Assembly (NCBI GenBank): GCA_021791795.1 | Contig: JAJYVX010000007.1 | Coordinates: 1 to 41,975 of the forward strand | Length of the DNA stretch: 41,975 nucleotides | Source: Actinomycetes bacterium | Lineage (GTDB): Bacteria > Actinomycetota > Acidimicrobiia > Acidimicrobiales > Bog-793 | Reading direction: 5' to 3' | Shown here: positions 1 to 41,975 of the stretch, piece after piece | Numbering within the stretch: the first letter of the stretch is position 1 | Layout: the number at the start of each line of letters is the position of its first letter | Notes under the pieces: generated by a model | The model's input: only the letters and a program-made list of their open reading frames with translations | What the model was told of the DNA's origin: nothing | The model's database searches: none | Made by a program: the position numbers and the translations under genes

Positions 1-749
1 TTCGACGGTCGCTCGGAGACGAGCAGGTCCTGCAACGTGGAGAAACTCGCAACCGGTGGTACCCCGGCGAGCACGAGCGTGCGCCATGCGACGCGGAGCC
101 GCACCCCAAGCGCCGCCTCGTCCGGTCCGTGGCCGGCTACGTCGCCGATCATCGCCCTCACGGTGCCGTCCTCGAGCTCCACCACGTCGAAGAAGTCGCC
201 GCCGAGGAGTGCCTGCTCGCCGCCGGGACGGTACAGGGTCATGCACCTCAGGGTGTCCGTCCGCAGGAGTGGCCGGGGCAGCAGGCCGCGCTCGAGCCGG
301 ATGTTCTCCTGTGTCCTCAGCTCCGCCTCCCTGAGCTGCCGGGACGTGTTGGCTGCCCGCTTGCGTTCCGCCGCGTACCGAAGCGAGCGGGCGAGGAGCG
401 AGCCGCTCGCCGCTCCCTTCTCGAGGTAGTCCTGTGCGCCACGCGAGATCGCCTCGAGGCCGCTCGCCTCGTCCTTCAGACCGGTGAGCACGACGACGGC
501 CGCCTCTGGTGCGAGGGTGATCACGGCATCGAGAGCCTCCATCCGAACGGACCCTGGCAGACCGAGATCGAGGAGGACGCACTCGGGCCGCGCTCTCAGG
601 TGGTCCTTCGCCTCTTCGAGGTCACGTACCCACACCAGTTCGCGCTCGTCGCGCTGATCCTCGAGTAGGGATCTCACGATGAGGGCGTCCCCCGCATCGT
701 CCTCTATGAGAAGCAGAGTTCTCCGCCCGTCGGTGGTCAAGTCGCTCAC
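1..749 (-). CDS. Response regulator with C-terminal SpoIIE/PP2C phosphatase (partial)
   Basis: Signalling protein that would turn phosphorelay input into serine/threonine phosphatase output, typically in partner-switching control of an anti-sigma factor. Residues about 10-115 are a receiver domain with acidic residues E16, D17 and D18, phospho-acceptor D61 (LLDLGLPG), T89 and K111 (DYLEKG). A helical linker (about 120-155) leads into a PP2C/SpoIIE domain with GGDFFDV (metal-binding D185 and D188) and MIGDVAGHG. The 3' end is cut by the window start, so the rest of the phosphatase is not visible. I chose the GTG at 749 because GAGGAG lies a few bases upstream and the receiver fold starts directly after it. 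No partner gene is visible. The family call is firm; the pathway is unknown. Confidence 0.88.
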   Translation of the reverse strand, partial: MSDLTTDGRRTLLLIEDDAGDALIVRSLLEDQRDERELVWVRDLEEAKDHLRARPECVLLDLGLPGSVRMEALDAVITLAPEAAVVVLTGLKDEASGLEAISRGAQDYLEKGAASGSLLARSLRYAAERKRAANTSRQLREAELRTQENIRLERGLLPRPLLRTDTLRCMTLYRPGGEQALLGGDFFDVVELEDGTVRAMIGDVAGHGPDEAALGVRLRVAWRTLVLAGVPPVASFSTLQDLLVSERPS

Positions 750-1415
750 GTCTCTCCTCGCCCGGAAGGGCTACCACGCAACTCGCACGCGCCGCGCGCT
801 CTCTTCGAACCCCGCCTTCCGGCCGCCTGCCCCGCTGACCGGGTCAGCCTAACGAGCGCGGCCGCTCTCCCGATCCTCTCGACCGACCCCGGCGAAAGCG
901 GTTTGGGGGTCATCTGCACCGGGTAACCGGAAGCAGCTTCCGCGGTCGTCTTCAGGCCCCGAGGAAGGAGGCTCGCCTGTCGATGGCCATGGGGCTCGTG
1001 TAGGGACCGCGAAGTGTTTTCGAGACATTTCTGCCAAGATGACATGCATTCGGTAAACGCGCACGTGTACCCTGACAACTTGAGACCTAAGGTTCGTCCC
1101 GAATCGGAGCCCCCAGGGGAGACCGGTCGCAGAGCAGTTTCCTCTGCCGGGACGATCCGGAGATCGCGCGGGGCCGCCGCCATGCTGCCCGTGTCGCAGC
1201 CGCGTCACGACAAGCCAGCCCCCCATCAAGGCGGTGTGCCGGCGCCCCGCGCTTTCCTGCGACGCGACCCCCCGCCCGCTCGCAGTGAATGAAGCAGGGC
1301 CCACCTCTTATTGATGTGGGCCCTGCTTCGCGCGGGAACCTCAGACGACAACGGCCGATCCAGGCAGGGGATAGGCGGTCCGCGAAGACTTCGTCGAGAA
1401 GTCTGGGCAGAAGGA
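750..1415. other. 666-bp non-coding region
   Basis: I see no convincing gene here. The open frames that cross it have no recognisable motifs, are rich in Arg, Gly and Pro, and lie on both strands at once, as expected from GC-rich non-coding DNA. It contains a perfect 14-bp hairpin (1291-1329) after fdhD, an imperfect 20-bp palindrome (1052-1071; 8 of 10 positions match between half-sites), and a small hairpin GGAAGCAGCTTCC near 930. It probably carries the promoter of the response-regulator gene, but no clean -35/-10 pair stands out. Confidence 0.6.
1291..1329 (-). terminator. Stem-loop terminator after fdhD
   Basis: A perfect 14-bp inverted repeat: GAAGCAGGGCCCAC (1291-1304) and GTGGGCCCTGCTTC (1316-1329), with an 11-nt AT-rich loop. 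It lies 87 nt beyond the fdhD stop on that strand. There is no U-tract, which is common for actinobacterial terminators. A structured RNA element is the alternative. Confidence 0.7.
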
Positions 1416-2330
1416 CTACAGAGCGGACGGACGCGGCCTCATCCTTCCCCCGGGGGACGACGCCGTGCCGGACGAGCTCCCTGCGGTGGCAGCGGACGTG
1501 AGCCTCAGCCGCTCGGGACACGAGTAGACGGTCGCCCGGTCGCCGCGAAGCCAACCCACGAGGGTGAGTCCTTCGCTCCGTGCCAGGGCCACCGCGAGGC
1601 TGCTCGCCGCCGACACCCCGGCGACGAGACCGATCCCGGCGCGAAGTGCCTTCTGCACGATCTCGAACGAGCTGCGCCCGCTCACGACGAGTGCAGCTCC
1701 CGAAAGCGGGAACCTGCCGTTCAACATCGCCCAACCGATCACCTTGTCGACCGCGTTGTGCCGGCCGATGTCCTCGCGTGCCACGAGCACCTCGCCCTCT
1801 TGGCTGACGGCGGCAGCTCCGTGCATGCCTCCCGTGCGGGCGAAACTCCCCTGGCCACTCCGGAGGAGATCGGGCAGGCTCGCCAGGATCGACCAGTCGA
1901 ACACCGGGCCTTCGCCCAACGACGGATGCCCGGTCAGCTGGACGGATTCGATGGAGGCGGAGCCGCAGATACCGCAGGAGCTCGAGGTGACCGTCGCCCT
2001 CGGCCGCGCCCGTGCGATCGCCTCGGGCACAAGCTCGACCGTGACGATGTTGTAGCGCTGCTTGCCGTCGACGTCAGGGTCGGTGCAGTACTTGACGGCG
2101 AGGATCTCGGCGGGTGAGGAGACCACCGCTTCGGAGTTCAGCCAGCCCGCGGCAAGCTCGAAGTCGTGGCCCGGGGTCCGCATCGTGACCGAGAGCGTCT
2201 GTGTGCCGGCGCTGCCGGGCGATGCACAGCGGACCTCGAGAGGCTCCTCGACGGCGAGGTCGTCCGGGCGGCGCCGTACGGCTCCACCTCGCACGTGCCA
2301 GACGAGCTCAGGTCCGGGCGGTCGTCCCAT
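1416..2330 (-). CDS. fdhD: Formate dehydrogenase accessory sulfurtransferase FdhD
   Basis: FdhD passes sulfur from a cysteine desulfurase to the molybdenum cofactor of formate dehydrogenase, which is needed for activity. The 304-aa product has the family marks: SSSCGICG with catalytic cysteines C119 and C122, GGMHGAA, REDIGRHNAVDKV and SGRSSFEIVQKA. The ATG at 2330 is chosen because residues upstream of it in the same frame are low-complexity and unlike the family. It starts 2 nt after the tetR stop, so the two genes form one operon. Its presence implies a molybdenum or tungsten formate dehydrogenase elsewhere in the genome. This fits the formyl-THF/formate genes further right. Family assignment is very secure. 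Confidence 0.95.
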   Translation of the reverse strand: MGRPPGPELVWHVRGGAVRRRPDDLAVEEPLEVRCASPGSAGTQTLSVTMRTPGHDFELAAGWLNSEAVVSSPAEILAVKYCTDPDVDGKQRYNIVTVELVPEAIARARPRATVTSSSCGICGSASIESVQLTGHPSLGEGPVFDWSILASLPDLLRSGQGSFARTGGMHGAAAVSQEGEVLVAREDIGRHNAVDKVIGWAMLNGRFPLSGAALVVSGRSSFEIVQKALRAGIGLVAGVSAASSLAVALARSEGLTLVGWLRGDRATVYSCPERLRLTSAATAGSSSGTASSPGGRMRPRPSAL

Positions 2331-2332
2331 GC

Positions 2333-3043
2333 TCACCGTTGTAGCCTGGCGCGGGAAGCCGCCCTGCCTCGTGGCATCGTCGTGTAGCGGTCGAGGTGCT
2401 CGCGATCGGCGTACTCGAGGTCGGGGTCCGCGAGGAGTCCGTTCGCCACGAGCTGCGTGAGCTCGGCGACGAGACGGCTCCGCGGCGCCGGCGGCTCGGC
2501 CGCCCACCGCGCTCCCGCGAGATGGACCATGCCGACGAGTGCGTACGACCAGGTGGTCGTGGGCCGGCCGCGGAGCCCGGCGGTCTCGAACGCCTCGTCC
2601 AGGGCACGGCGGAGCACTCCGGCCACGCGGTCGACGACGCCGCGCACCGCCGGGCTCGCCACTGCGGCCTGCTCTGTGAGAAACGCGTAGAGCTGGGGGT
2701 CGGCCTCGATGAACGATACGTAGCCGTCTATCGCAGCGGCGATGCGCGCCGTCGGTTCACGCGTCGACCGCAGAACGTCGTCGAGGCGATCGACCAGCCT
2801 GTCGGCGAACAGTCCGGCCATCGCTTGGATGAGGCCGTCTCGGTCACCGAAGTGCCTGTAGAGGATCGGCTTCGTGATCCCGGCCTCGGCCGCCATGGCG
2901 TCCATCGATGCGCACGGCCCGTCTCTGCGGATGACGGCGAGCGCGGCAGCCAACAGCTGGTTCCTCCGTCCTTCTCGGCCGCGACCAGCCGACCGGCCCT
3001 CGGAGGTCGGATGGATCTCCTCGGAACCCTGCGACGTCTTCAC
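2333..3043 (-). CDS. TetR-family transcriptional regulator
   Basis: DNA-binding repressor of 236 aa. The N-terminal helix-turn-helix reads MDAMAAEAGITKPILYRHFG, followed by a helical ligand-binding domain (FADRLVDRLDDVL, then PTARIAAAIDGYVSFIE). The GTG at 3043 is preferred because GGAGG sits 4 nt upstream; an ATG at 3079 would add 12 residues but has no ribosome site. It is the first gene of an operon with fdhD (2-nt gap). A GTTAC-CCTGA-GTAAC palindrome at 3093-3107 lies just upstream and is the likely site of autoregulation. The ligand cannot be read from the sequence. Pairing with fdhD suggests, but does not prove, a link to formate or one-carbon metabolism. Confidence 0.9.
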   Translation of the reverse strand: MKTSQGSEEIHPTSEGRSAGRGREGRRNQLLAAALAVIRRDGPCASMDAMAAEAGITKPILYRHFGDRDGLIQAMAGLFADRLVDRLDDVLRSTREPTARIAAAIDGYVSFIEADPQLYAFLTEQAAVASPAVRGVVDRVAGVLRRALDEAFETAGLRGRPTTTWSYALVGMVHLAGARWAAEPPAPRSRLVAELTQLVANGLLADPDLEYADREHLDRYTTMPRGRAASRARLQR

Positions 3044-3092
3044 GCGACCTCCACCGGCAACATGTTGGGGCCGAGCCATGACGATGGGTGAC

Positions 3093-3107
3093 GTTACCCT
3101 GAGTAAC
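3093..3107. promoter_or_regulatory. Putative TetR operator
   Basis: Inverted repeat GTTAC-CCTGA-GTAAC, 50 bp upstream of the preferred tetR start. Short 5-bp arms around a 5-bp centre are usual for TetR-family operators, and the position suits autorepression of tetR-fdhD. Inferred only from symmetry and place. Confidence 0.55.
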
Positions 3108-3122
3108 AGCGCCGCTCGCTCG

Positions 3123-3169
3123 ATTCCTGCAGAGTTGACGCCTCGCCTGGGCGCTAACTCTGCAGGAAT
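3123..3169. repeat. Long inverted repeat (14-bp perfect arms)
   Basis: Arms ATTCCTGCAGAGTT (3123-3136) and AACTCTGCAGGAAT (3156-3169) are perfectly complementary. The 19-nt centre holds a further CGCC/GGCG pairing (3139-3142 with 3150-3153). As RNA this would be a stable hairpin. It lies between divergent genes, so it is not an obvious terminator. It could be a second operator, a repeat element with other genomic copies, or a 5' leader structure of acyP. Confidence 0.6.
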
Positions 3170-3349
3170 TGCAGCCCGTTGCCGCCGCAGGACCGGCAAC
3201 CAATGGACCGCCGCTGGGTCGCCCGACCCGGCGTGCGCCAGACTGTCCAAGTGACCTGGGACGGACAAACCGGCCACGAGCGGGAGCGCTTGACCTCTGC
3301 ACCCTCCGCACCCGGTGCACCAACCGGGGCCACCGAGGCGCCCCCCGGC

Positions 3350-3619
3350 GTGGCCCGCACGCGTGTCGTGGTGCACGGTCGGGTGCAGGGCGTCTGGTTC
3401 AGGGATTCCTGCCAGCGTGAAGCCCGCAACTGCGGGGTGAGCGGATGGGTGCGCAATCGCGAAGACGGCACCGTCGAGGCCGTGTTCGAGGGCTCCCCTA
3501 CTGCGGTGGGACGGCTCGTCGCCTGGTGTCGCACCGGACCGCCCACCGCCCGGGTTGACGCGACCGAGGTGAGCGAGGAACCACCGGTCGGCGAGAGCGG
3601 CGGCTTCGCCATCCGCTGA
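3350..3619 (+). CDS. acyP: Acylphosphatase
   Basis: Small cytosolic enzyme that hydrolyses acyl phosphates such as acetyl phosphate or carbamoyl phosphate. The 89-aa product has the signature VVVHGRVQGVWFRDSCQREA, which carries the phosphate-binding loop and catalytic Arg. GWVRNREDGTVEAVFEG follows and supplies the catalytic Asn. The usual family length is about 90 aa, which supports the GTG at 3350. A longer frame beginning at 3179 would add 57 unconserved residues. It ends 11 bp before the convergent MFS gene's stop. Family assignment is secure; the start is less sure. Confidence 0.88.
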   Translation: MARTRVVVHGRVQGVWFRDSCQREARNCGVSGWVRNREDGTVEAVFEGSPTAVGRLVAWCRTGPPTARVDATEVSEEPPVGESGGFAIR

Positions 3620-3630
3620 GCCAGGCACCC

Positions 3631-4932
3631 TCAGGATGCCGCGGAGAGCTCGCCCTTCAGCAAACCGGTGTCGGACGCACCCTCCACGGCGAGCTCGGCG
3701 CCCCGTGCCTGCGGCTGCCGCCGCCGCCGGAGCACCGCCGCCACGCCTATACCGGCCGCGACGAGGCACGAGGAGCCTCCGACCAGCAGTCCGGCCCGTC
3801 CTCCGGCGATCCCGACGACGAATCCCATGAGCGGTCCCCCGATCGGCGTGGAGCCCATGAACGCCACAGCCCAGAGCGACATCACTCGCCCGCGCATCGA
3901 GGGGTCGGCCTCGAGCTGCAGGGTCGAGTTCCCCGTCGCGAGGAACGAGACGCTCGCCCAGCCGACGAACGCTAGGACCACGTACTCGACGACGAGCACG
4001 GGTGCCAGGCCGGCGGCGAGTATCGCCACGCCGAAGCCCGTTGCCGCCAGCACGAGCGGACGTATGCCGGTCCGACCGCGCGTCGCCGTGACGAGCCCGC
4101 CCGCGACTGCTCCCGCCCCCATGCAGGCGTTCATGAAGCCGTACGCCTCGGCGCCGCCGTGGAAGGTCTCGCGGGCGACGACCGGCAGAACGACCTGGAA
4201 CTCGTAGGCCAGCATGCCGACGATGCCCATCATCACGAGGGGGAAGAGCAGCCGGGGCTCGTGGCCGACGTAGCGGAGGCCCTCCCGCAGCTGGCCCTTC
4301 GCCCTCACGGCCGGCGCCGTGGGCTGGAGCTCCGCCAGGTTCATCGTCAGGAGTGACGCCACCACGGCGACGAAACTCGCCGAGTTCAAGAGGAAGCACA
4401 CCCCGACTCCCACTGTCGCGATCAGCACCCCGGCGACCGCCGGGCCGATCGCGCGGGCGGCGTTCGTCATCGTCGAGTTGAGGCTCACGGCGTTGCGGAG
4501 CTCCCCGGGTCCGACCATCTCGAGCACGAACGTCTGGCGGATCGGGTTCTCGAAGGTGTTGTTGACGCCGAGCACCACCGCGAGCACGCAGAGCTCAGGG
4601 AACGTCACCACATGGATGACGGTGAGCAGGCCGAGGGCCAGTGCCTGGAGACCCATCATCGACTGCAGGACGACCATGAGGCGCCGCTTGTCCACCCGGT
4701 CCGCGATGACGCCTCCGTAGGGACCGAGGAGGAGGACCGGAAGCGTCTGCAGTGCCACCACGAAACCGAGGTCGGTGCTCGAGCGCGTGAGCGTGTACAC
4801 GAGCCAGGACTGGGCGACCGATTGCATCCAGGTCCCCGTGAGAGAGACGGACTGCCCGACGAAGTACCGGCGGTAGTTCGGTACCGAGAGGGCGGAGAAG
4901 GTCCGACGCCCGACTGCGAGCAGCTTCGTCAC
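3631..4932 (-). CDS. MFS exporter, DHA3/enterobactin-exporter-like (MFS_3)
   Basis: Integral membrane proton-driven efflux protein of 433 aa with about 12 predicted hydrophobic segments. It begins FSALSVPNYRRYFVGQSVSLTGTWMQ, which is typical of the MFS_3 group. GGVIADRVDKRRLM is the cytoplasmic loop motif between helices 2 and 3, and RGRVMSLWAVAFMGSTPIGG is a late helix pair. The GTG at 4932 forms a GTGA overlap with the marR stop and has GGAGG about 9 nt upstream. Cotranscription with marR suggests drug or metabolite efflux induced by the MarR ligand. The substrate cannot be inferred. Confidence 0.9.
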   Translation of the reverse strand: MTKLLAVGRRTFSALSVPNYRRYFVGQSVSLTGTWMQSVAQSWLVYTLTRSSTDLGFVVALQTLPVLLLGPYGGVIADRVDKRRLMVVLQSMMGLQALALGLLTVIHVVTFPELCVLAVVLGVNNTFENPIRQTFVLEMVGPGELRNAVSLNSTMTNAARAIGPAVAGVLIATVGVGVCFLLNSASFVAVVASLLTMNLAELQPTAPAVRAKGQLREGLRYVGHEPRLLFPLVMMGIVGMLAYEFQVVLPVVARETFHGGAEAYGFMNACMGAGAVAGGLVTATRGRTGIRPLVLAATGFGVAILAAGLAPVLVVEYVVLAFVGWASVSFLATGNSTLQLEADPSMRGRVMSLWAVAFMGSTPIGGPLMGFVVGIAGGRAGLLVGGSSCLVAAGIGVAAVLRRRRQPQARGAELAVEGASDTGLLKGELSAAS

Positions 4933-5447
4933 CTCGCCACCCTCCGGTCCGCTCGCGTCGCTTCGCCGGCCCCGCGCTCGAGGAGGCGCTCGGCGAGCTC
5001 CTCGAGCGCCGGCAGCGACGCGACGATGGCGTCCCGCTGCGCCGGGCACATGTCGGCCAGCTCCCGCGCGAGCACTCCGGTCCGCTCGCTCCTCACCCGG
5101 TCGTGCAGGGACCGCCCGGCAGAGGTGAGCTCGACGAGCGACACCCTCCTGTCGCTCTCGTCGCCGAGGCGGCGCAGCAGCTTCAGGTCCTCGAGGTGGG
5201 CGACGATCCGGGAGAGCATCGTCGGGTTGAACCCTGCGAGGGAGGCGAGATCGCTCAGGCGCAACGGTCCTCGCCTGCCCACGGCAGAGAGAACCTCCAC
5301 CTCGCTCGAGGTGAGCGACCCCGCCGCCGCCGCCGTCGGCCGCAAGCCCCTCGAGAGCCGCGCTATCACGACGCGAAGGCGGGCGATCGACTCGGGTTCG
5401 AGCGGCATCTCGAATCGCTCGGTGCCGCCGGCTCTCCTCGTCCCCAC
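4929..5447 (-). CDS. MarR-family transcriptional regulator
   Basis: Winged-helix repressor of 172 aa. The core SLTSSEVEVLSAVGRRG, then LRLSDLASLAGFNPTMLSRIV (recognition helix) and the wing (LGDESDRRVSLVELTSAG), match MarR. The start is a GTG at 5447 with GAGGAA 5 nt upstream. It overlaps the downstream MFS gene by 4 bp. A perfect 16-bp palindrome at 5466-5481 lies directly upstream and overlaps a TATAAT box, so the protein very likely represses its own operon. It may also affect the divergent malic enzyme gene. The ligand is unknown. Confidence 0.92.
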   Translation of the reverse strand: MGTRRAGGTERFEMPLEPESIARLRVVIARLSRGLRPTAAAAGSLTSSEVEVLSAVGRRGPLRLSDLASLAGFNPTMLSRIVAHLEDLKLLRRLGDESDRRVSLVELTSAGRSLHDRVRSERTGVLARELADMCPAQRDAIVASLPALEELAERLLERGAGEATRADRRVAR

Positions 5448-5465
5448 GTCTTCCTCTCGAATCGT

Positions 5466-5481
5466 TGCTTGCTAGCAAGCA
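5466..5481. promoter_or_regulatory. MarR operator, perfect 16-bp palindrome
   Basis: TGCTTGCTAGCAAGCA is identical to its reverse complement. It sits 18 bp before the marR start and abuts a self-complementary ATTATAAT box. MarR dimers usually bind palindromes of this size. Autoregulation is inferred from position. Confidence 0.75.
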
Positions 5482-5488
5482 TTATAAT
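5481..5488. promoter_or_regulatory. Bidirectional -10 element between marR and malic enzyme
   Basis: ATTATAAT reads TATAAT on both strands (5483-5488 plus; 5486-5481 minus). It is the most AT-rich stretch of this intergenic region. No good -35 hexamer is seen on either side. It could serve both divergent genes. Confidence 0.5.
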
Positions 5489-5525
5489 GCCATAAGGGCG
5501 CCGCTGCGAGCGCAAGACTGGAAGA

Positions 5526-7232
5526 GTGGACAGCACGGGCGCCATCCCAGGGGAGATCACCACCGACAAGCGGGGCCAGGAGGTCCTGAACGATCCTCGC
5601 GTCAACCGCGGCGTCGCCTTCACCGACGGCGAGCGCGACGACCTCGGGCTCACCGGACTCCTGCCGCCACGCGTCCTCACCCTCGGAGAGCAGGCGGAGC
5701 GCGCCTACTCCCAGTTCCTCGAGCAGCCTGGACCGCTCGCGAAACACATCTTCCTCTCGCTCCTGCAGGACCGCAACGAGATCCTATTCTTCCGGCTCCT
5801 CGACGATCACCTGCGCGAGATGCTCCCGATCGTCTACACGCCGACGGTCGGCGAGGCCATACAACAGTGGAGTCACGAGTACCACGGCCCGCGCGGGGTC
5901 TATCTGTCCGTCGACGCCCCCGAGAGGATCGGCGACGCCTTTGCCGCCACCGGGTTGGGGCCCGACGACGTCGACCTCGTGGTCGCGACGGACGGCGAGG
6001 CGATCCTCGGCATAGGCGACTGGGGCGTGGGGGGCATCGGGATCTCGATCGGCAAGCTCGCCGTGTACACGGCGGCGGCGGGCATCGACCCGCGCCGTGT
6101 GCTTCCTGTCGTCCTCGACGTCGGCACCAACAACGACACCCTGCTCGAGGACCCGCTCTATCTGGGCAACCGCCACAAGCGCGTCGCGGAGGAGCGTTAC
6201 GACGCCTTCGTGGAGTCCTACGTGAAGGGCGCGACGGCTCACTTCCCCCGTGCCCTGCTCCACTGGGAGGACCTGGGAGCGGCGAACGCTCGTCGCGTCC
6301 TGCTCCGGTACAAGGACGAGATCTTCACGTTCAACGACGACATGCAGGGAACGGGGGCGATAATCCTCGCCTGCGTGCTGTCCGCTCTGCGCGTCACGGG
6401 CCACGAGCTCACCGATCAGAGAGTCGTGGTCTTCGGAGCCGGCACGGCGGGCTGCGGGGTGGCAGACCAGCTGAGGGACTCCATGGTAGCTGCCGGTATG
6501 AGCCTCGACGAGGCCCGGTCGCGCTTCTGGGCCCTCGGCTCGAAAGGCCTGCTCCTAGAGTCACAGCGCGATCGGATGCGCGACTTCCAGCGCGCCTACG
6601 CCCGGGCGGACGCGGAGGTGGCCGGCTGGAAGCACGAGGGCGACGGCATAGGTCTTCTCGAGGTCGTGCGCCAGGCGAAGCCCACCGTGCTCATCGGGAG
6701 CTCGGGTCGACCCGGGTCCTTCTCGGAAGATGTCATCCGCGCGATGGCAGAAGGCTGCGAGAACCCGCTCGTCATGCCGCTCTGGAGCCCGACGAGCTTG
6801 TCGGAGGCAGCCCCGGCCGACATCCTCGCATGGACCGGCGGGCGCGCCCTCGTCGCGAGTGGCAGCCCGTTCGAGCCCGTCACCTACAACAGGACCGTGC
6901 ACGTCATAGCGCAAGCGAACAACGCCTTCGTCTTCCCGGGCATAGGGCTCGGTGCGATATTCGCCCGGGCCAGCCGGGTGACCGACTCGATGCTCCATGC
7001 CGCCGCCTCGGCGGTCGCCGATCAGGTCGACCCGACCTCGCCGGGTTCGCCCCTGCTCCCCCAGGTGGAGTCGCTACGGGTCACCTCCGCCGCTGTGGCG
7101 ACAGCCGTCGCGCGCGCCGCGGCGGATGCAGGCGTGGCCGGAGCAGACCTCCCGGACGGCGACGGTGAGCTGCGCAGGGCCATCGAAGCCTGCATGTGGA
7201 GCGCCGCCTACCCACCCATCCGCGGGATCTGA
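5526..7232 (+). CDS. NAD(P)-dependent malic enzyme (malate dehydrogenase, decarboxylating)
   Basis: Oxidatively decarboxylates malate to pyruvate with reduction of NAD(P). The 568-aa length matches the large, eukaryotic-like SfcA/MaeA class rather than the short bacterial form. Markers are PIVYTPTVGEA (N-terminal domain), TDGEAILGIGDWGVGGIGIS, LDVGTNND, the metal-binding FTFNDDMQGTG, and the NAD fold VVFGAGTAGCGVADQL; later come GSSGRPGSFSE and FVFPGIGLGA. The start is a GTG at 5526, 31 nt or so after the predicted transcription start. The gene is monocistronic and converges on glgP across a GC-rich tandem repeat. Cofactor preference is not resolved by eye. Confidence 0.94.
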   Translation: MDSTGAIPGEITTDKRGQEVLNDPRVNRGVAFTDGERDDLGLTGLLPPRVLTLGEQAERAYSQFLEQPGPLAKHIFLSLLQDRNEILFFRLLDDHLREMLPIVYTPTVGEAIQQWSHEYHGPRGVYLSVDAPERIGDAFAATGLGPDDVDLVVATDGEAILGIGDWGVGGIGISIGKLAVYTAAAGIDPRRVLPVVLDVGTNNDTLLEDPLYLGNRHKRVAEERYDAFVESYVKGATAHFPRALLHWEDLGAANARRVLLRYKDEIFTFNDDMQGTGAIILACVLSALRVTGHELTDQRVVVFGAGTAGCGVADQLRDSMVAAGMSLDEARSRFWALGSKGLLLESQRDRMRDFQRAYARADAEVAGWKHEGDGIGLLEVVRQAKPTVLIGSSGRPGSFSEDVIRAMAEGCENPLVMPLWSPTSLSEAAPADILAWTGGRALVASGSPFEPVTYNRTVHVIAQANNAFVFPGIGLGAIFARASRVTDSMLHAAASAVADQVDPTSPGSPLLPQVESLRVTSAAVATAVARAAADAGVAGADLPDGDGELRRAIEACMWSAAYPPIRGI

Positions 7233-7255
7233 CAGCAGACGATCGGCCGCCCGCC

Positions 7256-7339
7256 GGGCGGGCCGGCCGTCGCCGCCGGCAGTCACCCGCCCGGCCCGGG
7301 CGGGCCGGCCGTCGCCGCCGGCAGTCACCCGCCCGGCCC
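7256..7339. repeat. Two perfect 42-bp tandem repeats between convergent genes
   Basis: Two identical head-to-tail copies (7256-7297 and 7298-7339) begin GGGCGGGCCGGCC and end CCCGCCCGGCCC. Each can form a GGGCGGG/CCCGCCC stem-loop. The repeat lies 24 bp after the malic enzyme stop and 46 bp beyond the glgP stop. It probably works as a bidirectional terminator. Confidence 0.75.
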
Positions 7340-7384
7340 GATCGGGGCGGCAACGATCGGGGCGCAGCGGGCGCCCCTGGCGTC

Positions 7385-9058
7385 TCAGAGCAGGTAGGCC
7401 ATCTCGGCGTACTCGCGGGCCATCCGGTCGGTCGAGAAGTACGATCCGTTGAGGGCGATCGCATGGCGGCGCACCTCGGCCAGCCCGCCCGTCTCGTAAA
7501 AGCAAGGGAGCACGGCGCTCTCGAGCTTCGCGTAGAGGTCGTCCGCCGAGTCCGACGTGCTCTCGGGAGTCCCGATGGCCCACCCGGTCACCCCCTCGAT
7601 CCACCCCTCCACCCACCAGCCGTCGAGGACGGAGAGGCTCGGCACCCCGTTCACGGCCGCCTTCATCCCGCTCGTGCCCGAGGCCTCCTGCGGCTTGACG
7701 GGGTTGTTGAGCCAGACGTCCGAACCGGCACAGAGGAGGCGGGCGACGGCGAGGTCGTAGTTCTCGAGGAAGACGACGGCGACGTCTCCTTCGAGGTTGC
7801 GCGCCGCAGCGAAGAGATCCTCTATGAGACGCTTGCCGGCCTCGTCCCGTGGATGCGCCTTCCCCGCGCAGACGACCTGCAGTGGGCCGGCCGCGTCGAC
7901 CATGCGGCGCAGGCGGTCGAGGTCGGAGAACAGGAGGGTCGTCTGCTTGTAGGCGGTGACCCTACGCGCGAGGCCGAGCGTGAGCGCCTTCGGGTCGAGC
8001 CGTGCGCCGTTGCGATCAGCCACGTAGGCGAGCAGTGCACGTTTCGACGAAGCGTGAGCCTCCTCCACCTCCTTGAGGTCGATGGTCGTCGCGTACCTGA
8101 GCATCGCGCTGTCGCGCCGCCAGCCCTCGAGGTGCCGGTCGAACATCGCCCGCACGCTCGGAGATGCCCATGTCACAACGCGCACGCCGTTCGTCACCGA
8201 CGACACGACCACACCCGGCAGCATCGCCTGCGCCACCGCCCGGTGCCGGCGGGAGACGGCGTTGACGTAGCGGGAGCACCGCGTGCCGAGCTCTGTCATG
8301 TTGAGCTCCCCGTTCGCGAGGAGCCCGAGCTGCTCGATGAGAGAAGTCCGATCCGCCCCGAGCACCTCCTTCACGAGCCCTGCGTTGAACCGGTCGTGGC
8401 CGGCCGGCACGGGAGTGTGCGTGGTGAACGTGCACGCCTCGCGCACACGCTCGAGGGCGTCCTGCGGCTCGCTCGTACCCTCCTTCTCCATTTCCAGCTC
8501 GATCAAACGGACCGTGAGCAGGGAAGAGTGTCCCTCGTTCATGTGGAACACGGACGGCTCGCAGCCGATCCGGCGGAGGAGGTCGATGCCCCCGATTCCG
8601 AGGAGCGCCTCCTGGCGGAGCCTGTGCCTCTCGTCGCCTCCGTAGAGCTCGTCGGTGATCGACCTGTCTGCCTCATCGTTGCCGCTCAGGTCGGAGTCGA
8701 GGAAGTACACCGGCACCACGGCGCCTGTCTCGCCGACGACGTCGTAGCGCCACACAGCTGCCCGGACGGCACGGCCCTCGATCTCCACCGCGATCTCGAC
8801 TCCCTCGAGCCGGTGGAGCAAGTCCGGCGGCTGCCAGATGACAGGCTCCTCCTCCTGACGCCCGTCCCCGTCCAACCTCTGGCGGAAGTAGCCATCTCTG
8901 TAGAGCAGTGATATGCCGACGACGGGCAGGCCGAGGTCGGCCGCAGACCGCAGGTAGTCGCCCGCGAGCACGCCCAGGCCCCCGCTGAAGGTGGGCATGG
9001 CGTTGTCGAGGGCGGCCTCCATGGAGAAGTAGGCGATCCGCCGGTCTGACTGGGTCAT
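7385..9058 (-). CDS. Alpha-glucan (glycogen/maltodextrin) phosphorylase family protein
   Basis: PLP enzyme that releases glucose-1-phosphate from alpha-1,4-glucans. The 557-aa product starts with IAYFSMEAALDNAMPTFSGGLGVLAGD, the hallmark of the bacterial alpha-glucan phosphorylase group. It continues with VFHMNEGHSS, TTHTPVPAGHDRF and NNPVKPQEASGTSGMKAAVNG, where the Lys is expected to bind PLP. It is shorter than the roughly 800-aa muscle-type enzymes, as many family members are. The ATG at 9058 is 9 nt from the fchA stop, so it may be cotranscribed with fhs and fchA. Why a glycogen enzyme sits there is unclear. Confidence 0.9.
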   Translation of the reverse strand: MTQSDRRIAYFSMEAALDNAMPTFSGGLGVLAGDYLRSAADLGLPVVGISLLYRDGYFRQRLDGDGRQEEEPVIWQPPDLLHRLEGVEIAVEIEGRAVRAAVWRYDVVGETGAVVPVYFLDSDLSGNDEADRSITDELYGGDERHRLRQEALLGIGGIDLLRRIGCEPSVFHMNEGHSSLLTVRLIELEMEKEGTSEPQDALERVREACTFTTHTPVPAGHDRFNAGLVKEVLGADRTSLIEQLGLLANGELNMTELGTRCSRYVNAVSRRHRAVAQAMLPGVVVSSVTNGVRVVTWASPSVRAMFDRHLEGWRRDSAMLRYATTIDLKEVEEAHASSKRALLAYVADRNGARLDPKALTLGLARRVTAYKQTTLLFSDLDRLRRMVDAAGPLQVVCAGKAHPRDEAGKRLIEDLFAAARNLEGDVAVVFLENYDLAVARLLCAGSDVWLNNPVKPQEASGTSGMKAAVNGVPSLSVLDGWWVEGWIEGVTGWAIGTPESTSDSADDLYAKLESAVLPCFYETGGLAEVRRHAIALNGSYFSTDRMAREYAEMAYLL

Positions 9059-9067
9059 GCCCGAGTC

Positions 9068-9706
9068 TCAGTTACCCGGTTCGTCGGGCGCAAACCACCT
9101 GCCGCCGCTCGCCTCGGCGAGGAGCCTCTCGGCGCTCGCGAGCTGGACCTCGATCCGCGCCCGATCGTGAGCGGGCAGTTGCGCAAGGTTGAGGCGGACG
9201 AGCGAGCCCGCCGAGGACGCCGCCCCGAAGCAGAGGTGCTGCCCGGCGAGGGCGTCACCGAGAAGGCGCTGGTTGCCCGACTCGGCGAGCCGTCGCAGGA
9301 CGGGGAACAGCTCGGCTGCGACTTCGACCATCCGGAGCGGCACCTCGGTCGCGATGACAAAGGCCGATCCGGCGCGGGCCGCGTGGCTACCGCTGGCAGG
9401 GACTTCCGTCGCACCCGTCGCACCCGCCGCCCGAGCCGCCCGGGCGGACCTCGCAGCATCGAGCACACCAGACCACGCAGCCTCGTCTGCAGCGGCGAGC
9501 CCGAAGGCCCGGCGGCGCAACGACTCCGCGACGGCGGCGAGCTCGTCCGCCTCGGCCAGCTGCGCGGTGGAGAAACGGGCCACCATCTCCGCCAGCCCCC
9601 CCGCACACGCGAGCACGACGGCTGAGGTCGAGCCGCCGCTCGGCGCCGGCGAACGCGCCGCTATCGCGTCCAACCAGTCGCCGAGCGTGTCGGCCTCAGA
9701 CGTCAT
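9068..9706 (-). CDS. fchA: Methenyl-THF cyclohydrolase / cyclodeaminase family protein (FchA-like)
   Basis: Likely interconverts 5,10-methenyl-THF and 10-formyl-THF. The 212-aa product resembles the cyclodeaminase/cyclohydrolase domain: WLDAIAARSPAPSGGSTSAVVLACAGGLAEMVARFS at the start, then a helical body (VPLRMVEVAAELFPVLRRLAESGN) and a late LAGQHLCFGAASSAGSLVRLN. The ATG at 9706 is chosen because the longer frame adds unconserved sequence inside fhs. It is 11 nt after fhs, the enzyme that uses its product, which strongly supports the folate role over histidine degradation. Expected partners are formate-THF ligase and a methylene-THF dehydrogenase not seen here. Confidence 0.85.
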   Translation of the reverse strand: MTSEADTLGDWLDAIAARSPAPSGGSTSAVVLACAGGLAEMVARFSTAQLAEADELAAVAESLRRRAFGLAAADEAAWSGVLDAARSARAARAAGATGATEVPASGSHAARAGSAFVIATEVPLRMVEVAAELFPVLRRLAESGNQRLLGDALAGQHLCFGAASSAGSLVRLNLAQLPAHDRARIEVQLASAERLLAEASGGRWFAPDEPGN

Positions 9707-9717
9707 GCTGCAAGCGC

Positions 9718-11427
9718 TCAGTAAAGCCCGACGATCTGACCCTTCTCGTCGAGGTCGATGTGGAACGCCGCCGGATCGGAGGACAGCCCCGGCATCGTGC
9801 TCATGTCGCCGCAGATCGGGTAGACGAAGCCGGCACCGACGGAGGCCCTCACCTCCCGCACCGGAAGTCGCCAACCGGTCGGAGCGCCCTTCAAGGAGGG
9901 GTCCGAGGAGAGCGAGAGGTGCGTCTTCGCGATGCAGACGGGCAGGTTCCCGAAGCCGTTCTTCTCATAGGTGTCGAGCTGTCGCGCGGCTGTGGGCGAG
10001 TAGTCGACGCCGTCGGCTCCGTAGATCCTCGCCGCCACGGTCTCGATCTTCTCGCGCAGGCTCGCGCTGTCCGGGTAGAGGAACTTGAACTCGTGCGGCT
10101 GCTCGGCGGCCTCGACCACCGCCTCTGCGAGGGCCGCGCCTCCCTTGCCGCCGTCGGCGAAGGGGGTGGAGACGACGGCCCGTACACCCATCGAGGCCGC
10201 CAGCTCCGTGATCACCCTGTGCTCGGAGTCGAAGTCCTCCGGGAACCCGTTGATGGCGACGACCGGGCTGACGCCGTGCTGGCGCACGTTCTCCACCTGC
10301 TTGCGCAGGTTGGCGGCGCCGATCTCGACGTCCTCGGGGTTCTCCTTCAACAGGTCCTCGGGGAGAGGCTTGCCGGGCACGATCCGGTACTTGCCGGAAT
10401 GCGACTTGAGCGCTCGCACGGTGCACACGACGACAGCGGCATCAGGTGTCAACCCGGACGTCCGGCACTTGATGTTGAAGAAGCGCTCGGCGCCCATGTC
10501 AGCACCGAAACCGGCCTCGGTGATGAGGAAGTCACCGGAGTGGATGCCGATCAGGTCGCCTACGACCGACGAGTTGCCGTGCGCGATGTTGCCGAACGGC
10601 CCGGCGTGGACGATGACGGGAGTGTTCTCGAGGGTCTGGAGAAGGTTCGGCTTGAGCGCCTCGCGCATGATCACCGCCATCGCGCCGGCACCTCTCATCT
10701 GCTCGGCGGTCACCGCCTCGCCCTTCGGCGTGTAGCCGACGACGATGCGACCGAGGCGGTCGCGCATGTCCTGCAGGGACCGCGAGAGAGCGAGCACCGC
10801 CATCACCTCCGAGGCGGCGGTGATGTCGAAGCCGGTCTGGCGCGGCACGCCGTCGAGCCGGCCGCCGAGGCCGACGATGATGTTACGCAGAGCCCTGTCG
10901 TTCACGTCGATGACCCGGCGCCAGGTGATGTTGTGCAGGTCGAGACCGGCGGCGTTGCCGTTGTAGACGTGGTTGTCGACGATGGCCGAGAGCATGTTGT
11001 GGGCTTCGGTGACGGCGTGGAAGTCGCCCGTCAGGTGGAGGTTCAAGATCTCGAAGGGGACCGCCTGGCTGTAACCGCCGCCGGCGGCTCCGCCCTTGAT
11101 GCCGAACGTCGGGCCCATCGACGCCTGCCTGATCGAGACGGTGGCCCGCTTGCCTATGTGTGCCATGCCCTGTCCGAGACCGATCGACGTCGTCGTCTTT
11201 CCTTCGCCGAGCGGGGTCGGGGTGATGGCGGTGACGACGACATAGCGCGCCCGCGGCCGGTCGGCGAGAGCCTCGATGGCATCGAGCTTGATCTTCGCCA
11301 CGTCCTCGCCGTGCAGCTCGAGAAGCGACCGGGGAATGCCCATGTCTGCGGCTACGTCGGCGATCGGCTTCAGGTTTGCGGCGCGTGCAATTTCGAGGGC
11401 TGTGTCCATGTGTTGCATGCTACGCAC
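9718..11427 (-). CDS. fhs: Formate-tetrahydrofolate ligase
   Basis: Catalyses ATP + formate + THF to 10-formyl-THF. In methyl-group oxidisers it can run in reverse to conserve energy as ATP. The 569-aa product (usual about 555-560) has the nucleotide loop [19 protein letters not shown], then [22 protein letters not shown], and [26 protein letters not shown] and FNIKCR follow. The start is a GTG at 11427 (ATGs at 11418 and 11409 are alternatives); none has a clear ribosome site. It is divergent from the choline-dehydrogenase-like gene with only 23 bp between. It heads an operon with fchA. Confidence 0.96.
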
Positions 11428-11441
11428 AGGTGTCGCAGTAT
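11413..11441 (+). promoter_or_regulatory. Predicted promoter of the GMC oxidoreductase gene
   Basis: TTGCAT (11413-11418), 17-bp spacer, CAGTAT (11436-11441). Transcription would begin about 11448-11451, making the ATG at 11451 leaderless or nearly so. This fits the lack of a ribosome site. The -10 match is weak. Confidence 0.4.
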
Positions 11442-11448
11442 GTGCGAC
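11432..11448. promoter_or_regulatory. Palindromic operator between fhs and the GMC gene
   Basis: GTCGCA-GTATG-TGCGAC is a perfect 6-bp inverted repeat ending 2 bp before the GMC start. It fills most of the 23-bp gap and overlaps the predicted -10. A regulator bound here would block both divergent genes. The protein is unknown. Confidence 0.55.
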
Positions 11449-11450
11449 GC

Positions 11451-13193
11451 ATGGCCTTCGACTTCGTCATCATCGGTGGGGGTTCGGCGGGGAGCTGTCT
11501 CGCGAACAGGCTGAGCGCCGACCCCGGCAGCAGGGTCCTCGTCCTCGAGGCGGGACGCCCGGACTACTCCTTCGACATGTTCATCCACATGCCGGCAGCG
11601 CTGACGTTCCCCATCGGTAGTCGCTTCTACGACTGGAAGTACGAATCGGAGCCCGAGCCGTTCATGAACGGGCGGCGCATCTACCACGCCCGGGGCAAGG
11701 TGCTCGGGGGCTCGAGCTCGATCAACGGGATGATCTTCCAGCGGGGCAACCCGCTCGACTACGAGCGCTGGGCCGGCGATGCGGGGATGGACGACTGGGA
11801 CTACGCCCACTGCCTGCCGTACTTCAAGAAGATGGAGAACTGCCTCGCAGGTGCCGACGAGTTCCGGGGCGGCACCGGCCCGCTCGTGCTCGAGCGAGGG
11901 CCGGCCACGAACCCGCTCTTCCGTGCATTCTTCGAAGCGGTGCAGCAGGCCGGGCTCAGCCTTACAGAGGACGTGAACGGGTACCGGCAGGAGGGTTTTG
12001 CCCCTTTCGACCGGAACGTGCACAGGGGCCGCCGGCTGAGCGCGGCGCGCGCCTACCTCCATCCCGTCATGAACCGCCCGAACCTCACCGTGCGAACGAG
12101 GGCGTTCGCGCACAAGATCCTCTTCCAGGGCACCCGCGCCGTCGGCGTCGAGTACGCCTGGCGCGGCAGGCGGGAGACGGCGAGGGCGGCCGAGGTCATC
12201 TGTTGCGGGGGCGCGATCAACTCCCCGCAGCTGCTCCAGCTGTCGGGGATAGGCAACGCGGACGAGCTCCGGGATCTCGGGATCGCCACCGTCTCGGACC
12301 TCCCCGGCGTCGGTGAGAACCTGCAGGACCACCTCGAGGTGTACATCCAGTACGGCTGCAAGCAGCCGGTGTCGCTCGCCCCGGCGCTCAAGTGGCGCAA
12401 CCGGCCGAAGATCGGCCTCGAGTGGATCCTGTTCAAGCGCGGGCCGGGCGCCACCAACCACTTCGAGGGCGGCGGGTTCGCCCGCAGCAACGAGGACGTC
12501 GTCTACCCGAACCTCATGTTCCACTTCCTCCCGATAGCCGTGCGCTACGACGGCTCCGCTCCTTCGGGCGGTCACGGCTACCAGATCCACATCGGACCGA
12601 TGTACTCCGACGCCAGGGGCTCGGTGAAGATCCGTTCGACCGATCCGGCGGAGCACCCGGCTCTCCGCTTCAACTACCTCTCGACGGCCCAGGACCGGCG
12701 CGAATGGGTAGAGGCGGTCCGGCTCGGCCGCCGCATCCTCAACCAGCCGGCGATGGAGCCCTTCAACTCCGGCGAGCTCTCGCCCGGCCCGCGCGTCTCG
12801 ACGGACGAGGAGATCCTCGCCTGGGTCGCGCGGGACGGCGAGACGGCTCTTCACCCCTCCTGCACCTGCAAGATGGGGACGGGACCTGACGCCATCGTCG
12901 ACCCGTCGACGATGGCGGTCTACGGCGTCGAGGGGTTGCGGGTCGTGGACGCCTCGGTCATGCCCTACGTCACGAACGGCAACATCTACGCCCCCGTGAT
13001 GATGACGGCCGAGAAGGCTGCTGACCTCATCCTCCACAACACGCCTCTCGCTCCTGAGCATGTCGAGTTCTTCCGGCGGGACCGGCCTCAAGGAGCAAGG
13101 GGCACCCACACGGCGGCGGCTCGGGACGCGACCGGCGACACGACCGCCGTGAGCGCGACGGGCGAGCCGGTCGAGGCGCCGGCGGGTGACTGA
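11451..13193 (+). CDS. betA: GMC-family FAD oxidoreductase, choline dehydrogenase-like
   Basis: Flavoprotein that oxidises an alcohol, most likely choline to betaine aldehyde. The 580-aa product has the FAD fold [18 protein letters not shown] (residues 5-22), the GMC signatures [17 protein letters not shown] and [16 protein letters not shown], and the catalytic HPSCTCKMG with a conserved His. [19 protein letters not shown] near the end is typical of BetA. The tail after about residue 545 is Ala/Thr-rich and looks unstructured. The ATG at 11451 starts right at the Rossmann strand. An aldehyde dehydrogenase follows 152 bp downstream, as in bet operons. Substrate is inferred; other GMC alcohol oxidases are possible. 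Confidence 0.85.
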
Positions 13194-13237
13194 GCAAGTC
13201 GTGCCCCGGTCACCTCACCGGTCGGCCGAGCTCCGGA

Positions 13238-13265
13238 CGCCACCCGTCGAGGACGGGAGGTGGCG
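13238..13265 (+). terminator. Possible hairpin between betA-like gene and aldehyde dehydrogenase
   Basis: CGCCACC (13238-13244) pairs with GGTGGCG (13259-13265), and an inner CGTC pairs with GACG across a 3-nt bulge. It lies 45 bp after the GMC stop with no U-tract. It may be a terminator or a processing site between the two genes. Confidence 0.4.
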
Positions 13266-13345
13266 CTCTGCCGCCCGCTCGGCGTCAGGACCCGAACACC
13301 GCAGCGGCGATGGCGATCTCGATCGCCTTGGGAGGATGTGCGCAG

Positions 13346-14818
13346 ATGCCTGACGTGACGAACACCACCGGGGAGCGTCTCTTCCGCGCTCTCGTCGGGG
13401 GCAAGTGGCTCGACGGCCCTTCGGTGAACCCGGCCGTGAGCCCGTCCAGCGGGCAGGCGTTCGCGGCCGTGGCCGAGTGCGATGCGGCCGTCGCCGATCT
13501 CGCCGTTCGCGAAGCGCTCGATGCTGCACCCGGCTGGAGGGCGGCTCCGCCGGCCGAACGGGCGGCCCGGCTGGAGGAGGTGGAGCGAGCCATAAGGGCA
13601 TCGCGCGACGAGCTCGCCCGCATCCTCACCCTGGACCAGGGAAAGCCGCTCGCCGAGGCCTACGACGAGGTGGACGAGACGGCGGTGTACTTCAAGATGG
13701 CGGCGGCGGACGCGAGGACTCTTGCAGGCACGCTCCCAGCCTCTGCCTCCGGAGAGCGCCGGGTCATGGTGCAGCGCGTCCCGCTCGGAGTGATCGGCAT
13801 CGTCACGCCGTGGAACTGGCCCTACACGATGGGAGCCGAGCTGTTCGCCCCCGCCATGGCCGCCGGCAACACGGTGGTGTGGGTTCCCGCTCCGACGACG
13901 AGCGCCTGCTCGGGCGCGCTCGCCGAGCTGATAGCCGCGACCGGGCTCCCGCCGGGCGTGTTCAACTTCGTGCCGGGACCCGGGCCCGTCGCCGGTGACG
14001 CCGTCGTGTCGCACCCCCTCGTGTCGGGCGTCGGCTTCATCGGCTCGGTCGCGACCGGCTCGCTGATAGCTGCCCGGGCGGCCGGCAAGGCCCAGATCCT
14101 CGAGCTCGGGGGAAACGGGCCGATGGTGATCCTCGAGGACGCCGACCTGGAGCTCGCCGCGCGCGCCACGCTCGAGGCTGCGTACCTGTGCGCCGGCCAG
14201 AGCTGCACGGCCGGGGAGCGCTTCCTCGTGCACCGCTCGGTCGCCGCCGAGTTCGTCGAGCGCGTCGTCGCCCTCACCGAGAGCGAGGTGCGCCTCGGCG
14301 ACCCGTTCGCGGAGGCGACGACGATGGGACCGCTCAACAACGAGCCCACAGCTGCCAAGTTCGACCGCCACGTGTCCGACGCCCTTGCCAGAGGAGCGAG
14401 GGTCTGCTGCGGCGGCCGCCGCGCTCCGGGATACCCGACGGCGCTCTTCGCCGAGGCCACGGTGCTCGACGGCGTCACGCCCGACATGGCGATCGCCGCG
14501 GAGGAGACCTTCGGGCCGGTCGTCCCCGTCCTCGCCGTCGACTCGGCGGCCGAGGCGCTCCGGTTGACCAACTCGTCGCCCTTCGGCCTCACGGCCGCAG
14601 TGTTCACGTCAGACCTCGAGCGCGGCCTCGCCTTCGCCGAGGCGACGAGGGCCGGCTCCGTGAACGTCAATTCGTCGACGAACCTGTGGGAGTCGCACCT
14701 GCCCTTCGGTGGCGGCGCCGGCTCGCTGAGCGGCCGTGGTCGCGTGGGCGGCCGCTCGGTCCTCGACGCGTTCACCGAGCCGAAGACGATCATCTACCCG
14801 GCGCCCCGCGCCGGCTGA
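13346..14818 (+). CDS. NAD(P)-dependent aldehyde dehydrogenase (betaine-aldehyde dehydrogenase-like)
   Basis: Oxidises an aldehyde to the acid; next to a choline-dehydrogenase-like gene the likely substrate is betaine aldehyde. The 490-aa product has TPWNWPYTMGAELFAPAMAAGN, the general-base motif ILELGGNGPM (E253), the catalytic CAGQSCTAGERF (C287), and EETFGPVVPV. The ATG at 13346 has GGGAGGA 9 nt upstream. Odd point: the coenzyme-binding Lys normally in a K-P-(A/S) motif is Val here (GNTVVWVPAPTT, V180), which may change coenzyme binding. It ends exactly against the convergent pip-like stop (TGATCA). Semialdehyde substrates remain possible. Confidence 0.88.
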   Translation: MPDVTNTTGERLFRALVGGKWLDGPSVNPAVSPSSGQAFAAVAECDAAVADLAVREALDAAPGWRAAPPAERAARLEEVERAIRASRDELARILTLDQGKPLAEAYDEVDETAVYFKMAAADARTLAGTLPASASGERRVMVQRVPLGVIGIVTPWNWPYTMGAELFAPAMAAGNTVVWVPAPTTSACSGALAELIAATGLPPGVFNFVPGPGPVAGDAVVSHPLVSGVGFIGSVATGSLIAARAAGKAQILELGGNGPMVILEDADLELAARATLEAAYLCAGQSCTAGERFLVHRSVAAEFVERVVALTESEVRLGDPFAEATTMGPLNNEPTAAKFDRHVSDALARGARVCCGGRRAPGYPTALFAEATVLDGVTPDMAIAAEETFGPVVPVLAVDSAAEALRLTNSSPFGLTAAVFTSDLERGLAFAEATRAGSVNVNSSTNLWESHLPFGGGAGSLSGRGRVGGRSVLDAFTEPKTIIYPAPRAG

Positions 14819-15739
14819 TCAGCCGACGCGGCGCTCGAGGAAGTCTCTGATCACACCGAGGTAGGCGTCGGCCTCCTTCTCGAGGATGACGAAGTGGCTC
14901 GACTGGCCGAACACGACGAACTCGGTGTCCGGGATGCCGTCGGCGAGCGGCCGGCTGCAGCGCTTGGCCGACAGCTCGTCGTACCAGCCGCAGAGGACGA
15001 GAGCCGGCACCCGGACTTCGCCGAGCCGGTCGGAGATGTCGTAGAAGGCCTGCGGTCCGGTGCCGCGGAACTCGTGCGGCCCCCACAGTGCGTAGGCCGG
15101 GCCTGTCTTCTCGAGGTATGGACCGACGACTTCCTCGAACTCGCGGCGGGACCGCGCCGGCTGGTACGGCGTGGCCCTGCGCAGGTGCCGCGAGTTCAGC
15201 TCGAGCACGGCCGCCTGGTACCCGGGGTCGTCGAGGTTGTCCTCGTACTCGCATTTGAGCATGTGAGCATGCGTGTCCGCCCCGAGGGCCATCCGATACT
15301 CGGATACGTCGAGGAGGTAGTGCTTCCCGCTCGCATAGGTGTTCGAGAGGACGAGCGCGTTGACGTTGCTCGGATGGCCCAGCGTGTAGGCGAGAGAGAG
15401 CATCCCGCCCCAGGACTGCCCGTAGAGCGTCACGGTGCCGAGATCGAGCGTCGTTCGCACCGTCTCGACTTCGTCGATGAATCGCTGGATCTGCCAGATC
15501 GAAGGGTCGTCCGGCCAATCCGAGTCGCCACTCCCGAGCTGGTCGTAGAGGACGACCTTGCGGTCCTGCTCCGCGACGACCTCGTTCAGCCGGGTGAGGT
15601 AGCTGCTCGGCATGCCCGGTCCGCCGTGCAGCGCGAGCAACGTCTCGGTCCCTGATCCGTAGACCCAGTAGGCGATCTCGAAGTCGCGCTCCACCTTGAT
15701 GCGACCCTGGTCCGTGAGCGGCGCAGCTGTTCTGTTCAT
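14819..15739 (-). CDS. Proline iminopeptidase-family alpha/beta hydrolase
   Basis: Cytosolic serine hydrolase of peptidase family S33, which removes N-terminal proline from peptides; relatives act on amides. The 306-aa product has the oxyanion motif HGGPG (38-42), the nucleophile elbow GQSWGG (S109), a late Asp (CGWYDELS) and a catalytic His (QSSHFVI), so the triad is complete. The ATG at 15739 lies 28 nt beyond the ABC ATPase stop on the same strand. It is therefore probably the last gene of the importer operon and would process an imported peptide or amide. Proline specificity is not proven. Confidence 0.87.
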   Translation of the reverse strand: MNRTAAPLTDQGRIKVERDFEIAYWVYGSGTETLLALHGGPGMPSSYLTRLNEVVAEQDRKVVLYDQLGSGDSDWPDDPSIWQIQRFIDEVETVRTTLDLGTVTLYGQSWGGMLSLAYTLGHPSNVNALVLSNTYASGKHYLLDVSEYRMALGADTHAHMLKCEYEDNLDDPGYQAAVLELNSRHLRRATPYQPARSRREFEEVVGPYLEKTGPAYALWGPHEFRGTGPQAFYDISDRLGEVRVPALVLCGWYDELSAKRCSRPLADGIPDTEFVVFGQSSHFVILEKEADAYLGVIRDFLERRVG

Positions 15740-15767
15740 GGGAAGAGTCTCGCGTGAAGAACCGGCC

Positions 15768-17922
<2,155 letters not shown>

Positions 17923-17930
<8 letters not shown>

Positions 17931-18867
17931 CGATGAAAGCCAACTTCCGTCTGAAGATGCGCCGCGGGATGCGCTGCTGTGGGTCGAGCACGTCGCGCAT
18001 CGTCTCGCCGAGGACCGTGAACGACGTGGCCAGGATGACAAGGCCGATGATCGGGCCGACGATCTCCCAGGGGGAGGTGCCGATGTTCGTGAACCCGTCG
18101 GCGAGGATGACACCCCAGTCAGGAGTCGGTGCCTCCACTCCGACGCCGAGGAAGGCGAGCCCGGCTTCAATGACGATCGCGCTCGGTATGTCCATCGCCA
18201 CTATCACGAAGAGGGGCGGCGCCACGTTGGGGAGTATGTGCCTGAGAAGGACCCGCAGGCGTGAGGCGCCGAGCGACCGCTCCGCCTTCACGTACTGGTT
18301 CTTGCGCTCCGACAGCGTCTGGGCGCGGATGAGGCGGGCGTAGTAGGGCATGAGCGAGATGCCGATGACGAAGGCGACGCTCTCTATCGAGCCGCCGAGC
18401 AGGGAGAGAAGGGCCAAGCCGAGGATGACCGCCGGAAAGGAGATCAAAGCGTCGAAGACGACGATGAGCACCTTGTCGACGGGGCCGCCGAGGTAGCCGG
18501 CGACGAGGCCGAGCACCGAGCCGACGAGGAACGCACCGAGCACCGCGGGCAGTGCGACCTCGAAGGCGACCTGGCTGCCGTAGAGGACCCTCGACAGGTT
18601 GTCGCGCCCGAGGGCGTCGGTCCCGAGGAGGTGCTGCGCCGACGGGCCCGTCAAGGTGTGGAGGACGTCTATGGAGTTCGGGCCGTAGGGCGCCAGCGTC
18701 GGTGCAAAGATGGCCGTGAGGAGAAGCAGCAGGATCATGCCTGCGGACGCGGCGCCGGCAGGACGGCGGGTCACGTCGCGGAGGAAGCCGAGGACTCCGC
18801 GGGGCTGGTACTCGCTCCCGGTGGCGCTCTCGCCGAGAAGGACCTGCTGGGTCGCCTGGACGGACAC
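17923..18867 (-). CDS. ABC transporter permease, DppC/OppC type
   Basis: Inner-membrane channel subunit of the importer, 314 aa. It has an N-terminal cytoplasmic arm, a first membrane segment ([22 protein letters not shown]), then [21 protein letters not shown], which is a DppC hallmark. Four to five more hydrophobic segments follow. The ATPase-coupling EAA-type loop is [21 protein letters not shown]. The end of the gene overlaps the ATPase start by 8 bp, and it starts 9 bp after the DppB-type permease. Substrate depends on the binding protein and is unknown. Confidence 0.93.
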
Positions 18868-18876
18868 GGAGGGCTC

Positions 18877-19833
18877 CTAGATGAACACGTCTGCGCGCTC
18901 TTCGAGGCGCAGGCGCGGGTCGAGGAACCGATACGCGATGTCGGCAAGGAGGTTGCCGACGATGAAAGCGGCCGCGTAGATGAGGACCGCTGCCCGCACC
19001 ACCGGCCAGTCGCGATTCGTGATCGCCGACACCGCGAGGCTCCCGAGACCGCTCCGCTCGAAGATGTACTCGACATAGACGGTCCCGGCGAGGATGTAGC
19101 CGATCATGAGGCCGGTCAACGCCGTCACCGGTACCAAGGCGTTCTTCAGCACGACCCGGTACCGGATCGCCCGCTCGTGGAGGCCGTATGCGCGCGAGGT
19201 TCGCACGAACGGTTGACCGAGGGCTTCGAGCATGCTCGAGCGGACGAGTCGCGCCAGGTACGCCCACCAGAAGGCAGCAAGCGACACAGCAGGTAGGACG
19301 AGTGCCTTGATGTACCCGCCGACACCGCCGGGGATACCGAGCGCCGGGAAGAAGTGGTGGTTGACCGCGAAGAGGAGAAGCAGCAGCAGACCGACCACGT
19401 AAGGCGGCGTAGAGAGGAGCAGGATCGACGCGCCGCGCACGATGGCGTCCGCGATGCCGCCTTGGCGCACGGCCGCGAGAATCCCGATCGGGATGCCGAC
19501 CGCCAGTGAGAGGACGAAGCTGACGAGCGCGAGAACGAGGGTGTTCACGAGGGGCGAGCCGAGCTCCGATGCGACAGGGGTGCTCGTGAAGGGGTCGATG
19601 CCGAAGCTGCCGTGGACGGCGCCCCACATGAAGTTCCATACCTGCGCGTAGACGGGAGTGTCGAGACCCATGTCGCGTCGTATGAGGGCGATCGTCTGAG
19701 GCGTCGCGTGGGGCCCGAGGATGATGCGCGCCGGGTCGCCTGGCACGAGGTGGACGAGCAGCCCGAGCATGACCATGATCACCGCGATGACGATGACCGA
19801 CACACCCAGCCGCTTCACGACATAGAGAACCAT
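18877..19833 (-). CDS. ABC transporter permease, DppB/OppB type
   Basis: Partner membrane subunit of the importer, 318 aa. The first helix MVLYVVKRLGVSVIVIAVIM is followed by the DppB signature LVHLVPGDPARIILG and a periplasmic domain. Further membrane segments include LVLALVSFVLSLAVGIPIGILAAV. The EAA-type loop reads TSRAYGLHERAIRYRVVLKNALVPV. The ATG at 19833 has GGAG just upstream. A 7-bp hairpin (19846-19871) separates it from the binding-protein gene, which would allow unequal expression. Confidence 0.93.
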   Translation of the reverse strand: MVLYVVKRLGVSVIVIAVIMVMLGLLVHLVPGDPARIILGPHATPQTIALIRRDMGLDTPVYAQVWNFMWGAVHGSFGIDPFTSTPVASELGSPLVNTLVLALVSFVLSLAVGIPIGILAAVRQGGIADAIVRGASILLLSTPPYVVGLLLLLLFAVNHHFFPALGIPGGVGGYIKALVLPAVSLAAFWWAYLARLVRSSMLEALGQPFVRTSRAYGLHERAIRYRVVLKNALVPVTALTGLMIGYILAGTVYVEYIFERSGLGSLAVSAITNRDWPVVRAAVLIYAAAFIVGNLLADIAYRFLDPRLRLEERADVFI

Positions 19834-19845
19834 CAGGACTCCGGC

Positions 19846-19871
19846 GCCGTCACCTGATCACTGCTGACGGC
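19846..19871 (-). other. Intercistronic hairpin in the ABC importer operon
   Basis: GCCGTCA (19846-19852) and TGACGGC (19865-19871) form a 7-bp stem with a 12-nt loop in the 82-nt gap between binding-protein and permease genes. Such hairpins often protect the upstream mRNA, giving excess binding protein. Function here is inferred. Confidence 0.45.
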
Positions 19872-19915
19872 TCGTACTTCTCATGACTTGGATATCTCTG
19901 ATGTCCCCGGCCCCC

Positions 19916-21640
19916 TCAGGTGCGGTAGCAGTAGTGGAGCAACGGGTTGGCGTTCCGGTCGAAGACACCGACGAGGTTCGACTTGCTGGCCGAGAAGTTG
20001 ACCGCCACGCTGACCCAGATGTAGGAGACAGCCTCGTCGACCAGCTGCTGCATCTGGATCGCGATAGCGTCACGCTCCGCGAGGTTCGAGGTCTGCCCGA
20101 GCTTCGTGAGCAGGCTCGAGTACTGCGGGTTGCACCAGGAGGCGTAGTTCCAGATCCCGATCTGGTTGCACTGGAACCACTCGAATTGGTAATAGGGGTC
20201 CGGCGCGCCGCCGTAGTAGGTCCACGTCATCTCGCCGAAGCCCGCCTTGGCCACATAGCTGTTCGGCGGGTTCTGGATGATGTTCACCGAGATTCCGACG
20301 TCCTTCAGGTTCGACTGGATGACCTGCATGACGTTGAGCGGCTCGCCCGGCGTCTCGGCCAGAAGAGGCGCCGCGATGGACAGGGTCAGGTTCGTGGCAC
20401 CGGCTGCCGTGAGGAGGGCCTTGGCCCTGCTGACGTCACGCTGGTAGACGGGCGCCCCGGCCCAGTAACCGACGCCGAGCTGCTTCGAGATGAGCGACGG
20501 GAGCCTGGTCGACAGGGAGAGCTTGTTCGCCTCGATGATCTCGGGGATGTCGAGCGCGTACCGGATGGCCTCCCGCACCCTCACGTCCTTCAGGTTCGTG
20601 TTCTGGACGTCGAGCGAGATGAAGTAGTAGTCGAGGGGTGCGAGCGGGGAGTAGGTCGTGAAGGCGCTGTTCCCGCTCAGGCGCTGGACGTCGAGCTGTC
20701 CGAGGTTGGGGGTGAAGTCGACGTCCCCGGACTGGAGCGGGACCGTGAGCGCCTCGCCCTTCGGTACGGCGTTGATCGGTACGTCCTTGATCACGATCTC
20801 GTCGAACCAGTTCTTCGCGCCGAGGGCCACGTTGGCACCGCTGTAGCCGGAGAACTTGTTGAGCACCATCTGCTGCCCGGGCGTGTAGCTCGCGACCTCG
20901 TAGGGGCCGGTGCCGACGGGGTTGTGCGCCCACGACGCGCCGTAGCGCTCGACCGCCTTCTGCGGGAAGATGTAGCCGCTCGTGGTCCACGGGAGCGTCA
21001 TCGTCTCGAAGGGGACGAAAGGCTCCTTGAAGATGGCGGTGCAGGTGTACTTGCCGGTGACCTTCACCTCCTCGAGACCCGAGAAGTCGCCCGCGTAATA
21101 AGAGACCGCGCTCTTCGGCGCTCCCGGGTAGAGCTTCTGGATCCCTGCGTTGCGCTCCCAGGAGTACTTGACGTCGGCAGCCGTCAGCTCTCCGAAATTG
21201 TGGTGGAACTCGACGCCCTGCTTGAGGGTGAAGTTGTAGCGCCTGCCATCGGTGCTCTTCTCGATCGAGTCGGCGAGCAGGTTCTGTGCCGGAGAAGTGG
21301 GTGACTGCGTCGGGTTGTATGCCGTCATGCCCTCGTAGATCGACGGGAACGGCGGGTTCGGGAAGTCGAAGTTGTTCGTCGCCGGGTCGTAGTTCTCACC
21401 GTCGGCGAAGGGCCCGTAGACGAGGGTGCCACCCTTCTTGGCAGCCGGCGGCGGCACGGAGCTCGACCCCGGGCTGGCGCCGCTCGAGCCGCAGGCAGCG
21501 AGGAAGGCCCCCGCAGCGCTGGCCGACACCCCGAGCGCAGCCGCCCGCTGGAGGAACTGCCGGCGATTGACCTTTGCGCGGAGGTAATCCGCGGCAAGCA
21601 TGTCGAGCTCCCGCTCCTTCTGCGGGTGAGCTGAGTCCAT
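19916..21640 (-). CDS. ABC transporter substrate-binding lipoprotein (SBP_bac_5, peptide/nickel type)
   Basis: Extracytoplasmic receptor of the importer, 574 aa. The N-terminus has a Tat-like twin arginine (NRRQFLQ, R26-R27), a hydrophobic stretch, and a lipobox LAAC ending in Cys50. This predicts a folded, lipid-anchored protein. A Gly/Ser/Pro-rich linker leads into the family-5 fold: KKGGTLVYGPFADGENYDPATNN, FTLKQGVEFHHNFGELTAADVKYSWER, NPVGTGPYEVASY, and VREAIRYALDIPEIIEAN. The ATG at 21640 has GGGGGGAG just upstream. It is the first gene of the importer operon. Next to a DmdA-like/amidohydrolase operon, its ligand may be an amide or a methylated compound (inference). Confidence 0.94.
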   Translation of the reverse strand: MDSAHPQKERELDMLAADYLRAKVNRRQFLQRAAALGVSASAAGAFLAACGSSGASPGSSSVPPPAAKKGGTLVYGPFADGENYDPATNNFDFPNPPFPSIYEGMTAYNPTQSPTSPAQNLLADSIEKSTDGRRYNFTLKQGVEFHHNFGELTAADVKYSWERNAGIQKLYPGAPKSAVSYYAGDFSGLEEVKVTGKYTCTAIFKEPFVPFETMTLPWTTSGYIFPQKAVERYGASWAHNPVGTGPYEVASYTPGQQMVLNKFSGYSGANVALGAKNWFDEIVIKDVPINAVPKGEALTVPLQSGDVDFTPNLGQLDVQRLSGNSAFTTYSPLAPLDYYFISLDVQNTNLKDVRVREAIRYALDIPEIIEANKLSLSTRLPSLISKQLGVGYWAGAPVYQRDVSRAKALLTAAGATNLTLSIAAPLLAETPGEPLNVMQVIQSNLKDVGISVNIIQNPPNSYVAKAGFGEMTWTYYGGAPDPYYQFEWFQCNQIGIWNYASWCNPQYSSLLTKLGQTSNLAERDAIAIQMQQLVDEAVSYIWVSVAVNFSASKSNLVGVFDRNANPLLHYCYRT

Positions 21641-21819
21641 GACTCCCCCCTTGCTGCTTGTCCTTTGCTACTTGCGTACTGATATCACCGTGCCATCGAA
21701 CTGTGCGACGTGACGATCTGGCTACGCGTTGGAGCTGCACCATAGCACCAGGCACCGGGAACCGGTGGGGCGCGCGTGCGGGTTCGGTTCCTGTGATCGA
21801 GGACATCGGCGCGCGACCA

Positions 21820-21844
21820 GGCGGGTGCCCGGCCGATGCCCGCC
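21820..21844 (-). terminator. Hairpin terminator after the SnoaL-like gene
   Basis: GGCGGG (21820-21825) pairs with CCCGCC (21839-21844), extended by two G-U pairs, with a 9-nt loop. It lies 19 nt beyond the stop of the SnoaL-like gene and before the importer operon on the same strand. It probably separates the two transcription units. Confidence 0.5.
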
Positions 21845-21863
21845 CCCGGGCCGAGGAGCCGGG

Positions 21864-22235
21864 TCAGGCGAGCAACGGCCGGGTGTCGAAGTACTCCGCC
21901 AACCTGCTGATCCGTCCACCCGACAGCTCGACGACCATGGCGAAGGGGAAGTCCATGACGCCGTCGGGATCGAGCTCGGCGACGAACCGTCCCTCGGCGA
22001 CGGCGACGTCTCCATCCCCGAGCACGTGCCGCAGCTCGATACGGCACGTGCGCAGCTGCGCCATGGCGGCTCTGTTCCCCTCGAGGATCGCACCGGACCC
22101 TGCGAGACGGCTCGACTTGAGCGGATCGTCGAAGATCCCGTCCCGGGTGAACAAGGCTGCCAGAGCGACCGGATCCAGCTCCTCCCAGGCTCGGCAGACA
22201 GCTCGCACGGCCTCGAGGGCACTCATCCCCGTCAC
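21864..22235 (-). CDS. SnoaL-like / NTF2-fold protein
   Basis: Small alpha+beta-barrel protein of 123 aa of the SnoaL/limonene-epoxide-hydrolase type. Members include isomerases, cyclases, hydrolases and non-catalytic proteins. The pattern fits: helix ALEAVRAVCRAWEELDPVALAALFTRDGIFDDP, then strands ending DFPFAMVVELSGGRISRLAEYFDT. The GTG at 22235 overlaps the DmdA-like stop by GTGA; an ATG at 22226 is the alternative. It is the last gene of the SDR/amidohydrolase/DmdA-like operon, so it probably acts on an intermediate of that pathway. Which reaction cannot be told. Confidence 0.8.
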   Translation of the reverse strand: MTGMSALEAVRAVCRAWEELDPVALAALFTRDGIFDDPLKSSRLAGSGAILEGNRAAMAQLRTCRIELRHVLGDGDVAVAEGRFVAELDPDGVMDFPFAMVVELSGGRISRLAEYFDTRPLLA

Positions 22236-23332
22236 GAGACGAACGGCAGCGACGTGACGGTCGCCTTCGCCGCCCCGCCGGGGTAGCTGATGACTACGTC
22301 GTCGCCCTCGCTGACCGACGCAGAGAGGAGGGCGATGGCAGCCGGGTGCTCCAGCGCGAACGAGTACGCCGTCCAGAGCACGCTCCCCACCTCCTCCGCG
22401 CCGGCAAGCACGGGCCAGTACTCCTCAAGCACCGGGAGGTCCTCGTCGGCGAGGAGACCGACGCTGTGGCGTCGCTGCCCGAGGCTCGAAGACGCCCGCA
22501 GCGCGTCCTCTCCGACGAAGGGACCGTGGTCGAGATCGACGAGGCGCCCTCGGCCGGCCTCGTAGGCGTCCATGCCGCAGTTCACGAAGTAGTGGGTGTC
22601 GGTGATCCCGTGCTCGAGGGCTCTAGAGAGGTTGGGGCCGGTGACCATGAGATCGTAGGGGCCACCTGCCTCGCGGAGGGCTCGCCACACGTCGGCTGCC
22701 CGACCGCTGTCGAGCGGGAACACCTCGTAGCCGTGCTCGCCACTCCAACCCGTCCGCGAGACGATGCAGGGCACCCCGGCGATCTCGACGGGCGCACAGC
22801 GGTAGTACTTGAGCAAGGCGGCCTCCGGTGCCACCTCGCGCATGACATCGGACGATCGCGGGCCCTGCAGCTGCATAGGCGCCACGTCCGGGTCGCGAAC
22901 TTCGACGTCGTAGCGCGACCCGGCTGCGAGCCCCCTCGCCCAGAGCTCGAGGTCGACATCGCCGTGCGATATCCAGACCGTGTCCTCGAACGGCATCAAC
23001 ACGATCGGCTCGGTCATCACGAGCCCGTCATCGTCGCATACGAGCGTGTACCTGCACGCGCCGACCGCCAGGTCGGAGAGGTCACGCGTGCAGAGGTAGT
23101 CGGCAAAGGCCGACGCGTCCGGTCCCCGGAGCTCCGTCTGCCGCTCGGCGCCGACGTCCCACAGCGTCACCCCCGCCGTGAGCGCGCGGTACTCCTCCCG
23201 CGGATCGCGTCCGTAGCCGATCGGCATGTACATGTGGTTGTAGGTCATGTACAGCTCTGCGCCCTCCCGTTCGGTCAGCTCGAAGTAGGGCGACCGTCTC
23301 ACGTTGGGGAACAGAGCCTGCCGCCTAGGCAT
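22232..23332 (-). CDS. GcvT-family THF-dependent demethylase, DmdA-like
   Basis: Probable methyltransferase that moves a methyl or one-carbon group from a small substrate to tetrahydrofolate. The 366-aa product resembles dimethylsulfoniopropionate demethylase DmdA more than glycine cleavage T protein, from recall of family sequence: YMTYNHMYMPIGYG, EEYRALTAGVTLWDVGAERQ, CTRDLSDLAVG, MQLQGPRSSDVM, RTGWSGEHGYEVF and the ending TSLPFV. The ATG at 23332 forms an 8-bp ATGCCTAG overlap with the amidohydrolase; an ATG at 23344 and a GTG at 23365 are alternatives. With SDR, amidohydrolase and SnoaL neighbours rather than DMSP genes, the true substrate may be another S-, N- or O-methyl compound. Confidence 0.78.
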   Translation of the reverse strand: MPRRQALFPNVRRSPYFELTEREGAELYMTYNHMYMPIGYGRDPREEYRALTAGVTLWDVGAERQTELRGPDASAFADYLCTRDLSDLAVGACRYTLVCDDDGLVMTEPIVLMPFEDTVWISHGDVDLELWARGLAAGSRYDVEVRDPDVAPMQLQGPRSSDVMREVAPEAALLKYYRCAPVEIAGVPCIVSRTGWSGEHGYEVFPLDSGRAADVWRALREAGGPYDLMVTGPNLSRALEHGITDTHYFVNCGMDAYEAGRGRLVDLDHGPFVGEDALRASSSLGQRRHSVGLLADEDLPVLEEYWPVLAGAEEVGSVLWTAYSFALEHPAAIALLSASVSEGDDVVISYPGGAAKATVTSLPFVS

Positions 23333-24899
23333 CTTCCTGCCCATCTGCTCGCGCTCTGCGGACACTTGCCTGCCACTCCTCCTGCCAGGCGGCGCCCGCG
23401 AGCCACCGGCCCTCGTCACCGACCCACCGGTTGACCCCGACGTGCTCGGCCGCGCACCTCCGGTACACGGCGTCGAACATCGGCGCAAGCCTTTGCGCCC
23501 ATCCTGCCGCCGGCTGCAGCGCCTCCATCCACTCCCCGATGAGATCGGCCACCTCGGCCCGGAGAGCCGTCTCGTCAAGAGTCGTCACCCGACCGTCGCG
23601 CACCACCACGCGTCCGTCGACGAGGACGGTGCGCACCGACCGGCCGTCCTCTCCGTAGACCAGCTGGTTGAGGGCGTTCGTGAGCGGGACGAAGGTGTCC
23701 GAGTCGAGCGCGTAGAGCGCGATGTCGGCCCGGTTCCCCGCGGCGAGCTGTCCCACGTCATCGAGCTGGAGCGCTCGGGCGCCTGTGAGCGTCATCGCTT
23801 CGAGGATCTCCTCGGGGGCCGGCCACGCCCGGTGGTCAGGGTGGTCGAGAGTGTGCAGGGTCGCCGCGAGCTGGCCGACGCGCCACAGGCTGCACTGCTC
23901 CTCGCACGTCGCCTCGTCGGTGCAGAGAGCGACCGGCACCCCGGCTCTCCTCGCCGACCTGAACGGGAACATCCCGCTCCCGCAGCGCAGGTTGCCGCTC
24001 GGCGAGTGGACGACCGTGGCGCCGGCCTCCGACAGGTCCGCGAGGTCGGCTTCGTCGACCCAGACGGCATGCACCACGACCGAGAGCTCGTCGAGCACTC
24101 CGAGCGAGCGAAGGTGGCCGACGGCGGACCCGCCGTACAGCTGGTTCGCGGCTACGCGTTGCAGCTTCGACTCGTAGACGTGGACGTTGAAGGCGAGCTC
24201 GTGCTCGCGAGCAAGCGCGTGGAGGGCGACCATGTAGTCGTCGGTCGAGCGTTGCGGCGCCGAGCAGGAGACGGCGCAGCGCAGACGGCCGTCCGCCTTG
24301 CCGTGCCACCGCTCGACGAACTTGCGGCACATGGCGAGGATCTCTTCAGCAGAGGGTGGCGCCTCTTGGTTCATGCGAGCGAGGACGTCGGCGGGCAGGA
24401 GGTCGCGAAGGTGCGGGTACCAGTCGTACTCGAGCTTGTTCGGTTGGTAAGGAGCCACGGTGGCCCGCAAGCCGAGCTCCTCGTAGGCACCCATCACGGC
24501 TTCGAGCGCCTCGAGATCGGCCTCCGGGTACACGATCAGGTCGTCCATCACGGTGGTGATGCCCGACCGCAGCATCCTGCAGCCGGAGAGGAGGGCCTGC
24601 GACCGGTAGATCTCGGGCCGGAACGGGCCGAAGTCGAAAGGGGGCAGTTCGTAGAGCATGAACAGCTCGAGCGGGAGCACGCCTATGAGGCCCCGGTTGA
24701 ACGTGCCCGACGAGTGGAAGTGCGCGTTCACGAGCCCGGGCAACGCGATCATGCCGCTCCCGTCGACGCCCGGCTCGGGGTCCAGGCAGGTTCCCGCCGG
24801 CCTTATGGCGGCGATCCGGCCTTCGGCGATGGAGATGTCGACCGGCTCGCTCAGCCCTCGTCGCGACAAAGGATCGAGCAGGTGGACTCCGCGGATCAC
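23325..24899 (-). CDS. Metal-dependent amidohydrolase (TrzA/AtzA/cytosine-deaminase-like)
   Basis: Hydrolyses a C-N bond in a ring or amide, often deaminating heterocycles. The 524-aa product has the first metal motif LPGLVNAHFHSSG (H60 and H62), a His in NVHVYES, a His in VVHAVWVDEADL, and an Asp in CTDEATCEEQ. That is the usual mononuclear set of the SsnA/TrzA subgroup. The GTG at 24899 makes a GTGA overlap with the SDR stop and has GGGAG 7-8 nt upstream. The extra 100 or so C-terminal residues (EWMEALQPAAGWAQRLAP onward) look operon-specific. It overlaps the DmdA-like gene by 8 bp, so translation is coupled. Substrate unknown. Confidence 0.85.
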   Translation of the reverse strand: MIRGVHLLDPLSRRGLSEPVDISIAEGRIAAIRPAGTCLDPEPGVDGSGMIALPGLVNAHFHSSGTFNRGLIGVLPLELFMLYELPPFDFGPFRPEIYRSQALLSGCRMLRSGITTVMDDLIVYPEADLEALEAVMGAYEELGLRATVAPYQPNKLEYDWYPHLRDLLPADVLARMNQEAPPSAEEILAMCRKFVERWHGKADGRLRCAVSCSAPQRSTDDYMVALHALAREHELAFNVHVYESKLQRVAANQLYGGSAVGHLRSLGVLDELSVVVHAVWVDEADLADLSEAGATVVHSPSGNLRCGSGMFPFRSARRAGVPVALCTDEATCEEQCSLWRVGQLAATLHTLDHPDHRAWPAPEEILEAMTLTGARALQLDDVGQLAAGNRADIALYALDSDTFVPLTNALNQLVYGEDGRSVRTVLVDGRVVVRDGRVTTLDETALRAEVADLIGEWMEALQPAAGWAQRLAPMFDAVYRRCAAEHVGVNRWVGDEGRWLAGAAWQEEWQASVRRARADGQEDA

Positions 24900-25663
24900 C
24901 ACAGGCTCCCGAGGGCGACCCTGATCGCCTCCCCGTTCACCCCGCTCAGGGCATCGCTCGCGAGGAGGCCGATCACGTCGGCGACCTCTTGCACTGTGAC
25001 GATCCGGCCGCCCGGCGATGCGGCCGCCCGCTCCTCCCATATCTGCTCGGCGGGCACGCCGCGCTCGTGCGACTCCCGCGCCGCCGTCAACTCACCCATC
25101 TCCGTCCGCACCCAGCCCGGGCAGACGGCGTTGCAGGTGACCCCGCATCCGGCCACGTCCTGCGCGATGGCGCGCATGAGGCCGATCATGCCGTGCTTTG
25201 ATGTCGTGTAGGCCGAGAGACTCCGTCCCCCGGCGAGGCCTGCGGTCGAGGCGACCATCACTATGCGGCCCCATCCGCGCGCAACCATGCCGCCCGCCAC
25301 GAGCCGGCTCAGGTGGAATGGTCCGCTCAGGTTCGTCGCCATCACGGCTTCCCAGAGCTCAGGCGACTGCTTCCAGATGAGCTGCTCCTCTCCGCTGTCG
25401 ATGCCGGCGTTGTTCACGAGCACGTCGATCTCGCCGAGGCGCTCTTCGGTCTCGGCGACGATCCGCCCGCATCCCTCCGGGGTCGCGACCGACTCCACGA
25501 GGTAGTTCTCGAGGTCCCTCAGTGTCGCCTCCGTGCGACCGACGCCCATGACCGCATGGCCCTCGGCGGCAAGGGCCTCCGCCGCGGCACGCCCGATGCC
25601 GGTCCCCGCTCCGGTGACGAGCGCGACACGCCGGGCGCCGTCTCGCGTACTTGCCGGTCGCAC
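24896..25663 (-). CDS. Short-chain dehydrogenase/reductase
   Basis: NAD(P)-dependent oxidoreductase of the classical SDR family, 255 aa. It has the coenzyme loop TGAGTGIG, VLVNNAGID, catalytic Ser (VASTAGLAGG) and YTTSK (Tyr and Lys), then NAVCPGWVRTEMGE. The GTG at 25663 is favoured because the frame upstream lacks family sequence. It has little 5' leader room if the promoter is near 25670. It is the first gene of the four-gene operon with amidohydrolase, DmdA-like and SnoaL-like genes, and diverges from the molybdenum hydroxylase with a 41-bp gap. It probably oxidises an alcohol intermediate of that pathway. Confidence 0.87.
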   Translation of the reverse strand: MRPASTRDGARRVALVTGAGTGIGRAAAEALAAEGHAVMGVGRTEATLRDLENYLVESVATPEGCGRIVAETEERLGEIDVLVNNAGIDSGEEQLIWKQSPELWEAVMATNLSGPFHLSRLVAGGMVARGWGRIVMVASTAGLAGGRSLSAYTTSKHGMIGLMRAIAQDVAGCGVTCNAVCPGWVRTEMGELTAARESHERGVPAEQIWEERAAASPGGRIVTVQEVADVIGLLASDALSGVNGEAIRVALGSLW

Positions 25664-25680
25664 CGCCCATAAACTATGCA
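25651..25680 (+). promoter_or_regulatory. Predicted promoter for the molybdenum hydroxylase gene
   Basis: TTGCCG (25651-25656), 18-bp spacer, TATGCA (25675-25680), 25 bp before the GTG at 25705. The -10 lies within a CATAAACTATGC motif (25668-25679) that recurs upstream of the Rieske gene. Matches are modest. Confidence 0.35.
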
Positions 25681-25704
25681 ACTCGGCCAGTGGGCGCTGA
25701 ACGA

Positions 25705-28101
25705 GTGAGCGTTGACGGGGATCCCCGCTCCATCCCCCTGCTGTCGTCACGGCGGCTCGTGTCCGGCGCGGGCGAGTTCGTGGCCAACCTGGAGGCTCCC
25801 CGTTGCCTCCACGCCGTCTTCGCGAGAAGCGACATGGCGCACGCGCGCCTCGTGTCGTTCGACTTCACGAACGCGCTGGCGCAGGAGGGCGTCGTCGCCG
25901 TCCTCCGCCTGTCCGATCTCGAGAAGTCGGGCATCGGCCGCCTCCCGGTCGGCTGGGTGCTCCCCGGCCAACGAGCATCCGACAACGACGTCCTCGCCCG
26001 CGACAAGGTCCGCTACGTGGGCGAGCCGGTCGCTGTGGTGCTCGCCGAGACTGCCGACGCGGCCGAGGACGCGGCTCCGCTCGTCGAGGTGACCTACGAC
26101 CGCCTTCCTGCGGTCGTGGACGCCGAGCAGGCCCTCTCGCCCGGCGCGGCGCTCCTCCACGAGGACTGGGGCGACAACGTGCTCGCTCGCGCCACGGTCG
26201 GAAGAGGCGACTGCGACGCAGCCTTCAAGTCGGCCGCGGTGACTGTGCGCGACACCTTCCGGCTGGCCCGGACGGCATGCGCCCCGCTCGAGACCTGCGG
26301 GGCACTCGCGAGTTACGACCCGTTCCGCGACGAGGTCACCCTCGTCTCGTCGACCCAGTCTCCCCACCATGTGCGCACGGACCTCGCGGCCTGCCTCGGC
26401 CGCCCGGAAGCAAGCATCCGGGTCGTGGCCCGCGACGTCGGCGGGAGCTTCGGCGCGAAGGACCATGCCTTGGCCGAAGAGGCGGTCGTCTGCCTTCTCG
26501 CCGTGGCCTTCGGCCGGCCCGTCCGCTGGAGCGAGGAGCGCCGGGACCACCTTGCGACGACCGGGCACAGCCGGGAGCAGATCCTCGACGTCGAGCTGGC
26601 AGCGGACACCGACGGACACATCGTGGGGCTTCGGGGCCGCCTTCTCCTCGACGTCGGTGCGTACAGCGGAACCCATGGCATGGGTACGGCCGTCTACACG
26701 CTGACTCTCTTGCCCGGCCCGTACCGGATCCGGAATTACGAGCTCGAGGCCGTAGGTGTGATGACGAACAAAGCACCGACCGGCGCGTACCGCGGCTACG
26801 GCGCACCCGAGGCATGCTTCGTGATCGAAGGGCTCGTCGACCGTTTGGCGCACCGCCTCTCCGCCGACCCGCTGGAGATCAGGCGGCGCAACCTCATCAG
26901 TCCCTCCGAGTTCCCGTACTCGAGTGCCGGCGGTCTCACCTACGACGAGTGCGACCTCGCCCGCCTCCTCGAGTGCGCGGCCGACGGAGCCGCTTACGAA
27001 GACCACCGCAAGAGGCGCCGGCCCGGCGAAGGCGTCGGCATCGCCTGCTGCGTCCTCATGGGCGGGTTCGGACCTTCGGAGCTCTCGCTCTCGGCCGGCA
27101 TGAGCTACGGCGGTTACGACTCGGCAAGCGTGCGGATGGACTCGGACGGAAAGGTCCTTCTCTTCACGGGCCTGCCGACCCAGGGGCAGGGTCTCGACAC
27201 AGCTCTCGCGCAGATCTGCGCCCGGGCGCTCGGAATCGACGCCGAGCGGGACGTGAAGGTGGTTGCCGGCGACACCGCCGTGACGCCCTACAGCCCGGTC
27301 GGACCGATAGCCAGCCGCGGGGTCGCCGTCGGCGGCTCGGCCGTGCACCGGGCGAGCGAGCGCGTCGCGGCGATCTTGCAGCTCGCGGCCGCCGAGATGC
27401 TCGAGGCGGCGCCCGAGGACATCGAGATCTCCGGCGGCCGGGCCGCCGTCCGGGGAGTGCCAGACCGGAGCCTCTCGATCGCGTCCGTTGCCCGCGCCGT
27501 GAAACAGGGCAGGTATCAGGAAAAGGGCGTAGAGCCCGGCCTCGAGGCAGCGGCCACGTTCGAGCCGCCCGATCTCACCTATTCCTTCGCCGTCCACATG
27601 GCAAAGGTGCGCGTCGATCCCGGCACGAGAGCCGTCGAGCTGATCGGCTACTGGGCCGCGTGCGACTGCGGCGTCCTCGTCAACCCGAAAGTCGTGGAGG
27701 GCCAGATCATCGGTGGCATCGTGCAGGGCCTCGGGGGCGCCCTCACGGAGGCTCTCTCGTACAGCAGCGAGGGTCAGCTGCTCACGACCACCTTCGTGGA
27801 CTACGGGCTGCTCTCGGCGGCGGAGCTCCCTCCGATCGACGTGACGCTTTTCGAGACGCCCACTCCGCTGACGCCGACGGGGGCTCGCGGCGCCGGCGAG
27901 CTCGGCATCATCGGGCCGGCCGCGGCGGTGGCCAACGCCGTGGCGGACGCGCTCGGGGGAGCCGCTTTCTTCAGCGAGACCCCGATCACGCCCGAGCGGG
28001 TTTGGCAGATGGCTCGATCACGACCTTCCCGAAGCGCTCAGGCGAGGACAGCCGCTCTGAGGCCGCCGGCAGATCCTCCAGACGGAACACGCTGTCGATG
28101 A
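25705..28101 (+). CDS. Xanthine dehydrogenase/CO dehydrogenase-family molybdopterin-binding subunit
   Basis: Catalytic large subunit of a molybdenum hydroxylase, which hydroxylates a carbon next to N or an aldehyde using water. The 798-aa product has DVGGSFGAKDH, the cofactor-site AYRGYGAPEACFVIE, TQGQGLDTALAQI and the late GARGAGELGIIGPA carrying the catalytic Glu. GRPVRWSEERRDHL is also typical. The GTG at 25705 is chosen from family N-termini (RRLVSGAGEFVANL). Oddities: no FAD or 2Fe-2S subunit gene is adjacent, and the last roughly 38 codons run 116 bp into the opposite-strand MDR gene with Arg/Pro-rich sequence unlike the family end. Substrate is unknown; a methylated heterocycle would fit the neighbours. 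Confidence 0.88.
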   Translation: MSVDGDPRSIPLLSSRRLVSGAGEFVANLEAPRCLHAVFARSDMAHARLVSFDFTNALAQEGVVAVLRLSDLEKSGIGRLPVGWVLPGQRASDNDVLARDKVRYVGEPVAVVLAETADAAEDAAPLVEVTYDRLPAVVDAEQALSPGAALLHEDWGDNVLARATVGRGDCDAAFKSAAVTVRDTFRLARTACAPLETCGALASYDPFRDEVTLVSSTQSPHHVRTDLAACLGRPEASIRVVARDVGGSFGAKDHALAEEAVVCLLAVAFGRPVRWSEERRDHLATTGHSREQILDVELAADTDGHIVGLRGRLLLDVGAYSGTHGMGTAVYTLTLLPGPYRIRNYELEAVGVMTNKAPTGAYRGYGAPEACFVIEGLVDRLAHRLSADPLEIRRRNLISPSEFPYSSAGGLTYDECDLARLLECAADGAAYEDHRKRRRPGEGVGIACCVLMGGFGPSELSLSAGMSYGGYDSASVRMDSDGKVLLFTGLPTQGQGLDTALAQICARALGIDAERDVKVVAGDTAVTPYSPVGPIASRGVAVGGSAVHRASERVAAILQLAAAEMLEAAPEDIEISGGRAAVRGVPDRSLSIASVARAVKQGRYQEKGVEPGLEAAATFEPPDLTYSFAVHMAKVRVDPGTRAVELIGYWAACDCGVLVNPKVVEGQIIGGIVQGLGGALTEALSYSSEGQLLTTTFVDYGLLSAAELPPIDVTLFETPTPLTPTGARGAGELGIIGPAAAVANAVADALGGAAFFSETPITPERVWQMARSRPSRSAQARTAALRPPADPPDGTRCR

Positions 28102-29005
28102 CCGGCACCCAGCTCGACGCGTTGACGGCCGCCAAGAGGGCACGGAACTCGTGTGGTCCGCCCATGGACGTGCCGAGGATCGAGCGCCACTGCCAGTAGA
28201 CCTCGGCCACGTCGAAGGTCGTCGAGGCACCGCCCGTGTCGCCGAAGGAGACGAAGGTGCCGCCCCGACGGAGGAGGGGAAGCGCGGCGGGGAAGGACTC
28301 CGCACCGTAGCTGTCGACGACGACGTCGACATGACCCATCGCCCGCCTGACTTCTTCCTGCCAGCCGTCGTCCGTGTAGAGCACGACGGCCCTCGCTCCG
28401 AGATCGAGGCACCGTCGCGCCTTGTCGCTGCTCCCGGTCGTCACAGCCACGTCGGCCCCTGCGGCGACGGCGAGCTGGAGCAGGAACGTCGCCACACCGC
28501 TACCCGCCCCCGTGAGGAGGACTCTCGTGCCGCTTGTGATCCTGCCGCAGGTGAAAAGCGCCCGGTATGCCGTGAGCCCGGCGAGGGGGAGAGCCCCCGA
28601 CTCCGCCCACGAGAGCCGGGACGGTCGCGGGTGGACGCTCGCGCTGCTCACCCTCACCTGCTCGGCAAACGTCCCGTCCGAGGGCGCGCCGAGGATGTCG
28701 AAGTCGTCCGTCGGCAGGTCCGCACCGTCCTCCCAGCCGAGCGTCGGGAAGATGACGACCTCGTCGCCCACCGACACGTTCGGCACCGAGCCACCGACCG
28801 CAGAGACGACGCCGGCTCCGTCAGAACCGAGCGTGACCGGCAGCTCGCAGTACCCGGGAGAGGTCCAGACCCACTTGTCCCTCCGGTTCAGGGCGGCTGC
28901 CTTCAGAGTCACGACCACCTCGGCCGGGCCAGGCTCCGGGTCCGGCACCTCGTTCAGCGCGAAGACCGGAGGGTCGCCGAACTCGGTGAGCTGCATCGCC
29001 CTCAC
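27986..29005 (-). CDS. MDR-superfamily NADPH:quinone oxidoreductase / alcohol dehydrogenase-like
   Basis: NAD(P)H-dependent medium-chain reductase of 339 aa. It has the GroES-like start AALNRRDKWVWTSPGYCELPVTLGSDGAGVVSAVG, a nucleotide fold with the loop LLTGAGSGVATFLLQLA, and a late LRRGGTFVSFGDTGG. The usual zinc-binding Cys cluster is not evident, which suggests the zinc-independent quinone-reductase type. The start is a GTG at 29005 or an ATG at 28996. It diverges from the Rieske gene by 94 bp. Its 3' end lies under the last 116 bp of the molybdenum hydroxylase frame. Its substrate cannot be inferred. Confidence 0.87.
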   Translation of the reverse strand: MRAMQLTEFGDPPVFALNEVPDPEPGPAEVVVTLKAAALNRRDKWVWTSPGYCELPVTLGSDGAGVVSAVGGSVPNVSVGDEVVIFPTLGWEDGADLPTDDFDILGAPSDGTFAEQVRVSSASVHPRPSRLSWAESGALPLAGLTAYRALFTCGRITSGTRVLLTGAGSGVATFLLQLAVAAGADVAVTTGSSDKARRCLDLGARAVVLYTDDGWQEEVRRAMGHVDVVVDSYGAESFPAALPLLRRGGTFVSFGDTGGASTTFDVAEVYWQWRSILGTSMGGPHEFRALLAAVNASSWVPVIDSVFRLEDLPAASERLSSPERFGKVVIEPSAKPARA

Positions 29006-29040
29006 AGGCGCGGCAGTCTAGACAGGCCGCGGTTGCGCAT

Positions 29041-29053
29041 CACGAACTATGCT
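29041..29053. promoter_or_regulatory. AACTATGC motif upstream of the Rieske operon
   Basis: CACGAACTATGC (29041-29052) matches CATAAACTATGC at 25668-25679 at 10 of 12 positions. Both lie between divergent gene pairs of the same catabolic region. It may include a -10 (TATGCT, 29048-29053) or a common regulator site. No convincing -35 is seen. Confidence 0.3.
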
Positions 29054-29099
29054 GCCGCCCTGACTACGCATCGTCTCCCAATTCCGCGCGGAGGTTGTG

Positions 29100-30212
29100 G
29101 TGGCGCTCGATGAGCAGACTCTCGACGGGGCGGACGGCCGTGCGATGGCGCAAGGCTGGACGCTCCCGGCCGACTGGTACGTCGACGAAGGCATCTACCG
29201 GCTCGAGCAGGAGCGCATCTTCGAGCGGAGCTGGCAGTACGTGGGGCAGGTCTCCTCGCTGAAGGAGCCCGGCGACTACGTGACGACCGAGATCGGCCGG
29301 GTGCCGATCGTGGTGCTGCGCAACAACGAGGGCTCGCTCGCCGGTTTCGTGAACGTCTGCCTGCACCGCTGCGCCGAGGTGGTGCAGGGCTCGGGTCACC
29401 GCAACGTCCTCCAGTGCCACTACCACGCCTGGGCCTACGACCTCGACGGGAAGCTCATCTCCGCGCCGCGATCGGATCGGGAGGAGGGCTTCGAGCTGGG
29501 TGACTTCTGCATGGAGCGAGTCCGCGTCGAGACCTTCGGCCCCTTCGTCTTCGCGAACGTCTCCTCCGAAGCGCCTCCGCTCGCCGAGCAGCTGGGCGAG
29601 TTGCCCGCGCTGCTCGCCGCGGACGACATGGACTTCAGTGCAGTGAGGTCGCTGGAGCACACCGAGTGGGAGGTCAACGCCAACTGGAAGATCGTCGTCG
29701 AGAATTTCGACGAGTGCTACCACTGCCCGGTGGCACATCCGAGCTTCAGTCGCGTGATGGAAGTCAGTCCGGACGCCTATGTCCTCGAGTCCGGGCGCTA
29801 CTGGTCGAGGGCGACGACCCCTCTCCGCGTCTGGCCGGAGGGGCGGCAGCCTTCGCTTCCCTACGACCCTGCGGGCGTCATAGACAAGGGGAACTTCGCC
29901 TTCCTCTGGCCGAACTGGACCGTCGTCCAGAACCCTGGGCCGAGGAACGTCATGGCCTTCTATTTCGTGCCGAAGGGACCCGAGAAGACCGTGGTCGTAT
30001 CCGACTACATGTTCGGAGACGATGCCTCGCCCGAGCTCATCCGGCAGATCGTCGACTTCAACGTCGCCGTCGGCGCCGAGGACCAGCGCCTCGTCGAGTC
30101 GGTGCAGCGAGGCATGCGCTCGGGACGGGTCCCTCGCGGGCGCCTCCTCCTCGACTCCGAGCGACTCATCCAGCACTTCCAGAGCCTTGTCCGCGAGGCG
30201 GTCGCTACTTGA
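29100..30212 (+). CDS. Rieske non-heme iron oxygenase, alpha subunit (glycine-betaine/carnitine monooxygenase-like)
   Basis: Oxygenase that hydroxylates its substrate; N-methyl hydroxylation releases formaldehyde. The 370-aa product has the Rieske motif CLHRC...CHYHAW (C87, H89, C106, H109). The catalytic iron site is ENFDECYHCPVAH (H208, H213, with D204 as the bridging acid), and the third ligand is expected in GAEDQRLVE. I chose the second GTG (29100) because GGAGG is 5 nt upstream; the GTG at 29097 is too close. Followed by SDR, AsnC, DMGDH-like and ETF genes, it fits glycine betaine demethylation to dimethylglycine. The reductase partner (GbcB-like) is absent from the window. Confidence 0.85.
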   Translation: MALDEQTLDGADGRAMAQGWTLPADWYVDEGIYRLEQERIFERSWQYVGQVSSLKEPGDYVTTEIGRVPIVVLRNNEGSLAGFVNVCLHRCAEVVQGSGHRNVLQCHYHAWAYDLDGKLISAPRSDREEGFELGDFCMERVRVETFGPFVFANVSSEAPPLAEQLGELPALLAADDMDFSAVRSLEHTEWEVNANWKIVVENFDECYHCPVAHPSFSRVMEVSPDAYVLESGRYWSRATTPLRVWPEGRQPSLPYDPAGVIDKGNFAFLWPNWTVVQNPGPRNVMAFYFVPKGPEKTVVVSDYMFGDDASPELIRQIVDFNVAVGAEDQRLVESVQRGMRSGRVPRGRLLLDSERLIQHFQSLVREAVAT

Positions 30213-30982
30213 GGCTTCGTTTCGAGGACAAACGAGCCGTGGTCACCGGAGCTTCGAGCGGGATCGGCCGCGCGACTGCGCTCGCTTTCACCGCTGCCGG
30301 CGCGACCGTCCTCGCTCTCGCCCGTCGCCGCGATCGCCTGGACGAGCTCGCGGCCACGGCCGGCCCTGGCCGGGTCGAAGGAGTCGTCGTCGACGTACGA
30401 GACCGTACGGCGTTGCGCTCTGCCCTGGCCGCGGCTGCAGAGGGCGGCGTCGACGTGCTCGTCAACAACGCCGGCATCGCCTACAGGGAGCCGCTCCTCG
30501 ATGTGAGCGACGAGCACTGGGACGACACGATCGAGACGAACCTCACCTCCGCCTTCGTCGCGAGCCGCGAGGCGGCCCGCCACATGACCGAGAGGGGAGG
30601 CGGCGTCATCGTGAACGTGGCCTCCGTCGACGCCTTCGTCGCGGAGTCGCCCTTCGGCGCCTATGCCGCGTCGAAAGCTGGCATGGTCATGTTGACAAAG
30701 TGCCTGGCCTTCGAGCTCGGGCACCTCGGCATCCGCTGCAACGCGGTGTGCCCGGGCATGACGGTGACCGAGATGACGGGGCCCGATCTGAGCCCGGCGT
30801 TCGAGCGCGAGTACGTCCGCAGGATCCCGCAGCGGCGCTTCGCCACGCCCGACGAGCTGGCGAGCGCCATCCTCTACCTCGCGTCGGACGAGGCCTCGTA
30901 CGTGAACGGCACCACTCTCGAGGTCGACGGCGGGTTGCGCTCGGGCTTCTGGTACGGGCCAGAGGACGAGCCGGCGCCCTGA
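30209..30982 (+). CDS. Short-chain dehydrogenase/reductase
   Basis: Classical SDR of 257 aa. It has TGASSGIG, DVLVNNAGIAYREPLL, NVASVDAF (Ser), YAASK (Tyr/Lys), and NAVCPGMTVTEMTG. The end reads YVNGTTLEVDGGLRSGFW. The start is most likely TTG at 30209 inside the TTGA overlap with the Rieske stop, with GAGG about 10 nt upstream; no ATG or GTG fits the family N-terminus better. It is translationally coupled to the Rieske gene. It might oxidise an alcohol or hydroxylated product of that enzyme, but the substrate is not known. Confidence 0.85.
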   Translation: MRLRFEDKRAVVTGASSGIGRATALAFTAAGATVLALARRRDRLDELAATAGPGRVEGVVVDVRDRTALRSALAAAAEGGVDVLVNNAGIAYREPLLDVSDEHWDDTIETNLTSAFVASREAARHMTERGGGVIVNVASVDAFVAESPFGAYAASKAGMVMLTKCLAFELGHLGIRCNAVCPGMTVTEMTGPDLSPAFEREYVRRIPQRRFATPDELASAILYLASDEASYVNGTTLEVDGGLRSGFWYGPEDEPAP

Positions 30983-31332
30983 TGGTCTCGGGCGCGGACC
31001 GCGAGGTCCTCGAACCCGTCCCGCCTGCCAAGGAGCGGCCCCCGCTCGACCAGCTCGACTACGAGATCGTTCGCCAGCTCCAGGCGGACGGGCGTAAGCC
31101 TTACCGTGCCATCGCTCGTGTCGTGGGTGTGTCCGAGGGGACCGTCAGGCTCCGGGTGCGTCGCCTCGTCGAGGCGCAGGCGCTGCGGATCGTCGCGATC
31201 GCGGATCCCTTCCAGCTCGGCTGCCGCGTGCTCGCCTTCGTGCTCATAGCCGTCGGCGGCGTCGTGCGGACAGAGACCTTCACCGAGCTGAGGATGTTCA
31301 AGGTGTCCTACTACTATCCGGCAATCGGCTGA
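30982..31332 (+). CDS. AsnC/Lrp-family regulator with internal deletion in its ligand domain
   Basis: The 116-aa product has an intact AsnC helix-turn-helix (LDQLDYEIVRQLQADGRKPYRAIARVVGVSEGTVRLRVRRL) and the linker ADPFQLGCRVLAFVLIAVGG, which begins the RAM sensor domain. The sequence then goes straight to VVRTETFTELRMFKVSYYY, which is normally the last strand of that domain. Roughly 50 residues that should lie between, including the effector and oligomer surfaces, are missing, with the frame kept. Full Lrp proteins are about 150-165 aa. It starts at an ATG overlapping the SDR stop (TGATG) and lies 14 bp before the DMGDH-like gene. It may bind DNA without sensing, or be a decaying gene. Confidence 0.82.
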   Translation: MVSGADREVLEPVPPAKERPPLDQLDYEIVRQLQADGRKPYRAIARVVGVSEGTVRLRVRRLVEAQALRIVAIADPFQLGCRVLAFVLIAVGGVVRTETFTELRMFKVSYYYPAIG

Positions 31333-31346
31333 AGAAGGGCGACGAA

Positions 31347-33866
31347 GTGACAGATCGCACACAGGTGAGCGCCGTCGTCATCGGCGCGGGAATCGTCGGC
31401 AACAGCCTCGTGTACCACCTCGCGAGGCTCGGCTGGAAGGACCTCGTCCTTCTCGACAAGGGCCCCATGCCGAACCCGGGAGGCTCCACCGGGCACGCCT
31501 CCAACTTCATCTACCCGATCGACTACTCGAAGATGATGACCGAGCTCACGGCCGACTCGACGGCGCAGTACGAGGAGCTGGGCGTCTTCACCCGCTCGGG
31601 CGGTCTCGAGGTCGCGAGGACGAGCGAGAGGGAAGAGGAGCTGCGGCGCCGCGCCTCGCAGGCCCGGGCATGGCACATCGACTGCGAGCTCATCACGCCC
31701 GGCGATGTCCACAAGCTCGTGCCCTACCTCGACCCGAAGGTCATAACGATGGCGGCGTGGTTCCCGAGCGTGGGCGTCGTCGACTCGCTCCGGGCCGGCA
31801 CCATCATGCGTGAGCGAGCCCAGGGCGAGGGAGCGCTCACGGTCCGGGCGAACACCGAGGTGCTCGGCATCGACGTCGACCCTGCGACGAGGCGCGTGAC
31901 CGGCGTCCGCACCAGCACGGGCGACTACGAGACGGACACCGTGGCCATCTGCTGCGGCGTGTGGAGCCCGCGCATCGCCCGCATGGCCGGTGCGTCGATA
32001 CCGCTCACCCCGATCGTCCACCAGATGATCTCGGTCGGACCGATACCGCTCTTCGCCGACACCGTGGGCGAGATCGCCTACCCGATCGTGCGGGACGTGG
32101 ACACGAACATGTACGAGCGGCAGCACGGCGGTGACATGGAGGTGGGCAGCTACGCCCACCGGGCGATCATCGTGCGGCCGGACACCATCCCCTCGAACGA
32201 GGAGGCCGCCCTTTCCCCCACCGAGCTGCCCTTCACCGAGGAGGACTTCGACCCCCAGCTCGAGCAGGCGCTCGAGCTCATGCCCGAGCTGCTCGGCGAC
32301 GAGAACGTCGGGATCCGCTACGCCATAAACGGGCTGATCTCGATGACGCCCGACGGCCATCCTCTTCTCGGCGAGACGCCCGAGGTGAAAGGGCTCTGGT
32401 CGGTGGCGGCCAGCTGGATCAAGGAGGGACCGGGCATCGGCAGGGCGGTCGCGGAGTGGATGACGAGCGGCGAGCCGGAGATCGAGATAGCCGAGGCTGA
32501 CATCTCGAGGTTCTACGACTTCCAGCGGACGGTGCGCCACGTCGAGGCCCGCGCCTCCGAGGGTTTCAACAGGATGTACGGCATCGTCCATCCTGCCGAG
32601 CAGTGGTCGGACGAGCGCGACATCAGGCTCGCGCCGATGTTCGAGGCCGAGAAGAAGCTGGGGGCCAGGTTCTTCCAGACAGCCGGATGGGAGCGCCCGC
32701 ACTGGTACGAGTCGAACGCGCCGCTGCTGGAGCGCTACGGCGACGCCGTCATGCCACGCAGCGCCGAGTGGGAGTCCCGCTGGTGGTCGCCCATCGTCAA
32801 CGCCGAGCACCTCGCCATGCGGGACGGATGCGGGCTCGTCGACCTCAGCGCGTTCGTCGAGCTGGACGTGACCGGGCCGGCAGCCCTCGAAGCCATGCAG
32901 CGCATCGCCGTGGCGCAGATGGACGTACCGGTCGGCCGTGTCGTCTACACCTCGTTCCTCGACGCGCGGGGCGGGTTCAGGGCCGACCTCACCATCATGC
33001 GCCTCGGCCCGGACCACTTCAGGGTCGTGACCGGCGGCGCGCACGGCATGGCGGACAAGAAGTGGATCTCCGACCACCTCCCCGCCGACGGGTCGGCCCA
33101 GATCGCCGATCTCACCTCCGCCTGGACCACGATCGGGCTCTGGGGACCGAACGCCCGCAAGACGCTCGCAGAGGTCACGGCAGACGACGTCACCCACGAG
33201 GGCTTCGCGTTCGGCACGTGCCGGCCCATCGAGGTGAACGGCATATGCGTCCTCGCCTCGCGCATCTCGTACGTGGGCGAGCTCGGCTGGGAGATCTACG
33301 CCCCGTTCGAGCAGGGCGCCAGGCTGTGGGAGACGCTGTACGAGGCGGGCCAGGGCCATGGCCTCGTCCCCGCCGGGATCGGCGTCTACGGCACGACCGG
33401 GAGGCTCGAGAAGGGCTACCGGGCCTACGGGAACGAGCTCACGGCCGACTACGACCTCGTAGAGGCGGGAATGACGCGGCCCTCGGTGAAGAAGCAGGAC
33501 TTCATCGGGAAGGACGCCTACATGGCAAGACGCGAGTCCGAGCCCGCAGCCACCCTCTGCACGCTCACGCTCGAGGACCCGACGGCGTCCGACGGGCGCA
33601 AGCGCTACCCGCTCGGGGGCGAGCCGATCCTCACGAAGGACGGCCGTGGCATGAAGGACGGGCGCGGCCGGCCGAGCTACGTCACGAGCGCCGGATCGGG
33701 TCCCTCCCTCGGCAAGCACTTGATGCTCGCCTACCTGCCGACCGAGCTGGCGGAGGAGGGGGCAGAGCTCCTCGTCGAGTACATGGCGGAGAGGTTCCCG
33801 GTCCGCGTCGCCGTGGCCGGCTCGACCCCTCTCTTCGACCCCGCGAACGAGCGCGTGAAGGCCTGA
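31347..33866 (+). CDS. Dimethylglycine/sarcosine dehydrogenase-like FAD protein with GcvT domain
   Basis: Oxidatively demethylates an N-methyl amino acid and passes the one-carbon unit to THF. The 839-aa product has an N-terminal DAO/FAD fold (VVIGAGIVGNSLVYHLARLG, residues 10-29). A central linker (FAO_M, about 370-430) follows, then a GcvT folate domain (AEHLAMRDGCGLVDLSAFVELDVTGP onward), and a GcvT C-terminal barrel (DFIGKDAYMARR onward). The flavin-linking motif of classical enzymes (WHAAG-like) is GGSTGHASNF here, with a His at 50; whether FAD is covalently bound is uncertain. The GTG at 31347 suits the fold. ETF genes follow after 2 bp and are the expected electron acceptors. Confidence 0.9.
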   Translation: MTDRTQVSAVVIGAGIVGNSLVYHLARLGWKDLVLLDKGPMPNPGGSTGHASNFIYPIDYSKMMTELTADSTAQYEELGVFTRSGGLEVARTSEREEELRRRASQARAWHIDCELITPGDVHKLVPYLDPKVITMAAWFPSVGVVDSLRAGTIMRERAQGEGALTVRANTEVLGIDVDPATRRVTGVRTSTGDYETDTVAICCGVWSPRIARMAGASIPLTPIVHQMISVGPIPLFADTVGEIAYPIVRDVDTNMYERQHGGDMEVGSYAHRAIIVRPDTIPSNEEAALSPTELPFTEEDFDPQLEQALELMPELLGDENVGIRYAINGLISMTPDGHPLLGETPEVKGLWSVAASWIKEGPGIGRAVAEWMTSGEPEIEIAEADISRFYDFQRTVRHVEARASEGFNRMYGIVHPAEQWSDERDIRLAPMFEAEKKLGARFFQTAGWERPHWYESNAPLLERYGDAVMPRSAEWESRWWSPIVNAEHLAMRDGCGLVDLSAFVELDVTGPAALEAMQRIAVAQMDVPVGRVVYTSFLDARGGFRADLTIMRLGPDHFRVVTGGAHGMADKKWISDHLPADGSAQIADLTSAWTTIGLWGPNARKTLAEVTADDVTHEGFAFGTCRPIEVNGICVLASRISYVGELGWEIYAPFEQGARLWETLYEAGQGHGLVPAGIGVYGTTGRLEKGYRAYGNELTADYDLVEAGMTRPSVKKQDFIGKDAYMARRESEPAATLCTLTLEDPTASDGRKRYPLGGEPILTKDGRGMKDGRGRPSYVTSAGSGPSLGKHLMLAYLPTELAEEGAELLVEYMAERFPVRVAVAGSTPLFDPANERVKA

Positions 33867-33868
33867 TC

Positions 33869-34639
33869 ATGGACGTACTCGTATGCGTGAAACGGGTGCC
33901 GATGGTGGGCGGCCGCATAGCGCTCCAACCGGACCAGCGCCACATCGACACCACCCTCCTCGGCTTCACCGTGAGCCCGCACGAGGAGTGCGCCGTCGAG
34001 GAGGCGGTGCAGGTGACCGAGGCGCACGGCGGCGAGGTCACCGTGCTCACGCTCGGCCCGCCCGAGGCCGCCGAGCAGCTGAGGGCGGCCGTCTCCGTCG
34101 GCGCCGCCTCGGCCGTGCTCCTTCCGACCGAGGAAGAGGGCCTCGGGCCCATCGCCACGGCGCGTGCCATCACGAGCGCCGTCACCCGGCTCGAGCGCGA
34201 GCGCTCAAGGGTCTTCGACCTCGTCATGTTCGGCAACGAGGCGGCCGACACGGGCGACTACCAGGTCGGCATCCGTGTCGCCCACGCGCTCGGCAGAGCC
34301 GTCGCAACGGGCGTCAAGCAGCTCGAGGTGACTGCGGGAGAGGCCGTCGCCCGCCGCGAGTACCGCGGCGCCGAAGAGCTGTTCCGCCTGCCGCTCCCGG
34401 CGGTCGTCACCGTGAAAGAGGGGATCAACCTGCCGCGGTATCCCTCACTGCCCGGGCGCATGCGTGCGAAGAAGGCGACGATCGTGACGTTCGTGCCGGA
34501 GACGCCCGACGAGGCCGTCGAGATGAGGACGCTGCGGGTGCCCACGTCGGAGCGCCGCTCGGCCGAGGTCCTCGGCCACGGCAAAGAGGCCGTCCCTGCT
34601 CTGGTCAGCCTGCTCGAGAAGATGGGGGTCGTCTCGTGA
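33869..34639 (+). CDS. etfB: Electron transfer flavoprotein, beta subunit
   Basis: Small subunit of the ETF heterodimer, which takes electrons from flavin dehydrogenases to the quinone pool. The 256-aa product starts MDVLVCVKRVPMVGGRI, continues HEECAVEEAVQVTEAHGGEVTVLTLGP, and has FDLVMFGNEAADTGDYQVG (the AMP-binding ADTGxYQ type loop) and LPAVVTVKEGINLPRYPSLPGRMRAKK (ETF beta signature with the recognition loop region). The ATG at 33869 lies 2 bp after the DMGDH-like stop, so the pair is very likely a dedicated acceptor. It overlaps etfA by GTGA. Confidence 0.94.
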   Translation: MDVLVCVKRVPMVGGRIALQPDQRHIDTTLLGFTVSPHEECAVEEAVQVTEAHGGEVTVLTLGPPEAAEQLRAAVSVGAASAVLLPTEEEGLGPIATARAITSAVTRLERERSRVFDLVMFGNEAADTGDYQVGIRVAHALGRAVATGVKQLEVTAGEAVARREYRGAEELFRLPLPAVVTVKEGINLPRYPSLPGRMRAKKATIVTFVPETPDEAVEMRTLRVPTSERRSAEVLGHGKEAVPALVSLLEKMGVVS

Positions 34640-35628
34640 CGAAGGTGGTCTGCTACGTCGAGCTCGACGCAGACGGCGTCGTCGACGCCTCGGCCCGCGC
34701 GCTCACCTTCGCCCGGGGCATCACGACCCGGCCGACCACGCTCGCCGCGCTGCTCCCGTCCCCACCGACGGCCGAGGCTCTCGGCCAGCTCCAGTCCTTC
34801 GGCGTGTCCGACGTGGCGGTGCTGGAGCACGACGGCATCTCGGGATATTCCCCGACGGCTCTCTCACGCTGCCTCGACGCCATGTCCGGGGAGGAGGACA
34901 CCCTCGCCGTCGTCGCCGCGGCCACCGACCACGGGAACGAGGTGCTGGCCCACCTGGCGGCGACCACCGGCCGCGACTTCGTGGCGGTCTGCACGGCCGC
35001 CCGCGAGGAGGACGGTGGTGGCTTCTCGCTCACGCGACACCGCTGGGGCGGGAGCCTGCTCGAGGACTCCGTCCTCCGAGCACCACGAGCGATCTTCAGC
35101 GTCTCCACCGATGCCGTGCCTCCCGTCCCGGCACCCGCCGCCACGGCGCCGACCACGCGGACCATCCGGCCGGAGCTCTCGGCACAAGAGCTCGCCCTGC
35201 AGGCGGCCGAGTCCCGTCCCGAGAGCTCCGGCGTCGCGCTCGCGAGCGCCAAAGTGGTGGTGAGCGGGGGGAGGGGGGTCGGGGGACCGGAGGGTTTCGC
35301 CGTGATAGAGGAGCTCGCGGCGCTGCTCGGCGGTGCCGTGGGGGTCTCGAGGGTCGTCACGAGCCTCGGGTGGCGGCCCCATCGCGAGCAGGTCGGCCAG
35401 ACCGGGACCAAGGTGACGCCCGACCTCTACCTGGCGTGCGGCATCTCGGGCGCCATCCAGCACCTCGCGGGCTGCCAGAGCGCGAAGCAGATGGTCGCCA
35501 TCAACACCGACCCGGACGCACCCATCATGGCGAGGGCCGACTACGCCGTCATCGGCGACGTGTCAGAAGTCCTCCCCGCGCTCGTCGCCGCCCTCGGCGA
35601 GAGGCGCTCACGCGGCCGCGGCGAGTAG
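34636..35628 (+). CDS. etfA: Electron transfer flavoprotein, alpha subunit
   Basis: FAD-binding large subunit of ETF, 330 aa. The C-terminal half has [48 protein letters not shown] and [17 protein letters not shown], which form the FAD site. The ending [20 protein letters not shown] is diagnostic. The N-terminal half is more divergent, and an Ala/Pro-rich linker (about residues 150-180) joins the two. The GTG at 34636 is in a GTGA overlap with etfB. Its last 21 bp overlap the end of the convergent metF-like gene. Confidence 0.94.
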
Positions 35629-36477
35629 CTGCTGGCGCCAGCGCTCCGTCTGCTCGAGCTGGTTGAAAGTGAAGACGTGCAGCCCGGCGATCCCGGCGGC
35701 CGGGTCCGCGAGGGTGGCCGCGAGCCGTTTGAGCAGCCGCTCGGGCTGGTAGCCGCCCGGCGTCGAGAGACGCGCCACCCAGCTCAGATGTCCCCCGGCG
35801 AAACGCGACGACTCCGCCACCCCGATCTTCCGTGCCACTTCCACGAGGCGGGTGGGCTCGATCGGCCCCGCCATGCCGAGGTAGATGGGCAGGGTGACGC
35901 CGCGGGCACGCACCCGGCGGATCCAGTCGCGCAGCACCGGCGCGCTGAAGCACAGGTTGGAGACGATGTAGTCGGCGTACAGCCTCTTGTCCCACATCGA
36001 CTGGATCGTGACGTCGTCGGTGATCTGGGGGTGCGTCTGCGGGTAGCCCGTGATGCCCACACGGAAGCGTTGCTCGAGCTCGGCGAGCTCGACGATCACA
36101 GGTAGAGCCGCGTCGTAGACCCCGACGGGCGGATCCGCGTCGCCCGCCGGCACGAAGACGTCCTCGATGCCGGCCTCCCTCAGCCTCCCCACCACTTCGC
36201 CGAGGTGCGAGGAGTCGCGAAGGAGGCGGGCCGAGACGTGCGGCACGACCTTGTAGCCGGCCGCGGCGAGCTCGAGGGCGCTCTCGACCGTCACCTCGAT
36301 GCTCTTTCGCGGAGAGGCCGTCACGGTCACCGTGACGTCCTTCGGGACGACCGATGCCACGGTGGCCGCCACCGCCTTGGTGGGCAGCACCTCGTAGCGG
36401 ACCTGGGTCAGAAGCGACGTGACGCTCCGCCCGCCCGAGCCCCTCGTGGCCGGCCAGCCCGTCGGCCATAGCTTCAT
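35608..36477 (-). CDS. Methylenetetrahydrofolate reductase-like protein
   Basis: Probable flavin-dependent interconversion of methyl-THF and methylene-THF. The 289-aa product fits the MetF TIM barrel but is divergent: YEVLPTKAVAATVASVVPKDVTVTVTASPRKSIEVT, VVPHVSARLLRD, IEDVFVPAGDADPP, RVGITGYPQTHP, DYIVSNLCFSAPVLRDWI, and an end strand GLHVFTFNQ. The ATG at 36477 overlaps the DUF1638 stop by ATGA. It ends the iclR-corrinoid operon, where it would oxidise the methyl-THF made by the corrinoid methyltransferase. That is the reverse of its usual role in methionine synthesis (inference). Confidence 0.86.
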   Translation of the reverse strand: MKLWPTGWPATRGSGGRSVTSLLTQVRYEVLPTKAVAATVASVVPKDVTVTVTASPRKSIEVTVESALELAAAGYKVVPHVSARLLRDSSHLGEVVGRLREAGIEDVFVPAGDADPPVGVYDAALPVIVELAELEQRFRVGITGYPQTHPQITDDVTIQSMWDKRLYADYIVSNLCFSAPVLRDWIRRVRARGVTLPIYLGMAGPIEPTRLVEVARKIGVAESSRFAGGHLSWVARLSTPGGYQPERLLKRLAATLADPAAGIAGLHVFTFNQLEQTERWRQQLLAAAA

Positions 36478-37088
36478 GCCAGCACCTGGTCCTTCTTCCG
36501 TATCAAAGATACGAGCGCGTCGCCCACCCGGCTCCCGGGAACCTTGCGGACGACCAGGTCGAGGCGGAGGAATTGCGCCACGAAACGGGCTTCGTCGAGA
36601 AGCTCCTCACCGGCGCTCGTCGTCAGCCAGACGATCCTGCGGTAGTTGCCGAAGTAGTCAACCACCAGCTCGGGGTGCCGGTCGAGCCCGAGCTCGGCGA
36701 TGACGAGCCGGCGGAAGGAGCGCAAGAGGAAGTCCGTCAGCAGGTACGTGCCGGGCTCCTCCTCCATGAGCGAGGAGACCCCGCGCTCTCCTGCGAGGAT
36801 GTCGTAGCAGTGGAGACCCGGCAGGCGCTCGAGGCCGAGACGCCCGCAGACCTCGTCGAGCGCGCCGTAGGTCCCGCAGTCGGCGTACGCGACGAGCACC
36901 GTCTTGGCCTCGGCGCGGAGCCGGCGGGCGAGCTCCTCCACCCGGGGGGCGATCTCCGAGGGGCGGTTGTGCAGGAGCGCCGAGAGGCTGTGCACCTCGA
37001 CCGGACGCCCGAGGCCTGCCGCGGCTATGCGGACGTCGGCTGCGAGAGCTCCGCAGGCGACGACGGCGAGCGGCGCGGCCGCCGGCAC
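36474..37088 (-). CDS. DUF1638 protein in corrinoid demethylation operon
   Basis: A 204-aa protein of unknown function. It begins VVACGALAADVRIAAAGLGRPVEV, a pattern of the DUF1638 family, then has LVAYADCGTYGALDEVCGRLGL and LHCYDILAGERG. The conserved-looking Cys and His residues in those two motifs could bind a metal or cofactor, though this is speculation. The GTG at 37088 is preferred; the adjacent TTG at 37091 is possible, and neither has a good ribosome site. It lies between the RACo-type reactivase (19-nt gap) and the metF-like gene (ATGA overlap). DUF1638 genes are known to accompany MttB-type methyltransferases, so a helper role in corrinoid methyl transfer is likely but undefined. 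Confidence 0.82.
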   Translation of the reverse strand: MPAAAPLAVVACGALAADVRIAAAGLGRPVEVHSLSALLHNRPSEIAPRVEELARRLRAEAKTVLVAYADCGTYGALDEVCGRLGLERLPGLHCYDILAGERGVSSLMEEEPGTYLLTDFLLRSFRRLVIAELGLDRHPELVVDYFGNYRRIVWLTTSAGEELLDEARFVAQFLRLDLVVRKVPGSRVGDALVSLIRKKDQVLA

Positions 37089-37107
37089 CAAGCGCAGCCG
37101 GGCTGCC

Positions 37108-38952
37108 TCAGACGGGGAAGGAGAGGCGATCGACGAAGCGGTCGTTGAAGTCCGGTCGATCGGAGAGCTCGACGTAGTTCACCTCCTCGAGCAGGGCGAC
37201 CGCCCCGGCCCGCTCCCGCACGCTCAACAGTGCCATCTTCGCCCCCTCGCCGGCCACGTTGCCGGCGCTCACGACGCGAAGGACGGGCAGCTCGGGAACG
37301 AGACCGAGCCGGACCGCGCTCGCCGGCGAGAGGTAGCTGCCGAACGACCCGGCGAGAAGCACCTGCTTCACATCCTCGACGGCGACACCGGCGTCCTCGA
37401 GCAGGAGGGTCCAACCGGTGGCTATGGCGGCCTTGGCGAACTGGAGCTCACGCACGTCGCGCTGTGACAGGTAGATGGAGCGCTCCACGTCGCCCGGCTC
37501 CCGCAGCCAGTGCAGCACGAACACCCGCTCCTCACCGACCGTCGTGAGCCGATAAGCCAGCTCCGGGGCCAGATCTCTCGCCGCCTCCTCGGTGACGAAA
37601 CGCCCCGATGCTTCGATGAACCCGAGCGACACCAGCTCCGCCACGGCGTCCACCAGCCCCGAACCGCACAGACCCTTCGGCTCGGCCTCGCCGATCACCT
37701 GGAGGGCGAGGTCCTCGGGCGTCATCTTCACTGCCTCGATCGCGCCCTTTGCGGCGCGCATGCCGCAGCGGATCGACGCTCCCTCGAAAGCTGGACCGGC
37801 GGGCGCTGCCGTCACGAGGAGGCCCGCGTCGGAGCTGAGCACTATCTCGCAATTCGTCCCGATGTCGATGAAGAGCCGCGTGCGCTGGTCGCGGTCCATA
37901 CCTGCGGCGAGCAGGCCGGCTGTGATGTCGCCGCCGACGTAGGCGCCGAAGGCCGGGAACACGACGGCCCGGGCGCGGGGGTGCACCTTCACGCCGAGGT
38001 CGCTCGCGAGCAGCTCGGGGAAGGCCCGGGTCGTGAGCACGAAGGGCGCGACGCCGAGAGGTTCGGGGTCGATGCCGAGCGCGATGTGGGTCATGGTGGC
38101 GTTGCCCGCCACGGCTATCTCGTAGACCTCCCGCGGCTCCACGCCGGCCTCCTCGCAGACGGCCGCCGTGAGCTCGTCGAGGGTTTCGTGCGCATGGGTC
38201 GTCAGCCGGCCGAGAGCGGTCGGATCGAGCATGATCGTGCTGATCCGCGATATGACGTCGGCGCCCGATTGCTGCTGGCGGTTGAGCATCGACTGCACGG
38301 CGAGCGGCGTGCCCGTCGCGAGGTCGAGGATGGTCGCGACCACCGTCGTCGTGCCGAGGTCGTACGCGATGCCGAAGAGCCGCTCCGAGGTGTCCCCCGG
38401 CTCGACGGCGACGAGCACGTCGTCGACGACGACTGCCGTCACCTTGTAGTCGGCCGCCCTGAGCGCCGGCCCGATGGCCCGGAGGGCGAACAGGTCGGTG
38501 CGCAGCTCGAGGTCGTCCATCGCGTCGAGCAGCCGCTCGAGATCCGCCCGCTGGTCCTTCAGGGTCGGCTCGCTGAGCTCGACGAACCGCTTCTGGACCG
38601 CCGGCCGGAGGATCACCTTGCGGCCGACACCGACGGTGGCCGCCTTCGGTCTCGTCGTGAGCGGCGGGACGTCGACTCTGAGGTCCCCGCGTGCCTCGAC
38701 CCGGCAGGCGAGCCGCCAGCCCTCGCGCAGGTCTTCGGTGTGGAAGGCCCGCGTGTCGAGGCTCGTGACCGGGGCATCACCCTCGAGCACTCTCACCTTG
38801 CACTTCTTGCACGTGCCGTGCCCGCCGCAGGTGGAGTCGATGGCGATGCCGTTCCAGCTGGCGGCATCGAAGAGCGTGACTCCCACGGGCACGCGCACCT
38901 GCCGACCGCTCGGCTCGAAGACGAGGTCCGCCCGCTCGTTCGAAGGGGTCAT
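37108..38952 (-). CDS. Corrinoid activation protein (RACo-like, 2Fe-2S plus ASKHA DUF4445)
   Basis: ATP-dependent reductive activator that returns inactive Co(II) corrinoid to Co(I). The 614-aa product has an N-terminal plant-type 2Fe-2S ferredoxin domain: C42-x5-C48-x2-C51 (CGGHGTCKKC) and C83 (RLACR). A linker follows, then an actin-like ATPase domain from about residue 200 (AYDLGTTTVVATILDLATG, FIDIGTNCEIVL, GSGLVDAVAELVSLGFI, LLAGSFGSYLSPASAVRLGL). The ATG at 38952 overlaps the methyltransferase stop by ATGA. Its position directly after the corrinoid protein and MtgA-like gene makes reactivation of this corrinoid protein nearly certain. Confidence 0.93.
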   Translation of the reverse strand: MTPSNERADLVFEPSGRQVRVPVGVTLFDAASWNGIAIDSTCGGHGTCKKCKVRVLEGDAPVTSLDTRAFHTEDLREGWRLACRVEARGDLRVDVPPLTTRPKAATVGVGRKVILRPAVQKRFVELSEPTLKDQRADLERLLDAMDDLELRTDLFALRAIGPALRAADYKVTAVVVDDVLVAVEPGDTSERLFGIAYDLGTTTVVATILDLATGTPLAVQSMLNRQQQSGADVISRISTIMLDPTALGRLTTHAHETLDELTAAVCEEAGVEPREVYEIAVAGNATMTHIALGIDPEPLGVAPFVLTTRAFPELLASDLGVKVHPRARAVVFPAFGAYVGGDITAGLLAAGMDRDQRTRLFIDIGTNCEIVLSSDAGLLVTAAPAGPAFEGASIRCGMRAAKGAIEAVKMTPEDLALQVIGEAEPKGLCGSGLVDAVAELVSLGFIEASGRFVTEEAARDLAPELAYRLTTVGEERVFVLHWLREPGDVERSIYLSQRDVRELQFAKAAIATGWTLLLEDAGVAVEDVKQVLLAGSFGSYLSPASAVRLGLVPELPVLRVVSAGNVAGEGAKMALLSVRERAGAVALLEEVNYVELSDRPDFNDRFVDRLSFPV

Positions 38953-39812
38953 CCGAGAGACGCGGCCTGCTTCGCCCGGTGGGCGGCGATCCAGCCCGCC
39001 CCCCATGGGTCGTGGTCCAAGAGGAGGTCGGCCGCCTTGACGGCCTGCACGAGCGCCGGCGAACGCGCGTCCATGATCGCGCTCGTGAGCCCGAGCGTGG
39101 CCGCCATCGGCAGGAACGCGCTGCCGATCCCGGCGCGATCCGGCATGCCGAAGGAGACGTTCGAGGCGCCGAGCGTCATGTTGAGGCCGAAGCGCTCCTT
39201 CACGAGATGGATCGTCTCGAGCGTCTTCGAGACGAGCGTCGTGTCGGCTCCGATGGGCATGGCGAGAGGGTCGATGACGATGTCCTCGATGGGTATCCCG
39301 TAGCGTCCCGTCGCCACGTCGACCAGCCGGCCGGCGAGCTCGAGGCGTCGCTTGGGATCCTCGGGGATCTCCTCCTCGTCGTTCGGGAGCATGATGATCG
39401 CAGCCCCGTGGTGCTTCACGAGCGGCAGGATGGCGTCGAGCCGCTCTTCCTCCGCCGTCACCGAGTTGACGAGAGCCTTCCCCTCGTATGCCTCGAGGCC
39501 GGCGGCAAGGGCGTCGATGACCGACGAGTCGATGCAGATCGGCAGGTCCGTGATTGACTGGACGAGCTTGACCGCCTTCGAGAGCAGCTCGACCTCGTCC
39601 GCGAGGGGCGCGCCCATGTTCACGTCGAGCACCATGGCGCCGCCGGCCACCTGCTCGGCCACGTCGATCTCGACCCGCGAGAGATCTCCGGCTCGCAGCT
39701 GCTCCTGGAAGATCTTCCGCCCGGTCGGGTTTATCCGCTCGCCGATGATGCAGAAGGGCTGACCGTCGCCGATGACCACCTCACGCGAGGCCGACCTGAG
39801 CACTGTTTGCAA
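38949..39812 (-). CDS. Methyltetrahydrofolate:corrinoid methyltransferase (MtgA/AcsE-like)
   Basis: Moves the methyl group between methyl-cob(III)alamin on the corrinoid protein and THF. The 287-aa pterin-binding TIM barrel has IIGERINPTGRK, GGAMVLDVNMGAP, LPICIDSS, KALVNSVTAEEERL, IVIDPLAMPIG and MTLGASNVSFGMPDR. These are the strand ends of the family, with the Asp and Asn residues that hold the pterin. The start is TTG at 39812 because AAGGAG lies 6 nt upstream; no ATG or GTG is better placed. It follows the corrinoid gene after 30 bp. In glycine betaine users, MtgA carries out this step. Confidence 0.92.
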   Translation of the reverse strand: MQTVLRSASREVVIGDGQPFCIIGERINPTGRKIFQEQLRAGDLSRVEIDVAEQVAGGAMVLDVNMGAPLADEVELLSKAVKLVQSITDLPICIDSSVIDALAAGLEAYEGKALVNSVTAEEERLDAILPLVKHHGAAIIMLPNDEEEIPEDPKRRLELAGRLVDVATGRYGIPIEDIVIDPLAMPIGADTTLVSKTLETIHLVKERFGLNMTLGASNVSFGMPDRAGIGSAFLPMAATLGLTSAIMDARSPALVQAVKAADLLLDHDPWGAGWIAAHRAKQAASLG

Positions 39813-39842
39813 TTGGGGCTCCTTCTGTACGCGCCGTTCCCG

Positions 39843-40508
39843 TCAGGCCACGCTCGCCGCCCGGCGGCGAGCTATGAGGTCTTTCGCCCGGGCGACCGCA
39901 GCCGAGGCATCGGCCGCATACCCGTCCGCGCCGACCGCATCGGCGTACTCCTGGGTGACGGGAGCGCCGCCGACCATGACGATCACCTTCTTGCGGAGCC
40001 CCGCCTTCTCGAGCGCGTTGATGTTCGCCTTGAACATCGGCATCGTCGTCGTGAGGAACGCCGAGAAGCCGACGATGTCGGGCTGGTGCTCCTCGATCGC
40101 GGCGACGAACTTCTCCGGCGACACCTGGACCCCGAGGTCGATCACGTGGAAGCCGGCGCCCTCGAGCATGATGTTGACGAGGTTCTTGCCGATGTCGTGC
40201 ACGTCGCCCTTCACGGTTCCCATGACGAAGGTGCCGACGGACTCGGCGCCTGTCTCGGCGAGGAGCGGGCGGAGGATCTCGAGCGCACCCGACATCGCCT
40301 TGCCGGCGATGAGCATCTCGGGCACGAAGAAGTCTCCGCGCTCGAATCGGGCGCCCACCTCCTCGAGAGACGGTATGAGCGAGTCGAAGAGGAGCTCCTC
40401 GGGGCCGAGGCCCATCCCGAGCCCTTCGTTCGTGAGCTCGAGCACCCTCGGCGCGTTTCCGACGAGAGTCTCGTCGTAGAGCACCTTGAGCAACTCGTCG
40501 CGGTTCAT
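39843..40508 (-). CDS. Corrinoid (B12-binding) methyl carrier protein, MttC/MtgC-like
   Basis: Carries the methyl group on cobalt between the MttB-type and MtgA-type methyltransferases. The 221-aa product has an N-terminal helical cap (LYDETLVGNAPRVLELTNEGL, then FDSLIPSLEEVGARFERGDFFVPEML). The Rossmann B12 domain has the base-off cobalt ligand motif GDVHDIGKN (D102, H104, G107), VGFSAFLTTTM and the late VMVGGAPVT. The ATG at 40508 has GGGAGGG upstream and overlaps the iclR stop by ATGA. Length and layout match the family well. Confidence 0.95.
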   Translation of the reverse strand: MNRDELLKVLYDETLVGNAPRVLELTNEGLGMGLGPEELLFDSLIPSLEEVGARFERGDFFVPEMLIAGKAMSGALEILRPLLAETGAESVGTFVMGTVKGDVHDIGKNLVNIMLEGAGFHVIDLGVQVSPEKFVAAIEEHQPDIVGFSAFLTTTMPMFKANINALEKAGLRKKVIVMVGGAPVTQEYADAVGADGYAADASAAVARAKDLIARRRAASVA

Positions 40509-41281
40509 GCTGCACCCTCCCTTTCCGAGCGATGTCCGAGCGCCCTCGACAGGAGAGCCGCCTCGCGGATGCACTCCCCGGCGATGTCCGCCAGGCGTGC
40601 AGCTCCAAGCCGGCCCGCCGGACCGGTCACCGAGATCGCGGCCACGGCCTTGTCCCCCTCGCGGAAGACAGGCGCCGCCACGGCGACGAGGCCCTGCTCG
40701 AGCTCCTCGTCTGTCACGGCAAAGCCCAACCTTCTCACAGAAGCCAACTCCTCGGAGAGGCTCGCCCTCGAGGTGATCGTCCTCGCCGTGCAGCGCTCGA
40801 GCTTGCCGGCCGGCACCTCCCCGCCCTCGAAAGCGAGCAGCGCCTTGCCGAGCGCCGTGGCGTGAAGAGGGACGGGCCGGCCGATCCAGTTCGTCGCGCC
40901 GAGCACGTAGCGGCTGTCGACCTGTGCGATCTGGTCCACCCGGCCGCCGCGCTCGACGCCGAGGTTGACGGTCTCGCCGGTGAGGGCGCCGAGCTTTTCG
41001 AGGTACGGCTCCGAGACCTTCACAAGGTCGTCCTCCCGCCGTCTCCCCCAGGCGTAACGGACGAAGACGTCGCCTGGGCCGTAGGTGCCCGACTTCTCGC
41101 GGCGCACGAGGTTGGAACGCTCGAGAGCGAGGAGGAGCCGTGATGTCGTGCTCTTCGCAAGACCGGTGCGCGAAGCGAGCTCGGAGAACGTCAGCGCGTC
41201 GGTCGCGTCGACTATCTCCGTCAGAAGGCGTGCGGCCCGATCGACCGCCTGCGTGCCCGTCGGCGTGGACATGGGTTCCAT
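40505..41281 (-). CDS. IclR-family transcriptional regulator
   Basis: Likely controls the corrinoid demethylation genes. The 258-aa product has an N-terminal winged helix (VDRAARLLTEIVDATDALTFSELASRTGLAKSTTSRLLLALERSNLVRREKSG). An effector domain follows (VSEPYLEKLGALTGETVNLGVERGGRVDQI, LHATALGKALLAF, GFAVTDEELEQGLVAVAAPVF). The start is an ATG at 41281 or 41272. It is the first gene of the operon and divergent from mttB by 31 bp. A GGAAC-TCT-GTTCT near-palindrome between them has the spacing of known IclR sites. The ligand is probably the methylated amine or a product. Confidence 0.92.
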   Translation of the reverse strand: MEPMSTPTGTQAVDRAARLLTEIVDATDALTFSELASRTGLAKSTTSRLLLALERSNLVRREKSGTYGPGDVFVRYAWGRRREDDLVKVSEPYLEKLGALTGETVNLGVERGGRVDQIAQVDSRYVLGATNWIGRPVPLHATALGKALLAFEGGEVPAGKLERCTARTITSRASLSEELASVRRLGFAVTDEELEQGLVAVAAPVFREGDKAVAAISVTGPAGRLGAARLADIAGECIREAALLSRALGHRSEREGAA

Positions 41282-41304
41282 GTTACGGAACTCTGTTCTA
41301 CGAT
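41276..41304 (+). promoter_or_regulatory. Predicted promoter of mttB-like gene
   Basis: TTCCAT (41276-41281), 17-bp spacer, TACGAT (41299-41304). Initiation 7-9 bp downstream falls on the ATG at 41313, which has no ribosome site. A leaderless mRNA is therefore predicted. On the other strand TTGTGA (41323-41318) and TAGAAC (41300-41295) with 16 bp between could serve iclR. Confidence 0.45.
41287..41299. promoter_or_regulatory. Putative IclR operator
   Basis: GGAAC-TCT-GTTCT (4 of 5 arm positions symmetric), with the geometry of IclR-type boxes such as TGGAA-N5-TTCCA. It overlaps both predicted -10 elements. GTTCC-ATGTTAC-GGAAC (41275-41291) shares the left GGAAC and could be a second, alternative site. 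Confidence 0.5.
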
Positions 41305-41312
41305 GCGAGTCA

Positions 41313-41975
41313 ATGTTCACAAATCGCATGCCCCGCTACGAGATCCTGTCCGAGGATGCTCTCGAGGTGCTCGACCGTGGATGGCGCAGGATCATGACCG
41401 AGATCGGCGTGCAGTTCGCCAAGCCCGAAGCGGTCGAGCTCTTCGCCAGGGCCGGCCAGCGCACGGAGGGAGAGGTCGTCTTCCTCGACCCTGACTTCGT
41501 CCTCGAGCAGGTGAGCCTCGTCCCGCGCGAGTTCTCCCTGAAGGCGCGCAATCCCGCGAACTCGGTCCACATAGGCGGCGACAACATGGTCTTCTCCGCC
41601 GTCTACGGACCCCCGTTCGTGCGCGAGGGCTCGGAGCGCCGGGACGCGAGCATGCGCGACTACCGGCGTTTTGCCATGCTGGCCCAGCACTACCCCGAGC
41701 TCGACTCCGCCGGCGGGATCATCTGCGAGCCGAACGACACGCCCCTGGACTCGCGCCACCTCGACATGGTTTTCGCGCTGCAGACGCTCACCGACAAGAT
41801 CTACATGGGCAACGTCGTCTCCGGCGTCAACGCCCGCGACACGATCGCCATGTCGGAGATCCTCTTCGGCGGGAGGGAGGCGATCGAGCAGACCCCGGTG
41901 ACGGTGTCCCTCATCAACTGCAACTCGCCGCTGCGCTGGGACGACCGGATGCTCGACGCCCAGTTCGAGTACAGC
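41313..41975 (+). CDS. MttB-superfamily trimethylamine/quaternary-amine methyltransferase (partial)
   Basis: Transfers a methyl group from a quaternary or tertiary amine to the corrinoid protein. Only the first 221 residues lie in the window. They fit the family: LEVLDRGWRRIMTEIGVQFAKPEAVELFARAG, FLDPDFVLEQVSLVPREFSLKARNP, MRDYRRFAMLAQHYPELDSAGGIICEPND and INCNSPLRWDDRML. The ATG at 41313 (MFTNRMPRYE) is chosen from promoter spacing; an ATG at 41328 is in the same frame. The site where methanogen MttB has pyrrolysine lies further downstream, so the class (trimethylamine versus glycine betaine, proline betaine or carnitine) is not settled. No in-frame stop occurs in the visible part. Confidence 0.9.
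   Translation, partial: MFTNRMPRYEILSEDALEVLDRGWRRIMTEIGVQFAKPEAVELFARAGQRTEGEVVFLDPDFVLEQVSLVPREFSLKARNPANSVHIGGDNMVFSAVYGPPFVREGSERRDASMRDYRRFAMLAQHYPELDSAGGIICEPNDTPLDSRHLDMVFALQTLTDKIYMGNVVSGVNARDTIAMSEILFGGREAIEQTPVTVSLINCNSPLRWDDRMLDAQFEYS

Follow-up and report, generated by a model that had tools for sequence, protein, structure and literature searches.

DmdA is known for the demethylation of DMSP, and DmdA-like genes are often used as markers of DMSP cycling. The dmdA gene is not always clustered with dmdB, dmdC and dmdD. Demethylases that depend on tetrahydrofolate (THF) are also known outside DmdA, and these have O-methyl or methylenedioxy substrates (PMC5547118, PMC9404685). For DmdA-like proteins that do not act on DMSP, the "non-DmdA" clades of PMC7487153 serve as comparison. 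The stretch of DNA analyzed here, 41,975 nucleotides long and referred to as the window, contains a DmdA-like gene that overlaps an amidohydrolase gene and a gene for a small SnoaL-like protein. Its product belongs to a DmdA-like clade that is new within an already known enzyme superfamily. Below, we describe the genes of this block, the placement of the DmdA-like protein and its active-site residues, and the occurrence of its partners in other genomes.

The four-gene block and its surroundings

All four genes of the block are on the minus strand. The first (24896..25663; GTG start, TGA at 24898-24896) encodes an SDR oxidoreductase of 255 aa (adh_short, 163 bits). It is followed by the gene for a 524 aa amidohydrolase (AH) of the ATZ/TRZ (deaminase/chlorohydrolase) superfamily (23325..24899; GTG start; Amidohydro_1, 154 bits) and by the gene encoding the DmdA/GcvT-like methyltransferase, a putative THF-dependent demethylase of 366 aa (22232..23332; ATG start; GCV_T, 126 bits, and GCV_T_C, 41.5 bits). 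The last gene (21864..22235; GTG start) encodes a small protein of 120-123 aa resembling SnoaL and ketosteroid isomerase (KSI), which have the NTF2 fold (SnoaL_2, 54.7 bits against a cut-off of 27). The Pfam matches of all four proteins are above the curated cut-offs. SDR and AH genes overlap by 4 bp, AH and DmdA-like genes by 8 bp, and DmdA-like and SnoaL genes by 4 bp. The gene identities and overlaps that the initial annotation had given for positions 25663-21864 are thus confirmed by the sequence and by Pfam. We infer that the four genes are co-transcribed. The orthologues of the DmdA-like protein begin alike (...FPNVRRSPYF). For the SnoaL gene, an alternative ATG at 22226 fits the orthologues better, and would leave a gap of 5 bp to the DmdA-like gene instead of an overlap. 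Most open reading frames of the block and the importer region show a strong third-position GC bias, as in real genes.

An ABC importer and a peptidase-like hydrolase had been proposed to follow on the same strand, and both are indeed present. The importer is of the Dpp type. Its first gene, located 223 bp beyond the SnoaL gene, encodes a DppA-like family 5 solute-binding lipoprotein (19916..21640; SBP_bac_5, 194 bits), and is followed by genes for a DppB-type permease (18877..19833; BPD_transp_1), a DppC-type permease (17923..18867; BPD_transp_1 and OppC_N) and a fused DppD-DppF ATPase (15768..17930; two ABC_tran and oligo_HPY stretches). Next, also on the minus strand, is a gene encoding an alpha/beta hydrolase of the proline iminopeptidase family (14822..15835; TIGR01250, 199.7 bits against a cut-off of 167.65), which is a candidate for the first hydrolytic step of the pathway discussed below. 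No terminator-like site was found in the gap between the SnoaL and DppA genes, and no signal in the scans for promoters and terminators exceeded the chance level.

Divergent from the SDR gene, on the plus strand, is a gene for a CoxL/XdhA-like molybdenum hydroxylase large subunit (25651..28101), whose NCBIfam kin are aerobic CODH and XdhA models, all below cut-off. Its true start is probably near 25705, and it is a possible member of the same pathway as the four-gene block. A gene for a medium or small subunit was not recognized beside it within the window.

A point absent from the initial annotation is the wealth of methylated-amine and C1 genes in the window. The choline dehydrogenase BetA and Fhs both score over their NCBIfam cut-offs, and there are also genes for an ALDH, a GbcA-like Rieske oxygenase, a DMGDH-like protein, ETF and a corrinoid MttB system. 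The latter is part of a corrinoid methyl-transfer set at 35608-41975, consisting of an MttB-family gene truncated by the end of the window and genes for a corrinoid protein, a methyl-THF:corrinoid methyltransferase, a RACo/AcsV-like activator, a DUF1638 protein, MTHFR and an IclR regulator; in this genome it coexists with the oxygen-dependent Rieske and DMGDH genes. In two other loci (L054 and L056), DmdA-like genes adjoin a choline dehydrogenase gene whose product is 67-68% identical to the BetA of the window.

Family placement and active-site residues of the DmdA-like protein

The NCBIfam model that best matches the DmdA-like protein is DmdA (NF009133), with a score of 215 bits that does not reach the cut-off of 410. 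Both GcvT models are missed as well (TIGR00528, 84.8 bits against 235.85; NF001567, 126.9 against 300), and so are the models for LigM (27.8 bits against 580) and DesA (47.3 against 800). The nearest PDB entry by sequence is DmdA of P. ubique (3tfh; E=2.9e-43). A contig scan with the DmdA-like protein gave no relative, and its closest kin came from a wider genome search. The draft genome to which the window belongs (3.45 Mb) has 11 GCV_T matches. The same genome has a second, ordinary DmdA-like gene (L055:3749-4906, G000:C1), the product of which shows 37% identity; it adjoins a GroES-like gene.

After a quick tree, a maximum-likelihood tree of 91 rows was constructed. As DMSP references we used five sequences: those of P. 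inhibens (L198), Marivivens (L199), Antarctobacter (L196) and Marinovum (L197), and the 3tfh stretch. The first four are from plasmid records, of which L198 and L199 have dmdB/C/D-type neighbours and L196 and L197 are annotated as DMSP demethylase. In this tree, the DmdA-like protein clusters with proteins of the genomes G1071, G1005, G1037 and G727 (51-59% identity) in a five-member clade supported at 100/99. These relatives share only the phylum with the genome of the window and are thus from another class. The five DMSP references are split from the query clade and the outgroup at 100/97, in a group that may include other DmdA-like rows. The GcvT/DMGDH rows stand apart (100/99). In the quick tree, C114, another protein of the same genome as the window, groups with the GcvT of T. 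maritima.

To number the residues as in P. ubique, we aligned the 3tfh stretch; the roles of the residues were taken from PMC5395565 and PMC7487153. The residue table covered a clade of six (the five tree members and the protein of G1107), 79 other DmdA-like rows and seven outgroup rows. Arg239 is present in 79/79 of the other DmdA-like rows and in 7/7 outgroup rows, but all six clade members have Ala at this position. Asp250, likewise found in 79/79 other DmdA-like rows, is lost in the clade, and the whole clade has also lost Asn107, which is nearly invariant elsewhere. Trp197 is kept in 6/6 members. Of the folate-site positions 108 (an acid), Glu204 and Tyr206, Glu204 is likewise kept in 6/6, position 108 is Glu or Asp, and position 206 is Phe, Tyr or Leu. 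The SKQGG motif, present in 5/5 DMSP references, is missing from the clade, and the query has SGEHG instead. PMC7487153 names W171, E178 and Y180 in the numbering of its own alignment; judged by their spacing, these probably equate to W197, E204 and Y206 of P. ubique. The joint loss of Arg239 and Asp250 suggests that these two residues interact. Because both are lost, the active site of the clade may differ, and its use of THF is uncertain.

Hence, the DmdA-like protein is found neither inside true DmdA, since it forms a clade of its own, lacks SKQGG and scores far under the DmdA cut-off, nor inside GcvT, given its scores against the GcvT models and its position outside the GcvT/DMGDH rows. 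These were the two placements that would have spoken against the initial annotation, whose suggestion of a substrate other than DMSP is now well supported by the tree, the missing motif and the score. We conclude that the protein is almost certainly a non-DMSP, non-GcvT enzyme. By the tests run it is not LigM either. It may work like DmdA.

The partner genes in other genomes

In the four closest genomes, i.e. those of the window, G1005 (L207), G1071 (L206) and G1107 (L215), a SnoaL gene adjoins the DmdA-like gene; the SnoaL homologues of the latter three are 48-52% identical to that of the window. The position of the SnoaL gene varies: it is located downstream on the same strand in the window, upstream on the same strand in G1005, and divergently in G1071 and G1107. 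Three different arrangements of the same neighbours argue for a functional link. A SnoaL protein of this family is absent from the whole genomes of the clade members G1037 and G727, and none was detected near other DmdA-like genes in about 40 loci, nearly all of them outside the clade. More distant SnoaL homologues (40-44%) are encoded in G984 and G1043, where the gene directly following is for an FMO-like flavoprotein and not for a DmdA-like protein (L222:8371-9990 and L223:83-1702), so SnoaL proteins of this family also have partners other than DmdA-like enzymes.

Asp37 of the SnoaL-like protein is invariant in the alignment, and the position of KSI Asp38 appears to correspond to it. Alignment by eye places no Tyr at the position of the catalytic Tyr of KSI in this family. 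We also considered limonene epoxide hydrolase activity and rejected it, as the active-site Arg of that enzyme aligns to no conserved residue. A fold search with the SnoaL model, which is of mediocre quality (pLDDT 76, single sequence), returned many NTF2-fold matches with TM scores of about 0.4-0.57 and no informative favourite; KSI-like folds matched weakly.

The other half of the block was also found in G1071. On its contig L232, separate from the DmdA-like locus, an SDR gene (56%) is directly upstream of an AH gene (58%), in the order and on the strand seen in the window. Together with the SnoaL and DmdA-like genes on L206, G1071 therefore has close counterparts of all four genes. The SDR-AH locus of G1071 and the SnoaL-DmdA-like locus of G1005 have in common an S15 alpha/beta hydrolase (58.5% identical). 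After the SnoaL gene, G1071 has another SDR gene and then a gene read as a CoxM-type subunit, and in G727 the DmdA-like gene is immediately upstream of its own DppA-C-B-D-F set. Overall, the contexts of the clade loci look catabolic and uptake-linked. In G1005, two 2OG-Fe(II) oxygenase genes, one of them HalD-like, are located between the DmdA-like gene and the S15 hydrolase and importer genes (L207:12018-13699).

The same four-gene order was not found outside the window; what recurs elsewhere are its two halves, SDR with AH and DmdA-like with SnoaL, as separate pairs. G1071, G1107 and G1005 independently support the idea that the four genes act together, and we consider it very probable that their products belong to one pathway. 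A further SDR gene, in L209, overlaps a DmdA-like gene and encodes a protein 53% identical to the SDR of the window; this pair is near HpaB-like and FAH-like genes, recognized by eye from their translations.

The metal and active-site pattern HxH, HxxE, H, D can be read off the AH sequence, and H240, E243, H277 and D328 are invariant in the alignment. The best NCBIfam kin of AH are N-ethylammeline chlorohydrolase, 5'-deoxyadenosine deaminase and 8-oxoguanine deaminase, although every equivalog cut-off was missed. A tree made before the G1071 orthologue was known showed the AH of the window as a lone deep branch beside a wider AH family, which we sampled at 80 loci in named genomes. Genes for DppB and DppC are present at 33 of these loci, for a PuuE-like polysaccharide deacetylase at 33, for an Asp/Glu/hydantoin racemase at 29, and for SIS and PfkB proteins at 19 each; a nucleoside hydrolase neighbour was seen once, in S. 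meliloti. The sole NCBIfam match of a PuuE-like representative is allantoinase PuuE, below cut-off. These neighbours hint at an N-heterocycle, a nucleobase or a ureide as the substrate of AH. The usual partners SIS, PfkB, racemase and PuuE are missing from the window, and the substrate of its AH may therefore differ from that of the family.

Among the loci L116-L195 (e.g., L155, L159, L187 and L188), a recurrent cluster combines genes for a SIS protein, a PfkB kinase, an Asp/Glu racemase, an amidohydrolase, a PuuE-like protein and a Dpp importer. It is present in Mycobacteriaceae, Microbacteriaceae and some Proteobacteria, and the models used name no substrate for it. An AH of this kind is very rare, also when the order, the class or the family of the window is considered, and a DmdA-like gene was found near AH-family relatives at 0/80 loci; this rarity and the 0/80 result rule out that DmdA-like enzymes generally travel with AH.

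A possible pathway and comparison with known systems

Taking these data together, our preferred reading, which we hold to be about as likely as not, is that the block forms an operon for the breakdown of a methylated compound other than DMSP that is taken up from outside and whose methyl group is passed to THF. In such a pathway, the Dpp-type importer would bring the compound into the cell, where the alpha/beta hydrolase may trim it. The DmdA-like enzyme would then strip the methyl group and transfer it to THF, so that the carbon would join the C1 pool served by the Fhs and MTHFR encoded in the window. The SnoaL-like protein would have this substrate or the product of its demethylation as target, with Asp37 perhaps serving in an isomerase or lyase reaction, the SDR would oxidize an alcohol, and AH, judged by its family context, would hydrolyze or deaminate an N-heterocyclic or ureide-like group. 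THF-dependent demethylation is the likely activity of the DmdA-like enzyme, because of its superfamily (PMC5395565, PMC5547118, PMC9404685) and the retained W197, D/E108 and E204; the lost Arg239 and Asp250 are the chief ground for doubt. As to the substrate, an N-methylated N-heterocycle is the likeliest class, and we put it forward tentatively as the leading guess because relatives of AH are found in ureide/N-heterocycle-type clusters. The earlier suggestion that an N-methyl heterocycle is opened by hydrolysis has thus received circumstantial support, from the PuuE/allantoinase-like, racemase and nucleoside hydrolase neighbours of the AH family and from the molybdenum hydroxylase genes nearby. 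A published pathway with the set of SDR, AH, DmdA-like and SnoaL genes was not found in the literature within our scope, outside which most subscription papers fell; for a homarine-type pathway, which was also considered, the literature search gave nothing useful.

Several other explanations have to be weighed against this catabolic operon. A THF-dependent O-demethylase that acts on methoxylated compounds (aromatic or alicyclic) in the manner of LigM, DesA or dicamba demethylase, and whose ring products are handled by AH, SDR and SnoaL, would agree with the O-methyl and methylenedioxy substrates of the THF-dependent demethylases known outside DmdA, and with the HpaB-like and FAH-like genes near the SDR and DmdA-like pair of L209. 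We nonetheless consider it unlikely, as the LigM and DesA models are missed by hundreds of bits, no gene for aromatic ring cleavage was recognized close to the block within the window, and the family context of AH indicates N-heterocycles or ureides. The loss of Arg239, Asp250 and Asn107 across the clade, together with the conserved small NTF2-fold partner, could instead indicate a re-purposed GcvT-fold enzyme that does not use THF and has another methyl acceptor, or that catalyzes a hydrolysis or lyase reaction for which SnoaL is an indispensable second component. This is quite unlikely in our judgement: the acid at 108, E204 and W197 are retained in all six members, and the folate-binding roles of R239 and D250 are putative only. 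A further, speculative reading, to which we give a small chance, takes the clade as a methyl-transfer enzyme of two components, DmdA-like plus SnoaL-like, whose active site is rewired without the Arg otherwise universal in the GcvT-superfamily sequences compared, and whose substrate is of a methylated compound class that has no known THF-dependent demethylase.

A divergent demethylase of DMSP, or of another sulfonium compound, would explain why DmdA is the closest match in both NCBIfam and the PDB, and the tryptophan that PMC7487153 reports as a DMSP contact is kept. However, W197 is shared by many of the other DmdA-like proteins, whereas 3/5 DMSP references have Tyr at this position, the protein falls outside the tree group of the five references, and SKQGG is missing. 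In addition, no dmdB-, dmdC- or dmdD-like gene is present among the annotated neighbours in the window, unlike in L198 and L199, a weak test in view of the occasional separation of dmdA from these genes. A DMSP demethylase is therefore very improbable. We attach hardly any weight to the possibility that unrelated genes stand together by chance, or that this is an ordinary glycine-cleavage T protein with its neighbours: codirectional overlapping genes are frequent in compact genomes, but the same pairs are linked independently in G1071, G1107 and G1005, the GcvT models are far under cut-off, and it is C114 of the same genome that groups with T. maritima GcvT.

A well-separated DmdA-like clade whose associations are with other genes rather than with DMSP means that counts of DmdA-like markers can mislead. 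The SDR, AH, DmdA-like, SnoaL and importer genes form a compact, testable set toward a new demethylation pathway, and the clade, as a natural variant of the active site, can be used to ask which residues methyl transfer by the GcvT fold requires.

Compared with known systems, the query shares with DmdA (3tfh; NF009133) the GCV_T plus GCV_T_C architecture, a size of about 370 aa, the top family match, W197, E204 and an acid at 108. It differs in lying outside the DMSP clade without SKQGG, in having lost R239 and D250, and in having SnoaL, SDR and AH partners in place of DMSP genes. With the non-DMSP DmdA-like proteins, which are widespread in the phylum of the window and in Alphaproteobacteria, the query shares a common superclade and 33-44% identity, but in those sampled Arg239 and Asp250 are intact and no SnoaL gene is close by, and the query clade branches separately. 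On roseobacter plasmids (L063:11968-16066 and L064:11971-16118), a DmdA-like gene that does not belong to the DMSP group is found with genes for an Lrp regulator, OsmC, enoyl-CoA hydratase and acyl-CoA synthetase. The C-terminal domain of GcvT/DMGDH has the same fold at about 30% identity or less, yet it forms a separate tree group, its models score the query far under their cut-offs, and no glycine-cleavage genes were recognized near the query. LigM, DesA, the dicamba demethylase Dmt06 and BrdA may resemble it in transferring a methyl or methylene group to THF in catabolism, but they are about 430-475 aa long, compared with 366 aa, and act on aromatic substrates, and the LigM and DesA models score it very low. 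AH shares its superfamily and metal-site pattern with ATZ/TRZ-type amidohydrolases, and differs as a separate deep branch beside the family whose loci carry PuuE-like, racemase and Dpp genes. Finally, the SnoaL-like protein has the SnoaL_2 domain and apparently the KSI Asp38 position, kept as Asp37, in common with SnoaL/KSI-like NTF2-fold proteins, but its sequence match to the solved members is very weak (E 0.027 and above), and it is set apart from them by its coupling to a DmdA-like gene.
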